64,000 nt of DNA from Halobacterium rubrum (GCF_021729015.1 NZ_JAJQQZ010000001.1:372001-436000); one strand, 5' to 3'; shown: positions 1-64,000, counted from the first letter of the stretch. Numbers and translations are program-made. The notes: generated from the sequence alone by a model not told the origin.

Positions 1-208
1 TCCGGCGGTCCCGCTGGCTCTTCGCGACGAGCCCGTGGTCGACGAGCGCGTCGAGATTCGGGTACAGCCGGCCGTGGTTGACGTTCTCGGCGTAGTAGTC
101 CTCCAGCGAGTCCTTGACGGCGAGGCCTTTGCTCGCGCCGTCCTTCGCGAGCGTCCACAGCACGTCGCGCTGGAACGCCGAGAGGCCGGCGATCGAGGCG
201 TCAGTCAT
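1..208 (-). CDS. PadR-like winged-helix regulator (partial, runs off left edge)
   Basis: The visible N-terminal 69 residues start MTDASIAGLSAFQRDVLWTL and continue through GRLYPNLDALVDHGLV. This matches the winged helix of haloarchaeal PadR-type regulators: a helix that starts transcriptional repression domains, then an 'LYPNLDxLVxxGLV' recognition region. Its ATG overlaps the stop codon of the upstream zinc-ribbon gene, so the two are co-transcribed leftward. It probably regulates proviral genes. The C-terminus is outside the window. Confidence 0.7.
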   Translation of the reverse strand, partial: MTDASIAGLSAFQRDVLWTLAKDGASKGLAVKDSLEDYYAENVNHGRLYPNLDALVDHGLVAKSQRDRR

Positions 209-752
209 CGTTCTCACCTCCGTAGCGCTGTTCGAGACGCTCGACTTCCTGAAGGAACGCATCTGCCTCCTTGATGGTGAGGCTGCCTTCGTCGGCGAGT
301 AGGCGCTTCAGGAGGTAGCGCGTGGACTTCGCTTCGAGGTCTTCGAACGTCTCGAAGCCGTTCCGGATGTTCGTCTTGGTGAGGTCGTTCGGCCGGCCGT
401 ACAGCAGGCTCACGGTGTTGGAGTGAGTGAGGCCGGTGTCGATGTCGGTGAGCTCCGACTGGAATTCGTCGAGGGTGTGTTCGGCGCCGCGCAGCGCTTC
501 GATGCCGCGCTCGAACATCTCGCGCGTCACCTCGACGTCGTCTTCGTCGTCCTCGACGACGTGCCCGCCGTCGGCGATGAGCGTCTTCGCTCGGCGCGCA
601 CACGGCCGGCAGAGCGACCGCCCGGGGGGATTCATGCCCTCGGCGTCGCGGACGCCGCAGTCGTCGCAGGGCGTGCGCTCGGTGGATTCTTGGGGGAGCG
701 ACGCGTCTCTGGTCGTGCGGGCTTGATTGCCCGCGTGGGATTTCGCGGTCAT
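201..752 (-). CDS. Zinc-ribbon protein, hypothetical (proviral)
   Basis: 183 aa from the ATG at 752. A reading frame continues upstream but its extra N-terminus is unlike a protein domain. Two CxxC pairs (CDDC near residue 29 and CRPC near 47) form a probable zinc ribbon. The rest is helical and acidic with no recognised domain. The gene overlaps the following PadR-like gene by 8 nt, so the pair forms an operon. Function is unknown; small zinc-ribbon proteins next to regulators are common in haloarchaeal viruses. Confidence 0.6.
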   Translation of the reverse strand: MTAKSHAGNQARTTRDASLPQESTERTPCDDCGVRDAEGMNPPGRSLCRPCARRAKTLIADGGHVVEDDEDDVEVTREMFERGIEALRGAEHTLDEFQSELTDIDTGLTHSNTVSLLYGRPNDLTKTNIRNGFETFEDLEAKSTRYLLKRLLADEGSLTIKEADAFLQEVERLEQRYGGENDD

Positions 753-889
753 AGCTGACACAGCGAAACCGCGTCTCGGGGCGTGTTCTAGCACGTCCCG
801 GCCTTCTACGTCCGACAACAGTCTTCCACGACCAGCCAGCGGTCTCGCATCTACCCCTGTGTGACTGGCGGAGCATAAATGCAACGACG

Positions 890-923
890 AAGCACTTGTT
901 TAGCCAAAGCAGCACAAGTGCTT
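890..923. promoter_or_regulatory. Perfect 10-bp inverted repeat in divergent control region
   Basis: AAGCACTTGT at 890-899 and its exact reverse complement ACAAGTGCTT at 914-923 are separated by 14 nt. They lie between the leftward zinc-ribbon/PadR genes (start 752) and the rightward winged-helix pair (start 986). A TATA-like stretch (CTATTTTG, 941-948) sits about 40 nt before the rightward start. The placement suits an operator bound by a dimeric winged-helix repressor such as the neighbouring gene products. Confidence 0.5.
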
Positions 924-985
924 TGTCTACAGCAGCAGTACTATTTTGCGGATGATTAGGGGCTACCGCGCCACATTTGCTGGTG

Positions 986-1273
986 ATGAGAAAGTCGGGC
1001 TCGTGGATGACGATTTGGGACGACCGGATACTCGAGTACATTCAGGAAGAGGAATCAGGCTCTCCAGCAGAGCTGGAGGACTCTGGCTACATCAGGGTCT
1101 CAAAGTCCCAAATCTCCCGGCGACTCCGCCGACTTGCCGAGTACGGAATGCTCCAGCACCTCGGCAACGGCGTCTACGTCATCACCCAGCGCGGCGAGGA
1201 CTACCTCGCTGGCGACCTCGACGCCGACGACATCGAGGACCCGAACGGTAACGGCGAGAAAGCGCAGTCGTAG
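986..1273 (+). CDS. Winged-helix regulator, phiH1-repressor-like (copy 1)
   Basis: 95 aa. It starts MRKSGSWMTIWDDRILEYIQ, then a recognition helix VSKSQISRRLRRLAEYGML and a wing GNGVYVITQRGEDYLAG. This is the compact winged helix of haloarchaeal 'phiH1 repressor-like' proteins. ATG 986 is chosen over 977 because it aligns exactly with the start of the next gene. The following gene has exactly the same length and the same layout, so the two are tandem paralogues. It is a likely lysogeny or copy-control repressor of the provirus. Confidence 0.75.
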   Translation: MRKSGSWMTIWDDRILEYIQEEESGSPAELEDSGYIRVSKSQISRRLRRLAEYGMLQHLGNGVYVITQRGEDYLAGDLDADDIEDPNGNGEKAQS

Positions 1274-1289
1274 TCGCCCCCTCCCAACG

Positions 1290-1577
1290 ATGAGAAAGAC
1301 GGCCACCTGGATGCGGCAGTTGGACGAACGGCTCCTCGAACACCTCGGCGAACAGGACTGGTCGACGCCGCGAATGCTCGCACAGCATCCCCGCTTCGAA
1401 GAGATGCAGGTCTCTCGCGGACGGATTCGCGAGCGCCTGCAGATGTTGGCTGATGCCGGTCTGGTCGGTCGGGAACACGAGGACATCTACGAGATCACGA
1501 CGTGGGGACAGCTGTATCTCGAGGGTGAACTCGACGCCGAGAATCAGCCGAAGCCGAGACCAAAGAGAGTTCGCTAA
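1290..1577 (+). CDS. Winged-helix regulator, phiH1-repressor-like (copy 2)
   Basis: 95 aa, the same length as the preceding gene and 16 nt after it. The N-terminus MRKTATWMRQLDERLLEHLG aligns with that of copy 1. The helix VSRGRIRERLQMLADAGLV and the wing DIYEITTWGQLYLEGELDAE follow. The C-terminus is basic (KPRPKRVR) where copy 1 ends acidic, so the two probably bind different sites. It converges with the GHKL ATPase gene only 14 nt downstream, leaving no room for a long terminator. Confidence 0.75.
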   Translation: MRKTATWMRQLDERLLEHLGEQDWSTPRMLAQHPRFEEMQVSRGRIRERLQMLADAGLVGREHEDIYEITTWGQLYLEGELDAENQPKPRPKRVR

Positions 1578-1591
1578 ATTTTGTCCCGCGA

Positions 1592-3559
1592 TTAGTCTCC
1601 TGCTGCCTCCTCCTCTAGACTCTCGACTCGGTTCAGGAGGCGTTCATCGCCTGTCTTCTGTGCCTTCTCCCTGAATACTTCCAGGAACTGGTCGAACGTA
1701 TTCTCTGCAATATCCTGCATCCGCTCGTAGGTCCGACCGTATAAATCGTCGCTCTCAAGGCGTTTAATCTTGCCTGCGGCACCTTCAGACACTTCTCCCC
1801 CAATCACGTAACCGCTGACACTTCGGTAGAGGTCATCCTGTTCCGATATAGAGCTCCGGAGGTGGTCCACGTACAACTCTAGGTTACTCAGATGACGGCG
1901 TTCGATAGTATCCGATGGGCTCATGATTTCGACAATGTTCAGGTTCTCACCGTATCCCAGACAGAGGATTTTGAGCCTCGTATCAGGGTTGTCGTGGACG
2001 TTTTCGGCAGGGAATTGCTCTTTGATTTCGTCGCTATACTTTGGCTCGTCATCGACGTAATCCCACCGAGGCTCCATCACCCACGGATTTTCGGAAATGA
2101 AGTCGTGGACGTACTCCTCGTTTTGAGCATCAGAGTCGATGAGAGAGCGGAACTTCGAAATCGTCTCTAAGCGACCTCGAGCAACCTGCATTAATTCCAG
2201 CGCGTCGATAACTTCCCATCGGTCGAACAAGTCGAACACAGCATCTGTGTCGGCGACATCGACGTCCTGCATATCCGTAATGAAATCCGTGAAGACCTCT
2301 CGCTCGGCACTATCAGCTACCTTCTCGATGAACTCATCTTTCTCTCCTGACTCGAAATCACGGTGTTGAGCTGCTTTTCCGATGAACTCATCTATTTCCT
2401 CTTGTTTGTCATCTGGAAGACTAGTGATACGGTCGTCGTAACTCTCGGTCTCTTTAGCTGCCTTCGTCGCTTCACTCGACCGCTTTTCGGCTCCTGCATC
2501 CGCCACATTGACGAGTTCTTCCTTTATCCACTCTCGTAGTTGCGTGGCGGGTTCCTTACCCCACGCGAGGCTGCTCCGATCCGTCGAAATCAGGTCCAAA
2601 TCTTCTCGATCCACGAAGTCTGCATGGATTTCACCGACGACATATTCAAGCGCGAACTGACCACTGGTAGCTGCACTAACTCCTAAGAATGTGGGCTCTT
2701 GGACGAGTTTCCCACGAGCCATGACTGCAACACCCTTCTGTTCGTCACTCTCGACTGGATCTTCCATCGTCCCAATCCAACCCTTAACCGGGTACTGATT
2801 ACCTTCTGAATCCTCGATTTGCTCGTCGTATTCCTCTACGTACGAGCACTTCCTTCGCAGCCCCCGGTCAGATGGTTCGATACGCTCCCCGTTTACTCTG
2901 ACGACGAAATCTTCGTCAATGACCGAGAACCTCCGTGCTAACCGTTCCTTGATGTACCTGGTCGTAGGACGGCGCTCACGATTCAAGTCGGTCAGTGTGA
3001 CGATGGTGCCGTGATCTTTGTCCGCACTCGAACCATAATCAGTAACTTCAGGGTCGTATGTGCTCGTATCAGCAGGGTCTGCTTCATTCCCTCTTTCTTT
3101 CATCTGGTCGTAGTCGAGCTCAAACTCGACATGCTTCCCGTCCTTAAACGTCTGAATTACGACTTTCCCAGCAACTCCGAATCCCGCCAGTTTGCCGATC
3201 CCCTTACGCCCCATCACGGGCCGAGTCATGCCCCGAATATCGACTACGTCCTGCTCTTCGTCTTGTCTCCGGTTACGTCCGACTACGAGGAACTTCTCTT
3301 CGACCTCATCGTAGTCCATCCCAATTCCATTGTCTTCAATTGTAATCTCGTAGTCGTCGCTCATCGACTCATCCGTAGGGACGTCGATGTCGACTTCAGT
3401 CGCGCCTGCGTCCCAGGCGTTCGCGACGTACTCAGAGATTACAGCGGGGAGACTGGTATACATCTTCAGCCCGAGGTGCTGGAGGATGTTCATGTCCAGC
3501 GTCATGGTTAGGTCGGGCTCGTCGATGCCGTCTTCTGGGGTGGAATCTGATTCACTCAT
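1592..3559 (-). CDS. GHKL (MutL/Hsp90/MORC-like) ATPase with degenerate nuclease-like C-terminus
   Basis: 655 aa from ATG 3559; a TTG 12 nt upstream is a weaker start. The Bergerat ATP-binding fold is clear: E43, N47 and D50 in SEYVANAWDAGAT; D76NGIG; G117RKGIGK. A charged helical middle follows. Around residues 490-550 lies a Shedu/DUF4263-like PD-(D/E)XK outline (ENPW at 490, RLKIL at 528, VEIMSPSD at 543). The metal-binding Asp and the catalytic Lys of such nucleases are replaced by K530 and M546, so this domain should not cut DNA. The start overlaps the stop of the Mrr-like gene by 8 nt, indicating coupled expression. GHKL ATPases of this type are known in prokaryotic restriction-modification operons. 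It is AT-rich relative to the chromosome. Confidence 0.8.
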   Translation of the reverse strand: MSESDSTPEDGIDEPDLTMTLDMNILQHLGLKMYTSLPAVISEYVANAWDAGATEVDIDVPTDESMSDDYEITIEDNGIGMDYDEVEEKFLVVGRNRRQDEEQDVVDIRGMTRPVMGRKGIGKLAGFGVAGKVVIQTFKDGKHVEFELDYDQMKERGNEADPADTSTYDPEVTDYGSSADKDHGTIVTLTDLNRERRPTTRYIKERLARRFSVIDEDFVVRVNGERIEPSDRGLRRKCSYVEEYDEQIEDSEGNQYPVKGWIGTMEDPVESDEQKGVAVMARGKLVQEPTFLGVSAATSGQFALEYVVGEIHADFVDREDLDLISTDRSSLAWGKEPATQLREWIKEELVNVADAGAEKRSSEATKAAKETESYDDRITSLPDDKQEEIDEFIGKAAQHRDFESGEKDEFIEKVADSAEREVFTDFITDMQDVDVADTDAVFDLFDRWEVIDALELMQVARGRLETISKFRSLIDSDAQNEEYVHDFISENPWVMEPRWDYVDDEPKYSDEIKEQFPAENVHDNPDTRLKILCLGYGENLNIVEIMSPSDTIERRHLSNLELYVDHLRSSISEQDDLYRSVSGYVIGGEVSEGAAGKIKRLESDDLYGRTYERMQDIAENTFDQFLEVFREKAQKTGDERLLNRVESLEEEAAGD

Positions 3560-4703
3560 TGTCTTGAGCAAACGCCTGAAGTCGCTCTATTTTCTCGATA
3601 ATCTCCTCATTCTCTGATGCGCGGAAATAAGGTCGGACAGCATTAAGGAGTTCATTATTTGTGTTTATCGACCTTTCAAGCACTTTTGGATAAGTCTTTG
3701 CCACAATCCCCCACGTTTTGTTCCTCTCTAATTTCCCCCGTACAGACTCAAGTTCGCACCCGAAGACCCGTCCGTCGGGATCGTCCTCATTCACAGCATC
3801 TATTTGCGGAATTGCGTCCACACACGACTCCAAGAACTCATACTCCTTTCTGGAGACTGTTGAGTCACACGGCAATAGGACTTGCACAGATATCGATTCG
3901 TTGTGACAGAAGACAATAACCTCGTAATCCTCAGGAGTAAAATAATGGTCTTTCGCGGCTTCTCTAATGGTTTCTGCTACGTCATCTAAACTCCTGACAT
4001 CATACCAGTTTTCGTCAACGAACTGTGGGTACTCAGCAAAAACTGGCTCTGGAATATGTTTGTCTTCTGCCTCGATGCTCTCTCGAAGTTCGTCCAGCGC
4101 TTCTATCTGCTGTTTCCCTACCTCGCTGTCTCGAATTATGTCTACCGCATCCAAGAGGTCCTTTGCGTTGAATAGCCTCGTTGACGCTTCGACTGGTCGC
4201 TTTCGGAGGTAGTCCTCTCGGTACTCACCCGCTGGTGAGAATACTTCCTCCTCTACGTCGATATCTTCGATGGGGGGAGCATAAGAGTCGAGTTTGCTGG
4301 TAGCATCTTGAGCTTCGATGAAGCCCGCCAACATCGCACCGTCGATGAGTTTAATGTTATTTTCGGCACCATATTCATATCCTTTAGTCGAGAACGGTGA
4401 TGACGTAACGACGACGACGAAATCAGTGTCTGGATCGTCACGGTCTATTGAAGCGTACTGCTGAAGATCTGGTCGCCCAACTTTATTTCCTCTATCAGGG
4501 CGTTTCACCTGTATAGACGCCTTTTCTTCAACAAACGTGTATCTACGAGCGACGACGTCAACACCGCCATCACCGGAGTCTTGCGTGACCTCGGTGTCCC
4601 ACCCTGCTTCATCGAAAATCTCAGCTACGAAGTCCTCGAATTCGTAGCGATCAATTTCCTGAATTCGGGTAATCGTTTCCTCTTGTCCCCGCACCTTACT
4701 CAT
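3552..4703 (-). CDS. Mrr-like restriction endonuclease
   Basis: 383 aa. The N-terminal domain is a classic Mrr-type PD-(D/E)XK nuclease: RYEFEDFVAEIFDEAGW (residues 19-35), GDGGVD with D49, and QVK with Q65 and K67. The active site looks intact. After about residue 130 come a helical linker and a C-terminal domain I do not recognise. It is the first gene of a two-gene leftward operon with the GHKL ATPase, with ATG 4703 25-35 nt from a TATA-like element. It probably supplies the nuclease activity that the ATPase partner lacks. The target, modified or foreign DNA, cannot be told from sequence. Confidence 0.85.
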   Translation of the reverse strand: MSKVRGQEETITRIQEIDRYEFEDFVAEIFDEAGWDTEVTQDSGDGGVDVVARRYTFVEEKASIQVKRPDRGNKVGRPDLQQYASIDRDDPDTDFVVVVTSSPFSTKGYEYGAENNIKLIDGAMLAGFIEAQDATSKLDSYAPPIEDIDVEEEVFSPAGEYREDYLRKRPVEASTRLFNAKDLLDAVDIIRDSEVGKQQIEALDELRESIEAEDKHIPEPVFAEYPQFVDENWYDVRSLDDVAETIREAAKDHYFTPEDYEVIVFCHNESISVQVLLPCDSTVSRKEYEFLESCVDAIPQIDAVNEDDPDGRVFGCELESVRGKLERNKTWGIVAKTYPKVLERSINTNNELLNAVRPYFRASENEEIIEKIERLQAFAQDNE

Positions 4704-4758
4704 CGTACTAAATTGAAAATTCGTTAGGTATTAAATTACCGGACGAGAATTACGGTGT
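4704..4758. promoter_or_regulatory. Divergent promoter of the defence cassette
   Basis: The 55 nt between the leftward Mrr-like gene (start 4703) and the rightward SRA-HNH gene (start 4759) are very AT-rich. TATTAAATTA at 4729-4738 can serve as a TATA box in both directions. It lies 21-30 nt from the rightward ATG and about 25-35 nt from the leftward ATG, which would give essentially leaderless transcripts both ways. One control region would therefore set expression of both arms. Confidence 0.6.
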
Positions 4759-5646
4759 ATGTTGCTTGAGAATGTCGAACTAGCACGTGGTCAGTCTTTA
4801 TCTCTCTCCGAGTTTGACGATTTATTTGGGCAAGGAACCACAGGGAAGGGGATCGAGATTAGATATGATGAAAAGGGCCAAAAATACCTCTGGCTGTTTG
4901 CTGGTGAAGGAGACAGATACGAGGACTCCGCTGATGGCGAGACGTTCACTTTTGTAGGAGAGAATCCGCAGGGCCCTGACGTAGATCGCCCTGGTGAAGA
5001 GAATCAGCGAATGCAGCGAGGGAACAAGGAACTTCGCGATGCTATCAACACGCCTCTACCTATTTTCTTATTCCACGAAAACTCGGAGCAAGGAAACTGG
5101 ACATTTGAGGGGCAAGTCGAAGTAATCTCATACTCATACACACCCTCAGAAGGCCGCTACGTATACGAGTTCGAACTCGAATTTGCCGAAGCTAATAACG
5201 AAGGGAAAACTGGGACTGAACTGAATCACAGCAATTCTGAGGTGGAGACCACTCCAGATATAAATCAACCAAAACGCGCTGAAACCTCGGTAAGCCGCAT
5301 AATTAGAAATACGGAACTTGCTCGCAGATTAAAAGAGAAGTACGATCACCGGTGTCAGGTGTGTGGTGACCAACGACGTGGCACACTAGACGGACTGTAT
5401 TCTGAGTGCCATCATATTCGGCCACTCGGACGACCACATAATGGTCCCGATGAGGCCTCTAATCTTCTTGTTCTCTGCCCAAACCATCATGCTGACTTCG
5501 ATTATGGTAACATCTCTGTAGATCCGGACAGTCTCGAAATTGAGCATGATTATGAAGATGAGACTGATGGCGGAGAGCTAACTCTGCGAGACGATCACGA
5601 ATTGAGCAAGGCAGCTCTACGTTACCATAATCAGTTGATTCAGTAG
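4759..5646 (+). CDS. SRA/YDG-like and HNH endonuclease
   Basis: 295 aa. The N-terminal 140 residues have an SRA/YDG look (GENPQGPDV, then RGNKELRDAI, then a beta-rich EGQVEVISYSY stretch), a fold that reads modified cytosine. The C-terminus is an HNH nuclease: HRCQVCG, then SECHHIRPLG, then LCPNHHADF. These are the two zinc-type Cys pairs and catalytic His residues. This is the layout of McrA-like, modification-dependent HNH enzymes. It is followed 19 nt later by a cytosine methyltransferase gene on the same strand. It could therefore be the cognate nuclease of that enzyme or a separate type IV enzyme. Confidence 0.75.
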   Translation: MLLENVELARGQSLSLSEFDDLFGQGTTGKGIEIRYDEKGQKYLWLFAGEGDRYEDSADGETFTFVGENPQGPDVDRPGEENQRMQRGNKELRDAINTPLPIFLFHENSEQGNWTFEGQVEVISYSYTPSEGRYVYEFELEFAEANNEGKTGTELNHSNSEVETTPDINQPKRAETSVSRIIRNTELARRLKEKYDHRCQVCGDQRRGTLDGLYSECHHIRPLGRPHNGPDEASNLLVLCPNHHADFDYGNISVDPDSLEIEHDYEDETDGGELTLRDDHELSKAALRYHNQLIQ

Positions 5647-5665
5647 GAGAAAACTACCAGCAGCA

Positions 5666-6802
5666 ATGTCACCCGAGGGAGACTTTTTTATGCTGAGGGA
5701 CAGTCGTACAGATATGACCATCCGCGCGGTCGATTTATTTAGTGGGGCAGGAGGCCTCACATACGGCCTTCGGGGGGCCGGAATCGACGTTCGTGCCGGG
5801 TTCGATATCGAACCTGAGTGCGAATATCCGTACGAAGCTAACAACGAGGGCGCGGAATTTGTCGAAACGGATCTGAGCGAAGGCAACTCGATAGCCGAGA
5901 TTCGCGAATACCTTTCGGGTGACGAAGAGTACACTTTGGTTGCAGGTTGTGCCCCTTGCCAGCCTTTCTCAACCATGAGCAACGGCAATAAAAACCAGAA
6001 AGAAGGGCATGAGAAATGGGGGCTGATGGGAGAATTCGCTGAAATTGTGTCCGAGGTGGAACCAGACCTCGTGACGATGGAAAACGTACCAGAGGCCCGG
6101 AAGGCAGAGCCGTACGACGAGTTCCGATCAACGCTTTCTGAGTTGGGGTATTCAATAAGTGACGGCTTGGTTGATTGCCCCGACTATGGAGTCCCTCAGG
6201 AAAGAAAGAGGCTGGTCCTGTTAGCTTCCAAACATGGGCACATCGAGCTCACCGAACCAACCCATGATTCAGAAAGAGTTTCAGTCCAATCTGAGTTCGA
6301 AAAGCACGAATTAGCCGAGCTTGAGGCTGGAGAAACCTCTGAGAAAGACTTCCTACATAATGCTCGAGGCCTCTCTGACACTAATCTGAAGAGGATTAAG
6401 CACTCAGAACCGGGCGGGTCTTGGAAAGATTGGCCAGAAGAGTTGCTTCTAGACTGCCACAAAAAAGAGAGTGGTCGAAAGTACGTCTCATCGTACGGTC
6501 GAATGGAATGGGATAGTCCTGCCCCGACGATCACCACTCGATTTTATAATTATGGTAGTGGCCGATTTGGCCATCCAGAAGAGGACCGTGCTATCTCGGT
6601 TCGCGAAGGTGCCTTGCTCCAGACGTTCCCTCCAGACTACGAATTTGTAGAGTCGGAGGACGATCTAAGCGTTGTTTCAGTCGGAAAGCTGATTGGGAAC
6701 GCTGTTCCTCCTCGTCTTGCTAAGGCAATCGGCGAGAGCTTGATTCAACACGTAAACCACGAGGCGCCTCAGCAGCGCCTTACCGCTGAGCAGATAAGCT
6801 GA
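5666..6802 (+). CDS. DNA (cytosine-5-)-methyltransferase
   Basis: 378 aa; ATG 5714 (MTIRAVDLFS) is an alternative start that begins at motif I. The conserved m5C methyltransferase motifs appear in order: I (DLFSGAGGLTYGL), IV with the catalytic Cys (GCAPCQPFS), VI (TMENVPE), VIII (GVPQERKRLVLLAS) and X (IGNAVPPRLAKAIG). The target-recognition region between VIII and X is about 130 residues, so one recognition site is expected. It uses S-adenosylmethionine to methylate C5 of cytosine in DNA. It lies downstream of the SRA-HNH nuclease gene and is the only methyltransferase in the cassette. Confidence 0.93.
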   Translation: MSPEGDFFMLRDSRTDMTIRAVDLFSGAGGLTYGLRGAGIDVRAGFDIEPECEYPYEANNEGAEFVETDLSEGNSIAEIREYLSGDEEYTLVAGCAPCQPFSTMSNGNKNQKEGHEKWGLMGEFAEIVSEVEPDLVTMENVPEARKAEPYDEFRSTLSELGYSISDGLVDCPDYGVPQERKRLVLLASKHGHIELTEPTHDSERVSVQSEFEKHELAELEAGETSEKDFLHNARGLSDTNLKRIKHSEPGGSWKDWPEELLLDCHKKESGRKYVSSYGRMEWDSPAPTITTRFYNYGSGRFGHPEEDRAISVREGALLQTFPPDYEFVESEDDLSVVSVGKLIGNAVPPRLAKAIGESLIQHVNHEAPQQRLTAEQIS

Positions 6803-6811
6803 TAGATTCGC

Positions 6812-7396
6812 TTACAACCAAGGAACCTTCTCTCTCGCCCGCTGCTGCGCTTTCACGCTGTACTGTCCCAGATAGTGCTCGCGGAACGTGTCCCAGTCTT
6901 CCCAGCCGCCGTACTCCATCACGAGGCCGGGCTCGACCTCGCGCTCGCAGAGTAGCGTTCCCCACGTCCGCCGGAGGTCGTGGGGAGTCAGGTACTGCCA
7001 GCCGTCGTCGTCGTGGCGTTCGGCCAGCTCGTCGGCGGCGCGGTCGACCCACCGCTCGACCGTGCGCGTGCTGACGTCGACGAGCGGCGCGGCGTCGTCG
7101 GCGCCGCGGAGATCCGCGAGCGTCGAGATGGTCGTCGAGAGGTCGCCGGGCAGCGGCGTCTCGCGGTACTTGTCGCCCTTGCCGTGCTCGACCCGGAGGA
7201 ACGCTCCGGCTGGTCCCTCGGTGACGTTCTGGGGCGTCGCCTCGACGATCTCCTTGCAGCGCAGCCCGCAGCGCAACCCCAGCCCGAACGCAATGCGCTG
7301 CTCGGTGTCGTCGGCGGTGGCGATGAACTCGCTGGCCTCCTCCTCGGTGAGCCAGACCTTCCTACCGTCGTGGTCGTCGTGGTCTTCCATCTGCAT
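6812..7396 (-). CDS. Tyrosine recombinase / integrase (short form)
   Basis: 194 aa. Catalytic residues are visible: R46 in GLRCGLRCKE, H139 and R142 in TPHDLRRTWG, W165 in YGGWEDWDT (Trp in place of the second His, as is common) and the nucleophile Y175 in FREHYLG. The protein is short for the family and has little of the usual N-terminal core-binding domain. It presumably catalyses integration and excision of the provirus. It lies 13 kb from the tRNA-Pro end, which is unusual. It converges with the methyltransferase gene, with 9 nt between stops. The inverted repeat at 7421-7491 lies just upstream. Confidence 0.88.
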   Translation of the reverse strand: MQMEDHDDHDGRKVWLTEEEASEFIATADDTEQRIAFGLGLRCGLRCKEIVEATPQNVTEGPAGAFLRVEHGKGDKYRETPLPGDLSTTISTLADLRGADDAAPLVDVSTRTVERWVDRAADELAERHDDDGWQYLTPHDLRRTWGTLLCEREVEPGLVMEYGGWEDWDTFREHYLGQYSVKAQQRAREKVPWL

Positions 7397-7420
7397 CGTC
7401 GTGTCGCCTATCTCGAGAGA

Positions 7421-7491
7421 TGCGACAGAACTCCTAGAATCTTTCCCCGATTCAGGGTGAATCGACGTCGATCAGCGGAGATTCTGTCGCA
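7421..7491. repeat. TGCGACAGAA inverted repeat upstream of integrase
   Basis: TGCGACAGAA at 7421-7430 and TTCTGTCGCA at 7482-7491 form a perfect 10-bp inverted pair 51 nt apart. They lie in the 171-nt gap between the integrase start and the next gene. A third partial copy (TGCGACAGA) occurs at 8136-8144 in the next gap. They may be recombinase arm sites or operators. Confidence 0.5.
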
Positions 7492-7567
7492 CTTTGCAGT
7501 GTTCTCCGACACCTAATGACGAGAGATGCAACTTCGAATTAGTCGCCCACGACAATCGACGAGAATG

Positions 7568-8038
7568 CTAGAGCTCGTCACGCGGGCTGTAGTAGGTACG
7601 ATCGAACTTTTTCGCGTGCATCAGCGCTTTTTCTTCCAGTTCAGTGATGAACTTCTTCGCCGCCATTACTGCTTCATCAAGCTCGTCCTTCCTACACGTG
7701 AAGTAGATATCTCGTAGGTGGTAGTTCGGGTTGTTAGACTTATATTCAGATGTCTCCCAATCATACTCCGAGAACAACTTCGTCGTCTCTTCTATTATCC
7801 ACTCTGCGACGGCGTTACGTTGCATCTCTTCCTCCTGTTCTAACAAATCAGGATAATTTTTATCGAGATTGTACCCCGACGGTTCAGGGATGTCACCGAC
7901 GATTATCTCTACCTCGTCTTCCCCCCGGGCAATTAGGAGAATCTTGGCGTCGTGGCTGGTAAATGGGGTGTCAATGTCGTATCTCACATCTGCTTCGTCT
8001 TCGAGTTTGGCAGACCGGTTACTGCTTCTGTTGGCCAT
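7568..8038 (-). CDS. Hypothetical protein (proviral)
   Basis: 156 aa, soluble and acidic, with no membrane segment and no recognised motif. The sequence is mixed alpha/beta with a helical C-terminal half (DELDEAVMAAKKFITELEEK). It is AT-richer than the structural genes on the right. It sits alone between two intergenic gaps, with the integrase to the left on the same strand. The gap 8039-8246 to its right shows no gene; it holds one TGCGACAGA motif at 8136 and T-rich stretches. Function unknown. Confidence 0.5.
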   Translation of the reverse strand: MANRSSNRSAKLEDEADVRYDIDTPFTSHDAKILLIARGEDEVEIIVGDIPEPSGYNLDKNYPDLLEQEEEMQRNAVAEWIIEETTKLFSEYDWETSEYKSNNPNYHLRDIYFTCRKDELDEAVMAAKKFITELEEKALMHAKKFDRTYYSPRDEL

Positions 8039-8246
8039 ATTCGGTTGTGTGAATCCGGACTCTTGATACTTGCCTGCAGATCATACAGTTCTTTCTCGCT
8101 CGTTTCTGAGTCGTATTGTCGAACTCCCAGCGAAGTGCGACAGATTAGCCCTCTTTTTCAGACGGACCACACAGGCCCTCTGGTCAATCATAAGTAGGCA
8201 TTTTAGACATCGACCGTTGTGGCGGCGCCAATGTCTGAGTTCTGTC

Positions 8247-8651
8247 TCAAGAGAACGCCTCTGCGAATATTCCCGCAGTATCTGACGGTCCTCCGGCATA
8301 CACAGTGCGAAGGTATCCGGTAGCGCAAACCGCCTCCAAGGAGAAAACAAAGAACAGGATTAAGGGCGATCCAATCTCGCGGAGTGGCTTCGTTGCGCCT
8401 GCTCCAAGTGCTGCGCTCACAGATGCGATACTCAGGTTGAATAAGAGGTTGTTGACGCCCGGTTTCAAATCGTCTATCTCGTGCGCAATCCGTCTTATTG
8501 GGACGACCACAATTACGATTCCAAATATACTCAATAATATCTGGCTTTTGATACTATGGGGGAATTCGAACAGTGTTGCCAGTGTCGCACCTGCCCCTGC
8601 TCCAGACAGGGTGACGAGATCATCAACAATCTGTCTCAGCGATTGGCTCAT
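8247..8651 (-). CDS. Small integral membrane protein (proviral)
   Basis: 134 aa from ATG 8651 (MSQSLRQIVDDLVTLSGAGA). An in-frame TTG at 8759 would add a poorly supported N-terminus. Three or four hydrophobic segments are visible, including LLSIFGIVIVVVPI and ILFFVFSLEAVCATG. A TATA-like GGATAATG (8676-8683) lies about 29 nt upstream, suggesting its own leaderless promoter. It is AT-rich compared with the structural block to its right. No family recognised; it could be an immunity or exclusion protein, but that is a guess. Confidence 0.55.
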   Translation of the reverse strand: MSQSLRQIVDDLVTLSGAGAGATLATLFEFPHSIKSQILLSIFGIVIVVVPIRRIAHEIDDLKPGVNNLLFNLSIASVSAALGAGATKPLREIGSPLILFFVFSLEAVCATGYLRTVYAGGPSDTAGIFAEAFS

Positions 8652-8760
8652 AAAGAAAAACAGACAACAAATTGTGGATAATGTTTTCGAACCTATTAAT
8701 AGTAAAAGTTGCCGTCGTTCTCCCCGGTTACTATCTATGACGACACGCTCCCCAACCAAA

Positions 8761-8781
8761 CTGCGGCCCTGGTGGCCGCAG
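8761..8781 (-). terminator. Hairpin terminator-like element at end of structural operon
   Basis: CTGCGGCC at 8761-8768 and GGCCGCAG at 8774-8781 form a perfect 8-bp stem with a 5-nt loop, 5 nt after the stop of the last structural gene. On the minus strand the stem is followed by TTTGG. The position suits termination of the long leftward structural transcript. No long T-run is present. Confidence 0.45.
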
Positions 8782-8786
8782 ATTAG

Positions 8787-9194
8787 TCAGGAGAGCGCCG
8801 GATAGATTCCCGTCTTCCAGACCGCGTCCAGCGGCGTCCAGATACCGAAGGCGTGACTCACCGCATCGTCGAGGCCGACGAGTACGCCCACGAAGGCGAC
8901 GAGCCGCCAGACGAGCGGGTAGCCGCTCCACATGCCGCCGGGCCAGACGACGCCGACGAGCGCGACGAGCAGGCCCGCCAGCGTGAGCAGCGCGCCCGTG
9001 GCGTGGTAGTACGGCCAGACGGTCGCGAACGCGAACAGCGCCGTCAGTGTGCCCGTGAGCGCGAGCAGGGGCTCGCGTTGGGCGTAATCGTCGGCCACCA
9101 CGAGAATGGCGACTGCGAGCACCAGCACGCCGATGTAGAGGTGGTGCGGGGCACCGATGACGCCGTCCGGCACCGATTCCGCCGGGAACGTCAC
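8787..9194 (-). CDS. Virion membrane protein, hypothetical
   Basis: 135 aa, GTG start at 9194 overlapping the previous gene's stop (GTGA). Four transmembrane segments can be seen (LYIGVLVLAVAILVV; LLALTGTLTALFAFATVW; LLTLAGLLVALVGVVW; LVWRLVAFVGVLVGL). It is the last gene of the structural block. Viruses of the SH1 type have an internal lipid membrane with several small integral proteins, and this is a likely one. No closer family recognised. Confidence 0.6.
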   Translation of the reverse strand: MTFPAESVPDGVIGAPHHLYIGVLVLAVAILVVADDYAQREPLLALTGTLTALFAFATVWPYYHATGALLTLAGLLVALVGVVWPGGMWSGYPLVWRLVAFVGVLVGLDDAVSHAFGIWTPLDAVWKTGIYPALS

Positions 9195-9448
9195 GACTCA
9201 CCACCGTCGTTCTGGACGGCGCCGAGGATGGCCTTCAGCGCGCCTTTCCCGAACGCCCACGTCGCCGCGAGCGCCACCGACAGCGCGAACACACGCCACA
9301 GCAGCGAGGGTACCTCGACGCCAGTCGCGAGCGCGACCGCCAGCAGTCCGACGTTCGCCAGCACCAGCACGTACGCCAGCCCGTCGTTGGTCAGCCGATG
9401 GCGAACGTCGACGTCGTCGGTGGTCTCGGCGTCAGTCACGGCGACCAC
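9191..9448 (-). CDS. Small membrane protein, hypothetical (virion)
   Basis: 85 aa with a GTG start at 9448 (a second GTG at 9439 is possible). Two hydrophobic segments follow an acidic N-terminus: GLAYVLVLANVGLLAVALATG and VFALSVALAATWAFG. It overlaps both neighbours by a few nucleotides, so translation is probably coupled. A likely virion membrane component; no family recognised. Confidence 0.55.
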   Translation of the reverse strand: MVAVTDAETTDDVDVRHRLTNDGLAYVLVLANVGLLAVALATGVEVPSLLWRVFALSVALAATWAFGKGALKAILGAVQNDGGES

Positions 9449-9677
9449 CTCCGTCGGTCCGCAGGCCTTCGCGGCGGAGCGCGCGCTTGTTGTGCCGGGA
9501 GCGCTGGGTGTTCTCGGCGACGCGCTCGATGAGCCCGTCGCTGTGCTGTTCGCCCTCGAGGGCGCGCCGGCTCCACCGCGCGTCGCGAGCTGCCCGGCGC
9601 GTGTAGGAGAGCGCGCCGAGCGCCGACAGCGCGGTGACGACCGCGGAGATCGCCATGACGACTTGCGTCCAGGGCAT
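9432..9677 (-). CDS. Small membrane-anchored protein, hypothetical (virion)
   Basis: 81 aa from ATG 9677 (MPWTQVVMAISAVVTALSAL). One N-terminal transmembrane helix is followed by a strongly basic, Arg-rich tail. The charge is unusual in a haloarchaeal virus and suggests nucleic-acid contact inside the particle. The start overlaps the previous gene's stop and the end overlaps the next gene. The reading frame continues upstream as a Thr/Arg-rich sequence that is only a shadow of the gene on the same strand in another frame. Confidence 0.5.
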   Translation of the reverse strand: MPWTQVVMAISAVVTALSALGALSYTRRAARDARWSRRALEGEQHSDGLIERVAENTQRSRHNKRALRREGLRTDGGGRRD

Positions 9678-9856
9678 CAGGCCACCTCCTCCCAGACGTC
9701 GCCGACGCCGGCGGCGGCGTCCTCGATGTAGTCGTCGGCCTGTGTCGAGAAGCCGATGGGCGCGGCTTCCAGCGCCTCGACGACGATGTAGACGATGCCG
9801 AGCATCAGCACGACGAACACGGCGGTCTCGACTGCGTCGAGAGAGTTCCCGGTCAC
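9677..9856 (-). CDS. 59-aa single-pass membrane protein (virion)
   Basis: A GTG start at 9856 overlaps the stop of the preceding gene (GTGA). The product reads MTGNSLDAVETAVFVVLMLG and on through one transmembrane segment (FVVLMLGIVYIVVEAL) to an acidic tail ending DVWEEVA. It is too short to stand out by length, but the overlaps on both sides, normal codon use and membrane segment support it. Probable minor virion membrane protein. Confidence 0.5.
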   Translation of the reverse strand: MTGNSLDAVETAVFVVLMLGIVYIVVEALEAAPIGFSTQADDYIEDAAAGVGDVWEEVA

Positions 9857-11226
9857 GGGTAGACACCTCCGGGGGCGGTGACGGGCGCCAGCGGGTCGTT
9901 CCAGATCGGCTCGTCGTCGCTGTCGTCGTCCGAGTCGTTGCCCGAACTCGGCGGCGATGCGCTCGGCGCCGTCGACGGGTCATCTGGGTCGATGCCCGGC
10001 CCAGGCGAGTGACCGCCGTCGTCCGGGCTCCAGTCGTCGCCGGTGCTCCCGTCGTCGCCTGCATCGTCGTCCTCGTCGTCCTGAAGTTCGTCCGGAATGT
10101 CGATGGGGTCGATGTCGGGCGTCTGGTCGCCCTCGCCGCCGTCCGGACCACCGCGCCCACTGCTCGCGTCGTCGTCCCCGTCGTTCGGGTCGACGCCCGG
10201 ACCTGGGTCGTGGCCGCCGTCGTCGGGCTGCCAGTCGTCGCCCTGTTCGGGCGCTTGGTCGCCCCCCGCGTCATCCCAAGGGTCGCTCGACGAGTCGTCG
10301 TCGGGCTCCTCGACGGCGCCGTCTCGGCCGGTCCCACGCGAGCCGTCGATGGTGTCCTGACCGCCGCTGGGCTCGGTCGTGTCGCCGGTTCCGCTGATGC
10401 CGTCGACGTCTTCGCCGACAGCGTTCTTCAGCGCGGCCGTGGCGCTCTCGTAGGTGGTTGCTGGCACGCCGACGGCCGCGAGGCTGGCGGCCTGCGTGGC
10501 CGACAGCGCCATCGTCGCCCCACCGGCGTAGACGTAGGCGGCAGCGCTGCCAGTCGCGACAGTTGCTCCGACGACGAGCGCGGCCTCTCCGGGGTTCTTG
10601 CGTGCCCACTCGAAGAGGCCCGTGCCGTCCTCGTGGAACGGCTGGTTTGCGGCGCCGGCGTCGGCGGCGCCGATCGACGGGTCGGGGAGCTGGCTGGCGA
10701 GGTCCTCGAGGTCGCCCGTCGACGGATTCGACAGGTCGACGCCCTCGAGCTCGCTGCCGCCGTAGGTCGTCGAGTCCTCGGTTGCGTCCGGCGGGAACAG
10801 CTCCTCGTTGCGCTCGGCGTTCTCCTCGTTCGGGTCCGGGAACCGGTCCTGTCGGTTGTCAACGGGGTTCGGACCGGAGTCTTCGCCCGGCCGGTCCTCC
10901 GGCGTCGTACCGGTCGGCGAGTCTGTTCCCGGGTCGACCTCGTCGTTGTCCTCGGGGAGCGTCCATCCGCTGCTGTCGCCGGCCGTGTCGCCGCTCTCGT
11001 CGCTGGCACCAGAGCCGGAGCCGGAGCTAGAGCCAGAGCCGCTGCTCGAACCACTGCCAGACCCGGAGCCACTCTCCCAGCCCGAATCAGCACCCGAGCC
11101 GGTTCCCGGCGTGCTTGGACTCGGTGACGTCTGGCTCGGCGGTGTGAGCGTTCCGAAGCCGTACAGCAGGCCCAGCAGCGCCAGTAGCAGCGCCCACACA
11201 GCCTGCGCTCGCTTCTTGTTGTCCAT
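9853..11226 (-). CDS. Acidic Ser/Gly/Asp-rich virion surface protein, hypothetical
   Basis: 457 aa from ATG 11226 (MDNKKRAQAVWALLLALLGL), which opens with a basic tip and a hydrophobic helix, so it is a signal or anchor. Residues 30-90 are Ser/Gly/Pro-rich. A central hydrophobic region lies near residues 200-270 (EAALVVGATVATGSAAAYVYAGG). The C-terminal 170 residues are long Asp/Gly low-complexity repeats of the type DDGGHxPGPGxDPxD, seen at least twice. The build suits a membrane-anchored spike or fibre with an acidic extended part. The longer open frame above 11226 is rejected because it runs across another gene. No family recognised. Confidence 0.6.
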   Translation of the reverse strand: MDNKKRAQAVWALLLALLGLLYGFGTLTPPSQTSPSPSTPGTGSGADSGWESGSGSGSGSSSGSGSSSGSGSGASDESGDTAGDSSGWTLPEDNDEVDPGTDSPTGTTPEDRPGEDSGPNPVDNRQDRFPDPNEENAERNEELFPPDATEDSTTYGGSELEGVDLSNPSTGDLEDLASQLPDPSIGAADAGAANQPFHEDGTGLFEWARKNPGEAALVVGATVATGSAAAYVYAGGATMALSATQAASLAAVGVPATTYESATAALKNAVGEDVDGISGTGDTTEPSGGQDTIDGSRGTGRDGAVEEPDDDSSSDPWDDAGGDQAPEQGDDWQPDDGGHDPGPGVDPNDGDDDASSGRGGPDGGEGDQTPDIDPIDIPDELQDDEDDDAGDDGSTGDDWSPDDGGHSPGPGIDPDDPSTAPSASPPSSGNDSDDDSDDEPIWNDPLAPVTAPGGVYP

Positions 11227-11282
11227 CAGCCGCCACCTCCGCCGTGCGGCCCGTTCAGGGCCGTATTCGTAGTTTCCTGCAT
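11226..11282 (-). CDS. Possible 18-aa mini-ORF between structural genes
   Basis: ATG 11282 reads MQETTNTALNGPHGGGGG and ends on a TGA that overlaps the ATG of the next gene. It starts 3 nt after the previous gene's stop. It fills the only gap in this part of the block and keeps the overlap pattern. It may be a leader for translational coupling, or chance. Confidence 0.25.
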   Translation of the reverse strand: MQETTNTALNGPHGGGGG

Positions 11283-11284
11283 CG

Positions 11285-11962
11285 TTAGATGTTATGAGAG
11301 TGTGGGGCGTTAGCCGTCCAAGAGATTTGCAGGCCGTCGAGGCTGCCATCCGCGTTGTAGTCGTTATTATTGGTGTACTGCATCCTTACGAGGTCCACCA
11401 GTTTGGTGCTCCCGATGTTGAGGGTATTCCAGCCCTGGGAGACGCTATACCAGCGGTCTGAGCCCCCGCTGGCGTACTCCAGCTCTATCCAGTCAATTGA
11501 AACGCCGCTGTCATACCCCTGAGCGTTCACTTTTGCCGCCGAACCCCATCGGCTATCGTAGGGGTTCACGGTATCGCTGACTGTGTAGCTGCTGCCTGGG
11601 TTGTTACCACCCGATGCACTCACGCCAGGAATCGTCACCCAAGTGGATGGCCCGCCGCCCCCCGTTTGTGTACTCCCCGGTGCCCCGAGGTCACTAGCGT
11701 GCTTGCCGTCGACGGTGTCTGCGTCGACCTGTCCGTCGACGGTCGTCCGGACGTTCGCATCGCTACGATGCTGGCCTGCCGAGACGCCACCGACCTCGCT
11801 GTGGTCGGTGACAGTCAGCAGGTGCCAGTCCACGCCGTCGTAGACCTTCGCCTCGTTGGTGCCGAGGTCGTACCACGTCTCGCCCTCGGTGGGGCTGTCG
11901 GGCGCGGTGTCGGTGACGTAGACGAAGCCGGAAGAGATGGAGTCTGCAGGCCACGTCGCCAT
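11285..11962 (-). CDS. Spike / receptor-binding-like protein
   Basis: 225 aa from ATG 11962 (MATWPADSISSGFVYVTDTA). The N-terminal part contains TWYDLGTNEAKVYDGVDW and DADTVDGKHASDLG, a motif pattern common in phage tail-fibre and receptor-binding proteins. The rest is beta-rich with many Gly, Ser, Asn and aromatic residues (ADGSLDGLQISWTANAPHSH). It is slightly less GC-rich in its 3' half than its neighbours, which suits a fast-evolving host-binding tip. The role is inferred from motif and context. Confidence 0.6.
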   Translation of the reverse strand: MATWPADSISSGFVYVTDTAPDSPTEGETWYDLGTNEAKVYDGVDWHLLTVTDHSEVGGVSAGQHRSDANVRTTVDGQVDADTVDGKHASDLGAPGSTQTGGGGPSTWVTIPGVSASGGNNPGSSYTVSDTVNPYDSRWGSAAKVNAQGYDSGVSIDWIELEYASGGSDRWYSVSQGWNTLNIGSTKLVDLVRMQYTNNNDYNADGSLDGLQISWTANAPHSHNI

Positions 11963-11963
11963 C

Positions 11964-12302
11964 TCAGACCACCTCGTAGACCTGCGCCTCGACGGCGGTC
12001 GCGTCGCTGCCTTCGAGGCGGATGGCTGTCGCGTCGTACCCCATCGCGATGATGTCCGCGCCGGCCGCGTCGAACTGCACCGGGCTCTCGGGGGCGACGT
12101 ACCATGTGGTACCGCCGTCCGGTGACAGCGACACTTCGACGTTGACAGCGCCCTCGGCGCCGAGGTACAGCGTCCACGAGGAGGCGTCACCGAGCATGCT
12201 GGCGGTGCCGCCGCTGATGTCCTCGGCGCCGTTGGTCAGCCCGCGCTCGATGCTGGCGCGACCCTGTAGCTCCTCGATGTCGCCACTGACTCCGACGGGC
12301 AT
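11964..12302 (-). CDS. Virion structural protein, hypothetical
   Basis: 112 aa, predicted almost all beta (ASSWTLYLGAEGAVNVEVSL; SPDGGTTWYVAPESP). Its start overlaps the stop of the preceding gene by one base, and the spike-like gene starts 1 nt after its stop. A small beta-sandwich next to capsid and spike genes suggests a minor capsid or spike-base protein. No family recognised. Confidence 0.55.
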   Translation of the reverse strand: MPVGVSGDIEELQGRASIERGLTNGAEDISGGTASMLGDASSWTLYLGAEGAVNVEVSLSPDGGTTWYVAPESPVQFDAAGADIIAMGYDATAIRLEGSDATAVEAQVYEVV

Positions 12303-12667
12303 CAGGTCATCACCTCGTATCCCACCGGCTGGATGGCGTAGTCGCGGTCGCCGGTCGTCGCCGAGAGGTTCCGCACGACGACCTCCATCGACTGACTGAA
12401 ACCCAGCGCCGGGATGAACGTCACCTGAAGGTCGTCGATGTCCGTCGGCGGAATCGGCGCCGGCCCGAACACCGTCTCGCCGTCCATCCGGACGACGTAC
12501 TCGGTGTCCGCGCGCTTCGAGATGGCGACCGTTCCGACGCGAAACTCGGCGTCGTTGCTCGTCGGTTGGTACTCCAGTCGGATTTCCTCGCCGCCTGCGA
12601 GGCTCACCGACGCCGTCTCGGCGAACGGCCGGTCGCCCGGGTCGGGTTCCGGGATGAGCGCCGGCAT
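12302..12667 (-). CDS. Virion structural protein, hypothetical
   Basis: 121 aa from ATG 12667. Beta-rich with regularly spaced strands (EEIRLEYQPTSNDAEFRVGT; EYVVRMDGETVFGPAPIPPT; LQVTFIPALGFSQSMEVVVR). The composition resembles the preceding 112-aa protein and suits a jelly-roll-like vertex or spike-base protein. It is coupled to both neighbours by one-base overlaps. No closer family recognised. Confidence 0.55.
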   Translation of the reverse strand: MPALIPEPDPGDRPFAETASVSLAGGEEIRLEYQPTSNDAEFRVGTVAISKRADTEYVVRMDGETVFGPAPIPPTDIDDLQVTFIPALGFSQSMEVVVRNLSATTGDRDYAIQPVGYEVMT

Positions 12668-12903
12668 CAGAGGTCGCCTCCGTGCTTGCGGTCGACGCTC
12701 GCCAGGTCCGCCGTCTTGTCGCTGTCCTCGTCGCCGTCGTGGGCTGCGGGGACCGTGCCGTCGCGGCGCCGCTCGACCTGCTGGAGTGTCTGCTCGTGCA
12801 TCGACGAGCGCTCGCCGCGGAGATTGACGCGCTGGCGGGACTCGTCGGTCCACGTCGTCGGTTCCTCGTCGCCGTCGTCGCTGGTAGTGGTGTCGTTACT
12901 CAT
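12667..12903 (-). CDS. Small charged hypothetical protein (virion block)
   Basis: 78 aa, fully hydrophilic. An acidic, Asp/Thr-rich N-terminus leads to a helical, basic middle (RQRVNLRGERSSMHEQTLQQ). No membrane segment. It overlaps its neighbours at both ends. It may be an internal or scaffold-like protein; nothing more can be read from it. Confidence 0.5.
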   Translation of the reverse strand: MSNDTTTSDDGDEEPTTWTDESRQRVNLRGERSSMHEQTLQQVERRRDGTVPAAHDGDEDSDKTADLASVDRKHGGDL

Positions 12904-13111
12904 GGTAGGTTGTGTAGACCCACACGGCGAGCAGCACGATCTGGGCGACCTCGAGGGCGAGTTCGATGTCGGCGCGGCTCCACGACGACGCCTCGATGGC
13001 CGCCGACAGCGGCGACTGGTCGCTCCCGCTGGTCGTCGACGGCGCCGCTGTTGGGGCCGGTTCGGTGCTGTCGCTCTCGGTCTGTGTGGTGTCCCAAAGA
13101 GTGGTAGACAT
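12896..13111 (-). CDS. Small tail-anchored membrane protein (virion block)
   Basis: 71 aa. A Ser/Thr/Pro-rich N-terminal half is followed by an amphipathic helix (SPLSAAIEASSWSRADIELA) and a C-terminal transmembrane segment (ALEVAQIVLLAVWVYTTYHE). It lies directly downstream of the large capsid gene. Small membrane proteins in this position are expected for viruses with an internal membrane. Its ATG follows the capsid stop by 16 nt. Confidence 0.55.
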   Translation of the reverse strand: MSTTLWDTTQTESDSTEPAPTAAPSTTSGSDQSPLSAAIEASSWSRADIELALEVAQIVLLAVWVYTTYHE

Positions 13112-13127
13112 GTGTGGCCCTCCGGCG

Positions 13128-13880
13128 CTACATCGCGTCCGTCACGGCGCTCTTCAGGCCGGACACGATGTCGCGGCCCTGCATCGCCGTGAAGTTCAGT
13201 AGCGCGTTTGTTGCGACTGCGCCGTCACCGTCCGGGTCCTCGAAGCGCGTGACGTAGGGGACGTCGACGTAGACGTCGAGGGTCATGTCGGCAGCGACGA
13301 ACGGCTCCAGCGGGTCCGAGCTGTCACGGAACTCGAAGTACTCTGGCTGCTCGCTGAGGTTCTTCCGGTGGATGTTCTTCACCGACACCGTCTTCAGGTT
13401 CTTGCTGGTGCTGGTGGAGCCGTCGGCGGCCTTCTCGACCTCGAGCGTGCCCGCCGCCTCCGGGATGTAGAAGACGTGGACCGTCGAGCCAGTTCCGGGG
13501 TCCGTGACCTGGACGTCGCCGGTGCTGACGGCGTCGTCGTTGTCCGGGGTGCCGTAGTAGTCGCCGTCGAGCCAGACGACGACGTTCTGGGTGTTCGGAC
13601 AGTCCAGCACGCCGTGGCTAAGGCTGAACGTCTCCTGGTCGTCGGCCGTCCCGTTCGTCGGACCGAGGCTCTCGTAGGCAGGGAGCGCGAGCTCGACCGG
13701 CCGGTCGTTCTGCTTGCCGAGGAGCTTGTACGCGACATCCGCCCGGAGGCGGGCGACGCGGGAGCGCTGGCCCATCGAGTTGGCCTGCCAGTCGAAGGCC
13801 TGCGGGGAGAGGTTCCGCCGGTCGCGGCCGGTCTCCTGCAGCTCCTTCTTGATGGCTCTGGGAATTCCGGGCATGGTCAC
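13128..13880 (-). CDS. Candidate large major capsid protein (SH1 VP4-type)
   Basis: 250 aa from a GTG that overlaps the previous stop (GTGA); ATG 13874 is also possible. The N-terminus is helical and basic (IPRAIKKELQETGRDRRNLS), the rest beta-rich, with a final helix IVSGLKSAVTDAM. Size, and position immediately after a 176-aa beta-rich gene and downstream of the packaging ATPase gene, match the paired large and small capsid proteins of SH1/PH1-type viruses. These build a pseudo-hexameric lattice from vertical single beta-barrels. The call rests on order and size; no direct sequence match could be made. Confidence 0.6.
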   Translation of the reverse strand: MTMPGIPRAIKKELQETGRDRRNLSPQAFDWQANSMGQRSRVARLRADVAYKLLGKQNDRPVELALPAYESLGPTNGTADDQETFSLSHGVLDCPNTQNVVVWLDGDYYGTPDNDDAVSTGDVQVTDPGTGSTVHVFYIPEAAGTLEVEKAADGSTSTSKNLKTVSVKNIHRKNLSEQPEYFEFRDSSDPLEPFVAADMTLDVYVDVPYVTRFEDPDGDGAVATNALLNFTAMQGRDIVSGLKSAVTDAM

Positions 13881-14407
13881 CGGGAGAAGGGGCCTTCGAG
13901 GGCGTCCGTGTCGAGCTGTGCGACGGAGTCGGCCGCGCTGAACGCGACCGCCGAGTCGATCATGATGGCGAACTCGTCGATGTCCCGAATCGTGACGCTG
14001 GATGGCGTGCCGGCCTTCTCAGCGGCTTCGGGGTACTGGAGGTCGACCTTGCTCTGGTCGATGTTGTCGGCGTCCTGCTGGGTGGTGATGTCGTTGCGGA
14101 CGTAGTGGCCGATGTTCGTGATCTCCTCGCTGATGCGGTGGAACGACGACTGGCCGGCGCGCTTGATGGCGAGGAAGACGGTCGTCGAGCCGATGGGGAG
14201 CGGGTCGCCGTTGCTGTCTCGGGCCTTCAGGTACAGCGGGAGGCCCGATGAGGAGCCGGCTGCGACGGCGTTGAGCAGCCGGACGGCGGTGCCGCGCTTC
14301 GGGCTGAACGTGAGGACGGCGGTCTCGTGGTCGGCGACGCCGTCCCGGGCCTCGACGTTGGTGCCAGTGGCGCCCTGGTCGAGGAAGATGTTGGCAGTCT
14401 CGGCCAT
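13877..14407 (-). CDS. Candidate small major capsid protein (SH1 VP7-type)
   Basis: 176 aa, ATG 14407 overlapping the preceding stop. The sequence is one beta-rich domain without membrane segments: HETAVLTFSPKRGTAVRLLN, STTVFLAIKRAG, then a helix-rich insert, then SSVTIRDIDEFAIMID near the end. The small capsid protein of SH1-type viruses is of about this size and is encoded next to the large one. The 4-nt overlap with the 250-aa partner implies balanced production of the two. Assignment by context. Confidence 0.6.
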   Translation of the reverse strand: MAETANIFLDQGATGTNVEARDGVADHETAVLTFSPKRGTAVRLLNAVAAGSSSGLPLYLKARDSNGDPLPIGSTTVFLAIKRAGQSSFHRISEEITNIGHYVRNDITTQQDADNIDQSKVDLQYPEAAEKAGTPSSVTIRDIDEFAIMIDSAVAFSAADSVAQLDTDALEGPFSR

Positions 14408-14703
14408 CAGTTACCGACCTCCGTGATGTGCTGCTTGAGGTCCATGCGCTCGGCGAACTTGTCGACGGAGTACAGCCCGCCGCCGAGCATCAGCTCCCGG
14501 CTGTAGGCCGGCGAGTACTGGGCGCCGGCGACGACGAGCGCGCCGTAGGCCTCGTCGGGGATGTCGTAGCTGGTGTTCGGTTCGATCAGGTTGCGGGCGA
14601 CGGTCGGCCCGACGAATCCCGCGAAGACGGCCCCGGCCTGCGACCAGAACTCGGGGTCCGCGAGTTCGTCGAGCGCGTCCATCGCATCACTGGTAGCTGC
14701 CAT
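14407..14703 (-). CDS. Small hypothetical protein upstream of capsid genes
   Basis: 98 aa. The N-terminus is acidic and helical (DAMDALDELADPEFWSQ), followed by two weakly hydrophobic stretches (AGAVFAGFVGPTVARNLI; AYGALVVAGAQYSPAY). It may be membrane-associated. It overlaps the small capsid gene by one base. The 99-nt gap upstream (14704-14802) holds no gene. Confidence 0.5.
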   Translation of the reverse strand: MAATSDAMDALDELADPEFWSQAGAVFAGFVGPTVARNLIEPNTSYDIPDEAYGALVVAGAQYSPAYSRELMLGGGLYSVDKFAERMDLKQHITEVGN

Positions 14704-14802
14704 TGCGCTCCTATCCGAGCCCCGGCCCGTTTGTACGAATGCGGCTTAGATAGCGCGAGAAGGCGCGGGCAGGCAGGTAGAGGCGTCGGGTCCCGCTGGG
14801 TG

Positions 14803-14961
14803 TCAGCGGCGGTTCTGCTGGTGCCAGTCGGCCATCAGCTCGGCGAGCGTCTCCGCGTTGCCGGGCTCGAAGCCCTTCCGGTCGGCCATCTCTGCCTTGA
14901 TTTCGCGGAACAGTTCAGCCTTGTCGCCGTACAGCGTGACTGATTCGCTCGGTTTCGCCAT
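14803..14961 (-). CDS. 52-aa hypothetical protein after the packaging ATPase
   Basis: ATG 14961 begins MAKPSESVTLYGDKAELFRE; the product ends ELMADWHQQNRR. It is helical and hydrophilic. The opening resembles haloarchaeal small proteins of the type 'SVTLYGDKAERFxEIKxE', which are frequent in plasmids and viruses. It starts one base after the ATPase stop, so it is in the same transcript. Confidence 0.5.
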   Translation of the reverse strand: MAKPSESVTLYGDKAELFREIKAEMADRKGFEPGNAETLAELMADWHQQNRR

Positions 14962-14962
14962 C

Positions 14963-15790
14963 TCAGCTGTCCTCCATGTCCGGGGGAACGAGCTTCATCC
15001 CCTCGTCGCCGTAGTGCGTCGCCTCCATCTGAACGCGCCGGGTGTCGATGCGCTCGATGTTGCCCTTGTCGTCGCTGTGGATCCACTCGCTGCCGATGGT
15101 GTGCTCGTCGTCGCCTTCGCCCTCTGTGAACCGTCGGAGTGGTCGGCTCTCGCCGTCGACTTGCAGGGCGTCGGGGACCGCGCTCGGCAGGTCGAGGGCG
15201 TTCGGGTTGTGGAACTCTGCGGGGTACTCGACGGCGTCACCGACCTTGTTCAGGTCGCCTGTGGACGTGTAACCGCCGAGAATCTGGAGCATCACGTTCC
15301 CGATGATGGTCTCGTCGATCTCCGTCAGCCGCTGGGTCGCCCAGAGGCTCGAGGAGCCTTCGCCGCGGCCGGTGGTCGCCATCCCCTTGATGACGTCCGG
15401 AAGTTTCCCCGACTGCGGGGCCGCCCAGTGCGCCTCGTCGATGACCGTCAGCGCCGACGACGAGCCCGAGGACTGGGCGAGCCGGCGCGCGGCACGGATG
15501 ACGGGCGCGACGACCTGCTCGCGCCACTCCTCGGGTTCCAGCTCGTGGCGGGCGAGGACGAGCCGGGGGTTCTGGCGGAGTGCTTGCACCCACTCGTCGA
15601 CGCCGAACGCTTCGGCTTCGCGGGGGCCGACGATGTAGTGGGCTGCGAGCCCAGATTTCACGAGGCCGCGGAACTCGTCGCTGTAGTCGAGGCAGACGAA
15701 GTAGTCGTACCGGGGTGCGTTCGTCTCCATCCACGCCTGCAGATACCACGACTTCCCCCAGCCGGACTTCGCTCCGAACAGCCCGTGCAC
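14963..15790 (-). CDS. Packaging ATPase (FtsK/HerA-like, A32-type)
   Basis: 275 aa. Walker A is GAKSGWGKS (residues 6-14) right after the GTG start. Walker B is LTVIDEAHW (114-122), followed by a sensor-like LWATQRLTEID. The 'IDEAHWAAPQ' and 'GKGxSS..ATQR' layout is typical of the genome-packaging ATPases of membrane-containing archaeal viruses. It should power DNA entry into the procapsid. It is encoded four genes before the candidate capsid pair, as expected. The GTG start is close to Walker A, so the N-terminus is minimal; no better upstream start is seen. Confidence 0.85.
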   Translation of the reverse strand: MHGLFGAKSGWGKSWYLQAWMETNAPRYDYFVCLDYSDEFRGLVKSGLAAHYIVGPREAEAFGVDEWVQALRQNPRLVLARHELEPEEWREQVVAPVIRAARRLAQSSGSSSALTVIDEAHWAAPQSGKLPDVIKGMATTGRGEGSSSLWATQRLTEIDETIIGNVMLQILGGYTSTGDLNKVGDAVEYPAEFHNPNALDLPSAVPDALQVDGESRPLRRFTEGEGDDEHTIGSEWIHSDDKGNIERIDTRRVQMEATHYGDEGMKLVPPDMEDS

Positions 15791-15793
15791 GGC

Positions 15794-16087
15794 TTACTCG
15801 CCCTCCTCCGCGTCCTCGACAGCTTCGACGTCGATGACCTGCGTGCCGGAGAGTTCGAGGTCGCGGCCGTGCCACCGCCGAATCGTCACGGGCTGACCGT
15901 CCTCGAGACGCCGCAGGGCGTCCTCGTTGAGGGTCACGGACTGCTCGGTCGGCTCCCGGGTGGGCTCGCTGCTGGCGGTGAGCGACCGGACGATCTCGAA
16001 GACCGCCATCAGGGTGACGAACGCCGTGAAGGCGTACGCCAGCTCGTCGGCGATGCCGTCGGCGTCGAAGCCGTCGGTGTAGGTCAC
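15794..16087 (-). CDS. Membrane protein, hypothetical (virion block)
   Basis: 97 aa. One or two hydrophobic helices near the N-terminus (ADELAYAFTAFVTLMAVFEI) precede a soluble domain with several short strands (QSVTLNEDALRRLEDGQPVT, TQVIDVEAVEDAEEGE). It overlaps the preceding gene by 4 nt and is followed 3 nt later by the packaging ATPase. Possibly a membrane-anchored partner of the ATPase. Confidence 0.5.
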   Translation of the reverse strand: MTYTDGFDADGIADELAYAFTAFVTLMAVFEIVRSLTASSEPTREPTEQSVTLNEDALRRLEDGQPVTIRRWHGRDLELSGTQVIDVEAVEDAEEGE

Positions 16088-16671
16088 GCCGACCCCTCCA
16101 TGTCATCGGCGACGGCGGTCATCACGGCCTCGACGGTGCGGAGGTTCGTGGTGAGGACGTCCTGAATGGCCTCGCCGGGGCGGAAGTCGACGACGTTCTG
16201 GCGGAACTCCTCAAGGGGGACGCCGAAGGTGTTCTCGACGTGCAGCGCCGCCAGTTCGTCGTCGCTGTAGGCGTCGGCCTCCGGGGAGGTGCTGCGGTAG
16301 TTCTGGGCCCACGCCTGCTTCTGAGCCTGCCACTCGTCGTCGTTCAGGCCGGCGTAGGGCTTCGCCCGGGCCGGTTCGTCGAGGTAGTCGGGGGCGAACT
16401 CCTCGAAGTACCAGCCGACGAGGTCGGCCTGACTGGCACGCTCGGCCATCGTTTCGAGCTGGGCGGCCCGTTCCTCGACGTCGGGCAGTTCGTCGACGGA
16501 GACGTCGGCGTCGCTGGCGTCGGCGAGGCGCTGGGCGAGCTGGAGCTGGGCGCGCTCCCGCTGGGCGACGACCTGCGAGAGGGCTTGCATCTGGGGGCGG
16601 AACTGGTCGAACAGCTGTGCGCCGGTCGCTTCGGTCATCTGCGCTTTCGCTGCGCTGAGTGGGTTAACCAT
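16084..16671 (-). CDS. Helical hypothetical protein (virion block)
   Basis: 195 aa from ATG 16671 (MVNPLSAAKAQMTEATGAQL). Predicted almost entirely helical with a coiled-coil-like first half (QALSQVVAQRERAQLQLAQR), then DDEWQAQKQAWAQNYRS and an acidic end DDMEGSA. No membrane segment. Overlaps neighbours at both ends. It may be an internal structural or assembly protein; not recognised. Confidence 0.5.
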   Translation of the reverse strand: MVNPLSAAKAQMTEATGAQLFDQFRPQMQALSQVVAQRERAQLQLAQRLADASDADVSVDELPDVEERAAQLETMAERASQADLVGWYFEEFAPDYLDEPARAKPYAGLNDDEWQAQKQAWAQNYRSTSPEADAYSDDELAALHVENTFGVPLEEFRQNVVDFRPGEAIQDVLTTNLRTVEAVMTAVADDMEGSA

Positions 16672-17203
16672 CGTCCTGCTGGAGCTTCGAGACTGCCTTG
16701 TTTGGGAGGTCGGTGCGACTGACGAGAACGGTGGCGCAGAGGGCGGCGGTGGCGACGAGCATCCCCTGTGCGGGGTCCATCTCGGCCTTGCCCTGCTGGG
16801 CCATCCAGTCGTTGACGTACTCGTCGAGGTGGAGATCGCGGGCCAGCGACTCGTCGATGTGGTCGGCGTCCTCGTCGCCGTACTCGTCGATGACGGCATT
16901 CAGGCCGGTGGTGACGGTGCCGACGTAGAGGTCGCCCCAGTCGGTCGTGCCCGTCTCGGCTGCCGGCACTGGGGCGCTGCCGTCGCTCGCGTCGGCCTGC
17001 TCGGGCTTGTCGGCGTCCTCCTGGTCGTCGTCGGCGTCGGCGCCGGCCTCCTCCTCGACCTGCTCGGCGAGGTCGGCGAGCCCGCCCATGTCGGCCCGCT
17101 CGTCGGGGTCGATGTCGGGCTGCTCCTCGCCGCCCTCGTTCTCCTCGGTTTCGGCTGCTTCGCGCTGCTCTTCGGCGCCTTCTGCCTGCTGCTGGTCGGT
17201 CAT
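16664..17203 (-). CDS. Acidic protein with C-terminal membrane segment (virion block)
   Basis: 179 aa. The first 85 residues are a very acidic Glu/Asp/Gln-rich linker (PDIDPDERADMGGLADLAEQ). A folded part follows (WGDLYVGTVTTGLNAVIDEY) and then one transmembrane helix (GMLVATAALCATVLVS) with a short basic end. It overlaps both neighbours. The build resembles the next upstream gene (long acidic linker plus one membrane helix), so both may sit on the internal virion membrane. Confidence 0.5.
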   Translation of the reverse strand: MTDQQQAEGAEEQREAAETEENEGGEEQPDIDPDERADMGGLADLAEQVEEEAGADADDDQEDADKPEQADASDGSAPVPAAETGTTDWGDLYVGTVTTGLNAVIDEYGDEDADHIDESLARDLHLDEYVNDWMAQQGKAEMDPAQGMLVATAALCATVLVSRTDLPNKAVSKLQQDDG

Positions 17204-17859
17204 TCCCAGAGGTCCTCCGTATCGCCGCTGCTCGACTGGTCACCGGTGGTCTCCTCTTCCTCATCGACAGGCGTCTCGGCGGTGCCTGCGGCCGATGTGG
17301 GGCCGTCGTCGGTGTCGTGGATGACGACGTAGTAGACGACTGCCGCGACCGCGACAGCGCCGACAACGAGCAGGACGGTGCGGGTTGAGGGCGCTGGGAG
17401 GCCGCTGCCCTCGTCGGCTGTACCCGATTGCTCGCCGTCGCTAGGCGAATCGCCAGACGACTCGCCTTCGTCGCTGCTCTCCGCCTGCTGTTCCTGCTGC
17501 TGTTGCTCGTACTCCTCTGGTGTAGCCATCTCAGAGCCGTCTTCCGCCTGCTCTGAAGGCGAAGATTCGGCGCCTTCAGACTGCTCTCCGTCCTGTTCTC
17601 CCTCTCCGTCGTCGGAGCCGTCGGTAGCAGCGCCTTCAGGGGGTGTTTCGACCTGCTCCGAAGGCGAGGTTTCGGCTGCTTCGGCCTGCTCTCCGGCGCC
17701 TTCTCCCTGCTCTTCTTCGCCCTGGGCGTGAACCTCGGGCTTGAGGGTGTTCCAGTCGTGGCCCTCGCTGGTCTCGGCGTTGATGTGCGAGCGCACGCTC
17801 GCCAGCGACGCGCCACCGCCGTAGTCGCAGACCGGGCACCAGTGTGGTTGCTTGCTCAT
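17200..17859 (-). CDS. Zinc-finger, acidic-linker, membrane protein (virion block)
   Basis: 219 aa from ATG 17859. The N-terminus is a C2H2-like zinc finger (CPVCDYGGGASLASVRSHIN, then a second His). A 110-residue Glu/Gln/Ser-rich linker follows, carrying two copies of SPSEQ(V/A)E and then a Gln tract. A transmembrane helix (TVLLVVGAVAVAAVVYYVVI) and an acidic tail end the protein. The order suggests a protein that links the genome or a partner to the virion membrane. The upstream open frame beyond 17859 is not used. Confidence 0.55.
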   Translation of the reverse strand: MSKQPHWCPVCDYGGGASLASVRSHINAETSEGHDWNTLKPEVHAQGEEEQGEGAGEQAEAAETSPSEQVETPPEGAATDGSDDGEGEQDGEQSEGAESSPSEQAEDGSEMATPEEYEQQQQEQQAESSDEGESSGDSPSDGEQSGTADEGSGLPAPSTRTVLLVVGAVAVAAVVYYVVIHDTDDGPTSAAGTAETPVDEEEETTGDQSSSGDTEDLWE

Positions 17860-18692
17860 GTAGTGTTCTGCCGCTCTGTGTGGCCCTCGGCGTCGTGGGC
17901 GGTGTCGCCCTCGGCCGCGAGCCGGTCGCTTAGTTCTTCGAGTCGTTCCAGTTCGATGGGTTCCTGGCCGTGGTCGGCGCGAATCGCGTTGATGGCGGCG
18001 GCCGCCTGCTCGGCGTTCTGTTTTGCCTCCAGAGCGTCGTCGAGTTCCGCTGCGAGCCGGGCGATGGCGGCCTTGTAGCCCTGCCACGCCCGCCCGAGTG
18101 CGCCGGCGGCCTCGCCCTCGATCTCCTGCTCGGTGCTGGCGTCGGCGTCGTCGAGGATGCTGGCTACCTCCTCGTCGTCGTAGCCGCACGCCTCGCTGAG
18201 AAACTCGCAGGCGTCGGGGTCGCCGTGCTGGCAGTGGTCGCGGGCGTGGTCGCACTCCTCGCCCATTGCCTTCTCCGCGCGGCCGAGGCGGTCGTCGGCC
18301 GAGTCTTCGGCGTCGAGGCGGCGGCCACCACCGCCGTCACGGGCGGCTCGCTCGGCGAGGTCGCGGTGTTCGTCGACGGTCAGCGTCTCGTCGTAGTAGC
18401 TCGTCCAGTCGTCGACGCCCTCCTCGCGGAAGATCGCCTTCGCGGCGGCCGCCTTCCGGTACGAGTTGTCACCCGTGAAGGGGCCGAGCCGGTCTTTCTC
18501 GGCATCGGTCAGCTCAATCTGGCCGGCACCGCTCGCGCGCTCGCTCCGGCCGCTCGCGGCCTCGACGTGCGCCCGGTCCAGCACGTGCTCGGGCGGGTCC
18601 GACACGAGCGCCACGGTCTTCCGGCGCTTGTCGTCGTCGACGGGACAGACGTACTCCTCGTAGTCATCTCTGAAGGCGTTGGCCGCCTGCAT
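17856..18692 (-). CDS. Hypothetical protein, first gene of the virion block
   Basis: 278 aa from ATG 18692 (MQAANAFRDDYEEYVCPVDD); a TTG at 18761 is a weaker start. Features are a Cys/His-rich centre (EECDHARDHCQHGDPDACEF) that may bind zinc, and a helical C-terminus (KQNAEQAAAAINAIRADHGQ). It begins the run of overlapping structural genes. The 147-nt gap to the rightward AbrB-like gene probably holds promoters for both. Not recognised. Confidence 0.5.
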   Translation of the reverse strand: MQAANAFRDDYEEYVCPVDDDKRRKTVALVSDPPEHVLDRAHVEAASGRSERASGAGQIELTDAEKDRLGPFTGDNSYRKAAAAKAIFREEGVDDWTSYYDETLTVDEHRDLAERAARDGGGGRRLDAEDSADDRLGRAEKAMGEECDHARDHCQHGDPDACEFLSEACGYDDEEVASILDDADASTEQEIEGEAAGALGRAWQGYKAAIARLAAELDDALEAKQNAEQAAAAINAIRADHGQEPIELERLEELSDRLAAEGDTAHDAEGHTERQNTT

Positions 18693-18839
18693 GGAACCGA
18701 ACTCTACAGTCTCACTCAGGGGTAGGTCACCTCGACGGAGAAACAGGCGCGAGACGCGCAAAGCGACCCGGAATACTGGGGTCTGACTAAAGTCTCGGCA
18801 ACGTTTAACGGGTTACCGGGCTACGAGGAAACTGTAGTC

Positions 18840-19094
18840 ATGGCGATGAACCAGTTGGTGTCCATCGGCGGTACGTCAGCGGGCGTCTCGCTGCCGCTGG
18901 ACGAGCTTCGCGACGAAGGTGTTGTATCGGGCGGTCGGGGCGGCGAACCGCTCGAGATCGAGGAGACGATGCTGCGGGTCGAGCGCTTCGACCGCGGCGC
19001 CTGGCAGGTCGTCCGGACCGACGTCCACGACTTTCCGGCGTACATGGAGGAACCAGCGTTCTGCCAGCAGGCAGAACCGACAGTCAGCGCGTAG
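18840..19094 (+). CDS. AbrB/SpoVT-like small regulator (tentative)
   Basis: 84 aa. The opening QLVSIGGTSAGVSLPLDELR resembles the swapped-hairpin DNA-binding motif of AbrB-like proteins (ValxxIGGSxGVxLPxxxL). TTTAAC at 18804-18809, 31-36 nt before the ATG, fits a leaderless promoter. It is transcribed opposite to the structural block and may control it. It overlaps the convergent gene's 3' end by 11 nt. Confidence 0.5.
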   Translation: MAMNQLVSIGGTSAGVSLPLDELRDEGVVSGGRGGEPLEIEETMLRVERFDRGAWQVVRTDVHDFPAYMEEPAFCQQAEPTVSA

Positions 19095-19530
19095 CAGCCT
19101 GACGTTCGCCCCACTCACGGAAAACGGAATTCCGATGTACGCACCAGAGTGCTCGCCGAGCAGCCTCGCTGTCCGGAGTCACATCGATTAGTCCATCCGT
19201 CTTTTCAACCATCACCCAGTAGCCGTCACCCACCTTCTTCCCGTCTTCAGCGCTTACAACGATTGCTGGAAGTGGTGGATCGTCGAGTCGATCCTCGTGT
19301 ATGCCGAGAAATCCCAGCAGAACGCCGCGACGTGTCGGGTGAATGCCGCAGTTCGAGGACACATCTCCGTAGGTAACCTCTCGCTCGTCGCTAGCTGCAC
19401 GAACGAGGTAGGTCTTGAGCGTCTCTACCTTCTGGACCAGAGTTTCAAACTCGTTGTACGGGTTCGTCATCAAACCCTCGTCGGCAATTGACCGAAGTTC
19501 TTCTCGGTCGATCTTGGACGCCGATGTCAT
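19084..19530 (-). CDS. Hypothetical protein with MGMT-type helix-turn-helix look
   Basis: 148 aa. An N-terminal helix (NEFETLVQKVETLKTYLVRA) leads to EVTYGDVSSNCGIHPTRRGV, then PPLPAIVVSAEDGKKVGDGY. The order 'TYGDVS...xR.GxxL...LPAIVV...G.xGDGYW' resembles the winged-helix unit shared by alkyltransferase-like and several virus- or defence-linked proteins. No catalytic PCHR motif is present. It is moderately AT-richer than its neighbours. Function unknown. Confidence 0.5.
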   Translation of the reverse strand: MTSASKIDREELRSIADEGLMTNPYNEFETLVQKVETLKTYLVRAASDEREVTYGDVSSNCGIHPTRRGVLLGFLGIHEDRLDDPPLPAIVVSAEDGKKVGDGYWVMVEKTDGLIDVTPDSEAARRALWCVHRNSVFREWGERQAATR

Positions 19531-19584
19531 ATTCGACCCGCCAACGTGGCTTCAGAAAGTTAGACGCCTGCTTCGGTGCTGGTC

Positions 19585-19986
19585 TTACCGTACGCGGATG
19601 TGCGGCTGGTTGACCGGGTCGCCGGTCCGCGTGAGGTAGCCGCGTTCGTTCAGCGGCTTCAGGACCCGTCGCGGGACGCTCTCTTTCGGGAGGTTGAGCT
19701 TCGACGCCAGCACGCTCCGTGCTTCTGTCAGCGGGAGCGACCGGCCGTCGGTCGTCAGCCGGCGAAGCTCCTTGTAGGCGGCCGCGAGCGTGTCGTCGTC
19801 CTCTGGCGGGACGAGCCCACCGTCGGTCGTCGGCGTCGAGACGGTCTTCCGCATGTGCTGGCGGATTGCTTCGCTGCGGTTGGTGTCCTGGTCGTCGAGG
19901 ATGTCGTCGTACTCCTCGAGGAGGTCGGCCGGCACGCGGACGGTGACGCGCTGGGTGTTGGACTCGTCGCTCTCCATGCGCCCCAT
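19585..19986 (-). CDS. Ribbon-helix-helix plus winged-helix regulator
   Basis: 133 aa from ATG 19986 (MGRMESDESNTQRVTVRVPA); ATG 19977 is also possible. Residues 10-50 form a CopG/Arc-like ribbon-helix-helix (RVTVRVPADLLEEYDDILDD, then NRSEAIRQHMRK). A C-terminal winged helix follows (LTEARSVLASKLNLPKESVP, then VLKPLNERGYLTRTG). Two DNA-binding modules in one small protein suggest a dedicated viral regulator. The 148-nt gap to its right holds no gene I can support. Confidence 0.65.
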   Translation of the reverse strand: MGRMESDESNTQRVTVRVPADLLEEYDDILDDQDTNRSEAIRQHMRKTVSTPTTDGGLVPPEDDDTLAAAYKELRRLTTDGRSLPLTEARSVLASKLNLPKESVPRRVLKPLNERGYLTRTGDPVNQPHIRVR

Positions 19987-20134
19987 CAGACACGCACCTC
20001 CGCATGACACAGACGGCCGCCGTCATACGCACTCGAACCGCCACACGTGGCGGGGGTTCGGGTGGTCGCTTGCAGTATGTAGGACACCCCTCCCCCAGTC
20101 AGAGAGAGGCTCGCGCGCTCCCGGGCGTGCCCGC

Positions 20135-20545
20135 TCATGCGCGCGCTGCCTCCGCATCGTCGACGGTGAGCCACCACGGCGGACTGAGGTGGGTGTCGTC
20201 GGCGTCGAGGTCGCGGACGCCGAGCTGGTCGCGGCTCCAGCGCCACCAGAGGTGAGCGACGTGCGCGCACCACTGGCGGTGCTGGAAGCTCTTGCAGTCG
20301 CAGTCGGCGCGTAGCTGGCCGCTCTGGATGGCGAACAGCACGCGGTGCTTGTCGCCCCAGTCGCCGCTCTCGCGCTCCAGCAGCACGTCGAAGTGCGCGT
20401 CGTCGACCGGACCGAAGTGGGCCTCGGCGCTCTGAGCACGCTGCCACGCGCCCGACAGCGTCCAGTCTTCGGGGAATGTCAGCTCCGGCGGGTCGGCCAG
20501 ATAGCCGTCGAGTGGGCCGCCGGGCGGCTGTTGGGCGCGGCTCAT
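20135..20545 (-). CDS. SWIM zinc-finger protein
   Basis: 136 aa from ATG 20545. The SWIM motif CxCxnCxH is clear: CDCKSFQHRQWCAHVAHLWW. Before it lies a beta region (HRVLFAIQSGQLRADCDCKS) typical of haloarchaeal virus and plasmid SWIM proteins. SWIM domains bind DNA or proteins. It overlaps the preceding mini zinc-finger gene by 4 nt and forms a small operon of zinc-binding proteins at the right end of the provirus. Confidence 0.75.
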   Translation of the reverse strand: MSRAQQPPGGPLDGYLADPPELTFPEDWTLSGAWQRAQSAEAHFGPVDDAHFDVLLERESGDWGDKHRVLFAIQSGQLRADCDCKSFQHRQWCAHVAHLWWRWSRDQLGVRDLDADDTHLSPPWWLTVDDAEAARA

Positions 20546-20667
20546 GGGCCTGCGAACACCTCGGCCGGGCCGTCGCTGCAGTTCGGACAGACGCGCCGGG
20601 GGATGCCGCCGGGAGACGTCGCCGGGCGGAGGCGGGCGCCGCAGTCCCCGCAGAACCGGCGGGTCAT
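20542..20667 (-). CDS. 41-aa zinc-ribbon protein
   Basis: ATG 20667 opens MTRRFCGDCGARLRPATSPG, and the product continues to RRVCPNCSDG. Two CxxC pairs 20 residues apart form a compact zinc ribbon. Start and stop both overlap the neighbouring genes, which strongly supports it despite its size. Such mini zinc-finger proteins are frequent in haloarchaeal viruses. Function unknown. Confidence 0.6.
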   Translation of the reverse strand: MTRRFCGDCGARLRPATSPGGIPRRVCPNCSDGPAEVFAGP

Positions 20668-20780
20668 GGGCGGCACTCACCTCGGTCGAGCGCGGGACAG
20701 AGCTGGTCGGCGGACTCGATGAAGCCGCCACAGTAGCGACAGATATCTTGCTCGTCGGTGGTCTCGGCGGGTGCGCTCAC
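20664..20780 (-). CDS. 38-aa zinc-finger protein
   Basis: GTG 20780 opens MSAPAETTDEQDICRYCGGF; the product continues IESADQLCPALDRGECRP. Four cysteines (CxxC, C, C) suggest a zinc site. The stop overlaps the next gene's start by 4 nt. It is the first gene of the leftward mini-operon and lies 90 nt from the tRNA-Pro gene. Support comes from the coupling and the Cys pattern, as the product is very short. Confidence 0.5.
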   Translation of the reverse strand: MSAPAETTDEQDICRYCGGFIESADQLCPALDRGECRP

Positions 20781-20837
20781 GCCGACCACCCCCGTCGAGA
20801 CTCGGCGCTATTCGGTTTCGCAGAACGGCCGAGAACC

Positions 20838-20868
20838 GGCAATAAAAGCCGTCTCTGCCTTAAATAGT
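20838..20868 (-). promoter_or_regulatory. TATA-like elements at the right end of the provirus
   Basis: The minus strand contains TACTATTTAAGG (20857-20868) and CTTTTATT (20841-20848) between the tRNA-Pro 3' end and the first leftward zinc-finger gene. Either can act as a TATA box for that mini-operon, with a leader of roughly 35-55 nt. They may also lie in the attachment region. Confidence 0.4.
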
Positions 20869-20869
20869 A

Positions 20870-20942
20870 TGGGACCGCCCGAATTTGAATCGGGGTCACG
20901 GGCACCCAAGGCCCGAAGGATACCAAGCTACCCTACGGTCCC
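20870..20942 (-). tRNA. tRNA-Pro (anticodon UGG)
   Basis: A full cloverleaf can be drawn on the minus strand. The acceptor stem GGGACCG (20936-20942) pairs with CGGTCCC (20871-20877), and the discriminator A is at 20870. The anticodon stem CGGGC/GCCCG closes the loop CTTGGGT, giving anticodon TGG. The T arm is CCCGATTCAAATTCGGG-like. No intron. The provirus abuts the 3' end, so this gene is the likely attachment site. Confidence 0.95.
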
Positions 20943-21028
20943 GCACGCCGAGGTACACCGCGGGTACGCCTAAGCGTTTCGTTCGGGAGGCCACAACGGT
21001 TTTCGCGTTCGACGGCGACACCGGCCGT

Positions 21029-21319
21029 ATGGCGACGACTCTCGAACTCGCGCTGGTGGCGCTGGTGCTGGCGGCGCTGTTCGGCGCGTACCGGGTGATT
21101 CGCGCGGTGAAGCCGTTCGTGGTGAACGCCGTGGTGGGACTGGTGGTGATACTGCTGGCGCAGGCGCTGGGGGCGGAGGTGGCGGTGACGCCGCTGGCGT
21201 TGCTGGTCGTGGCTATCGCGGGGTTCCCGGGCGCCGTGCTCGTGATTCTGCTGGCGTACGTGGGGGTCGCGTTCGCGCCGGGGCTGGCGGCGCTGCCGCT
21301 GGTCGTCGGTGTGCTGTAG
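21029..21319 (+). CDS. BofA-family membrane protein
   Basis: 96 aa, ATG 21029. Three hydrophobic segments (LELALVALVLAALFGAYRVI; FVVNAVVGLVVILLAQALGA; LLVVAIAGFPGAVLVILLAY) with the motif KPFVVNAVVGLVVILL. This is the layout of the BofA (pro-sigmaK-processing inhibitor) family, which is found as a small conserved membrane protein throughout haloarchaea, where its role is unknown. It is the first chromosomal gene beyond the tRNA-Pro junction. Confidence 0.8.
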   Translation: MATTLELALVALVLAALFGAYRVIRAVKPFVVNAVVGLVVILLAQALGAEVAVTPLALLVVAIAGFPGAVLVILLAYVGVAFAPGLAALPLVVGVL

Positions 21320-21347
21320 TTAGACGTTCGTGCTGCCGGGATTCGGG

Positions 21348-23402
21348 TTATTCGTCGTCGTCGCGGAGCTCGAGGTCGGCGACGATGCGGTAGGGGTCGT
21401 GGCCTTTGCGGACGCCGTCGAGGATGCGGAAGGCGGCGTCGGGGTCGAGGAAGTGCGTGGTGACAGCGCGGCCGAGGTCGGTCGGTTCGAGACCGTCGAC
21501 GAACTCGTACTCCAGCAGTTTGCCGAGCGCGTGCTTGGTGGGGACGTCGCCGACCATACGGTCGTTGAGGCGTTTGGCGGCCGTCCCGCCGACGGTGACG
21601 TTCGCGAGTGTCTCCTCGACGGCGGCGTCCTCGTCGTAGTGCGTGACGACGTCCTCCATGTCGCCTTTGAGGAGTTTGAACGCGATCTCCTCCTCGGTGC
21701 CCTCCATGGAGGAGTGATACGAGGCGTCGGGTTCGACGAGGACGTACACCTTCCCGCGGTCGTGGTAGTCGGGGCGGCCAGCCCGGCCGAGCATCTGCTC
21801 GAACTCCTGGACGGAGAGCCACTCGATGCCCATGGCCAGCGTGTCGAAGATGACCTGGTTCGCGGGGAAGTCGACGCCGGCCGCGAGCGCGGCGGTCGTC
21901 ACGACGGCGGCGAGGTCCTGGTCGCCGAACTGGCGTTCGACGGACTTGCGTTCGCCGTAGTCGAGGCCGGCGTGGTAGGGCCGCGAGGGGTAGTCGAGTT
22001 TGCGGGAGATCTCGTTGCAGCGCCGCCGGGAGTTCGTGAAGATGATGGTCTGGCCGCGGTACCCCATCGAGGACTCCTGGTCGAACTCCCGGCGGACGAG
22101 CTTGTTCTCGATGTCGGGCTTCTCGGAGCCGTCGGCGAACGTGACGTGGCGCTCGATGGGGACGGGGCGTTCCTCGAACTCGACGAGGTTCGCGCGCAGT
22201 TTCCCCGCGAGTTCGCCGGGGTTGCCGACGGTCGCGGAGAGGTACACCCACTGCGCGCCGTCGTAGCTCGAGCGCTGCTGCTGGCGTTGTTCGCAGTAGT
22301 ACTTCAGCCGCGAGATGAGGCCGTCGAGCCGGTGGCCGCGTTCCTCGGCCTTGAGGGTGTGGACCTCGTCGATGACGACGGTCCCGATGTCGCCCAGGTT
22401 CCGGCCGGTCCGCAGCGCGTGGTCGATGCCCTCGTAGGTGCCGACGATGATGTCCGCCGACGGGTCGAAGGCGTGCCCGTCGTCCCGAATCCGGGACGAC
22501 CCAACGCGGATAGTGACGTTCGCGAGGTGGCCGTACTCGTCCTCGAAGTCCTCGTGTTTCTGGTTCGCGAGCGCCACGAGGGGGACGAGGAACAGCATCT
22601 TGCCGTTCCCGGACTTCAGCCGGTGGAGGCCCGCGATTTCGCCGACGAGCGTCTTCCCGGTCGCCGTCGCGGACACCACCATCTGGTCGTCGCCCTCGAC
22701 GAGCCCGTTGTCGACGGCGAGGCTCTGGACGGGCAGCAGCTCCTCGAAGCGGTCCTCGAAGAGCCCCTGGACGTCCGGGTGGAGGTCCAGCTCGGAGACC
22801 TTCACGGGGTCGACCTCGTCCGTGGTCGCCGACACCTCGTCGTACTTCGTCAGGTCGGGGTCGAGGTCGCCGCCCAGCAGCCCCGTCACCTTCCCGAGGT
22901 CCTGCTCCTCGAACAGCAGCTCCTCGAGGCGGTCCTGGGCGGCGCCGGACACCGACCCGGAGAAGGAGAGTTCGCGTTCCAGCTCCTGGACCGCGCAGTC
23001 GCGGCAGATGAACTCGCCGTCGGCTTCGATGGCCGTCTCCGACGTTAGCGGCGAGTACCGGCCCCTGCCAGCACAGTACCGGCACGTCCGCACCACCTTC
23101 GCGCCGAGCTGGTAGGCGTCGAGCATCTCACGCAGCTCCTCGCGACCGGTGGTCGTCGTCTGCTGGCTGATGCGGATACGGCCGGCGCGGCGCGCGATCT
23201 CCACGAACTCCTCGGGGTTGCGCGGCTCCTCGCCGCCGCCCGTCTTCACGCGGAACCGTGCCGGTCGGGGACCCGGGCTCTTCTCCGCCACTTCCAGCTT
23301 CGCGCGGAACAGCCGGTCGCCGTCGCGGTTGGCGACGGCGAGGTAGTCGTCCCCCGTCTCGTGGAGGAACAGCGTGTCCACGCGCTGGACCTGCTCAGAC
23401 AC
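21348..23402 (-). CDS. DEAD/DEAH-box (Ski2-like) helicase
   Basis: 684 aa. Superfamily 2 motifs are in order: Q/I (LLPVQSLAVDNGLVEGDDQ; VVSATATGKTLVGEIAG), Ia (LVPLVALANQK), II (TVVIDEVHTLK, DEVH box), III (YLSATVGNPGEL), IV (IIFTNSRRRCNEIS) and VI (QMLGRAGRPDYHDRG). Ahead of the helicase core lies a zinc finger (CRYCAGRGRYS, then FICRDC). The DEVH box and motif VI place it near Ski2/Hel308-type RNA or DNA helicases. The C-terminus is helical (LKGDMEDVVTHYDEDAAVEE). It likely acts in RNA or DNA processing. Confidence 0.88.
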   Translation of the reverse strand: MSEQVQRVDTLFLHETGDDYLAVANRDGDRLFRAKLEVAEKSPGPRPARFRVKTGGGEEPRNPEEFVEIARRAGRIRISQQTTTTGREELREMLDAYQLGAKVVRTCRYCAGRGRYSPLTSETAIEADGEFICRDCAVQELERELSFSGSVSGAAQDRLEELLFEEQDLGKVTGLLGGDLDPDLTKYDEVSATTDEVDPVKVSELDLHPDVQGLFEDRFEELLPVQSLAVDNGLVEGDDQMVVSATATGKTLVGEIAGLHRLKSGNGKMLFLVPLVALANQKHEDFEDEYGHLANVTIRVGSSRIRDDGHAFDPSADIIVGTYEGIDHALRTGRNLGDIGTVVIDEVHTLKAEERGHRLDGLISRLKYYCEQRQQQRSSYDGAQWVYLSATVGNPGELAGKLRANLVEFEERPVPIERHVTFADGSEKPDIENKLVRREFDQESSMGYRGQTIIFTNSRRRCNEISRKLDYPSRPYHAGLDYGERKSVERQFGDQDLAAVVTTAALAAGVDFPANQVIFDTLAMGIEWLSVQEFEQMLGRAGRPDYHDRGKVYVLVEPDASYHSSMEGTEEEIAFKLLKGDMEDVVTHYDEDAAVEETLANVTVGGTAAKRLNDRMVGDVPTKHALGKLLEYEFVDGLEPTDLGRAVTTHFLDPDAAFRILDGVRKGHDPYRIVADLELRDDDE

Positions 23403-23537
23403 GGACAGTCATACAGGACGCCGGTATTTCAGCGGTTCGCTTGTCTGGCAGTGCCACGCGCGAGCGCCGCCCGGAGCCACGTCAGCGCGACCCACGGCAC
23501 CGGGAACGGTTTTACGGCGGGCGTGCTCTCCCCGACG

Positions 23538-24632
23538 ATGACCGACGACGCCCTCCCCCTCGACGCCCTCGAAGCCGCCCTCGCCGACGAGCTCGGCGAG
23601 CCCGTGACCGACACCGAGGTGCTCGACGGCTCGCTGAACGTGATGGTCGCCGTCTCCACAGACTCGACGGAGAACGCCTACGTCGTCCGGCAGGCCAGCG
23701 AGATGCGGGACAGCGACCTGTTCGTGGACCTCGACCGGGAGTACCGCGTGCTTGAGGCGCTGGCCGATACTGGCGTCCCCGCCCCCGAGCCGGTCGCCTA
23801 CTTCGAGGACGAGTCCGTCCTCGGCGACCCGTTCGTCGTCACGGAGTTCCTCGACGGCGAGCCGGTGCCGGTCGGGAATCGGCTCCCCGAGCGCTTCCAG
23901 ACCGAGGCCGGTCGACGGGCCGTCGGCGAGGAACTCGTGGACGCACTCGCCGACGTGCACTCCGTCCCCGCCGAGCGCTTTGAAGGGGTCTGTGAGCGCA
24001 ACGCGCCGCTGGAGCAGGTCGAGTCGTTCGCGGACCGCCTCGACCGCGCGACAGCGGCCAGCGGCCGCGACGTCCCCGACCTCTGGCGCGTCGTCGACTG
24101 GCTCCGCGACCACGCACCCCCGACTCACGAGACCCGGCTCACGCACGGCGACTTCAAGTCCGGGAACGTCTTCTTCGGCGACGGCACGCCGCCCGAGGTC
24201 ACGGGCGTCTTCGACTGGGAGACGGCGACGCTCGCCGAACCTCGGACGGAACTCGGCTACCTCCTGTTCTACTGGCGCGACGACGGCGACCCGACGCCCG
24301 CCCTCCACGGCATCCGCGAGCGATACGGCGACGACCACCCGGAGGCCGTCCGGGAGGTCGAAGCGGCGGCCGAACACGGCTTCTACCGGTACGCCAGCCG
24401 GCCCGGGAGCCCGAGCCGCCGCGACCTTGTCGACCGCTACGAAGCCCAGACTGGGCTCTCGTTCGACCACGACCGCTTCTACCGGGCGCACGCGGCGCTC
24501 GGCCTCGCGGCCGTCTGGGAGGACATCCACGCCCGGCAGGTCGAAGCGGGCGAGGACTCGGACTGGGAGCCGCTGCTGGACTACACGGCGGCGGTCACGG
24601 CCAGCATCGTCGACGGCGAGTTCGAGCTCTGA
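23538..24632 (+). CDS. Aminoglycoside-phosphotransferase-fold kinase (ACAD10-like)
   Basis: 364 aa. The kinase-like fold is shown by an N-lobe (TDTEVLDGSLNVMVAVST; NAYVVRQASEM), the catalytic loop LTHGDFKSGNVFF (Brenner motif HGDxxxxN) and the metal-binding GVFDWETATLAEP. This is the group of APH-fold proteins related to ACAD10 and choline or aminoglycoside kinases, often tied to acyl-CoA or lipid metabolism. The start is ATG 23538, which has no upstream overlap; the longer frame crosses the helicase promoter. Substrate unknown. Confidence 0.82.
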   Translation: MTDDALPLDALEAALADELGEPVTDTEVLDGSLNVMVAVSTDSTENAYVVRQASEMRDSDLFVDLDREYRVLEALADTGVPAPEPVAYFEDESVLGDPFVVTEFLDGEPVPVGNRLPERFQTEAGRRAVGEELVDALADVHSVPAERFEGVCERNAPLEQVESFADRLDRATAASGRDVPDLWRVVDWLRDHAPPTHETRLTHGDFKSGNVFFGDGTPPEVTGVFDWETATLAEPRTELGYLLFYWRDDGDPTPALHGIRERYGDDHPEAVREVEAAAEHGFYRYASRPGSPSRRDLVDRYEAQTGLSFDHDRFYRAHAALGLAAVWEDIHARQVEAGEDSDWEPLLDYTAAVTASIVDGEFEL

Positions 24633-24638
24633 GACGCC

Positions 24639-25013
24639 CTACTCGTCGACTAGCTGGATGTCGTCGTCACCATTGGGCACCACGCAGACGAACGCCCCCG
24701 TCTCGTCGCCGTCGTTCTCGTACCAGTGGACGGCGCCCGCCGGGATGAGGAGGCTGTCGCCCTCGCTGACCTCGTAGGTGTCGCCCTCGATGCCGACGGT
24801 GTAGCTGCCCGCGAGCACGTACTGCTCGTGTTCGACCTCGTTGGTGTGCTCGGGCACGCTCGCGCCCGGGTCGAGTTCGAACCGGCGCATCGCGAAGTGC
24901 GGTGCGCCGTCGGACTCGTCCAGCAGGACGCCCTTGCGCATCCCGTCGGCCGCCCCGACGCTCTCGTACTCGGCGTCCTCGCCGCGCTTGACGACGTGTG
25001 GTGTGTCGGTCAT
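24639..25013 (-). CDS. Cupin-domain protein
   Basis: 124 aa, a single cupin barrel. Motif 1 is PEHTNEVEHEQYVLAGSYTV, with the metal-binding His, His and Glu pattern. Motif 2 is LLIPAGAVHWYENDGDE, with the second His. Small single-domain cupins often act as metal-dependent isomerases, dioxygenases or binding proteins; the substrate is not evident. It converges with the phosphotransferase gene with only 6 nt between. Confidence 0.85.
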   Translation of the reverse strand: MTDTPHVVKRGEDAEYESVGAADGMRKGVLLDESDGAPHFAMRRFELDPGASVPEHTNEVEHEQYVLAGSYTVGIEGDTYEVSEGDSLLIPAGAVHWYENDGDETGAFVCVVPNGDDDIQLVDE

Positions 25014-25073
25014 ACCGAACCGTTCGCGGGCCCGGGATTTAGGGCTAGCCGTCCCGGCCCCCCGCCGCTCGAC

Positions 25074-25931
25074 TCAGCCGTCCCGTCCCCGCAGCCCCAG
25101 CAGCTCGCGGGCTTCGTCCGGCGTCGCCACGGGCCGCCCGAGTTCGTCGGCGAGCCCGGCGACGCGCTCGACGAGCTGGGCGTTACTCTCGGCGAGCTCC
25201 CCGGCCTCGTAGTAGACGTTGTCCTCCAGGCCGACGCGCACGTGGCCGCCGAACAGGACGCCCATCGTCGCGAACGGGAGCTGGTGGCGGCCGAAGCCGA
25301 GCATGTTGAACGCCGCGCCCTCGGGCAGGTTCGAGACGAGGTTCAGGAAGTTCCGTGGCCGGGGCCGGGTGAGGGTGCCGGGGCCACAGATGAGCGTCGC
25401 GTAGACGGGGTCGGCCAGCTCCCGGCGCTCGAGGAGGCCGTGGACCTCGTTCAGGTGGCCGTCGTTGAACACCTCGAGTTCGGGCTTGATACCGCGCTCG
25501 ACCATCTCGGCGTGCAGCGAGTCGACGAGGCCGCGGGTGTTCTCGCTTGTGAGGTGGTCGTAGCGGTTCAGCGGCCCCATGTCGAGGCTCGCCATCTCGG
25601 GCGCGGGGTCCGTCCTGAGGGGCTGGTGTCGCAGTTCGTCGGGCGCTCCGGTCCCACCCGTCGAGTGCTGGATGACGACGTCGTCGGCGTGGTCGCGGAT
25701 GGTGTCGTCTATCGCCTGGAAGCGCTCCGTGGCGAACGAGCGCTCGCCGCTGTCCGTCCGGGCGTGGACGTGGACGACCGCCGCGCCCGCTTCCTCGGCG
25801 GCTGCCGCCGCGCGACCGATCTCCTCGGGCGTCTCCGGGAGGTTCGGGTTCGCCTCCTTCCCGTGGACGCCGCCGGTCAGCGCCGCCGTGAGAATCACGG
25901 GCTCGCCGGCGAGGTAGTCGGTGTAGGTCAC
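25074..25931 (-). CDS. Beta-keto acid cleavage enzyme (BKACE / Kce family)
   Basis: 285 aa. Family hallmarks are EPVILTAALTGGVHGKEANP, AGAAVVHVHARTDSGERS (zinc-binding HVH), VIQHSTGGTG and VRVGLEDNVYYEAGELA. BKACE enzymes condense a beta-keto acid with acetyl-CoA to give acetoacetate and a CoA thioester. Substrates vary (3-keto-5-aminohexanoate, dehydrocarnitine and others). Its start overlaps the stop of the small gene behind it. Nearby VOC and Fe-ADH-type genes suggest a catabolic neighbourhood. Confidence 0.9.
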   Translation of the reverse strand: MTYTDYLAGEPVILTAALTGGVHGKEANPNLPETPEEIGRAAAAAEEAGAAVVHVHARTDSGERSFATERFQAIDDTIRDHADDVVIQHSTGGTGAPDELRHQPLRTDPAPEMASLDMGPLNRYDHLTSENTRGLVDSLHAEMVERGIKPELEVFNDGHLNEVHGLLERRELADPVYATLICGPGTLTRPRPRNFLNLVSNLPEGAAFNMLGFGRHQLPFATMGVLFGGHVRVGLEDNVYYEAGELAESNAQLVERVAGLADELGRPVATPDEARELLGLRGRDG

Positions 25932-26152
25932 GACTGGCCGCCCTCCGGTCCGTCGTCCAGTGTCGTGTCGTCCCTCGACTCGTGGGCGCGGAATATCTCG
26001 CAGTCCGTCGCGTGGTCGAGGTTGTAACGGTCGTTGCAGACGTCCGCGCGCATCGCCTGCACGAACTGCTCGGCGGCCGCGCAGTACGCTCTCGGCGTGT
26101 CGAAGGACCGCCCGTCGCCGTCTGCGCGGTACTCGAGGTGCGGGCAGGTCAT
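25928..26152 (-). CDS. Small Cys/His-containing hypothetical protein
   Basis: 74 aa. MTCPHLEYRADGDGRSFDTP opens it, then YCAAAEQFVQ, VCNDRYNLDH and CEIFRAHE follow. Four conserved-looking cysteines suggest a metal site. It ends with a 4-nt overlap into the BKACE gene, so the two form an operon. Short proteins of this kind are common in haloarchaea; the function is unknown. Confidence 0.65.
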   Translation of the reverse strand: MTCPHLEYRADGDGRSFDTPRAYCAAAEQFVQAMRADVCNDRYNLDHATDCEIFRAHESRDDTTLDDGPEGGQS

Positions 26153-26277
26153 ACGCCCCGTTGGCCGGCTGGCGTGTTAACGATTACCTGACGGTCGCGC
26201 CCGGTGGTAACCCACTCGTCCCCCGGTGACGGCGCCGTCCGGCTAGACATAGGGGGCTGTGGCAGATAGTGACGGGT

Positions 26278-27234
26278 ATGCCGACTACCCCCGGACTCCA
26301 CCACGTCACGGCCATCGCGGGCGACCCGCAGGACAACGCCGACTTCTACGTCGGGACGCTGGGCCTGCGGTTCGTCAAGCGGACGGTGAACCACGACGAC
26401 ACGGGCACGTACCACTTCTACTTCGGCGACCACGAGGGGACGCCGGGCACCAACATCACGTTCTTCCCGTGGGGCGAGCGCGGCCGGGACGGCGAGTTCG
26501 GCGCGGGCCAGACCAGCCACACCGCCTACCTCGTCGCCCCCGACTCGCTGGACTTCTGGCGGGACCGCCTCCGAGAGGCGGGCGTCGACGTCGAGGAGAC
26601 CGAGCGTTTCGGCGAGTCCGTCCTCCAGTTCGCGGACCCGGACGGCATCGGTCTCGAACTCGTCGCCAGCGACTCTGCCGCCGACGCCGAGACGGTCGCC
26701 TGGGAAGACGGCCCCGTCCCCGCCGAGCACCAGCTCCGGGGGTTCCACAGCGTCACGCTCGCCGTCGCCGAGTTCGGCCCGACGGCGGAGATTCTCACGG
26801 ACGTCCTCGGCTACGAGCACGTCGGCGACGAGGACGGCCGGCGGCGCTTCCGCGCGCCGGGCGAAGGCCCCCACTCCCGACTCGACCTCGTGGAGACCGA
26901 CCAGTCCCGGGGTCGGATGGGTATCGGCACCGTCCACCACGTCGCGTTCCAGGCCGAGGACACCGACGAGGAAGAGCAGTACCGGGAAGCCTACCAGTCC
27001 CACGGCCTCCAGCCCAGCGGCGTCATCGACCGGAAGTACTTCCAGTCCGTCTACGCCCGAGAGCCCGGCGGCGTGCTGTTCGAGATCGCGACCAACGGCC
27101 CCGGGTTCGACGCGGACGAGGCCGTCGAGGACCTCGGGTCGAATCTCGTCCTCCCCGAGTGGCTCGAGGACGAGCGCGAGCGCATCGAAGCCGAACTCCC
27201 GGCGTTCGACCCGCCGAGCTACGGGGACGACTGA
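26278..27234 (+). CDS. Ring-cleaving dioxygenase / glyoxalase (VOC superfamily)
   Basis: 318 aa from ATG 26278. Two pairs of VOC modules are visible: GLHHVTAIAGDPQDNADFYV at the start and FHSVTLAVAEFGPTAEIL near residue 155. Metal ligands are the His in LHHVT, the His in TVHHVAF and the Glu in GGVLFEIAT. The length and order match the MhqO-type 'ring-cleaving dioxygenase' family, which opens hydroquinone or catechol rings. Its TGA overlaps the ATG of the next gene, so it is co-transcribed with a maleylacetate-reductase-like enzyme, a sensible next step in ring breakdown. Confidence 0.85.
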   Translation: MPTTPGLHHVTAIAGDPQDNADFYVGTLGLRFVKRTVNHDDTGTYHFYFGDHEGTPGTNITFFPWGERGRDGEFGAGQTSHTAYLVAPDSLDFWRDRLREAGVDVEETERFGESVLQFADPDGIGLELVASDSAADAETVAWEDGPVPAEHQLRGFHSVTLAVAEFGPTAEILTDVLGYEHVGDEDGRRRFRAPGEGPHSRLDLVETDQSRGRMGIGTVHHVAFQAEDTDEEEQYREAYQSHGLQPSGVIDRKYFQSVYAREPGGVLFEIATNGPGFDADEAVEDLGSNLVLPEWLEDERERIEAELPAFDPPSYGDD

Positions 27235-28466
27235 TGGCACCCGACAGCCAGCGAGACCCACGAACCGGGAGCCCGTTCCGCTTCGACTACGAGTCGCCGG
27301 TGCTGCGGTTCGGTGCCGGGAGCGCCCGCGACCTCGGCGACGAACTCGCCGCTCGGGGCCTCGATAGCGCGCTCGTCGTCACCGGCTCGACGGTCGGCAC
27401 CACGCCCGCAGTGATGGACCCGGTTCGGGCGGGGCTGGGCGCCCGGCTGGCGGGCGTCTTCGCCGAGACGACGCCGGACAAGCGCCTCGCCACGGCTTTC
27501 GACGCCGCCGACCGTCTCGCCGACGCGGGCGCCGACGCGTTCGTCGTCGTGGGCGGCGGCAGCAGTATCGACGTGGCGAAGGTCGCTAGCGTCCTCGCCG
27601 CCGCCGGCGAGCCGAGAGAAGCGGTCTTCCGGGCGTTCGCCGACACGGGGACGATTCCGCTCCCGGACGGCGACCTGCCGCCGGTCGTGGCCGTTCCGAC
27701 CACGCTCGCCGGCGCCGATGTCTCGCAGGTCGCGGGCATCACCGCCGGTCCCGAATCCGGCTCCGTCGACGAGGAGACCGGGGGCGGTGTCGGCGACCGC
27801 CGTCTGATGCCGGCCTCGGTCGTCGCCGACCCCGACCTCGCTGCGACCACCCCGGAGTCCGTGCTCGCCGGCTCCGCGATGAACGGCTTCGACAAGGGCG
27901 TCGAGACGCTGTACGCCGCCAGCACCACCCCGGTCACGGACGCCACGGCGAGCCGCGGGCTCGGGCTGCTCGCCGACGGCCTCCGCGACCTCGGCGACAC
28001 GGGCCCGACGCCCGAGACACTGGAGCCGGTCCTCGAGGGGCTGTTGCTCGTCCAGTACGGCATCTCGCGGCCCGACGGCTCCACGCTCTCGTTGATTCAC
28101 GCCTTCGGCCACGGCCTCACCCGCACGGGCACCCTCCAGCAGGGCGTCGCGCACGCAATCGTCGCTCCGCACGTCCTCGACTACCTCTTCGACGAGGTCG
28201 ACGGCCGCCGGGACCTGCTCGCCGACGCGCTCGGCGTCGCGGACGGCGACGACGACGACCCCGCAGCAGCCGTCGTCCGGGAGGTCGAGGCCGTCCGGGA
28301 CGCGCTGGACCTGCCGAGCCGCCTCCGGGACGTCGACGGCCCCGAGCCCGAGGACTTCCCGGACGTGGCCGAGGCCACCGTCGCCGATTCCTTCGTCGCG
28401 AACGCGCCGCCCGACCTCGAGTTCACGGCGGCGGACGCCGAAGCGATCCTCGACGCGGCCTGGTGA
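27234..28466 (+). CDS. Iron-ADH-family / maleylacetate-reductase-like oxidoreductase
   Basis: 410 aa. The nucleotide-binding GGGSSIDVAK (residues 107-116) and the VAVPTTLAGADVSQVAGIT stretch are typical of the family. The usual metal-binding helix is altered: AMNGFDKGVETLYA carries N217 and K221 where iron-dependent members have Asp and His, while HAFGHGL keeps its histidines. Asn at the first position is typical of maleylacetate reductases. It probably reduces maleylacetate or a related ring-cleavage product with NAD(P)H. It overlaps the VOC dioxygenase gene by 1 nt. Confidence 0.8.
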   Translation: MAPDSQRDPRTGSPFRFDYESPVLRFGAGSARDLGDELAARGLDSALVVTGSTVGTTPAVMDPVRAGLGARLAGVFAETTPDKRLATAFDAADRLADAGADAFVVVGGGSSIDVAKVASVLAAAGEPREAVFRAFADTGTIPLPDGDLPPVVAVPTTLAGADVSQVAGITAGPESGSVDEETGGGVGDRRLMPASVVADPDLAATTPESVLAGSAMNGFDKGVETLYAASTTPVTDATASRGLGLLADGLRDLGDTGPTPETLEPVLEGLLLVQYGISRPDGSTLSLIHAFGHGLTRTGTLQQGVAHAIVAPHVLDYLFDEVDGRRDLLADALGVADGDDDDPAAAVVREVEAVRDALDLPSRLRDVDGPEPEDFPDVAEATVADSFVANAPPDLEFTAADAEAILDAAW

Positions 28467-28547
28467 CTGGGGAACCACGGCGGCTGCGGTGCTCGGCACC
28501 TCACCGCCGCCCCCGGACTTAACAGGGGTCGACTGGTAGCTACTCCC

Positions 28548-29720
28548 ATGCGAGGCTTCCGTATCGGGAGCGTGTTCGGGATCCCTATCAAACTCGACGT
28601 CACGTTCCTCCTCATCCTCCCCGTGTTCGCCTACCTCATCGGGCTGCAGGTCGACATGTGGATATCGATGCTGAACGGCCCGCCGTTCGACGCCGCACTG
28701 AACGCGGAGTCCCTGACCGCCGGCGACGGCCAGTGGCTGCTCGGCTCGGTCGCTGCTATCGGGCTCTTCGTCGGCGTCGTCCTCCACGAACTCGGGCACT
28801 CAGTCGTCGCCATGCGGTACGGCTTCACCATCGACTCCATCACGCTGTGGATTCTCGGCGGCATCGCCAGCCTCAGCGACCAGCCCGAGGAGTGGGACCA
28901 GGAGTTCTACATCGCGCTCGCCGGCCCCGCCGTCAGCGTCGCGCTCGCCGGCATCTCCTACGTCGCCCTCCAGGTGTTGCCGTCGTCGCTGGACTTCGCG
29001 CGGTTCGTGTTCGGCTACCTCGCGCTGATGAACCTCGCGCTCGCCGCGTTCAACCTCCTGCCGGGGTTCCCGATGGACGGCGGGCGCGTCCTGCGCGCGC
29101 TGCTCGCCCGCAACCGGCCGTTCGCCCGCGCCACCCAGATCGCCGCCGAGGTCGGCAAGCTGTTCGCGCTCGTCATGGGCATCGTCGGCCTGCTCTCGCT
29201 GAACATCATTCTCATCGGCGTCGCCTTCTTCATCTACATCGGTGCCTCCGGGGAAGCCCAGCGCACGGTCATGAACGCCGCCTTCGAGGGCGTCACCGTC
29301 GCGGACGTGATGACACCCGCCAGCGAGGTCCACACCGTCAACGCGGGGGACTCCGTCGCCGACCTCATGGACCGCATGTTCGAACAGCGCCACACCGGCT
29401 ACCCCGTGCTGCGCAACGGCGAGGTCTCCGGGATGGTGACCCTCGACGACGCCCGCTCCGTGCAGGCCGTCGAGCGCGACGCGATGCGCGTCGAGGACGT
29501 CATGACCGACGACGTCTACACCGTCCCCGACTACGCCGACGCCACGGACGCACTCGACGCGCTCCAGCGCCACGGCGTCGGTCGGCTGCTCGTCGTCGAC
29601 GCCGACGGCGAGATGACCGGCCTCATCACCCGCACCGACCTCATGAACGCCTTCGACATCATCCAGTCCACGGGCTACCAGACGCCCCGAGAGAACCTCG
29701 ACCTCTCCTCCGGTCGCTGA
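28548..29720 (+). CDS. Site-2 protease (M50) with CBS pair
   Basis: 390 aa. The membrane core has the zinc motif HELGH (H80, E81, H84) in GVVLHELGHSVVAM and the second motif NLLPGFPMDGGR (D177). Six hydrophobic segments span residues 15-235. The C-terminal 140 residues hold two CBS motifs (TVADVMTPASEVHTVNAGDS; RVEDVMTDDVYTVPDYADAT), which usually sense adenine nucleotides. This is the SpoIVFB-like class that cuts membrane proteins within the bilayer. The substrate is unknown. It is a single gene with its own start 82 nt after the ADH gene. Confidence 0.92.
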   Translation: MRGFRIGSVFGIPIKLDVTFLLILPVFAYLIGLQVDMWISMLNGPPFDAALNAESLTAGDGQWLLGSVAAIGLFVGVVLHELGHSVVAMRYGFTIDSITLWILGGIASLSDQPEEWDQEFYIALAGPAVSVALAGISYVALQVLPSSLDFARFVFGYLALMNLALAAFNLLPGFPMDGGRVLRALLARNRPFARATQIAAEVGKLFALVMGIVGLLSLNIILIGVAFFIYIGASGEAQRTVMNAAFEGVTVADVMTPASEVHTVNAGDSVADLMDRMFEQRHTGYPVLRNGEVSGMVTLDDARSVQAVERDAMRVEDVMTDDVYTVPDYADATDALDALQRHGVGRLLVVDADGEMTGLITRTDLMNAFDIIQSTGYQTPRENLDLSSGR

Positions 29721-29833
29721 ACAGTGGGGCGCCCTCGGTTCTGGGCGAAACCGGGTGTGGGTGGCTGCGTGCCACCCGGGACCTGTACGCGTCGACTCGA
29801 TTCACAGGCACACCCGACCAGATACGGGGCCGC

Positions 29834-31876
29834 TCAGCCCTGTCGGTGCTCGAGCTCGTGGCGTGCGCTCTTTCGAACGAACTCCGCCGTCGGCTCGGAC
29901 TCACCCCGATAGGGAGTCCCGTTCAGGCGGAGCGTACGAGTGTCGTCTTCGAGCGCATCGACGACGTCCTCGGTGGTGTACGTCGACGACTCGGGCGCGC
30001 TCGTGCCGGCGAGAAAGTAGACGTCGTCGACGGACTCGGTGTTCACGCGAGCCACACTCCCGAGCGGGTTCGTCTCTGTTGCGGGCAGGCTCCGATGGAC
30101 GACGTGCTCGTCGCGGGAAACAGACTCGACGTCGGTCGTCGTGGCGAACATGCCGTCAGCCCGCCGGACGAGGGTGGCCACCGGACTGCCGAAGAACTGG
30201 TGCGGCGAATCGAGGCCGGCGAGGTCCGCGCTCCACGGAAGCGTGTGGCTGGCTACCAGTGGCGCCACCAGGTGAACGACGCTACTCGGCGAGAGCCGGC
30301 CGTCTGCGGTCAGACCGGCGAGTGTCCCGTTCTCACAGAGGCGTCTCTGTGCGGACGGCGAGAGCGAGCACCCGAACATGACGACCGACGGCCACGAGTC
30401 GGCTGCGTCCTCGATTTCTGCGTCGGAGACGGCTCCGTCGGCGTCAGTCCCGGGCTCGCAGTAGAGGAAGTCGGGGTCGGCGTCGAGCACGCGACCGAGT
30501 GCGTCCGGCGTCGCGTTGTCGGCGACGACTGTGGTCGCGTCGCGGACCTGTGGCTTCCGGGCCGCGTCCAGAGACGATCGAAGCGCGTCCGCTCGGTCGC
30601 TGTCCCCGAGCACGAACCCAAGCGTCACGTCTTCGGGGACCGGGAGCTGTCGCTCCCGCTGCGCGACGAACGCTTCGGGGACGAGTCGCGTCCACCCCGG
30701 CGGCACCTCGTCGGTGGTCGTCGCGGCTCCGAGCTCCCGAATCGCCGGGTCAGTCACCCAGTCCGGGTCCGCTGACGTGTCACCACTGGCGACGCGAATC
30801 GGCGCGAGCTCGTTCGCGAGCGACGACAGCAACGCGGCGTCCTCGACGCGCGGCCGAAGTGTCGCGGTGCAGGGCCACGCGGGCCGCAGACCGTCTACGC
30901 TGGCCGGGTCGACTTCGAGGTACTCGAGGAGTTGGACGGCGAGTGGCTCGCCGTGGAGGTTCGGCGGATAGAACGGGAGTTCGGGAGCGACGAGGTCGTA
31001 CTCCCGGCGGCGAAACGAGTAGTACCCCCCGATTCGGACGAGCGAATCGAAGAACAGTGCCCGGCTCAGTACGGACGCGACGTGTTCACCGGGGGACCGC
31101 TCGGGTGTCTCCAGCGGTTCGCTGTACCCGTTGTCCAGGTGGAGCGCTGGGCTGTCACCGATTTCGAGCGTGGCCCCGAAGTAGAACGCGAGCGGTACGA
31201 CGGGGTAGACGTACTCGTACTCGGCGGGCACCTCGATGGTGACACCCGTGTCGGGCTTCGACAGCTGCGACGGTACGTCGAGTTCGTCGCTCGGGCGAAT
31301 CGCTGGCGGGTGGCCCCGGAGTGTCGGCCAGGAGCGCTCGCTGGTGAACTCCTTGACCGAGGACCCGAGATAGGAGACGGCCTCCGCCACCGCAGCCGGG
31401 TCGTCTGGCACATCGATAGTCGCCTCTGGACGCGTGTGCTTGGACCGCGCACCGATAGTCACAGTCGTCTCGTCGTCGAATTCGACTGTCGCTGCGGCCG
31501 TGTCCAACGCACTCGACTCGTACCTCGCGGTGAACGCGGCGTCCCGGACCCGCAGGTACGTTTTCGTGCTCCCGGCGAGCTCGAGGAAGTACGTTCCGCC
31601 TTCGAACCGCCTGGGTTCGGAGGTGAGCCCACCCAGATGGTCGCCGTCGCTGTCCCGAACGAGCACCTTCGTGCTCGGGTCGATTCGGACCCGCGTCGTC
31701 GTCACCGAGACGGCGGCGTCGACGGGAAAGACGAATAGGTCCGTGATGGCGGGCGTGACGTCCACACCCGCGTCCACGCCGAGCTGGATGTCACTGGACT
31801 CGACCCCGTCGGTGACGCGCACCGTCCCCTCGGCTGCGTCCGCGACGAACGACACCAGCCCGCCGTCCGAATTCAT
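29834..31876 (-). CDS. CHAT-family paralogue lacking the catalytic His (pseudo-protease)
   Basis: 680 aa from ATG 31876, almost the same length as the three tandem CHAT proteins at 45.0-51.3 kb. Clear shared blocks include SWPTLRGHPPA, TGVTIEVPAEYEYVYPVVPL and FYFGATLE. In the C-terminal domain the segment DFLYCEPGTDADG replaces DFLHFVGHVTERG, so the catalytic His is a Gly (about residue 476). MFGCSLSPSAQR keeps the Cys (C503). The downstream LVAPLVASHT and FGSPVATLVRRADG follow the family pattern. It should be inactive as a His/Cys protease. It is divergent from the SF1 helicase gene 103 nt away. The frame stays open far upstream, but only as antisense of that helicase. Confidence 0.8.
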   Translation of the reverse strand: MNSDGGLVSFVADAAEGTVRVTDGVESSDIQLGVDAGVDVTPAITDLFVFPVDAAVSVTTTRVRIDPSTKVLVRDSDGDHLGGLTSEPRRFEGGTYFLELAGSTKTYLRVRDAAFTARYESSALDTAAATVEFDDETTVTIGARSKHTRPEATIDVPDDPAAVAEAVSYLGSSVKEFTSERSWPTLRGHPPAIRPSDELDVPSQLSKPDTGVTIEVPAEYEYVYPVVPLAFYFGATLEIGDSPALHLDNGYSEPLETPERSPGEHVASVLSRALFFDSLVRIGGYYSFRRREYDLVAPELPFYPPNLHGEPLAVQLLEYLEVDPASVDGLRPAWPCTATLRPRVEDAALLSSLANELAPIRVASGDTSADPDWVTDPAIRELGAATTTDEVPPGWTRLVPEAFVAQRERQLPVPEDVTLGFVLGDSDRADALRSSLDAARKPQVRDATTVVADNATPDALGRVLDADPDFLYCEPGTDADGAVSDAEIEDAADSWPSVVMFGCSLSPSAQRRLCENGTLAGLTADGRLSPSSVVHLVAPLVASHTLPWSADLAGLDSPHQFFGSPVATLVRRADGMFATTTDVESVSRDEHVVHRSLPATETNPLGSVARVNTESVDDVYFLAGTSAPESSTYTTEDVVDALEDDTRTLRLNGTPYRGESEPTAEFVRKSARHELEHRQG

Positions 31877-31978
31877 GCCTTGAAGTTGTTCTGAGCGCGG
31901 TTCACCCTGTCGGAGCCGGACGCCGCTCTCGCGAGACAGCAAGTACTTCTCGGGGAGCGTCCTACGAATCCGTCCACG

Positions 31979-34240
31979 ATGACCGACGGCGACGCGCCCG
32001 ACGCGACACCACTGTACGAGGAGTGGTCGCTGCACGGCGCCGACCGGTACGCGACCGACGACCTCCGGGCGCTCAGCCGCTACCTCGGCCTCGAAGGTGA
32101 CGACCTGCGCGCGTGCCTGAATCAGGCCGCTGACGTGGTCGACGTCCCCGCCGAGGACGGCCGGGGGCTGGTCGTGCCGCTGCACGGCGAGGACACGCCG
32201 GCGCCGACCAGCGAGTACGTCGTCTGGGACGCCGACGCGGACGCAGTCGGCTACTTCGACGAGACCTTCGGCATCAGCGGCACGAACAGCCGGGCGCCTC
32301 TCGACGACGTGGTCGCCACCGAAATCGCCCACCGGGTGCGGTTCTGGCACCCTGACCACGCTCCCGACAGCGACGCGGACGCCGCCGCCGCCGACCCGCT
32401 GGGGGGCGCCGACGTGCCAGACGCGATTCGCGCCAGCGACCCGCTCGCCGGCCGCGACCGCCGCGCGTTCTTCGACGCCCTCCGCGAGACTGTCCGGGGC
32501 GAGCGGACGGCCGAGCGCGACCAGACCCGCGACGCGCACGCCGACGCCGACCTCGGCCAGCTCGTCGGCGAGCGCGCCGTCGACGGCCCGTTCGTGCTCG
32601 TGTCGACGACCGCCCAGTCCGACCGGCCGGCGGACGTGCGCGTCCAGTACGCGCCCGAGGACGGCGGCGCGCCGGCGGACGTCGACCTCGTCGCCGCCTT
32701 CGACCTCTACCCGGACAACCGCGTGCTCGTCGACGCGTTCCACGGCGACTTCCCGTTCCCCGCCCGCGTCGCGAGCGTCGACGGCCCCCTCGTGACGCTC
32801 CGGCCCGCGTGGGAGCGCGTCGACGACCCCGAGCGCGTCGCCGCGGCGCTCGAGGACGCCGACCCGTTCTGGCTGCGCGGCCTCCTCAATCCCGTCCCGT
32901 ACGCTCGCCGGCTGGACGCCCTCGACGCGGTCTGGGAGACGCCGGCGAAGCGCCGGCTGCTCACAGGCGAGCGCGACCTGTCGTTCTCGCGGCCGCCGAA
33001 CCGCCGGCGCGCCGACCTCGCGCTCGACGACCACCAGCAGCGGGCGCTGGCGTGGGCGGTCGCCGCCGACGACGTGGTCTGCATCCACGGCCCGCCGGGA
33101 ACGGGGAAGACGCGGACGCTGGCCGCCGCCGTCGCCGAGTCTGTCGCGCGCGGCGAGCGCGTGCTCGTGACCGCCCACTCGAATCAGGCCGTCGACAACC
33201 TCCTCGTCGGCGACAGCACGCCCGACGAGGTCGACGACGGCTCCCTGCACGGCGTGCTCGGCGACAACCCTGAAGTCGACGTCGCGCGGTACGGCAGCCA
33301 CTCCCGGAACCGGGTGGTCGACGAGCACTACCGCCAGCGCGGCGTCGACTCGGCCGACGTGGTCGCAGCGACGACGAACGGTGCCGCCGCCTTCGACCAG
33401 GACGCCTTCGACGTCGCGGTCGTCGACGAGGCGACGCAGGCGTCCCGCGCCGCCACCGCCATCGCCGTGAACGCCGCCGAGACGCTCGTGCTCGCCGGCG
33501 ACCACCGCCAGCTCCCGCCCTACGGCGTCCGGGAGGGCGGGGCGGGCGAGATGCGGCCGTCGCTGTTCGAGACGCTGGTCGACCGCTACGGCGACGACGT
33601 CGCCGTCCTGCTCGCGCGCCAGTACCGGATGCACGACGCCATCGCCGGCTTCCCGGACGAGGCGTTCTACGGCGGCCGCCTCGAGACCGCCGCGGAGGCG
33701 GCCGACCGAACCGTCGATGGCCTCTCCGCCGTCGACCTGTTCGACGTCACGGGGGACGAGCGCCGGGAGGAGCGCGGCGCGAGCGTCCGGAACGCGGCGG
33801 AAGCGTCGGTCGTCGCCGACCGCGTCGAGACGCTCCTCGGCGTCGGCGTCGACCCGGGCGACGTGGGCGTCATCGCTGCGTACAGCGGACAGGTCTCCGA
33901 GATTCGGGGCGTGCTCGCCGACCGGGGCCTCGACCGGCCCGCGCTCACGGTCGACACCGTCGACTCCTTCCAGGGCGGCGAGCGCGAGGCCGTCGTCGTG
34001 TCGTTCGCGCGCAGCAACGACGCAAGCGACGCCGGCTTCCTCGAACACCCCGAGGAGGGGCCGCGCCGGCTGAACGTCGCGCTCACCCGGGCGCGCCGCC
34101 ACCTCTCGCTGGTCGGCGACTGGACGACGCTCACCGAACCGGCCAGCCACCGCAGCCCCGAGGAGAGCTGTGCGGCCGTCTACGCCGACCTCCACGACTC
34201 CCTCGCCGGCCACGCCGACGCCCGGCTGCACAGCCGGTAG
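31979..34240 (+). CDS. Superfamily 1 helicase (DNA2/UPF1/SMUBP-2-like)
   Basis: 753 aa. Motifs are in order: I (CIHGPPGTGKTRTLAAAVAE), Ia (VLVTAHSNQAVDNLL), II (VAVVDEATQASRAATAIAV, DEAT box), III (LVLAGDHRQLPPYG), IV (LLARQYRMHDAIAGFPDEAF), V (VDTVDSFQGGEREAVVVSFA) and VI (LNVALTRARRHLSLVGD). The N-terminal 330 residues are a beta-rich domain that may bind nucleic acid. It likely unwinds RNA or DNA. It is transcribed away from the CHAT pseudo-protease gene; the shared 102-nt gap probably holds both promoters. Confidence 0.92.
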   Translation: MTDGDAPDATPLYEEWSLHGADRYATDDLRALSRYLGLEGDDLRACLNQAADVVDVPAEDGRGLVVPLHGEDTPAPTSEYVVWDADADAVGYFDETFGISGTNSRAPLDDVVATEIAHRVRFWHPDHAPDSDADAAAADPLGGADVPDAIRASDPLAGRDRRAFFDALRETVRGERTAERDQTRDAHADADLGQLVGERAVDGPFVLVSTTAQSDRPADVRVQYAPEDGGAPADVDLVAAFDLYPDNRVLVDAFHGDFPFPARVASVDGPLVTLRPAWERVDDPERVAAALEDADPFWLRGLLNPVPYARRLDALDAVWETPAKRRLLTGERDLSFSRPPNRRRADLALDDHQQRALAWAVAADDVVCIHGPPGTGKTRTLAAAVAESVARGERVLVTAHSNQAVDNLLVGDSTPDEVDDGSLHGVLGDNPEVDVARYGSHSRNRVVDEHYRQRGVDSADVVAATTNGAAAFDQDAFDVAVVDEATQASRAATAIAVNAAETLVLAGDHRQLPPYGVREGGAGEMRPSLFETLVDRYGDDVAVLLARQYRMHDAIAGFPDEAFYGGRLETAAEAADRTVDGLSAVDLFDVTGDERREERGASVRNAAEASVVADRVETLLGVGVDPGDVGVIAAYSGQVSEIRGVLADRGLDRPALTVDTVDSFQGGEREAVVVSFARSNDASDAGFLEHPEEGPRRLNVALTRARRHLSLVGDWTTLTEPASHRSPEESCAAVYADLHDSLAGHADARLHSR

Positions 34241-34306
34241 GCTGCGGGGGCCGCGTCCGACCGCCTGCCACCCACAGCCAAGACCCCGGGCGTTCTAGGC
34301 GAGGGC

Positions 34307-35374
34307 GTGACTGCCCTGCTCGTCTACGGCGCCTACGGCTACACCGGCGAACTGGTCGCCGGGGAACTCTGCTCGCGCGGCCACGACCCGGTGCTCGCGG
34401 GCCGGAACGGCGCGAAGCTCGGCCGCGTCGGCACCCGGCTCGGCTGCGAGACGCGCGCGTTCCCGGTCAAGGACGCCGACGGCCATCTCGACGGCGTCGA
34501 CGTGGTCCTGAACTGCGCGGGGCCGTTCGTCGAGACGGCCGAACCGCTGGCCGACGCCTGCCTCGGGGCCGGCGTCGACTACCTCGACGTCACCGGCGAG
34601 ATTCCTGTCTTCGAGTCGCTCGCCCGGCGCGACGACGACGCCAGCGACGCCGGCGCGACGCTGCTCCCGGGCGTCGGCTTCGACGTCGTCCCGACCGACT
34701 GCCTCGCCGCCCACCTCGTCGGGCGGCTGCCCGACGCAACCCACCTCGCGCTGGGCTTCGAGCCACACGGCGGCATCTCGCCCGGGACGGCCGCCACCGC
34801 CGTCGGCCAGCTCGGCGAGGGTGGCGCCGTCCGCCGCGACGGGCGCCTGCTGTCCGTGCCGCCCGCGCACCGCCAGCGTCGCATCGACTTCGGGAACGGC
34901 ACCCGGACCGCCGTGACGTTCCCGTGGGGCGACGTCGCCACCGCCTATCGGTCGACCGGCATCCCGAACGTCGAGGTGTACATCCCCGTGCCGTCGGGCG
35001 CTCGTCGCGCACTGAAGGCGTCGAAGTACCTCGGGCCCCTCTTCGACGCCGACCCCGTGCAGGACGGCCTCCAGTCGCTCGTCCGGCGGTTCGTCGACGG
35101 CCCCGATGCCGACGAGCGCGAGACGGGCCGTGCCTACGTCTGGGGCGAAGTCAGGAACGACGCCACCGGCGAGACGGCGGTTTCCCGACTGGTCACGCCC
35201 GAGACGTACGCGTTCACCGTCGACGCCGCCAGCACCGCCGCTGAACGGACACTCGACGGCGACGCGCCCGGCGGCTACCAGACGCCCGCGACCGCCTTCG
35301 GCGCCGACTTCGTCACGACCCTCGACGGCGTCACCCGGACGGACGACGACGACGAGGACGACGACGAGAGCTAG
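34307..35374 (+). CDS. Saccharopine-dehydrogenase-like NAD(P)-binding protein (trans-acting enoyl reductase type)
   Basis: 355 aa, GTG start. The Rossmann motif YGAYGYTGELVAGEL is at the N-terminus, then VVLNCAGPFVETAEPLADAC and VDYLDVTGEIPVFESLARRD, the typical first half of the saccharopine dehydrogenase-like family. The C-terminal half is a catalytic or dimer domain. Haloarchaeal members are often called trans-acting enoyl reductase-like, but the substrate is unknown. It converges with the lipoprotein gene, with stops overlapping by 4 nt. Confidence 0.8.
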   Translation: MTALLVYGAYGYTGELVAGELCSRGHDPVLAGRNGAKLGRVGTRLGCETRAFPVKDADGHLDGVDVVLNCAGPFVETAEPLADACLGAGVDYLDVTGEIPVFESLARRDDDASDAGATLLPGVGFDVVPTDCLAAHLVGRLPDATHLALGFEPHGGISPGTAATAVGQLGEGGAVRRDGRLLSVPPAHRQRRIDFGNGTRTAVTFPWGDVATAYRSTGIPNVEVYIPVPSGARRALKASKYLGPLFDADPVQDGLQSLVRRFVDGPDADERETGRAYVWGEVRNDATGETAVSRLVTPETYAFTVDAASTAAERTLDGDAPGGYQTPATAFGADFVTTLDGVTRTDDDDEDDDES

Positions 35375-36126
35375 AGCGCGTCGACTGCGGCGTCCCCGTT
35401 GTCCGACTCCACCAGCACTCCGTGTGTGCCGTCGCCGAGTACGCCCCGTACCTCCTCCTCGTCGCCGTCGCGTTGCTCGTCCGAGAGGTCGAGCCCCTCG
35501 ATGCTCGCGTTGCCGTTGTCCGTTCGCGCCACCACCTCGGCGTCGGCGTCCGGAGACAGCGACACCGACACGTCGCCGTTGCTCGACGCCACCGTCACGT
35601 CACCGGGCAGCGGCGCCGGCACGTCGGCGGCGACCTCACCGTTGTCGGTCTCGGCCGCCGACACCGGCCCGGCCGACCGAACCGTCACGTCGCCGTTCTC
35701 CGAACTGGCCGACCCGACGCCCGCCACGTCTCGGACATCGACGTCGCCGTTGCTCGTCTCGAGGTCGCCCGTCGGCGTCCCTGCCGGCACCTGCACGTCG
35801 AAGTCCGCGCTCACGCGCCGCGTGCTCCCCTCGAGTGCGATGGAGAGGTCTCCGCTCCCGGGCGACCCGGCGACCTCGACGCCCTCGACCCGGTCCTCGC
35901 TCGGCCCGGACAGCCGCGCCGTCACCGACACCCGGTCGCCGTCGTGCGTCGACACGTCCACGTCGCCGTTCTCGCTTTGCACGCTCACCGAGGCGTCCTC
36001 GTCCGGCAGGTCGAACTCGACCTCTCGGGTGTCCTCGTACTGGTCGCCGAACAGTCCGGTCGAACAGCCCGTCAGCGCCGCCGCCGACGCAGCCGCGACT
36101 CCACTCAGGAGGGCTCGCCGATGCAT
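35371..36126 (-). CDS. DUF4097-type adhesin-like lipoprotein
   Basis: 251 aa. MHRRALLSGVAAASAAALTG ends in a lipobox with Cys20-21 (LTGC), so it is exported and lipid-anchored. The rest is a beta-helix-like series of repeats of the type V.SxNGDVxVxxxxG, seen about eight times (SENGDVDVSTHDGD, TSNGDVDVRDVAG, SSENGDVTVRSAG, ASSNGDVSVSLSPD), which defines the DUF4097 fold. It is probably on the cell surface. Function unknown. Confidence 0.85.
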   Translation of the reverse strand: MHRRALLSGVAAASAAALTGCSTGLFGDQYEDTREVEFDLPDEDASVSVQSENGDVDVSTHDGDRVSVTARLSGPSEDRVEGVEVAGSPGSGDLSIALEGSTRRVSADFDVQVPAGTPTGDLETSNGDVDVRDVAGVGSASSENGDVTVRSAGPVSAAETDNGEVAADVPAPLPGDVTVASSNGDVSVSLSPDADAEVVARTDNGNASIEGLDLSDEQRDGDEEEVRGVLGDGTHGVLVESDNGDAAVDAL

Positions 36127-36200
36127 ACTCGGTCCTCTTGCTCGAACTCCCTAATCAGTTGTCGCGTGTCTCGCGCGCTGAAACGGTGACCGGCTACCAG

Positions 36201-36285
36201 ACGAACGACACGCTACGCGGTCGTTCGTCGCTGTGTCGCTCAGAACTGGCGGCCAGAGACACAACGCTACGCGGTCGTTCGTCGC
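36201..36285. repeat. 22-bp direct repeat with palindromic core
   Basis: The 22-mer beginning ACGCTACGCGGTCGTTCGTC occurs at 36210-36231 and 36264-36285, 54 nt apart. The first copy sits in a perfect 9-bp inverted repeat: ACGAACGAC (36201-36209) against GTCGTTCGT (36220-36228). No coding sequence covers this stretch. It lies between the lipoprotein start and the tRNA-His remnant repeats, in a gap of about 330 nt. Confidence 0.7.
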
Positions 36286-36290
36286 GAAAC

Positions 36291-36390
36291 GGTCCAGGGG
36301 CGAGAATCGAACCGGAGCCAGAGGTTCCTGCTCGCTCGCGCTGGTCGCTCGCGGGCTGCCTCTGGCAGGGTTCGATCTCGCCTGCTGGAC
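36291..36390. repeat. tRNA-His 3'-end copy in a long imperfect inverted repeat
   Basis: A 23-bp stretch matching the last 22 bases of tRNA-His plus one flanking base recurs at 36291-36313 (the gene's own copy is 36455-36477). Immediately after, 36315-36322 and 36357-36364 carry GAGCCAGAGG/CCTCTGGC-type arms. At 36368-36390 a degraded inverted copy of the tRNA end follows (GGGTTCGATCTCGCCTGCTG). The whole can fold as an arm of about 31 nt with a loop of about 34-40 nt. It looks like the scar of an element that once used tRNA-His as its attachment site. Confidence 0.65.
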
Positions 36391-36455
36391 GTCACTACGT
36401 TCGAACGCTCGCGACACAGCAAGCTAGTCGCTCGCGGTTCGAGTGTATCGAGAAG

Positions 36456-36529
36456 GTCCAGGGGCGAGAATCGAACCCGCGTCTCAGCCTCCACAAGGCT
36501 GAAGGATAGTCCACTACCCTACCCCGGAC
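36456..36529 (-). tRNA. tRNA-His (anticodon GUG)
   Basis: On the minus strand the anticodon stem CAGCC/GGCTG closes the loop TTGTGGA, giving anticodon GTG. The acceptor stem TCCGGGG pairs with CCCTGGA with one G-U pair, and an extra 5' G pairs with the 3' C73, so the tRNA-His-specific G-1 is encoded in the gene. The T arm reads GCGGGTTCGATTCTCGC. No intron. Its 3' end is duplicated at 36291-36313. Confidence 0.95.
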
Positions 36530-36618
36530 ACTGCACTCGGTCGTAGCAGGCTGGAATTCAAATACGTTACGACCTCGGGCAGACGATACGCTTTTCCACG
36601 AACCCGGCGTATCGACGG

Positions 36619-37077
36619 GTGACTGTGGCCGTCACGGACAAAATCTACGTGAAGAACCACCGGCAGATCGCCTCCCAGCTCGACACCCGGTTCCCCAAGT
36701 CGGCGTTCAGCGGTGCAACCCTCGACATCCTGTTCACCGGGGACCTCTCCGAGCTGAACGACGCGACCCGGGACTCCGTCCTGGAGTTCGCCGAGGACTT
36801 CCTGGACTGCGACTGCGACTCGAACCCCTACTGCGGCCACCCCGAGGAGAAGTTCGTGGAGTACCTGCTGGACCTCCGCGCGCAGGGCCTCGACCCCGAG
36901 TCGATGGTGGACGTGATGACCGACGACTACATGGTGTACGCCTACCCCGGCGACCTCTACTCGTTCCTCGACAACGCCATCCGCACGCTGGAGGCCGTCG
37001 AGGAGCTCGCCGAGGTAGACGGCCGCCACGAGCAGGCCGACCGCGCCAGCCGGAAGAAGCGCGAGCTCAGTCGCTGA
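36619..37077 (+). CDS. Conserved haloarchaeal hypothetical protein (possibly DUF5814)
   Basis: 152 aa, GTG start at 36619. The opening KIYVKNHRQIASQLDTRFPK, then SAFSGATLDILFTGDLSELN, looks like a conserved haloarchaeal domain (I think DUF5814, but cannot check). A cysteine pattern CDCDSNPYCGHPEE may bind metal. The C-terminus is helical and basic (RASRKKRELSR). It converges with the ProRS-like gene, overlapping by 11 nt. Function unknown. Confidence 0.65.
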   Translation: MTVAVTDKIYVKNHRQIASQLDTRFPKSAFSGATLDILFTGDLSELNDATRDSVLEFAEDFLDCDCDSNPYCGHPEEKFVEYLLDLRAQGLDPESMVDVMTDDYMVYAYPGDLYSFLDNAIRTLEAVEELAEVDGRHEQADRASRKKRELSR

Positions 37078-38389
37078 CGCCGCTGTCGGCGGCGCGACTG
37101 CCGCTGCCGGCGAACCGCTCCACGAACGCGGCCACCTCGTCGACGGCCAGCTTCTCCGTCCCCGACGCCGTCTCCACGTCGACGACGCCGTCCTCGCGGT
37201 ACGTGTTCCCGACCACGACTTTGGCGGGGATGCCGAGCAGGCCGCTCTCGGCGAAGCGCTCGCCCACGGACAGCCCCGCATCTTCGTCGTACAGCAGGAC
37301 GTCCTCGCGCCCGCAGTCGTCGTGGATGCGTTCGGCGACGCCTAGCACCTCGCTGTCGTCGCCGACGGGGACGATGGCGGCGCGGTAGGGCGCGACGCTC
37401 CCCCAGTCGGTGACGGGCCACGCGAGGTTGTCGGGGCTGCCGTGTTGCTGGCCGAGCGTCTGGAGCAGGCGGTCGACGCCCAGTCCGTAGCTCCCCATCT
37501 CGACGGAGCGCTCGTCGCCGTCCGCCGTGTCGACGGTGAAGTCCATCGCCTGGGAGTACCGGGTGCCGAGCTGGAATACGTGCCCGACCTCGATGCCGTC
37601 GCTCGCGGCGAGCGACCCGCCGCACTCGGGGCAGGCGTCGTCCGCGTCGTACTCGTCGAAGCCGTCGTGTTCGTCGGTGACACCGAACCGACAGCCCGCA
37701 CCCGTGCAGTAGACGAGCCGGTCGCTGTCGCCGCCGGCGTCCGCGACGGGCGCGACGAACTCCTCGGAGGTCGCGCCGCCCATCACCCCTGCGTCTGCCT
37801 CGACGATTGCGTACTCCAGTCCCACGTCGTCGAGGGCGCGCTCGTAGGCCGCCCGGACCTCCCGGTACGTCTCCCGGAGTCCGGCCTCGTCGGCGTGGAC
37901 GCTGTAGGCGTCCTTCATCGTGAACTCCTTCGTGCGAACGAGTCCGTTCCGGGCGTGGTCGTCCCGGAATTTCGACTCGACCTGGTAGACCAGCAGGGGG
38001 AGGTCGTGGTGGCTCCGCACCGGCCCGTCCAGCAGGTTGACGACGCCCTCCTCGTGGCTGGGCGCGAGACACATCGCCTGCCCGTCGCGGTTCTCCAGCG
38101 TGAACATCTCGCCCTCGAAGCCACCCCAGCGGCCGCTCTCCCGCCAGCGGTCTGCGTACTGGAGGCCGGGCAGCCGCACGCGCTGGCCGCCGATGCTGTC
38201 CATCGCTGCGACGACCCTGTCGGTGAGCTTCGCCCGGACGCGCTGGCCAGCGGGCGTCACCGCCCACAGCCCGCTGCCGAACCCCCGAATCAGGCCCGCA
38301 CGGACGAGCAGCTTCGCCGCCTCGGACCCCGCGCCGGGCGTCTCCCGGGTCGCGGGCAGGAACAGGTCGCTACGCCGCACGCCACTCAC
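37067..38389 (-). CDS. Bacterial-type prolyl-tRNA-synthetase-like protein (no editing domain)
   Basis: 440 aa. Class II core motifs resemble bacterial ProRS: RRSDLFLPATRETP, LLVRAGLIRGFGSGLW, motif 2 region CLAPSHEEGVVNLL and VYQVESKFRDD, RTKEFTMKDAYSVH, and motif 3 MGSYGLGVDRLLQTL. A C-terminal anticodon-binding-like domain follows (YRAAIVPVGDD onward). Instead of the large bacterial editing insert there is a short Cys-rich module (CTGAGCRF, then CPECGG). Haloarchaea make Pro-tRNA with an archaeal-type ProRS, so this may be a second synthetase, an editing-related or an amino-acid-transfer enzyme. Confidence 0.82.
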   Translation of the reverse strand: MSGVRRSDLFLPATRETPGAGSEAAKLLVRAGLIRGFGSGLWAVTPAGQRVRAKLTDRVVAAMDSIGGQRVRLPGLQYADRWRESGRWGGFEGEMFTLENRDGQAMCLAPSHEEGVVNLLDGPVRSHHDLPLLVYQVESKFRDDHARNGLVRTKEFTMKDAYSVHADEAGLRETYREVRAAYERALDDVGLEYAIVEADAGVMGGATSEEFVAPVADAGGDSDRLVYCTGAGCRFGVTDEHDGFDEYDADDACPECGGSLAASDGIEVGHVFQLGTRYSQAMDFTVDTADGDERSVEMGSYGLGVDRLLQTLGQQHGSPDNLAWPVTDWGSVAPYRAAIVPVGDDSEVLGVAERIHDDCGREDVLLYDEDAGLSVGERFAESGLLGIPAKVVVGNTYREDGVVDVETASGTEKLAVDEVAAFVERFAGSGSRAADSGVSD

Positions 38390-38588
38390 CCCCGGTCACG
38401 GCGCTGGCGTCGCTGGTGGTGGTCGTCGCTTCGAACGCCGTTGCTCGTGTTCGCCGCGAGAAGCAGTAGCTATGCGCCTGCCGGAACGCGTCCACGGGCC
38501 CGACTGGACCCCTGGAGTGACTCGACTAGCACGTCCGACGCTTCAGCTCCCCACACAAAAAGGGTTCCCCGGCCGTGGGACGCCCTCC

Positions 38589-39005
38589 CTACCCGAGCTG
38601 GTAGGGTTCGTCCTCGTCGTCTAGCTCCTCGAGGTGGACGACCTCCTCGACGTCGTCCTCGCCGTCCAGCCGGTCCCGGAGGTGGTCGATGTACGCCTTC
38701 TGCTCGTCGAGCTGTTCGCGGAGGTGTTCGGCCTCCAGTTCGAGGCGCTCGTGCTCGCGCACGAAGCTCTTCGACACCTCGACGGTCGGCGGGAAGTCGC
38801 CGTCGCCGTCGCCGCCGCCGCCGCTTCCGGCGCCCGCGCCGCTCTCGGGCACCACCTCGACCTTGCCGTCGTGGGTGACCAGCGTGTCCACGTAGTCACG
38901 AAAGACGGCGGACAGCGAGAGGTCGCGCTCCTCGGCGATGTCCCGCAGCGCGTCGAAGGCGTCCTCGTTCACGCGGAACGAGATGGTCTTGTTCTTGTTC
39001 CCCAT
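38589..39005 (-). CDS. Ribbon-helix-helix protein with coiled-coil tail
   Basis: 138 aa. The ribbon-helix-helix lies at residues 5-45 (NKTISFRVNEDAFDALRDIA, then SLSAVFRDYVDTLV). A Gly-rich linker is followed by a coiled coil (VSKSFVREHERLELEAEHLR) and an acidic C-terminus. CTTAAG at 39032-39037, about 29 nt before the ATG, gives a leaderless promoter. A DNA-binding regulator with an oligomerising tail; targets unknown. The 199-nt gap downstream (38390-38588) shows no gene. Confidence 0.8.
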   Translation of the reverse strand: MGNKNKTISFRVNEDAFDALRDIAEERDLSLSAVFRDYVDTLVTHDGKVEVVPESGAGAGSGGGGDGDGDFPPTVEVSKSFVREHERLELEAEHLREQLDEQKAYIDHLRDRLDGEDDVEEVVHLEELDDEDEPYQLG

Positions 39006-39051
39006 TTGCGAGGGAGTGTCGGCCGGAACGTCTTAAGCGTTTGTCAGACGT

Positions 39052-39642
39052 TCACGCGTCGGCCGGGACGTCTGCTTCTGTATCGAAGTCCTCCAGCGCG
39101 TCGAGGACCGCCTGCCGGTACGCCGAGAGGTCCTCGCCGTACTCGGCGCGGGCGCGCTCGGCGTACTCGTTGCCCTCCTCGTCGAAGGCCTCGACGCGGT
39201 CGAGCGTGCGCTCGGCGGCCTCCACGACCCAGCGGTCGCGGACGGCCTCGTCGACCATCGTGATGGACTCCGGCCGCAGGGAGACGTTCACGGACCCGTC
39301 GTCGGTCTCGAAGGTCCGTGGCTTCCCGACCACGGCGACGTACGTCGGCGTCTCGGCGTCCCGCAGCGTCGACGCCGCCTCGGGCTGGTACTGGCCGGCG
39401 TACACGAAGAACGTCCCCGTCGGGTCGACGACGCGGCCGCGCCAGTACTCCGAGTCCTCGCCGATGTCCTCGGTCTCGGTGAGCGTCCCGGCGACGAACA
39501 CGCGGTTCGAGCGCTCTCCCGTCGGCAGCAGCGCGTACAGCGGCGCGCGCTCGTCGTCGGACTCCTTGAACGTGAACGTGGCGTCGTTGAACTCGGCTGC
39601 GAAGACGCGTCGCGCGACCTCGCGGGTAGGTGCTCCACTCAT
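39052..39642 (-). CDS. rpap3: RPA-associated protein (Rpap3-type)
   Basis: 196 aa. The protein begins MSGAPTREVARRVFAAEFND and contains an OB-fold-like core (RVFVAGTLTETEDIGEDSEY; RVVDPTGTFFVYAGQYQPEA; YVAVVGKPRTFETDDGSVNV). This matches the RPA-associated family (COG3390) that partners the haloarchaeal single-stranded DNA-binding protein. It directly follows the RPA gene with no gap, as in the rpa3-rpap3 operon of Haloferax. It should act in replication and repair. Confidence 0.88.
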   Translation of the reverse strand: MSGAPTREVARRVFAAEFNDATFTFKESDDERAPLYALLPTGERSNRVFVAGTLTETEDIGEDSEYWRGRVVDPTGTFFVYAGQYQPEAASTLRDAETPTYVAVVGKPRTFETDDGSVNVSLRPESITMVDEAVRDRWVVEAAERTLDRVEAFDEEGNEYAERARAEYGEDLSAYRQAVLDALEDFDTEADVPADA

Positions 39643-40575
39643 TTACATCGACCTCGCTCGAATCAGCACGGATTCCGGGTCTGGCTGGTCGTCCAGCAGC
39701 GTCGTCTCGTTCGCGAGCACGTAGCGGCCGAACGTCGGCCCAGTGACCCGGTAGTACTTCCCCAGAATCTTCGCGCGCATCTCGTCGGCGACGACGGTCG
39801 TGTCGAGGGCGTCTTTGGCCATCTGTTTGGCCTCCTCGAGGCCGATGTCCGTGAGGTCCTCCGTGGCTTCCTCGTCGAAGATGACCTCGTGGACGTCCGT
39901 GCCGTCGTCGAGCACGCCCTTGATGCGGAGGTCGAACTCGCCCTCGACCTCGCCGTGCTCGTTACAGCGGCCGTTCTGGAGGACGCGCGTGCAGTCCTCC
40001 TCCGGGCAGCGCTTGATGAGGCCGCTCCCGGACTGGACGTCCACGAGCGCGCCCTCGACCTCGTCCTCGTTGTCGCCGACTTCGAACTCCTCGTCGACCT
40101 CCTCGATGGTCGTCGTCTTGTTCAGTTTCACCGAGTACCGGCCCTCGTACTCGTCGGTGACGACGTTCCCGAGCCGGTACGTCTTGCCCTCCTCGAGGTT
40201 GGCGAGGTCCGACTTGGCCCACTTCGTGAACTTGATGGTACCAGTCGGGTCGCCGAGCAGGCCGACCTGCCCGACGGAGTCCGAGCGGGGCTCCCAGAGC
40301 TCCACGACTTTCGCCGTGATGTCCACCCACTGCTCGGCCTCGTCGACGTCCTCGACTTCGACGGTGTCGTTGCCGCCACCGCCGGCGAGGTCGTCGCGGT
40401 CGAGGCCGGCCTCGTCGAGGTAGTGGTTCTCGACGCTGCGGCGGGCCTCGTCTACCGGGACCTTGTACTCCGTAACCAGTTTCTCCAGCCGTGCTTCCAC
40501 GTCGTCGACGGTCGCGTCGACGTGCTCCGAGAGGTCGTCGTGGACCTCCTGAGCCGTATCTGAAAGGTCGCTCAT
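39643..40575 (-). CDS. rpa3: Replication protein A (single-stranded DNA-binding, Rpa3-type)
   Basis: 310 aa from ATG 40575. An N-terminal helical part (ARLEKLVTEYKVPVDEARRS) is followed by OB folds (WVDITAKVVELWEPRSDSVG; YRLGNVVTDEYEGRYSVKLN) and a zinc finger (RCPEEDCTRVLQNGRCNEHG). Length and partner gene match Rpa3 of haloarchaea, not the longer Rpa1. It coats single-stranded DNA in replication and repair. A TATA box (TTTAAAT, 40640-40646) lies 65 nt upstream. A longer open frame beyond 40575 has no support. Confidence 0.9.
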   Translation of the reverse strand: MSDLSDTAQEVHDDLSEHVDATVDDVEARLEKLVTEYKVPVDEARRSVENHYLDEAGLDRDDLAGGGGNDTVEVEDVDEAEQWVDITAKVVELWEPRSDSVGQVGLLGDPTGTIKFTKWAKSDLANLEEGKTYRLGNVVTDEYEGRYSVKLNKTTTIEEVDEEFEVGDNEDEVEGALVDVQSGSGLIKRCPEEDCTRVLQNGRCNEHGEVEGEFDLRIKGVLDDGTDVHEVIFDEEATEDLTDIGLEEAKQMAKDALDTTVVADEMRAKILGKYYRVTGPTFGRYVLANETTLLDDQPDPESVLIRARSM

Positions 40576-40639
40576 GGTCGTGTGTCCGTCTCCGCGTGTG
40601 TTTCGATGGGAGACGTATCGGTGTTGACTCCCGACCACC

Positions 40640-40646
40640 TTTAAAT
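40640..40646 (-). promoter_or_regulatory. TATA box of the rpa3-rpap3 operon
   Basis: TTTAAAT lies 65 nt upstream of the rpa3 start on the minus strand, flanked by G/A-rich sequence that can act as a BRE. It predicts a transcript start near 40615 and a leader of about 40 nt. Confidence 0.55.
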
Positions 40647-40750
40647 CTCCGCAACCGGGGTGAAAGTGGTCGGCAGGCGGCCGGAGACAGGCATTTGGGC
40701 CGCCCCGTCGAACTGCAGTCCATGCACCACTCGACCGGGGGACCGGCGCC

Positions 40751-41764
40751 GTGACGCGGACTGTCGTCGCCGTCCTGCTCGCCGGCGGCACCGGCACCCG
40801 GCTGTACCCCGCGAGCCGCAGCCACCGACCGAAGCAGTTCCTCGCGCTCGGCGACGACGACGACGACGACCGCAGCCTCCTCCGCCGCACCGCCGACCGC
40901 GCGAGCTTCGCCGACGACGTCGTTTCGGTCACGCGCGACGAGTACGCCGACCGGGTCAGCGAGACCGTCCCCGAGGCCACAGTTCTCACCGAACCCGCCG
41001 GGAAAGACACGGGGCCGGCGCTCGCGTACGCCGCCAGCGAGGTCCGGGAGAGATTCGACGAGGACGCGGTGATGCTCTGTCTCCCCAGCGACCACGTCGT
41101 CGGCGACGGCTTCCGGGAGACCGCCGAGACGGCCATCGACGTCGCCGCACGCACTGACGCGCTCGTCACACTCGGCGTCGAACCGGACCGTCCCGCCACC
41201 GGCTACGGGTACATCGAGCCGGGCGAAGACCGCGGCGACCACAGCGAGGTCGCCGTGTTCCGCGAGAAGCCGGACGCCGAGACGGCCGAGCGCCTGCTCG
41301 AACAGGGCTGCCTCTGGAACGCCGGGATGTTCGCGTGGAGGCCAGCGGCCTTCCTCGACGCCGCCCGCAGCGGGCCACTCGCACCGGTCGTGGACGCCCT
41401 CGACTCCGGGACGGACCCGGCGGTCGCCTTCGACCGCGTCGACCCCGTCAGCGTCGACTACGCCGTCCTCGAGCGCGCCGGCGACGTCCGGGTCGTCCCC
41501 GCTGCCTTCGACTGGGACGACGTCGGCGCCTGGGACTCGCTCGGCCGCCTGCTGGACGGCGAGAACGCTGTCTTGGGGGACGCGACGACCATCGACGCCT
41601 CCGGGAACGTGGTCGCCAGCGACGACGACAACCACGTCTCGGTCGTCGGCGTCGACGACCTCGTGGTCGCCGCCTACGACGACCGCGTGCTCGTCGTCCC
41701 GAAAGAAGACACCCAGCGCGTCCGCGAAGTGGTCGCTGAACTGGCGGACGACGGGCTGTTTTGA
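40751..41764 (+). CDS. Mannose-1-phosphate guanylyltransferase-like enzyme
   Basis: 337 aa, GTG start. The nucleotidyltransferase signature LAGGTGTRLYPASRSHRPKQ is at residues 10-30; then EPAGKDTGPALAYAA, LPSDHVVGDGFRETAE, ATGYGYIEPGED, FREKPDAETAE and LWNAGMFAWR. These match bacterial ManC/archaeal GDP-mannose pyrophosphorylases. It makes GDP-mannose (or a related NDP-sugar) from mannose-1-phosphate and GTP, used for surface glycans. No isomerase domain is fused. The neighbours are not sugar genes. Confidence 0.85.
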   Translation: MTRTVVAVLLAGGTGTRLYPASRSHRPKQFLALGDDDDDDRSLLRRTADRASFADDVVSVTRDEYADRVSETVPEATVLTEPAGKDTGPALAYAASEVRERFDEDAVMLCLPSDHVVGDGFRETAETAIDVAARTDALVTLGVEPDRPATGYGYIEPGEDRGDHSEVAVFREKPDAETAERLLEQGCLWNAGMFAWRPAAFLDAARSGPLAPVVDALDSGTDPAVAFDRVDPVSVDYAVLERAGDVRVVPAAFDWDDVGAWDSLGRLLDGENAVLGDATTIDASGNVVASDDDNHVSVVGVDDLVVAAYDDRVLVVPKEDTQRVREVVAELADDGLF

Positions 41765-41859
41765 GTGGTCTCGGTAGCGCTATCCCGGTTCTGGACCTGG
41801 CGTTGCAAGTGGGTCAGCAGCGCGATTCAGCGGGGTATGTACCACTCGTCGAATCACGA

Positions 41860-41990
41860 CACGTAAATCGCCTCGGGGTCAAGCCCCGAGGCTTTCGCGT
41901 GGACTCCCGTTCTATCCCCCAACTGAGGCAGGGGGTGCGTACTCCCCGCTTACGTTCAGCGTCCCGCGATTCAAGCGCACATCTACGGGT
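41860..41990 (-). ncRNA. Candidate omega-RNA / right end of IS605-type element
   Basis: Downstream of the tnpB remnant on the minus strand lies a 9-bp perfect stem (GCCTCGGGG at 41870-41878 against CCCCGAGGC at 41884-41892) with loop CTTGA. It is preceded by a G-rich segment overlapping the 3' end of the gene. Haloarchaeal IS1341/IS605-type elements end in just such a hairpin, and the RNA covering the tnpB 3' end and the right end is the guide RNA. The guide would be the sequence left of about 41865. Limits are approximate. Confidence 0.5.
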
Positions 41991-42451
41991 GCGCCTCCAT
42001 CGCCTGCGTTTTGCCGACGACGGAGATACTGCAAACCGATGTTCTTCGAGGCGTTGTAGTCGGCGTGGTTCTCATACCCACACTGCTGGCACTCGAACGA
42101 CTCCCCGTTCCGGTTATCGTCGTGGGTAAACCCACACGTCGAGCAACGCTTCGACGTGTTGCGCGGGTCAACCTGCACGGTTTCGACGCCGTGTTCTTTG
42201 GCTTTGTATTCGACGTACTCGTAGAGGCGTCGGAACGCCCAGACGTGTTGCCACGTCGCCTCGGGGATATTCTCCCGAATGTTGGTCAAGTCCTCGAACA
42301 CGATGTGCGAACAGTCGTTCTCGACGGCCTCCTCGATGAGTTCGTTCGCCACCGTGTGAAGCTGTATCACGTCGGGGGGTCGTCCCGCCATCGTAGCGTG
42401 GTTTGTGTCATCTGGTGTCGGCTTCCTCCCCGGCCTCAAGGGTCGGGGCAT
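41912..42451 (-). pseudogene. tnpB: TnpB (IS605/IS1341-type) C-terminal fragment
   Basis: About 179 codons are open, but the homologous part begins only near residue 30. Seen: RuvC-II region ([20 protein letters not shown]), zinc finger ([13 protein letters not shown], then [10 protein letters not shown]) and RuvC-III ([17 protein letters not shown]). The N-terminal two thirds, including the RuvC-I Asp, are missing, so it cannot be an active guide-dependent nuclease. The first 20 or so codons are read through a second right-end-like hairpin at 42428-42448. No transposase tnpA is nearby. Confidence 0.85.
42428..42448 (-). repeat. Second IS605-type right-end hairpin at the tnpB truncation point
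   Basis: CCCCGGCC (42428-42435) pairs with GGTCGGGG (42441-42448), one G-U pair, around the loop TCAAG. The loop and orientation are the same as in the hairpin at 41870-41892. It sits exactly where the TnpB homology stops, suggesting that the right end of another element was fused to this fragment. Confidence 0.5.
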
Positions 42452-42525
42452 CCGCCTCGTACCGCCTGTGAACTCGAAACCTGTTCTCCGGACGGACAGC
42501 CACAGTCGAATGTGGGATGGATACG

Positions 42526-43851
42526 TCAGTCCGCGGCGTGGGCCTGGCCCCCGCGGTTCTCGTCCATTCCGCTCTCACGATGCAGCCAGTAGAGGACCAG
42601 GAACAGCCCCGTTGCCAACACGTTCAGTACCATCTTGTAGTTCATTTCGATCCCGACCTCGGCTATCTGGACGCTGTCGGGTGACGGGATCACTCCGGCA
42701 GCCAGAAAGACGAAGTGGATGATGACCCCGGTTACCACGGCAGAACCGAAGATCATCAACGAGAGGACGACAGCGAACGTCGTCCCGTAGTACTCTCGAT
42801 AGGCGTCCATGATGGGCGGGACGATCAGGTCGGCGTAGATGTATGAGAGAACCGACCCGAATGGCAGGCCGTTGCTGAACAGCACGGCACCGAAGGGGAC
42901 GTTCCCGACGGAGCAGACGAACGTGGCGACGCCGATGATCGCGCCGAGAACCGCGGTCCAGAAGATGTACACCGGAACACCGAATGTGGCACCGGAGAAG
43001 ACGGCGGTCCAGACCGACTCGGGGATGAACCCGGCAATCAGTCCGGCGAAGATGAACCCGATGGCGATCTCGTCCCAGAGCATCCCCCACTCCTTCCACT
43101 GCTTATCGGCTAGCGCCTTCCAGCCCTCCATCGACGTGGCCTGTTGAATGATCGTGGTGTTGGCCTCTTCAGGATCGAAGCTCTCCTTGCACGACGCCGA
43201 GCAGAAGTGGTAGGTCTCACCGCCGTGTTGAATGGTGTGTTCGGTCTCGCTGGGGTTGATCTCCATCCCGCAGACCGGGTCCCGGACCGTCTGCTCTCTC
43301 TCATCGCGGACGTTCTGGCGAGCCTGCTCGACGACCTCGTCGGGGACGAGGTAGACGAAGCCGAACGCCATCATCCCGATGAGTACGAACCCGCCCACGA
43401 TGTCGGCGAGGAGGAACTGCCAGCCGAGCAGTATCCAGATGACGGCACCGATCTCGATGACGAGGTTCGTCGAAGCGAACATGAACGCCCCCAATGTGGC
43501 GGCGGCGGAGCCGCCTTTCTTGAAGAGGTTCTTCGCGGTGGCGATGGCCGAGTACGAACACGACGAGGAGACGAACCCGAACAGCGATCCGTACCCGATC
43601 TCCCGGAGTCCGTGCCCCTCGAGCAGTTCGCTGACCTCCTCGTTCGAGGTCCAGGCTTCGACGCCGCCCGCGATAGCGAATCCGACGACGAGCGCCCACC
43701 ACGTGATCCAGGCCATGGCGGCTGTCGTCGTCAGAAACTGTCGGAAGCTCTCGACGAAGAACGCCCCGAGCGGCTGGTTCGTGGTGAACACGCCGATGGC
43801 GACGGTCACGAGCGCGATGACCGCCAGTATCGCGTACTCAGTGCGCTCCAT
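42526..43851 (-). CDS. ArsP/DUF318-type permease with internal YHS domain
   Basis: 441 aa from ATG 43851 ([20 protein letters not shown]); a TTG at 43896 would add 15 residues. About eight to ten transmembrane helices are in two bundles. The first has [20 protein letters not shown], the second [20 protein letters not shown], the paired Cys-Ser-x-G motifs of the predicted permease family. Between them lies a YHS domain ([20 protein letters not shown], then [13 protein letters not shown]), which binds metal. It may move a metal or metalloid species. No regulator lies beside it. The gap 43897-44097 holds no gene. Confidence 0.85.
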
Positions 43852-44097
43852 GTGTTCTGATGGGAGAGCCACACTTACCGGGATTGTGGCTTCCAATCCA
43901 GTCCGAGTAACCGGCTGTGAGTTTGGAACCTAAAATGCTGAGCGACCCTATTTTGTTCCTCTCTCTTTTCCGAACCAGATAAACCGAATCTGTAGCTGAT
44001 AGAATCTACGTGGTGGATTCGCCGGTCTGCTTACTGACTCGGCTGTCTCATATCCCCGTATTCGAGATGACTGAATCCCTCGTGTGAGCAACCACTG

Positions 44098-44883
44098 TCA
44101 TCCCCGCAGTCGGCCGCCGTCGACGGGCACGCTGGCGCCGTTCACGAAGCTCGCGCGGTCGCTCGCGAGGAACGCCACCACGTCGCCGAGTTCGCCGGGG
44201 TCGCCGACTCTGTCCAGCGGGATGTCGTCGCTCCAGGCCGCCAGTCCCGCCTCGTAGCTGTCGTACTCGCCGCGCTCGACGGACGCCGCCACGAGTTCCT
44301 CGATGCGCGGCGTCTCGTGGGCACCGGGCTGGACGACGTTCGCGCGCACCTCGGGCGCCCACTCGCGGGCGACGGTCTTCGCCAGCCCGACGACGCCCCG
44401 CCGGACGGCGTTCGACAGCACGAGCCCCTCGATGGGCTCGCTGACGCTCGTCGACGTGATGCAGGTGACGGTGCCGCCGTCGCCAGCGACGAGGTGCTCG
44501 TGGGCGGCGTCCAGCGTGCGCACGACGCTCATCACGAGCAGGTCGAACGCCTCGTACCAGTCCTGCTCGCTGGTCTCGAGGAACGGCCCGCTCGGCACGC
44601 CGCCCGCCGACGTGACGAGGTGGTCGAGTCCGCCGAACTCATCGACGGTCGCCTCCACGACCGCGTCCACGTCGTCGGGGTCGGTGATGTCGGCCGGGAC
44701 GGTGTGGACGTCGCCGGCTGCCCCGTCCCGGACGTCCTCGGCTGCCGCCTCGAGTCGGTCCGCGCTGCGCGAGCACAGCACCACATCGGCGCCCTCGCGC
44801 GCGAGCGCCGCCGCACTCGCCTTCCCGAGGCCGCTCGACGATGCCGTCACGAGCGCCGCGTCGCCGTCGAGTGTCAGGTCCAT
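44098..44883 (-). CDS. SDR-family protein with substituted catalytic Tyr/Lys
   Basis: 261 aa. The cofactor motif TASSSGLGKASAAALAREGA and the NAG-type TSAGGVPSGP are normal, as is the C-terminal FVNGASVPVDGGRLRG. The YxxxK pair is replaced: EGLVLSNAVRRGVVGLAKTV carries L154 and N158 where Tyr and Lys are expected. A subgroup of FabG-like SDRs with 'LxLSNxxR' exists; its members keep the fold but probably use another mechanism or act as binding proteins. It is transcribed away from the first CHAT gene, 123 nt away. Confidence 0.85.
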   Translation of the reverse strand: MDLTLDGDAALVTASSSGLGKASAAALAREGADVVLCSRSADRLEAAAEDVRDGAAGDVHTVPADITDPDDVDAVVEATVDEFGGLDHLVTSAGGVPSGPFLETSEQDWYEAFDLLVMSVVRTLDAAHEHLVAGDGGTVTCITSTSVSEPIEGLVLSNAVRRGVVGLAKTVAREWAPEVRANVVQPGAHETPRIEELVAASVERGEYDSYEAGLAAWSDDIPLDRVGDPGELGDVVAFLASDRASFVNGASVPVDGGRLRG

Positions 44884-45006
44884 GCGACTGGGTGGGCCGG
44901 CCAGGGGCTAAGTCGCTTCGCCGCCGGCAACTGCTGGAACCTAAACATCTATCAACGCTCTATCGAGTACGCCGTAGCAGTCGGCCGCGTGCCGGCCCAT
45001 ACCACC

Positions 45007-47061
45007 GTGACGATACACTTCGACGTCGCGCCCGACGACGCCGGCGCCCGGACGCTCCGCGTGCGGGACACGACGGAGGCCGAGCGGTTCGACCTCCACG
45101 CCGACCGCGAACTATCGCCCGAGCAGGCGTCGACCGACGAGTTCTCGCGGCCCGTCGACGCGGCAGTGGTGCTAACAGTGGGAGAACTCCACTTTCCGCT
45201 CCACAACCCGGCGGTGTTCTTTCAGCAAGGGTCGGCAGTTCACCGGAGTGAGGACGAGGCGTCGAGCGAGTGGCTACAGCGGGGAACGTACGAGGTGGAC
45301 GTGCTCGTTCCAGCAGTAAAGACGTACGTGAAGGTGTGTGATGCCCGGGTTCGGGCACGGTTCGGGGACGGACACACCGTCCTCGAGGTCGACCCTGGAA
45401 CGAGACTCGTCGTGGGTGCGCGGTCGCACCACGAGCAGCCGGCGGGCACTGTCACGACGACCGAAGACCCGCGGGACGTGATGCGGGCGATTTCGACGTT
45501 CGGGTCGGCGCTGAAGACTCACTCTCCGGACCGGTCGTGGCCGACGCTGCGCGGACATCCGCCGGCGCTCGAACTCGGGTCGAGTCTCGAGGTGCCGGAC
45601 GCCGTCGCGCCGCCGGAGACAGGTGTGACCATCGAGGTGCCACCCGACTACGGGCCGATTTTCTCGGTGGCGCCGCTGGCGTACTACCTCGGCGCCACCG
45701 TCGAGCCGGGCAGTCGGCCCCGGCTCCACACTGAAGGAACAACGCACGAATTCGACCCGGACGCACTCGCCAGCGAGGTTGCCGACGTCCTCGAGCACTG
45801 TTTCGTGCTGGACGGAACTGTGCGGACTGCGGGTGTCTACCCGTACCGTCACGAGCAGGCCGACGTCGTCGACGAACGGACGAACCTCGACCACGAGCGG
45901 CTGTTCGAGCTACCGCTGGCAGAACGGACGGCCGCGTACCTCGACATCCCCCGCTCGGTCACCGCCGAGCTCCTGCGGTGGCACTTGACAGCTGACGTCT
46001 CCCCGGAGGCGCGCTACGCGGCGGCGCTGCCGCACCTCGTGAACGCGCTCACCGCCATTCGGAGTCCGCCACCGGAGCCGTCGCGCGTGGAGCGGGCGCC
46101 CGAGCCGAACGCGCTGGCGCGGTCGCTCGCGCAGGACCCCGACGACGCCACGACGTTCGTCCGCCCGCAGGACGCCGGCACCCCCGGACACGCCTGGGTC
46201 GGGGAGGGGTTCGCGGTGGAAGCGGCGAACCCGACGGTAGGGTCGTTTCGACGGGGGTTCGAGTGGCCGTCCGGCGAGGGGCCACTGGACGTCCACGTGG
46301 TGTACAACGACGAGCGGCTGGACGCCCCAGACGAGCTCGCCTACAGTGTCCACGAACTCGCGGACACGAGTGTCAGGGTGTCGGAGTCGCTGCCGACGGT
46401 GGAGTTGCGGGAGGCGTTGCTGGAGGACACCGACTTCCTGCACTTCGTGGGACACGTGACCGAGCGGGGGATGGTGTGTCCGGACGGGGAGCTGGACGTG
46501 CGGACGCTGCCGATGACCGGCGTGGGGGCGTTCTTCCTGAACGGGTGTCGCTCGTACGAGCAGGGGTTCGCGTTGCTGACGGCGGGGGCGGCGGGTGGTA
46601 TCGTCACCGTCGACGATGTCGAAGACGAGGTCGCCGGCGAGGTCGGGTATCAGGCGGCGATGTTGCTGGATGCCGGTTTCCCGCTGTACGCCGTACTGGA
46701 CGTGCTCGACCGGACTGAGGTCGACACGAGCCGGTACACCCTCCTCGGCGACCCAGCGCTCACGCTTCGGCGGAGTGCGAATGGCGTGGCGGACCTCTGG
46801 ACACCCGTAGCTGGTGGCGACAGCAACGCCGACGAGATCCAGTTCTCGTCGACGCTGTACCCGACTGGCGAGAACGGGCTCGGCAGTCTGTATTCGTTCA
46901 ACCACGGGTCAGGTCCGCCCTCTCTCGGGTCGGCGAGACAGACGTCATTCGTGCTGTCGAACGACGATCTTGCCGGGTTCGTGGAGAACCACGTATCACC
47001 GTTGCTCGTAGACGGCCGGCTCCAGCCAGCCAACTCGTTCACGGTCGACGACTTCCAGTAG
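45007..47061 (+). CDS. CHAT-domain (caspase-like) protease, tandem copy 1
   Basis: 684 aa from GTG 45007, aligned with the starts of copies 2 and 3. The first 170 residues are beta-rich; SWPTLRGHPPA is at 177-187, then TGVTIEVPPDYGPIFSVAPL. A linker (about 360-420) leads to the CHAT domain: FLHFVGHVTERGM with H483, FFLNGCRSYEQGF with C514, and LLTAGAAGGIVTVDDVEDEV, ending RYTLLGDPALTLRR. The His/Cys dyad is intact. After it, about 100 residues differ between copies and end LLVDGRLQPANSFTVDDFQ. CHAT proteases cut proteins in cell-death and defence pathways; here the target is unknown. No signal peptide. A TATA-like CTAAACA lies at 44941. Confidence 0.85.
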   Translation: MTIHFDVAPDDAGARTLRVRDTTEAERFDLHADRELSPEQASTDEFSRPVDAAVVLTVGELHFPLHNPAVFFQQGSAVHRSEDEASSEWLQRGTYEVDVLVPAVKTYVKVCDARVRARFGDGHTVLEVDPGTRLVVGARSHHEQPAGTVTTTEDPRDVMRAISTFGSALKTHSPDRSWPTLRGHPPALELGSSLEVPDAVAPPETGVTIEVPPDYGPIFSVAPLAYYLGATVEPGSRPRLHTEGTTHEFDPDALASEVADVLEHCFVLDGTVRTAGVYPYRHEQADVVDERTNLDHERLFELPLAERTAAYLDIPRSVTAELLRWHLTADVSPEARYAAALPHLVNALTAIRSPPPEPSRVERAPEPNALARSLAQDPDDATTFVRPQDAGTPGHAWVGEGFAVEAANPTVGSFRRGFEWPSGEGPLDVHVVYNDERLDAPDELAYSVHELADTSVRVSESLPTVELREALLEDTDFLHFVGHVTERGMVCPDGELDVRTLPMTGVGAFFLNGCRSYEQGFALLTAGAAGGIVTVDDVEDEVAGEVGYQAAMLLDAGFPLYAVLDVLDRTEVDTSRYTLLGDPALTLRRSANGVADLWTPVAGGDSNADEIQFSSTLYPTGENGLGSLYSFNHGSGPPSLGSARQTSFVLSNDDLAGFVENHVSPLLVDGRLQPANSFTVDDFQ

Positions 47062-47083
47062 GAGCACGCGCGGGTCTGACAAC

Positions 47084-47091
47084 GCTTATCC
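47084..47091 (+). promoter_or_regulatory. Promoter of CHAT copy 2
   Basis: GCTTATCC sits about 48 nt before the GTG. The block GGTCTGACAACGCTTATCCA is identical to the block before copy 3, as are the flanking bases and the last codons of copies 1 and 2. The unit was therefore duplicated with its promoter. Confidence 0.55.
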
Positions 47092-47135
47092 ACCCGTCGG
47101 CGACTACGTGGGGGGGAAGCAGCTACGAGGACAGC

Positions 47136-49181
47136 GTGACGATCCAGTTCGAAGTCGACGGTGACGGTCGGACGCTCCGAGTGGTAGACACTGCCGAGAG
47201 CGAGCGGTTCGACCTCCGCGCCGACCGCGAACTATCGCCCGAGCCGGCGTCGACCGACGAATTCGCGATGCCGGTGCAGGCCGCCGTCGGCATCGAGACC
47301 AGCGAACTCCACTTCCCGCTGTACCGGCCCGCCGTGTTCTTCGAGGACGGCGAGGCCGTCCACCGGACGGAGGACGAGGCGTCCAGCGAGTGGCTGGACC
47401 GGGGAACGTACGAGGTTGACGCGTCGCCGCCGGGCGCGAAGACGTACGTGAAGGTGTGTGACGCCCGAGTTCGGGCGCGCTTCGAGGACAACCACACCGT
47501 GCTCGACACCGAGTCGGCCACCCAGCTAGTCGTCGGTGTCCGGTCGCACCACGAGCAGCCGGCGGGGACAGTGACGGTGACAGACGACCCGCGGGACGTG
47601 ATGACGGCGGTTTCGACGTTCGGGTCGGCGCTGAAGACCCACTCTCCCGACCGGTCGTGGCCGACGCTGCGGGGCCACCCGCCGGCGCTCGAACTCGGGT
47701 CGAGTCTGGACGTTCCGGATGCTGTCGCACCGCCGGAGACGGGCGTGACCATCGAAGTGCCACCCGACTACGGGCCGATTTTCACGGTTGCACCGCTGGC
47801 GTACTACCTCGGTGCCACCGTCGAGCCCGGGTCGGAGCCGGCGCTCCACGCGGCCGGCCGGACGCAGTTCTTCGACGCGAACGACCTCGCCGCCGACGTG
47901 CAGGCGACGCTCGAACACCTGTTCGTGCTGGACGGGGTCGTCCGGACGGTCGGCGTCTTTCCGTTCCGGCACGAGCAGGCCGACCGCCTCGAGGAGCGCG
48001 TCGACCTCGACTACGAGCGGCTGTTCGAGTTGCCGCTGGACGAGCGGACTGCCGCCTACCTCGACGTGGCCCGTTCGGCGACCGAGGGGCTCGTCGGCTG
48101 GCACTCGACGGCGGACGTGGCGCCGGAGCCGCGGTACGTCGCGGCGCTGCCGCACCTCGTGACCGAGCTCACCGCGATTCGGAGCCCGCCGCCGGAGCCG
48201 TCGCGCGTGGAGCGGGCGCCCGAGCCGAACGCGCTGGCGCGGTCGCTCGCGCAGGACCGCGACGACGCCACGACGTTCGTCCGCCCGCAGGACGCCGGTA
48301 CCCCGGGGCACGCCTGGGTGGGTGAGGGGTTCGCGGTGGAGGCGGCGAACCCGACAGTGGGGTCGTTCCGGCGGGGGTTCGAGTGGCCGTCGGGCGAGGG
48401 GCCACTGGACGTCCACGTGGTGTACAACGACGAGCGGCTGGACGCCCCAGACGAACTCGCGTACGACGTGCACGAGACGGCCGACACCGACGTGCGGGTG
48501 TCGCAGTCGCTGACCACGGTGGAGTTGCGGGAGGCACTGCTGGAGGAGACGGACTTCCTGCACTTCGTGGGGCACGTCACGGAGCGGGGGATGGTGTGTC
48601 CGGACGGGGAACTGGACGTGCGGACGCTGCCGACAACGGGTGTAGGGGCGTTCTTCCTGAACGGGTGTCGCTCGTACGAGCAGGGGTTCGCACTGCTGAC
48701 GGCGGGGGCGGCGGGTGGCATCGTCACCGTCGACGACGTCGACGACGAGGTCGCTGGCCGGGTCGGCCGGGACGCCGCGCTGTTGCTGGATGCCGGTTTC
48801 CCGCTGTACGCCGTGCTGGACGTGATCGACCGCTCGGTCGCCGACGCGAGCCGGTACACCCTCCTCGGCGATCCGACGCTCGCACTCCGAAGGAGTGTGA
48901 ATCACGTGTCGACCCTCTGGACGCGTACCGCTACAGCCGAACCAGACGACGGTCGGACACAGTTCACGTCGACGCCGTATCCGCACGGCGAGAACGGGCT
49001 CGGCAGTCTCCTCTCTCGGCACTACGGTTCAGCGCCGACGTCCCTCACCTCCGCGAGTCCGACCAGCGTCGCGGTCTCGCCGGACGAACTCGCAGCACTC
49101 GTCGGGAACGAGCAGAGCCCACTGCTCGTCGACGGCGACCTTCGTCAGGCGAACGCGTTCTCTGTCGACGACTTCCAGTAG
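47136..49181 (+). CDS. CHAT-domain (caspase-like) protease, tandem copy 2
   Basis: 681 aa, GTG start at 47136 preceded by GAGGA. Order of parts as in copy 1: beta-rich N-terminus, SWPTLRGHPPA, TGVTIEVPPDYGPIFTVAPL, linker, CHAT domain with FVGH (H480) and NGCRSYEQG (C511). In the CHAT domain and the 40 codons before it (about 48.31-48.75 kb) the DNA is almost identical to copies 1 and 3, while residues 1-60 and the last 100 differ. This points to recent duplication or gene conversion of the catalytic part. It ends LLVDGDLRQANAFSVDDFQ. Confidence 0.85.
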   Translation: MTIQFEVDGDGRTLRVVDTAESERFDLRADRELSPEPASTDEFAMPVQAAVGIETSELHFPLYRPAVFFEDGEAVHRTEDEASSEWLDRGTYEVDASPPGAKTYVKVCDARVRARFEDNHTVLDTESATQLVVGVRSHHEQPAGTVTVTDDPRDVMTAVSTFGSALKTHSPDRSWPTLRGHPPALELGSSLDVPDAVAPPETGVTIEVPPDYGPIFTVAPLAYYLGATVEPGSEPALHAAGRTQFFDANDLAADVQATLEHLFVLDGVVRTVGVFPFRHEQADRLEERVDLDYERLFELPLDERTAAYLDVARSATEGLVGWHSTADVAPEPRYVAALPHLVTELTAIRSPPPEPSRVERAPEPNALARSLAQDRDDATTFVRPQDAGTPGHAWVGEGFAVEAANPTVGSFRRGFEWPSGEGPLDVHVVYNDERLDAPDELAYDVHETADTDVRVSQSLTTVELREALLEETDFLHFVGHVTERGMVCPDGELDVRTLPTTGVGAFFLNGCRSYEQGFALLTAGAAGGIVTVDDVDDEVAGRVGRDAALLLDAGFPLYAVLDVIDRSVADASRYTLLGDPTLALRRSVNHVSTLWTRTATAEPDDGRTQFTSTPYPHGENGLGSLLSRHYGSAPTSLTSASPTSVAVSPDELAALVGNEQSPLLVDGDLRQANAFSVDDFQ

Positions 49182-49204
49182 GAGCACGTCGCCGGTCTGA
49201 CAAC

Positions 49205-49212
49205 GCTTATCC
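49205..49212 (+). promoter_or_regulatory. Promoter of CHAT copy 3
   Basis: GCTTATCC lies about 48 nt before the GTG at 49257. The surrounding block of about 35 nt (49194-49230) matches 47073-47108 almost base for base. The copies can thus be transcribed separately. Confidence 0.55.
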
Positions 49213-49256
49213 ACCCGCCGGCGACTACGGACACGGAGGCAGTCCCGGGGGATTGC

Positions 49257-51308
49257 GTGACCATACAGTTCGACACGGACGACGACGGTCGGGCGCTCGA
49301 AGTCCGCGATACGACGGAGGGAGAGCAGTTCACGCTCCGCGCGGACCGCAAGGTCACGCCCGTCGCGGCGTCGACCGACGAGTTCGCGATGCCGGTGGAC
49401 GCCGCCGTCGCCGTCGAAGCCGGCGAGCTCCACTTCCCGGTGTACCGGCCGGCCGTCGTCATCGAGGACGGCGACGTCGTCGACCGCATCGAGGACGAGG
49501 CGTCCAGCGAGTGGCTACAGCGGGGCACCTACGAGGTGGACGCGTCGCCGCCGGGCGCGAAGACGTACGTGAAGGCGTGTGACGCCCGGGTCCGGGCGCG
49601 GTTCGTCGACGACCGCACTCGCCTCGACGTCGACCCGGCGACGAGACTCGTCGTCGGCGTGCGGTCGCACCACGAGCAGCCGGCGGGTACCGTCACGACG
49701 ACGGAGGACCCGCGGGACGTGATGCAGGCCGTCTCGACGTTCGGGTCGGCGCTGAAGACCCACTCTCCCGACCGGTCGTGGCCGACGCTGCGGGGCCACC
49801 CGCCGGCGCTCGAACTCGGGTCGAGTCTCGAGGTGCCGGACGCCGTCGAGCGGCCGGAGACCGGCGTCACTATCGAGGTGCCGCCGGCGTACGGGCCGAT
49901 TTTCACGGTGGCGCCGCTGGCGTACTACCTCGGCGCCACCCTCGAACCCGGGGCCGAACCTCGGCTCCGCGCGGCCGACACGACCCACGAGTTCGACCCG
50001 GACGCACTCGCCAGCGAGGTCGCCGACGTCCTCGAGCACTGCTTCGTGCTGGACGGTGTCGTCCGGACGGTCGGCATCTACCCCTTCCGACACGAGCAGG
50101 CCGACCGCCTCGAGGAGCGCGTCGACCTCGACTACGAGCGGCTGTTCGACCTCACCCTCGACGAGCGGACTGCCGCCTACCTCGACGTGCCCCGTTCGGC
50201 GACGGAGGGACTGGTCGGCTGGCACCTGACCGCCGACGTTGCGCCGGAACCCCGGTACGCGGCGGCACTTCCGTACGTCGTCGACGAACTCGCGGCCGTC
50301 CGGAGCCCGCCGCCGGAACCCCGGCCGGCAGCGCGCTCGCCGGAGCCGGACGCGCTCGCTCGCTCACAGGCCCGGACGTCCACGGCGTCGGCAGACGTGC
50401 TCGTGCCCGACCCGGTCGACACCCCGGGGCACGCCTGGGTCGGGGAGGGGTTCGCGGTGGAGGCGGCGAACCCGACGGTGGGGTCGTTCCGGCGGGGGTT
50501 CGAGTGGCCGTCCGGGGAGGGACCTCTGGACGTCCACGTGGTGTACAACGACGAGCGGCTGGACGCCCCGGACGAACTCGCCTACGACAACCACCCGACT
50601 GCGGAGACGAACGTGCAGGTGTCGCAGTCGCTGACCACGGTAGAGTTGCGGGAGGCGTTGCTGGAGGAGACGGACTTCCTGCACTTCGTTGGCCACGTGA
50701 CCGAGCGGGGAATGGTGTGTCCGGACGGGGAACTGGACGTGCGGACGCTGCCGATGACCGACGTCGGGGCGTTCTTCCTGAACGGGTGTCGGTCCTACGA
50801 GCAGGGGTTCGCGCTGCTGACGGCTGGAGCGGCGGGTGGCATCGTCACCGTCGACGACGTCGAAGACGAAGTCGCTGGTAAAATCGGGTATCAGGCGGCG
50901 ATGCTGCTGGACGCCGGCTACTCGCTGTACGCCGTGCTGGACGTCCTCGACCGGACCGGAGTCGACAGGAGTCGGTACACGGTTCTCGGCAGTCCCAGAC
51001 TCAAGCTACGTAGTACGACGGGTGTCGCGCTCCTCCGAGAATTCGACTCGTCCGATGTGGCGACGACCGACGGAGCTCTCCCAGTGCGTACCCACACGTA
51101 CCCTGAAAGGACGACCTCACTGGGTGGATACCTCACCACCAACTACGTCGATGCTGCCGATTCTCTGGTGTCTGCGGACCCCGTCGAGACAACAATCACG
51201 CGAGCAGAATTCGAACGGTACACCGACACTCAGCCCCTACCGACTCTCGTCGACGGCGACCTCGTCCTCAACACCGACCTCTCCCTCGAGGACTTCGACG
51301 GCGCCTAG
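49257..51308 (+). CDS. CHAT-domain (caspase-like) protease, tandem copy 3
   Basis: 683 aa, GTG start. It has the same domain order and an intact dyad, H480 (FLHFVGHVTERGM) and C511 (FFLNGCRSYEQGF). Differences from copies 1 and 2 are in the linker before the CHAT domain (RPAARSPEPDALARSQARTS, then VLVPDPVDTPGHAW) and in the C-terminal 100 residues, which end TLVDGDLVLNTDLSLEDFD. That tail keeps only the LVDGxL and DF positions. Different tails on a common protease suggest that each copy recognises another partner or signal. The stop overlaps the end of the convergent TRAM gene by 4 nt. Confidence 0.85.
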   Translation: MTIQFDTDDDGRALEVRDTTEGEQFTLRADRKVTPVAASTDEFAMPVDAAVAVEAGELHFPVYRPAVVIEDGDVVDRIEDEASSEWLQRGTYEVDASPPGAKTYVKACDARVRARFVDDRTRLDVDPATRLVVGVRSHHEQPAGTVTTTEDPRDVMQAVSTFGSALKTHSPDRSWPTLRGHPPALELGSSLEVPDAVERPETGVTIEVPPAYGPIFTVAPLAYYLGATLEPGAEPRLRAADTTHEFDPDALASEVADVLEHCFVLDGVVRTVGIYPFRHEQADRLEERVDLDYERLFDLTLDERTAAYLDVPRSATEGLVGWHLTADVAPEPRYAAALPYVVDELAAVRSPPPEPRPAARSPEPDALARSQARTSTASADVLVPDPVDTPGHAWVGEGFAVEAANPTVGSFRRGFEWPSGEGPLDVHVVYNDERLDAPDELAYDNHPTAETNVQVSQSLTTVELREALLEETDFLHFVGHVTERGMVCPDGELDVRTLPMTDVGAFFLNGCRSYEQGFALLTAGAAGGIVTVDDVEDEVAGKIGYQAAMLLDAGYSLYAVLDVLDRTGVDRSRYTVLGSPRLKLRSTTGVALLREFDSSDVATTDGALPVRTHTYPERTTSLGGYLTTNYVDAADSLVSADPVETTITRAEFERYTDTQPLPTLVDGDLVLNTDLSLEDFDGA

Positions 51309-51775
51309 TTGCCCCAGAAGTTGTCGCGGCTGCCCAGCCGCTCCATCGACCCATCGTCGTCGTCATCGTCGTCCTCGTCGCTGTCGTCGGCTTCGGCTGC
51401 CTCGTCGGCTGCCTCCTCGTCGTCCTCGTCGTCCTCCTTCTCGGGGAGTTTCTCGAGAAGGTCGGCGCGGGCGTAGTTCGGCTTCACCTTCGAGATCTCG
51501 GCTTTCACGCGGGCCGGCGGCAGCACGCCGTCGACCATCACGATGAACCCCGAGTCCTCCTGGCGGCCGACGCCGGCGCCGCTCTCGTGCATGTCGTCGA
51601 CCTCGATGACTACCTCCTGGCCGGGCACCACGGGCGCGGTCTTCAGGTCCTCGATGGGCTGGCTGTAGTGCTGGCACCACTCCATCCCGCCGCGGTCGCC
51701 GTAGTGCTGGCACCCCATTCCCTCTATCTGTTCCTGGAAGCTGGGGCACTCGTCGGCGAGGGGGCAGTCGGCCAT
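51305..51775 (-). CDS. TRAM-domain RNA-binding protein
   Basis: 156 aa. A Cys-rich N-terminus (CPLADECPSFQEQIEGMGCQ, then WCQHYS) may bind zinc. The TRAM beta-barrel follows at about residues 50-110 (VPGQEVVIEVDDMHESGAGV; FIVMVDGVLPPARVKAEISK). The C-terminus is a long Asp/Glu tract typical of haloarchaeal RNA-binding TRAM proteins, which are thought to act as RNA chaperones. It converges with CHAT copy 3. Confidence 0.85.
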   Translation of the reverse strand: MADCPLADECPSFQEQIEGMGCQHYGDRGGMEWCQHYSQPIEDLKTAPVVPGQEVVIEVDDMHESGAGVGRQEDSGFIVMVDGVLPPARVKAEISKVKPNYARADLLEKLPEKEDDEDDEEAADEAAEADDSDEDDDDDDDGSMERLGSRDNFWGN

Positions 51776-51881
51776 ACCACACGTTTCTGGCCGGCGGTCT
51801 AAACCCTTGCGGCACGCTCTGCCGCGACACTGGCGGCCGGCGTCGACGCCCCTCGCCCGCTAACTCCGCCAGAGAAGACGG

Positions 51882-52877
51882 CTACGCCAGCGGCGTCCGC
51901 TCGACGACCTGCCCGTCGTACGTGGGGTACTGCTCGACGATCTCGCCGTCGTCGACGTCGCCGTCCTCGATCATCTCCTCGAGCAGCCACCACGCCACCT
52001 CGACGTGGTTGGACTTCACCGTGTAGAACTCCTCGGGGATGCCGAGCGCCTCGAAGCGCTCGGGGGCGACGGTCGTCTTCCCGTAGACGAGCGTGCCGTC
52101 GTCCGTGACTTCGTCGAACTCGCGGCGGACGTTCTGTGCCATGCGCTTGAGCCGCGAGCGGTGCTGGGCGGCGTCCTTGAAGACGCTCGTGCAGAAGTAC
52201 ACCTTCTCGTGGTCGGCCATCTCCTCGAGGATTGCGTCCTTCGAGCCGTCGACGGCGCTCATGTGGTCCTCCTGGAGCTCGTAGCCCTCCGCCTGCATGC
52301 GCTCGTAGTTCCCGTCGCTCATCTCGAACTCGTTGACGTTGCAGAAATCGGCCGCGCCCTCGTCGAGGAACTCCAGGAACTCCTCCTCGGCGCGGATGCC
52401 CGGAATCTCGAAGGCGGGCGTCAGGCCTTCCTCGCGGGCGATGTAGAGAATCTCCTCCCACTCGGTGCCGTGCATGTCGCCCCACAGCTCGTACGGCGGG
52501 TGGAACCGAATCTCGTCGAGACCCGCCTCGCTCAGGCGCCGCATGTTCTCGCGGCCGCCCGTGATGCCGGTGTAGAGGTGCGTGTGGTGGTCTTCGCCGA
52601 ACTCGTCTTTGAGGCGGCGGAGGTACCGACAGGTCCGGTCGAGGACCTCCTGGGGTTCGCCGCCCGTGATGGACGTGCCGAGGGCGTCCATGAGCTTCGC
52701 CTCCTCGACGATGTCGTCCTCGGTCTCGACGGGGCGCTCGTTGGCGTACACCTGGTGGACGTTCTTCCGGTTCTCGCCGAGCGGACAGTAGAAGCAGTCA
52801 CGCTGGTCGCAGTACCCGTAGACGAAGAGGACCATCTTCCCCCCTTCCGCGCACTGCTCGCAGCCCTTGGAAATCAT
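51882..52877 (-). CDS. Radical SAM enzyme with CX4CX2C cluster motif
   Basis: 331 aa from ATG 52877 (MISKGCEQCAEGGKMVLFVY). The cluster motif reads GYCDQRDCFYCPLGE: four residues, not three, between the first two cysteines, as the DNA confirms. A second Cys pair (CEQC) is near residue 6. The downstream SITGGEPQEVL (SAM-binding GGE), LYTGITGGRENMRRLSEAGL and IRFHPPYELW fit the radical SAM barrel. The C-terminal part resembles haloarchaeal radical SAM proteins of unknown role. The upstream open frame is rejected because it is basic and lies in the promoter region. Confidence 0.85.
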   Translation of the reverse strand: MISKGCEQCAEGGKMVLFVYGYCDQRDCFYCPLGENRKNVHQVYANERPVETEDDIVEEAKLMDALGTSITGGEPQEVLDRTCRYLRRLKDEFGEDHHTHLYTGITGGRENMRRLSEAGLDEIRFHPPYELWGDMHGTEWEEILYIAREEGLTPAFEIPGIRAEEEFLEFLDEGAADFCNVNEFEMSDGNYERMQAEGYELQEDHMSAVDGSKDAILEEMADHEKVYFCTSVFKDAAQHRSRLKRMAQNVRREFDEVTDDGTLVYGKTTVAPERFEALGIPEEFYTVKSNHVEVAWWLLEEMIEDGDVDDGEIVEQYPTYDGQVVERTPLA

Positions 52878-53055
52878 CTGGTGACCAGTGCGTACTGCTC
52901 CGAGCCTCAAAAACCGACCGGAACGACCTCCGGGTCGTCGAGTCGCGTTCCGGGCGTCCGGTCGACGGACTGGCGGCGGGACGCGCCGACTGCCTCCCGG
53001 GGTTCGGGAGCGACCCCCGAAGACAAATATGGGCCGGCCGCCTACCCACTGGCAG

Positions 53056-54147
53056 ATGCTGCTGGTCCTCTGCGTGGACCTCGACGACGACCTCGGGCGG
53101 AAGACGGGGGTGCCGACGCCCGTGGTCGGCCGCAACGAGGTCGAACACGCCGCGGTCTCGCTAGCGGAGGCCGACCCCGAGGACAGCGACGTGAACGTCC
53201 TCTTCGAGGGCGTCCACCTCTACGACCAGTACAGCGCCGAAGAGGAAGTGGAAGTTGCGGCGGTGACGGGCGTGGAGCGCGGGGACGTCGCAGCGAACCG
53301 CAAAGTCGGCCGGGAAGTCGACGAGGTGCTGGCCGGGCTGTCGACGGACGACCCCGTGCGGGCGGTGGTCGTGACCGACGGGGCACAGGACGAGTCCGTC
53401 GTGCCCGTGATTCGCTCCCGGGTGCCCATCGAGGCTGTCAAGCGCGTGGTCGTCCGGCAGGCCCAGGACCTGGAGTCGATGTACTACACGCTCAAGCAGG
53501 TGATGAACGACCCCGAGACCCGGGGGACGATTCTGGTGCCGCTCGGCATCCTGTTGCTCATCTACCCGCTGGCGGTGCTCGCCGACGTGCTCGGGCTGCC
53601 GGGGGCGGTCCTCGGCGTGTCGTCGGCGGCAATCGGGCTGTACGCCCTGTTCCGGGGGCTCGGGCTCGAACGCGTCGTCGACGACGCCGTCGGCCGGCTG
53701 CGGGACAGCCTCTACACCGGCCGCGTGACGCTCATCACGTACGTCGTCGCGGCGGCGCTGCTCGTCATCGGCGGCGTCGAGGGCGTCTCGCAACTGGAGT
53801 CGGTGCGCGCGCAGGTCGGCGGCGACCTCGCACCGAGCACCGTCGTCGCCGCGCTCACGTACGGCGCCGTCCGGTGGTTCGCGGCGGCCGGGCTCACGAC
53901 CAGTCTCGGGCAGGTGACCGACGAGTACCTCGCCGACCGGTTCCGGTGGCGGTACCTGAACGCGCCGTTCTACGTGCTCTCGATCGCCGCCGTGCTCCAC
54001 ATGCTGTCGGCGTTCTTCCTCGACTACGTCACGCTCACCGAGCTCGCCGCCGTACTGACGGCCGGCACGCTGGTGAGCGTGCTGTCGACGCTGACGTTCG
54101 CCGTCGTCGAGTCCTGGCTGGACGGGCCGGACGCCGAGGCCGCCTGA
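53056..54147 (+). CDS. DUF373-family membrane protein
   Basis: 363 aa from ATG 53056. The N-terminal soluble domain (MLLVLCVDLDDDLGRKTGVP; VPTPVVGRNEVEHAAVSLAE; VVVTDGAQDESVVPVIRSRV) defines DUF373, an archaeal family. The C-terminal half has five to six transmembrane helices (GTILVPLGILLLIYPLAVLA; LITYVVAAALLVIGG; FYVLSIAAVLHMLSAFFLDY). Function unknown. It lies between the radical SAM gene, from which it is divergent, and the prenyl synthase gene, with which it converges by 1 nt. Confidence 0.88.
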   Translation: MLLVLCVDLDDDLGRKTGVPTPVVGRNEVEHAAVSLAEADPEDSDVNVLFEGVHLYDQYSAEEEVEVAAVTGVERGDVAANRKVGREVDEVLAGLSTDDPVRAVVVTDGAQDESVVPVIRSRVPIEAVKRVVVRQAQDLESMYYTLKQVMNDPETRGTILVPLGILLLIYPLAVLADVLGLPGAVLGVSSAAIGLYALFRGLGLERVVDDAVGRLRDSLYTGRVTLITYVVAAALLVIGGVEGVSQLESVRAQVGGDLAPSTVVAALTYGAVRWFAAAGLTTSLGQVTDEYLADRFRWRYLNAPFYVLSIAAVLHMLSAFFLDYVTLTELAAVLTAGTLVSVLSTLTFAVVESWLDGPDAEAA

Positions 54148-54148
54148 C

Positions 54149-55051
54149 TCAGACGTCCCGTTCGACGACGAACTCGGCGAGATACTCGAGGTAGTCTTTG
54201 GCTTCGCCGTCCGGGAGGTTCAGGTCCGCGAGTGCGGCGAGCGCGCGGTCGGACTGCTCCCGGGCGAGCCCGTTCAGCTCCTCGGGGGAGCGGTCGGTGA
54301 CGCGCACGATACTCGGGCGGTCCATCTCCTCGTCGATGCCCGCCGGCTTCCCGAGCGCCTCGCTGTCGGCGGTCGCGTCGAGGACGTCGTCCCGGATCTG
54401 GAACGCGACGCCGACGCGTTCGGCGTACTCGCCGAGCGTCTCGACTGTGCGGCCGTCGGCGTCGGCGGCGATGGCGCCGAGCTCCGCGGCCGCACGGAAC
54501 AGCGCGCCAGTCTTCCGGCGCGCGAGTTCCATGTACTCGTGTTCGTTCTCGGGACGGTCGACGAGCTCGATGGCCTCGCCCTCGCCGAGCTCCACCAGCG
54601 AGTCCGTGACACACTCCATCGCCCGGGGGTCCCGGGAGAACAGCGCGAACGCCTCCCCGAGCAGGCCGTCGGAGGCGACCAGGCCCGGGCCGTAGCCGTA
54701 CTCGGCCCACGCGCTCGGGGAGCCCCGCCGGATCTCGGACTGGTCGATGATGTCGTCGACGACCAGCGAGGCGTTGTGGACCAGTTCGACGCCGACGGCG
54801 TAGTCCAGTGCGTCCTCGCCGTCCGCCGACAGCACCGTCTGCTGGCGGGCCGACGAGCCGTCGACTGGCTCCCAGACGTCCCCGCCCGCGGCCTCGCAGA
54901 CGAGGACAGTGAGCGTCGGGCGGACGCGCTTCCCACCGGCGAGCACCACGTGTTCGAGCTGGTCGCCGAGCTCGGCCGGTTCGACGCCGCCGACCGTCTC
55001 GGCGATGCGCTCCTCGATGGCGGCCCGGCGCGCCTCCACGTACTCCATCAC
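54149..55051 (-). CDS. idsA: Geranylgeranyl/farnesyl-diphosphate synthase
   Basis: 300 aa. The first Asp-rich motif DDIIDQSEIRRG and the second QIRDDVLDATADSEALGKPA are intact, with the family's VLAGGKRVRPTLTVLVCEAA and NASLVVDDIID. Small residues sit upstream of the first motif where chain-length-limiting aromatics would be, which fits a C20 product. It makes the C20 prenyl donor for archaeal ether lipids. It converges with the DUF373 gene. Confidence 0.92.
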   Translation of the reverse strand: MMEYVEARRAAIEERIAETVGGVEPAELGDQLEHVVLAGGKRVRPTLTVLVCEAAGGDVWEPVDGSSARQQTVLSADGEDALDYAVGVELVHNASLVVDDIIDQSEIRRGSPSAWAEYGYGPGLVASDGLLGEAFALFSRDPRAMECVTDSLVELGEGEAIELVDRPENEHEYMELARRKTGALFRAAAELGAIAADADGRTVETLGEYAERVGVAFQIRDDVLDATADSEALGKPAGIDEEMDRPSIVRVTDRSPEELNGLAREQSDRALAALADLNLPDGEAKDYLEYLAEFVVERDV

Positions 55052-55173
55052 CCCCGAATCGGGGTTTCCCGGCCAAGTACCTGACGGGACGTGCCGGTCC
55101 CGCCGAGAGTCAGTACTCTACACCGTCGACTGCAGGCGGCCAAAAAACCGGAGAACTGTTGATTCGACCGTCC

Positions 55174-55364
55174 TCAGACGCTCGGCGGCTCGCCGCCGAA
55201 CTCCCGCGAGTACCTTTTTCCGCCTCGGGTGCGCTCCGCGCACCGCTCGGCGCAAAAATCTACGCTAAAAAGCCCTCGCCCTCGCGGTGCTCGGGCGAGT
55301 GAACCGCGGCCTACGGCCGCGGATGCCACCTTCTTCAGACGCTCGGCGGTTCGCCGCCGAACTC
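55174..55364. repeat. Duplicated 3' end of etfA in the downstream intergenic gap
   Basis: The last 30 nt of etfA (55335-55364, through the stop) recur at 55174-55203 with one mismatch, in the same orientation, 161 nt apart. Between them lie GC-rich palindromes (GTGCGCTCCGCGCAC; CCGCGGCCTACGGCCGCGG) and T-rich stretches. There is no gene in 55052-55334. The pattern suggests insertion of a short palindromic sequence with the old gene end left behind. Confidence 0.7.
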
Positions 55365-56303
55365 CTCGATGAGCGCCGGCACGACGTCGAAGAGGTCGCC
55401 GACGATGCCGTAGTCGGCGATGTCGTAGATGGGCGCGTTCGGGTCCGTGTTGATGGCGATGATGGTGTCGGCGCCCTTCATGCCGGCGACGTGCTGGACG
55501 GCGCCCGAGATGCCGATGGCGAGGTAGACGTCCGGCGTCACCTGCTTGCCGGACTGGCCGACCTGCCGGTTCTTCGGCAGCCAGCCGTTGTCCACGATGG
55601 GCCGCGACGAGGAGAGGGTCGCGCCCGTCGTCTCGGCGAGCGCCTCGATGAGCTCGAGGTTCTCCTCCTCTTCGATGCCGCGGCCGATGGAGACGAGGAA
55701 GTTCGCGTCGGCGATGTCGACGTCGCCGCCGCCGACTTCCTCGAAGCCGTTCACCGTGGAGCCGACGGCGTCCTCGTCGACGTCGACGTCGAACGTCGAG
55801 ACCTCGGCGTCACCGACGCCCTCGGCGGCCGGCCACTCCGCGCCCCGGATGGAGACGACGTACGGTCCGTCGGCCACCTCGACGGTGGTCTCGACCTTCG
55901 ACCCGTACATCTCGCGGGTGACTTCCAGGGTGTCGTTGTGCGCCAGGTCGATGGCGTCTGAGACGTACGTGCGTCCCGTCCGGGTCGCCACGGCGGGCGC
56001 GTAGTCCAGGCCGTTCACGCTGTTCGGCACCAGCACGAACTCGGCGTCGAGGTCCTCGGCGAGCGCCTCGACGGCCTGCACGTAGACGTCGTGGTTGAAC
56101 TCCTCGCCGTGCTCGACGGCGTGGACGTGGTCGACGCCCTCGCGGTTCAGGTCGTCCGCGAACGACTCCGTGTCTCCGGAGACGACGGCCGCGTGGAGGT
56201 CGGTGCCGGCTGCGTCGGCGAGCTCGCGGCCCGCCGTCAGCAGCTCGAAGCTCACGTCGCGAAGCGCCCCGCGGCGGTGGTCGGCGACGGCGAGAACGGT
56301 CAT
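55335..56303 (-). CDS. etfA: Electron transfer flavoprotein, alpha subunit
   Basis: 322 aa. The C-terminal FAD-binding part is clear: GRGIEEEENLELIEALAETT, GATLSSSRPIVDNGWLPKNR, QVGQSGKQVTPDVYLAIGIS and GAVQHVAGMKGADTIIAINT. With EtfB it carries electrons from acyl-CoA and related dehydrogenases to the quinone pool. The start overlaps the stop of etfB by 4 nt. Its 3' end is duplicated downstream. Confidence 0.93.
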   Translation of the reverse strand: MTVLAVADHRRGALRDVSFELLTAGRELADAAGTDLHAAVVSGDTESFADDLNREGVDHVHAVEHGEEFNHDVYVQAVEALAEDLDAEFVLVPNSVNGLDYAPAVATRTGRTYVSDAIDLAHNDTLEVTREMYGSKVETTVEVADGPYVVSIRGAEWPAAEGVGDAEVSTFDVDVDEDAVGSTVNGFEEVGGGDVDIADANFLVSIGRGIEEEENLELIEALAETTGATLSSSRPIVDNGWLPKNRQVGQSGKQVTPDVYLAIGISGAVQHVAGMKGADTIIAINTDPNAPIYDIADYGIVGDLFDVVPALIEEFGGEPPSV

Positions 56304-57100
56304 TCGCCGACCACCCCCTTGTCGCGGAGGACGTCAGCGAGCTGCCCGGCCTGCTCGCCGGCGTCGCCCTCGATGTACTCGGCGTCGCTCTCGGTCTCCG
56401 GCTCGTACATCGCCGTCACGTCCAGACTGGACTCGACGACGCCCGCGTCCAGCCCGAGGTCGTCGAGGCTCTTCGGCGCGATCTCCTTGGACTGTGCCTG
56501 CCGGATGCCGCGCAGGCTCGCGTACCGCGGCTCGTTGATGCCCGTCTGGATGGTGAGCACGGCCGGGAGCTGTACGTCGGTGAGCTCCTCGACGCCCCCC
56601 TCCAGCTCGCGGCGCACCGAGGCGACACCCTCGTCGAGCACCGTCTCGGTGTCCAGGTCGTTCACGACGGCCGCCCACTGGAAACCGAGCTCCTCGGCGA
56701 GCGCCACGCCGGTCGCCCCGAAGCTGTCGTCGTTGGCCTGTACGCCGGACAGCACCAGGTCGGGGTCCTCCTCCTCGACGACGGCCCCCAGCAGCTGGGC
56801 CTTCGTCTCCACGTCGAGCAGTTCCACGTCCTCGATGGCGTCGTCCCAGACCCGGACCGCGCGGTCCGCGCCCTTCGCGAGCGCCATCCGGATGGTCTCC
56901 TCGGAGCGCTCCGGGCCGATGGTGACCGCGACGACTTCGACGTCGTCGCCGGCCTCCGCCAGCTGGACGCCCTCCTCGACGGCGTAGTCGTCCCACTCGT
57001 TGAGGTCGTAGTCGAGGTACGTGCTCCCGATCTCCGTGCCGGAAATCTCGAAGTCGTCCTCGACGGCGGCCACCTCCTTGACGGTGACGAGAACCTTCAT
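56300..57100 (-). CDS. etfB: Electron transfer flavoprotein, beta subunit
   Basis: 266 aa from ATG 57100 (MKVLVTVKEVAAVEDDFEIS). Signature regions are LNEWDDYAVEEGVQLAEAGD, VVAVTIGPERSEETIRMALA, KGADRAVRV and the ETF-beta signature VEELTDVQLPAVLTIQTGIN. AMP-binding subunit of the ETF heterodimer. It is the first gene of the etfB-etfA operon. A longer frame up to 57154 is not needed. Confidence 0.93.
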   Translation of the reverse strand: MKVLVTVKEVAAVEDDFEISGTEIGSTYLDYDLNEWDDYAVEEGVQLAEAGDDVEVVAVTIGPERSEETIRMALAKGADRAVRVWDDAIEDVELLDVETKAQLLGAVVEEEDPDLVLSGVQANDDSFGATGVALAEELGFQWAAVVNDLDTETVLDEGVASVRRELEGGVEELTDVQLPAVLTIQTGINEPRYASLRGIRQAQSKEIAPKSLDDLGLDAGVVESSLDVTAMYEPETESDAEYIEGDAGEQAGQLADVLRDKGVVGE

Positions 57101-57166
57101 CACCCCGAAAATCGCGCTCCCCGGGGGTAAACGTTTTCGGAACCGCTGGAGCACCGCCGAGAGTTG

Positions 57167-58384
57167 TTACCGGTCGTCCTCGCCGCCACTGTCGATGCCC
57201 TCGCCCGGCAGCGAGATGAGGTTCTCGCGGCCGATGCGGAGCTTCTCCACCCGGTCCTCGTCGGCCATCGAGGACAGCAACTGGGAGACTTTCGCCGTCG
57301 ACCACCGGGTCTCCTCGACGATCTTGGACTGCTTCATCCGGCCGCCGTGCTCCGCGAGCAGCCGCTCGACGCGCTCCTCGTCGCTCAACAGCTCGGGGTC
57401 GACGCCGCCGCCGCTCCCGGCGCCCGCGGACTCGGAACCGTCCGCAGTGCCGTTGCCGCCCGCACCGGCGCCACCGTTCGCGTCACTGGCGCCAGCGCTA
57501 CCGGAGGCCTCGCCCGCCGACGCGCGCTCCGCGCCCGCGGCGCTACCGTCCGCAGTCGGACCCGCGCTGTCGTCGCCGTCCCCGCCGCCGGACTGCCCCG
57601 GCGTCGGGCGACTGGACCGCCGGTACAGCCAGACGCCAACGCCCACTAAGCCGGCCGCGGCGACCACGCCGCCGACGGCGAGCATCGACACGCCGCCGTC
57701 CCCACCGAGCGGCGAACTCGTGAACACGAGCGACGGCTCGCCCTCGCCGAACGTCTGTGGGCCCTCCCACTGGTAGGCGCCGCCGACGACGTTCGTGGTC
57801 GGCTCGACGGTGTCCGGGTCGTAGTCGTCGGGCGCCCGGATGCTCAGACTCTGGCCGGCCTGCAGGTCGCCGAACCACGACCCCGCGAACGAGTCGACGG
57901 TCATCGTCTCGTTGTCCACCGCCGCGAAGTTCGTCCACGTGAACTGCAGAGAGAGCACGCCCGTCGAGTTGTTCCCGCGGTCGACGGTCGTCGCCGCGCG
58001 CCGGTCGTCCGTAATCTCCATCGGCCGCCCGACGCGGTCGCTCACGTCGGGCGCCGCCGCCTCGAAGACGTCCACGGAGAAGCCGTTGTCCGTCTCGCCG
58101 GCCTTGAACGCGGCCGCGATCCGGTCGAACGCCGCAGTGTCGTTCTCGTCGGTCAGGATGTAGGTCGCGGAGACGTTCCACCGCGCGTCGCCGTCCTCCT
58201 CGAGCTGGACGGCGATGTGGACGCCCTCCTGATCGAGGCTCTCCGCCTGGAGCTGCGGGTCGCCGGCACTGGCGGCCGACGGCGCGGTCGCGTCGTCGGC
58301 AGCGGCCGCTGGACCGACGACGGCGCCGGCCAGCGGCGCGACGACCAGACACGCGAGAGCGACGAGGAGGGCGGCCTGCCGCAT
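57167..58384 (-). CDS. Secreted-domain, single-pass membrane protein with cytoplasmic winged helix
   Basis: 405 aa from ATG 58384. A signal peptide (MRQAALLVALACLVVAPLAG) is followed by a beta-rich outer domain to about residue 215, one transmembrane helix (MLAVGGVVAAAGLVGVGVWL), a long Gly/Ala/Ser linker and a C-terminal winged helix (ERVERLLAEHGGRMKQSKIV, then STAKVSQLLSSMADEDRVEK). This is the haloarchaeal DUF7345/DUF7343 type: an outside sensor joined directly to a DNA-binding domain. It is divergent from the 416-aa exported protein gene, suggesting a control link. Confidence 0.8.
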   Translation of the reverse strand: MRQAALLVALACLVVAPLAGAVVGPAAAADDATAPSAASAGDPQLQAESLDQEGVHIAVQLEEDGDARWNVSATYILTDENDTAAFDRIAAAFKAGETDNGFSVDVFEAAAPDVSDRVGRPMEITDDRRAATTVDRGNNSTGVLSLQFTWTNFAAVDNETMTVDSFAGSWFGDLQAGQSLSIRAPDDYDPDTVEPTTNVVGGAYQWEGPQTFGEGEPSLVFTSSPLGGDGGVSMLAVGGVVAAAGLVGVGVWLYRRSSRPTPGQSGGGDGDDSAGPTADGSAAGAERASAGEASGSAGASDANGGAGAGGNGTADGSESAGAGSGGGVDPELLSDEERVERLLAEHGGRMKQSKIVEETRWSTAKVSQLLSSMADEDRVEKLRIGRENLISLPGEGIDSGGEDDR

Positions 58385-58503
58385 ACACCGTGACTGTTCG
58401 ACGCTCGGGCAAAGTACTTTCCATCCAGTCGACAGGCCGCGGTGGATGCGGTCGGAGAGAACGCTCCACATCGTTTTTCAGCACCCCCCGCGAACGGTCC
58501 CCC

Positions 58504-59754
58504 ATGTCCCGCGTCCGCCCCGCCCTCGCCGCTCTCGTGCTCGTCGTCGCCACGGCGGCGACCGGGCTCGCCGCCACGGGGTCGCTGGCTGCACCCGTCC
58601 AGCCCGGCGACGACCCCACCGTCGGCGTCTCCGAGAACTCCACTCGCGTCCTCCTCCTCACGCGCGCCGACGCCGCCGCGTTCAACTCCGCTACCCTCTC
58701 GGTCACCGACTCGCTGGGCGCCGGCCACGAGGGCGTCACGGCACAGTACCGGCTCGAACGACTCGACAGCGCGCTCGAGAACGCCGCGACCGAGGCCGAA
58801 CGCAGGGCGCTCATCCAGCGCGAGATCGAGTGGGCGGCCGACCGCACCGCGGCGCTGGTCGAGCGCGAGCGTGCCGCCCGCGAGGCCTACGTCGCCGGTG
58901 ACATCACTGCCACGGAGTACCTCACGACAGTCGGCGCGGTCCACGCTGCTGCCGAGGACGTCGAGTCGTTCCTCGGCGACGGCAACACCCCGAGTTCGCT
59001 GTACACGTTCGCCGAAACCCGCAACTACGGTGAGCTGACCACGACGGTGAGCCGGAACCGCGCCCGGCTTCAGACCGTGCTCGGGCCAGTCCGGGAGCGT
59101 GCTGCCGGCGTCGTGCAGGGTGACCGCGAGCGCGTACGGATTCACGTGACTGTCGGCGACGGCGTGATGCTCTCGGCCGTCGATGGCGGCCAGTACGTCC
59201 GGGAGACGGTCCGGCCCGGGAACCTCGACGAGGACACAGCGCCGGACTACGGCGACCCGGTGGCGTACATCGGCGAGACCTACCCGTGGGTGAAGAACAA
59301 CTCCCGGGGCGCGTCGTACTCGCTGCTCGGCCGGTACGCCGTCCTGTTCTCCACGAGTCACGGCCACGGCGAACTGGCGCTGTACTACGACGTCACGACG
59401 GAGCGCGTGTTCGTCGAACGTCAGCAGCTACGGCTCTCGGCGACCCCCGTGCGCTACGAGTCCTCGGCCAGTGCGAGCAACACCACCCTGCACGTCTCCC
59501 GGACGTACACCGGCGGACCCGTGAACGTCCGCGTGGAGAACGAGACCGGTGGCCCCGTCGACGCGCCCGTCGTCCTCGACGGCGCGGAGGTCGGGTCGAC
59601 CGGCGAGAACGGCGAGCTCTGGACGGTGAGCCCCGGCGGCGAGTACACGGTGTCCGTGCGGGTCGACGGCGAGACGCTGAACGCGACCGTCGTCGCGAAC
59701 CCTCGGCCGCCGACGGCGGCCGACGCCGAGAACGGGACGGCTGGCACGGCCTGA
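58504..59754 (+). CDS. Exported hypothetical protein (DUF7096-like)
   Basis: 416 aa from ATG 58504. Signal peptide MSRVRPALAALVLVVATAAT. The next 180 residues are helical (RLERLDSALENAATEAERRA; AADRTAALVERERAAREAYV), then beta-rich regions, and finally a small Ig-like domain (NVRVENETGGPVDAPVVLDG; VSPGGEYTVSVRVDGETLNA). Haloarchaeal proteins of this kind are divergently encoded with membrane winged-helix proteins. Probably a cell-surface protein of unknown role. Confidence 0.7.
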   Translation: MSRVRPALAALVLVVATAATGLAATGSLAAPVQPGDDPTVGVSENSTRVLLLTRADAAAFNSATLSVTDSLGAGHEGVTAQYRLERLDSALENAATEAERRALIQREIEWAADRTAALVERERAAREAYVAGDITATEYLTTVGAVHAAAEDVESFLGDGNTPSSLYTFAETRNYGELTTTVSRNRARLQTVLGPVRERAAGVVQGDRERVRIHVTVGDGVMLSAVDGGQYVRETVRPGNLDEDTAPDYGDPVAYIGETYPWVKNNSRGASYSLLGRYAVLFSTSHGHGELALYYDVTTERVFVERQQLRLSATPVRYESSASASNTTLHVSRTYTGGPVNVRVENETGGPVDAPVVLDGAEVGSTGENGELWTVSPGGEYTVSVRVDGETLNATVVANPRPPTAADAENGTAGTA

Positions 59755-59811
59755 CTCGGGGGAGCGCAACGACCCGGAAGTTCTTGTCCGGGGACGCGAC
59801 CACCGGGGAGC

Positions 59812-60273
59812 GTGGCGCGCGCATTCGCCCCCGTCGCGGCCGTGTTGCTGATTGCAGTCACCGTCGTGGCCGCCGCCGGCGTCCTCGCGCTCGTGCCGGC
59901 AGCGCCCGGTGAGCCGCCTGCACCGCGCGGCGTCGACGCCGAGGCCGCCGCGAACGGCACCGTCAGGCTGACGCTGGTGGCCGGCAGCGCCGTCGACCCG
60001 GGGTCGCTGTCCGTGCGGGTTCGCGTCGACGGCGAGCCACTCGCCCGCCAGCCACCGGTGCCGTTCTTCTCGGCGGCCGGCTTCTACAGCGGCCCGACCG
60101 GCGCGTTCAACGCCGCCAGCGACGCCGACTGGCGGGTCGGCGAGACCGTCTCGTTCAGAATCGCACCGACGAACCGGCCGGTGCCGGGAGCCGGGGACAC
60201 CGTCCGGGTGACGCTGGTCGTCCGCGGACAGGTCGTCGGAACTGGCGAGACGACCGTCGACGCGCCGCCGTAG
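59812..60273 (+). CDS. Type IV pilin-like / DUF1628-like exported protein
   Basis: 153 aa, GTG start. MARAFAPVAAVLLIAVTVVA has the short basic tip and long hydrophobic stretch of archaeal pilin-like N-termini ('PVxxVLLIAVTVVLAA'). A beta-rich domain follows (VRLTLVAGSAVDPGSLSVRV; TVRVTLVVRGQVVGTGETTV). It is likely processed and assembled or anchored at the cell surface. The gap to the preceding gene is 57 nt with a possible promoter. Confidence 0.65.
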   Translation: MARAFAPVAAVLLIAVTVVAAAGVLALVPAAPGEPPAPRGVDAEAAANGTVRLTLVAGSAVDPGSLSVRVRVDGEPLARQPPVPFFSAAGFYSGPTGAFNAASDADWRVGETVSFRIAPTNRPVPGAGDTVRVTLVVRGQVVGTGETTVDAPP

Positions 60274-60295
60274 CCTCGCTGTCGCCGGGGTCGCG

Positions 60296-60970
60296 TCAGG
60301 CGGCCTCGCCGGTGTCGTCCTCGGCGTCGGGGGCTCGCGCGACGGTGACGATGGCGGGCGGGCTGTTGGGCTGCTTCTGTAGCACCCGGTGCTCGATGTC
60401 GTCGAAGCCCGCCTCCCGGAACATCCGGTCGGCCTCCTCCTCGTCGTAGAACAGCATGATGGCGTCCGCGAGCTTCTGGAACACCGTCGACGCCGGGTAG
60501 TCAGGGCCGACGACCAGCACCTGGCTGCCGGGCTTCGCGACCCGGCGGAGCTCCCGCAACCCCTCGACGGGGTGGGGCCAGTACTCGATGGACCCCGACG
60601 ACCACACCACGTCGAAGCTGTCGTCTTTGAACGGCAGGCGCTCGGCGTCCCCGAAGTGGAAGGCGACGGGGTCGTGTTTCCCGAGTTTCTCCCAGGCCTT
60701 CTCCAGCTGGTGGGGGCTCTGGTCGAGGCCGTAGACGTCCTCGGTGTGCTCCAGCAGCCCCTCGGTGCCGAAGCCGGTGCCACAGCCCACGTCGAGCACG
60801 CGGTCGTCGGCGTCGATGTCCAGCATCGACAGCGCCTCGGCGCGCATCTCCTCGGTCCAGATGAACGTGTTGACGCGGTCGTACACCTTCGAGAGGTACT
60901 TGTAGAACGTGCGGGCCCGCGCCTTGTCTTCGAGGACTCCCATCGGCCGAATGTTGGCCTGAACACGCAT
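60296..60970 (-). CDS. SAM-dependent methyltransferase (MPBQ/quinone-type)
   Basis: 224 aa from ATG 60970; ATG 60943 (MGVLEDKARARTFYKYLSKV) is also possible. SAM motifs: I (RVLDVGCGTGFGTEGLLEHT), post-I (VYGLDQSPHQLEKA), II (DSFDVVWSSGSIEYWPHPVE) and III (LRRVAKPGSQVLVVGPDYPA). The opening DKARARTFYKYLSKVYDRVN resembles MPBQ/MSBQ-type methyltransferases of prenylquinone synthesis, so a menaquinone-related role is likely. It is divergent from the ATP synthase operon, with 74 nt between starts. Confidence 0.85.
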   Translation of the reverse strand: MRVQANIRPMGVLEDKARARTFYKYLSKVYDRVNTFIWTEEMRAEALSMLDIDADDRVLDVGCGTGFGTEGLLEHTEDVYGLDQSPHQLEKAWEKLGKHDPVAFHFGDAERLPFKDDSFDVVWSSGSIEYWPHPVEGLRELRRVAKPGSQVLVVGPDYPASTVFQKLADAIMLFYDEEEADRMFREAGFDDIEHRVLQKQPNSPPAIVTVARAPDAEDDTGEAA

Positions 60971-61005
60971 AATAGCTTCCGATGGCCCTTGAACTTCGCA
61001 ACTAC

Positions 61006-61011
61006 CATATA
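61006..61011 (+). promoter_or_regulatory. TATA box of the A-type ATP synthase operon
   Basis: CATATA lies 34-39 nt before the atpH start, with purines upstream. This predicts a transcript with a very short leader or none. The reverse strand of the same gap serves the methyltransferase gene. Confidence 0.45.
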
Positions 61012-61044
61012 GCCCGTGGGCCAACTCCCGACCGGTTAGAGCGT

Positions 61045-61377
61045 ATGCCAAGGCCAGAGGTTCTCGAAGACATCAAATCGGCAGAGTCTGACGCCGACGA
61101 CATCGTGGCCGAGGCCGAGGAGGACCGCGAACAGCGGCTCTCCGAAGCCCGGTCGCGGGCCGATGAAATCCGCAGCGAGGCGGAGGAGGAGGCCCGCGAA
61201 CTGAGAGACGAACGTCTCGCGGACGCCCGCGAGGAGATCGAGGCCGAGCGCGAATCCGTCCTCGAGGACGGCGAGGCAGAACGTGAGGAACTCGTCGCCG
61301 AAGCCGAGGACAACACCGAGGAGGCGGTGGAGTTCGCGCTCGAACGGTTCACGGAGGCGGTACATGCTCAGACCTGA
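61045..61377 (+). CDS. atpH: A-type ATP synthase subunit H (peripheral stalk)
   Basis: 110 aa from ATG 61045. The whole protein is one long coiled coil of Glu, Arg and Ala heptads (ADDIVAEAEEDREQRLSEAR; ARELRDERLADAREEIEAER). This is the AhaH type that pairs with subunit E to form the peripheral stalk. It starts the operon H-I-K-E and overlaps the subunit I gene by 14 nt. Confidence 0.88.
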   Translation: MPRPEVLEDIKSAESDADDIVAEAEEDREQRLSEARSRADEIRSEAEEEARELRDERLADAREEIEAERESVLEDGEAEREELVAEAEDNTEEAVEFALERFTEAVHAQT

Positions 61378-63598
61378 GCAGATGAGCAAGGTGTCGGTGG
61401 CGGGCTCCCAGCGCGTGCTGGGCGACGTCATCGAGGCCATCCACGACCTCGAGCTGGTCCACCTCTCGGACTACGACGGCAACATCGAGGGCTTCGACAA
61501 CGGCGACCCGATGGCGGGCGCCGACGAGGCCGCCGAGAAGCTGGTGACCGTTCGGTCGCTGAAGTCCATTCTCGACGTCTCCGAGGCGGACGCGGGGCCG
61601 ACCCGCATCGTCACCGACGAGGCTCTCGAGACGGAACTCGAGGAGATCCGCGTCGAGGCCAACGAGCTCGACGACCGACGCAGCGAGCTCGAGGACGACC
61701 TCCGCGACGTCGAAGAGCGCATCGAGGCCGTCGAGCCGTTCGCCGACCTCGGTATCGACCTCGACCTGCTGCGGGGCTACGAGTCCCTCCAGGTCGCGGT
61801 CGGTGAAGGCGAGGAAGACGCCGTCGGGCGAGCGCTCCGGGAGTCCAGTCGTGTCGCCGCCTTCGAGACGTTCGCGGGCGACGACACGCTCGGCGCATTC
61901 GTCTACCCGAAGGACGGCGACGACGACGCGGCGCTCGACGACGCGCTCGTCGGCGTCGACTTCACCCGCATCGAAGTGCCCGAGGACGCCGAGGCGAGCC
62001 CGGGCGAGTACGTCGCGAAGCTCCGCGACGAACGGAACACCGTCGAGACGAAACTCGAGCGCGTCGACGCCGAGCTCGCGGAGTTCCGCCAGGAGCACGC
62101 CGGCTTCCTGCTCGCCGCCGAGGAGAAGCTCGCCATCGACGTCCAGAAGGCCGAGGTGCCGCTGCAGTTCGCGAGCACCGACCGCGCGTTCGTCGCCGAG
62201 GGCTGGATTCCGACCGACGAGTACGACGCGTTCGACGAGTCGGTGCGGGCAGCCGTCGGCGAGCACGCGGCAGTCGAGGAGCTGGAGCGAGCGGACTACG
62301 AGCCGTCGGGTCACGGCCACCAGGCGCCGGCCGAGGACCACGACGATACGCACGCCGACGCCGCGGCCGCCACCGACGGCGGCACGAACGCCGAGTTCGA
62401 CGAGAGCGACAGTCCGCCCGTCGTCCAGGACAACCCGGGGCCGGTGAGCCCCTTCGAGTCGCTCACCGAAGTCATCAACCGACCGAAGTACACGGAACTC
62501 GACCCGACGGTCGTGCTGTTCCTGACGTTCCCGGCGTTCTACGGGTTCATGATCGGGGACCTCGGGTACGGCATCCTGTACACCGCTCTCGGGTTCTGGC
62601 TGTACAGCAGCTTCGACAGCGAGATGATCTCGAAGCTCGGCGGCGTCGCGATGTGGGCCGGCGGCTTCACCGCGCTGTTCGGCGTGCTGTACGGGGAGAT
62701 ATTCGGACTCCACCTCATCACTAACTACGTGTGGGAACCCGTCGTCGGGCTCGCCGACGCACCCCTGAAGAAGGGCCTGCACGTCGGTGCGTTCGCCGAA
62801 CTCTGGCTCGCGGCGAGTCTGGTGTACGGCATCGCGCACCTCACCATCGGCTACGTGTTCGGGTTCGTCAACGAGTCCCGTTCGCACGGCGTGCAGACGG
62901 CCGTCACCGAGAGCGGCGGCCAGATGCTGCTGATGCTCGGTGTCGGCCTGTGGCTGTTCAGCACGCACGGGCAGTCCGGCGGCGGTCCGCGCCCCGAACT
63001 GCTGTACAGCGTGGTCGAACTGCCGGCTATCGTCGGAATCGTGGGACTGGTCGCTGCGCTCGCCGGGCTGGTGCTGGTCACCATCGGCGAGGGCGCGGCC
63101 GGGTTCCTCGAGAGCCCGACGTACGCGCTGGTCAACACCGTCTCCTACACGCGTATCGCCGCCGTGCTGCTCGCGAAGGCGGGGATGGCGTACGTCGTGA
63201 ACCTCCTCGTGTTCGGGGCGTACGACGTCGACCTGACGAGCGAGGCGGCTCAGGCCCACGGGTACGAGCCGTACACCGCCAACTACCTGTTCGGGTTGTT
63301 CCCGACAGAGATCCACCACGAGACCCACTTCATGCTGTTCAGTGGGCCGGGCAAGTATCAGGCCGAGTACTACTCGGTCCTGTTCGACGGCCTCATCCAC
63401 ATGGGGTGGGGCGGTGTGATCGCCGGCGTGCTCGTGCTGGTCGTTGGGCACGCTCTCGTGCTCGGGCTCGGCGTAACATCCGCCGGCTTACAGGCTCTAC
63501 GCCTCGAATACGTCGAGTTCTTTAACAAGTTTTATGAAGGCGGTGGCGAGAAGTACAACCCGTTCGGTTACACACGCAACTACACCACTGAGGACTAA
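61364..63598 (+). CDS. atpI: A-type ATP synthase subunit I (a-type)
   Basis: 744 aa from ATG 61364 (MLRPEQMSKVSVAGSQRVLG). The N-terminal 340 residues are the cytoplasmic, coiled-coil stalk part (LEEIRVEANELDDRRSELED). An acidic linker is followed by eight membrane helices (VVLFLTFPAFYGFMIGDLGY; MLLMLGVGLWLFST; VVELPAIVGIVGLVAALAGL). The last part RIAAVLLAKAGMAYVVNLLV and FFNKFYEGGGEKYNPFGYTR is the usual subunit I ending. It forms the ion half-channels against the rotor ring. Confidence 0.93.
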   Translation: MLRPEQMSKVSVAGSQRVLGDVIEAIHDLELVHLSDYDGNIEGFDNGDPMAGADEAAEKLVTVRSLKSILDVSEADAGPTRIVTDEALETELEEIRVEANELDDRRSELEDDLRDVEERIEAVEPFADLGIDLDLLRGYESLQVAVGEGEEDAVGRALRESSRVAAFETFAGDDTLGAFVYPKDGDDDAALDDALVGVDFTRIEVPEDAEASPGEYVAKLRDERNTVETKLERVDAELAEFRQEHAGFLLAAEEKLAIDVQKAEVPLQFASTDRAFVAEGWIPTDEYDAFDESVRAAVGEHAAVEELERADYEPSGHGHQAPAEDHDDTHADAAAATDGGTNAEFDESDSPPVVQDNPGPVSPFESLTEVINRPKYTELDPTVVLFLTFPAFYGFMIGDLGYGILYTALGFWLYSSFDSEMISKLGGVAMWAGGFTALFGVLYGEIFGLHLITNYVWEPVVGLADAPLKKGLHVGAFAELWLAASLVYGIAHLTIGYVFGFVNESRSHGVQTAVTESGGQMLLMLGVGLWLFSTHGQSGGGPRPELLYSVVELPAIVGIVGLVAALAGLVLVTIGEGAAGFLESPTYALVNTVSYTRIAAVLLAKAGMAYVVNLLVFGAYDVDLTSEAAQAHGYEPYTANYLFGLFPTEIHHETHFMLFSGPGKYQAEYYSVLFDGLIHMGWGGVIAGVLVLVVGHALVLGLGVTSAGLQALRLEYVEFFNKFYEGGGEKYNPFGYTRNYTTED

Positions 63599-63610
63599 GT
63601 AAAATTAAAA

Positions 63611-63880
63611 ATGTTCGAAAATTTCGCCCAGCTGACGACGACCCTGACGCAGACCGGAGGTAGCATGCCCGCAATCACCCCGAAGTCCGCCGCCGCTCTC
63701 GCGGTCGGTCTCGCGGCCCTCGCAGCAGGGTACGCGGAGCGCGGTATCGGTAGCGCGGCCGTCGGCGCCATCGCCGAGGACCAGGACCTCTTCGGTACGG
63801 GCCTCATCCTGACGGTCCTCCCGGAGACGCTCGTCATCCTCGCGCTGGTCGTCGTCTTCGTCGTCCCGACCCCGTTCTAA
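63611..63880 (+). CDS. atpK: A-type ATP synthase subunit K (proteolipid, rotor ring)
   Basis: 89 aa with two helices after a short N-terminal extension: AAALAVGLAALAAGYAERGI and GLILTVLPETLVILALVVVF. The ion-binding Glu lies in the second helix (LPETLVIL). The single-hairpin form is usual for haloarchaea. It starts 12 nt after the subunit I gene, after an AT-rich linker. Confidence 0.93.
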   Translation: MFENFAQLTTTLTQTGGSMPAITPKSAAALAVGLAALAAGYAERGIGSAAVGAIAEDQDLFGTGLILTVLPETLVILALVVVFVVPTPF

Positions 63881-63901
63881 CTACCCCCGCAGTCTCCACT
63901 T

Positions 63902-64000
63902 ATGAGTCTGGAAACAGTAGTTGAGGATATTCGAGACGAGGCCCGCGAGCGCGCGAAGGAGATTCGTGCAGACGCCGAAGAGCGCGCCGACGCCATCGTC
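63902..64000 (+). CDS. atpE: A-type ATP synthase subunit E (partial, runs off right edge)
   Basis: The first 33 residues, MSLETVVEDIRDEARERAKE and on to RADAEERADAIV, are the charged N-terminal helix of subunit E, the partner of subunit H in the peripheral stalk. ATG 63902 is 21 nt after the subunit K stop. The rest of the gene and operon lie outside the window. Confidence 0.85.
   Translation, partial: MSLETVVEDIRDEARERAKEIRADAEERADAIV

Follow-up and report, generated by a model that had tools for sequence, protein, structure and literature searches.

A tandem array of predicted CHAT-fold cysteine proteases in Halobacterium and the class-wide haloarchaeal family to which it belongs

The CHAT proteases (PF12770), such as TPR-CHAT/Csx29, SAVED-CHAT, DdvA and HetF, have a clan CD fold in which the catalytic domain is C-terminal and the His and Cys come after successive strands. 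In TPR-CHAT/Csx29 (Craspase) this domain follows N-terminal TPR repeats and the locus is a type III-E CRISPR locus. Separases (C50) and gingipains (C25) have the clan CD fold as well, whilst the orthocaspases and pseudo-orthocaspases (p20, C14) are His/Cys dyad enzymes with dead paralogues. It was shown that orthocaspases cleave after basic (positively charged) residues, and in a survey of the p20 domain Archaea contributed no more than 93 sequences, with no pseudo-variants among them (PMC6426788). Clear caspase homologues were said to be missing from Archaea, although haloarchaeal extracts show strong caspase-like activity; in Haloferax volcanii extracts a high caspase-like (LEVD/IETD-cleaving) activity was found, which is inhibited by zVAD-FMK and was termed housekeeping, and for which no homologous gene was known (PMC3615174).

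In this work we looked at a stretch of 64,000 nucleotides from Halobacterium rubrum (the window), which encodes three consecutive proteins predicted to have the C-terminal clan CD domain, with the His/Cys dyad and, in their family, the dead paralogues of the systems above. Unlike the PF12770 proteases, they have a beta-rich N-terminal part and a conserved middle domain, with no TPR or SAVED module found; no CRISPR genes were seen among the neighbours of the array, the family is paired with DUF7504 in many genomes, and only some of its members reach or approach the Pfam CHAT model. They differ from separase and gingipain in having no significant sequence match to them, in their surrounding domains and in the array showing no cohesin-cleavage context. 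In contrast to the p20 orthocaspases, the family occurs in 93% of the sampled Halobacteria and includes a dead clade; it was probably missed by the p20 survey (PMC6426788) because it is CHAT-like and not p20.

Two other gene groups were seen in the window. A restriction-modification-like group occupies 1592-6802: here 1592-3559 encodes a type II REase-like HATPase protein, 3552-4703 an Mrr-like nuclease and 5666-6802 a C5 cytosine methylase. Beside tRNA-Pro (20870-20942), a run of small minus-strand genes (~7568-19977) is, judging from its genes, a probable integrated provirus: the gene at 14963-15730 matches a terminase large subunit (phrog_2666) and that at 17856-18692 a head-related PHROG.

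The array and its predicted fold

The features of the array and its flanks, counted from the first letter of the window, are:

44098 to 44883, minus strand: SDR oxidoreductase, upstream flank, divergent from the array
45007 to 47061, plus strand: predicted CHAT-fold protease copy A, 684 aa, GTG start; approximate domain boundaries are N-terminal beta part 1-147, middle domain 148-360, linker 361-393, CHAT 394-590 and C-terminal part 591-684
46453 to 46455, plus strand: codon of the predicted catalytic His483 of copy A, after strand 475-481
46546 to 46548, plus strand: codon of the predicted catalytic Cys514 of copy A, after strand 506-512
47062 to 47135, plus strand: A-B spacer, a near-match to the B-C spacer, with GTCTGACAACGCTTATCCACCCG in common
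47136 to 49181, plus strand: predicted CHAT-fold protease copy B, 681 aa, H480/C511, GTG start
49182 to 49256, plus strand: B-C spacer, resembling the A-B spacer
49257 to 51308, plus strand: predicted CHAT-fold protease copy C, 683 aa, H480/C511, GTG start; its C-terminal part is the most divergent
51305 to 51775, minus strand: TRAM-domain protein, downstream flank, convergent; kept beside the array in the genus

An earlier note, made from the sequence alone, had described three tandem GTG-started genes of 684, 681 and 683 aa with intact dyads (H483/C514, H480/C511 and H480/C511) and a CHAT or caspase-like fold; the genes and the dyads are present as it described them, and the fold was recovered by structure prediction. 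The model of copy A, predicted in AlphaFold with an alignment of 61 sequences, has a pLDDT of 89.6 and a pTM of 0.90. All 27 Foldseek matches to the PDB at E<=1e-3 are SAVED-CHAT, TPR-CHAT, DdvA, separase or gingipain entries, or complexes containing them; SAVED-CHAT is matched at E 2.8e-6 and the separases are the next best structural matches after CHAT. The DdvA entry we take to be a CHAT protein. In the model the N-terminal part is beta-rich, and His483 and Cys514 each stand right after a strand, as in clan CD. The model opens with a beta strand and a hydrophobic leader helix is absent, which suggests that the array proteins are soluble and cytoplasmic.

Whole-protein scans of the three copies against Pfam, NCBIfam and PADLOC gave nothing usable, including no Pfam CHAT match, and the PHROGs scan of copy A gave no match. 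PDB sequence searches with the family, including the family profile, gave no real match. The Peptidase_C14 (p20) model did not match in Pfam scans of the array proteins and 61 members, and no SAVED domain was found in Pfam or PADLOC scans of the array proteins, nor any SAVED-only chain among the significant Foldseek matches. A paralogue elsewhere in the genome (L009, C1:1088853) matches Pfam CHAT PF12770 at 32.7-33.3 bits, above the cut-off of 24, and its alignment to copy A has an E value of 1e-52; within 61 family members PF12770 gives a weak match at E<=1 in 21, the best being 2e-5. The CHAT membership of the array proteins, which is well supported by the predicted structure, therefore rests on fold, transitive homology and motif, since no direct Pfam CHAT or PDB sequence match was obtained.

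Copy B is 78% and copy C 70% identical to copy A at the protein level. By codon comparison of the three copies, residues ~151-240 and ~391-540 have 90-100% protein identity in most 30-residue blocks, yet the copies differ at about one to two fifths of the fourfold-degenerate sites within the same core. Because these sites differ, the constancy of the core points to purifying selection and not merely to recent copying. Gene conversion was considered as the whole cause of the constant core and is ruled out by the same sites, with the exception of residues 361-390, where copies A and B share 89 of 90 bases with none of 19 fourfold sites differing; this block is likely to be a local gene-conversion tract. 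The similar spacers may possibly be a copied promoter. A constant core with diverging ends, as the earlier note had proposed, is thus borne out by the identity and codon comparisons. It had confined the variation to the N-terminal ~60 residues, the C-terminal ~100 and one linker; this stands for the C-terminal part and the linker, but residues 1-150 overall and 241-300 vary too. Between A and C, as few as 4-5 of 30 residues are identical at some points of the C-terminal parts.

The family, its chromosomal site and the loss of the dyad

The source genome has eight family members: the three of the array, a gene at 29834-31876 on the minus strand of the window, and L006, L007, L008 and L009. Since the alignment of these eight was too divergent, the search for loci was carried out with another alignment (A3), which gave 348 family loci in GTDB genomes. 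The conservation survey across Halobacteria that the earlier note had suggested shows at least one member in 273 of 294 genomes (93%) and in 69 of 78 genera, with exactly one in each of 15 Haloferax species (the genus being inferred from the pattern of single copies and from gene order shared with named Haloferax loci). Beyond the class, the phylum sample gave matches only in four genomes, all from one family. In the tandem array, one member of this class-wide family has undergone a lineage-specific multiplication. A tandem pair, with DUF7504 upstream of the first copy, was seen in Haladaptatus (L085 and L103), so tandem duplication recurs in the family. In L052, L053, L065, L095, L101, L104 and others, a metallo-beta-lactamase-like gene lies upstream (a weak match, below the cut-off), often with an unknown gene of ~137 aa downstream.

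The earlier note had regarded the system as apparently undescribed. RefSeq names the relatives carried on plasmids mostly as hypothetical, but it already labels one a 'caspase family protein' and another a 'CHAT domain-containing protein'. In the largely open-access literature that was searched, no paper on CHAT in haloarchaea or Halobacteria, or on DUF7504, was found.

The array site is syntenic across the genus, and in part also in Halarchaeum and Halospeciosus, with the TRAM-domain gene facing it downstream and genes of clusters 27, 31 and 32 upstream. Species have 1-3 copies at this site; duplication took place separately in two sublineages, and some of the copies in relatives are broken. 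One possible option is that the triplication is nearly neutral, a matter of dosage or of birth-and-death duplication with no functional division among the copies. This variable copy number, the separate duplications, the broken copies and the gene-conversion tract all fit such a process, but all three copies of the array are intact, their core is under purifying selection and the C-terminal parts of A and C have diverged strongly; we consider this option possible, though rather unlikely. The copies may each cut a different partner, as the earlier note had proposed.

Another hypothesis, raised in the earlier note, is a role in defence or cell death, by which the array would work in abortive infection like TPR-CHAT/Csx29 or SAVED-CHAT, with a protease that is activated by infection and kills or arrests the cell. 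SAVED-CHAT and TPR-CHAT are indeed among the closest solved folds, the tandem copies with their diverging ends look like the product of an arms race, and the copies vary in number and are sometimes broken. Yet the family is near-universal in the class, and the array occupies a chromosomal site of conserved synteny, among metabolic or housekeeping genes (SDR oxidoreductase, ArsP-like permease, radical SAM protein, DUF373). PADLOC gave no match for the three proteins or for the immediate neighbours tested, no defence gene was found beside the array, and phage records and viral contigs yielded no relatives. The evidence therefore speaks against this role, which we hold to be improbable. A viral origin of the family is likewise unsupported by the searches of phages and viral contigs, though 25 haloarchaeal plasmid records carry members.

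One member within the window was absent from the earlier note:

29834 to 31876, minus strand: pseudoprotease paralogue, 680 aa; catalytic His and Cys absent; N-terminal and middle domains and PTLRGHPP motif retained

In a tree of 120 proteins, built by a quick method with SH-aLRT as its only support, both dyad residues are present in 106, neither in 14 and a single one in none, and the dyad state changes 3 times. The His and Cys, which the earlier note had marked as a dyad, are thus kept or lost together. Eleven of the dead copies group in a single, fully supported clade, which includes the window member and its relative in another genome (G007); its exact placement is uncertain because of long branches. 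The dead relative in G007 is located near the array member of that genome, the same as in the window, and the dead copies retain the N-terminal half. It may be proposed that the CHAT domain is in practice no protease but a scaffold or binding module: a whole clade that keeps the N-terminal and middle domains without either catalytic residue indicates that some members work without catalysis. However, the joint presence of His and Cys in the 106 proteins, class-wide, is hard to explain without catalysis, which makes this reading very unlikely.

Two tandem members in a further genome (L139 in G022, 502-2628 and 2680-4068) have His changed to Glu/Gln and Cys to Asp with the surrounding motif kept, which looks like an independent loss of catalysis. 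In the window, an SF1 helicase (31979-34240, plus strand) with partial similarity to MkoA defence models is encoded divergently from the pseudoprotease, and G007 has a plus-strand gene of similar size in the same place.

The DUF7504 neighbour

At 37 of 83 loci the next gene upstream, in the same orientation, encodes DUF7504 (PF24336, E about 1e-51); this number is no count of independent events, because the surveyed loci are related by descent (12 of the surveyed loci are Haloferax). In 28 of the 37 the two genes overlap or lie at most 51 nt apart. The state of the neighbour changes 12 times on the tree, and the CHAT-DUF7504 pairs stand among many kinds of neighbouring genes, and also on a plasmid. 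With 13 DUF7504 matches in the source genome, chance adjacency would be well under 1%. In this genome only L008 (the C5 copy) was seen with a neighbouring DUF7504, which it overlaps by 4 nt; the array has none beside it, and DUF7504 therefore cannot be an obligatory adjacent partner.

The DUF7504 model (pLDDT 88.7) gives a structural match to KaiC CI at 7e-8, so that the protein is predicted to share the RecA/KaiC CI fold. Unlike KaiC, it has no recognisable Walker A motif: 20 of 22 sequences are without any GK[ST] in the first 90 residues, and in the remaining 2 a GK[ST] is present but outside a full P-loop motif. In Haloarcula, an 'upstream gene' of 142-199 aa (cluster 21) was judged a probable wrong-frame ORF.

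Proposed working and the orphan caspase-like activity

The explanation that we find reasonably probable is that these proteins are regulated intracellular CHAT cysteine proteases, found almost class-wide and multiplied in tandem in Halobacterium. The array would encode paralogous soluble cysteine proteases with a beta-rich N-terminal part, a conserved middle domain and a CHAT (clan CD, caspase/separase-like) domain. The N-terminal and middle domains, with their strongly conserved GSALKT-SPERS-PTLRGHPP segment, may keep the CHAT domain inactive and either take up a signal or bind a partner, which in many members could be the KaiC-fold DUF7504 protein, with no recognisable Walker A loop, from the adjacent upstream gene. 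Upon activation, the His/Cys dyad would cut a single target protein, or a few of them, in signalling or in the adaptation to stress, and the dead paralogues, which retain the sensing half, may serve as decoys or regulators. The tandem multiplication in Halobacterium would have started from one member, at a fixed chromosomal site, with the core kept and the ends diversified. As to the role, the best reading favours signalling or stress/housekeeping proteolysis over a phage-defence cassette.

A link to the haloarchaeal caspase-like activity that has no gene, which the earlier note had raised, is consistent with the published account (PMC3615174) and may be called an attractive possibility. The family may be the source of the LEVD/IETD-cleaving activity of Haloferax volcanii, a suggestion that is compatible with regulated intracellular proteases and adds a substrate preference. 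That activity is high, zVAD-FMK-inhibited, housekeeping and without a known homologous gene (PMC3615174), and every one of the 15 Haloferax species has its single member. On the other hand, since other prokaryotic caspase homologues, the orthocaspases, cut after basic residues (PMC6426788), Asp specificity is not the default expectation, and we regard the suggestion as tentative and on balance unlikely. The most far-reaching version, in which a near-universal haloarchaeal caspase-fold system, missed by standard caspase models and switched by a KaiC-fold pseudo-ATPase and dead paralogues, yields the orphan activity, we consider speculative and improbable.

The pairing with a KaiC-fold DUF7504 that has no recognisable P-loop, together with a deep dead clade, points to a regulated proteolytic circuit, no description of which was found in the largely open-access literature searched. 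The family supplies candidate genes for the orphan haloarchaeal caspase-like activity, and with a single copy in every Haloferax species examined, the question of this activity can be reduced to one gene.
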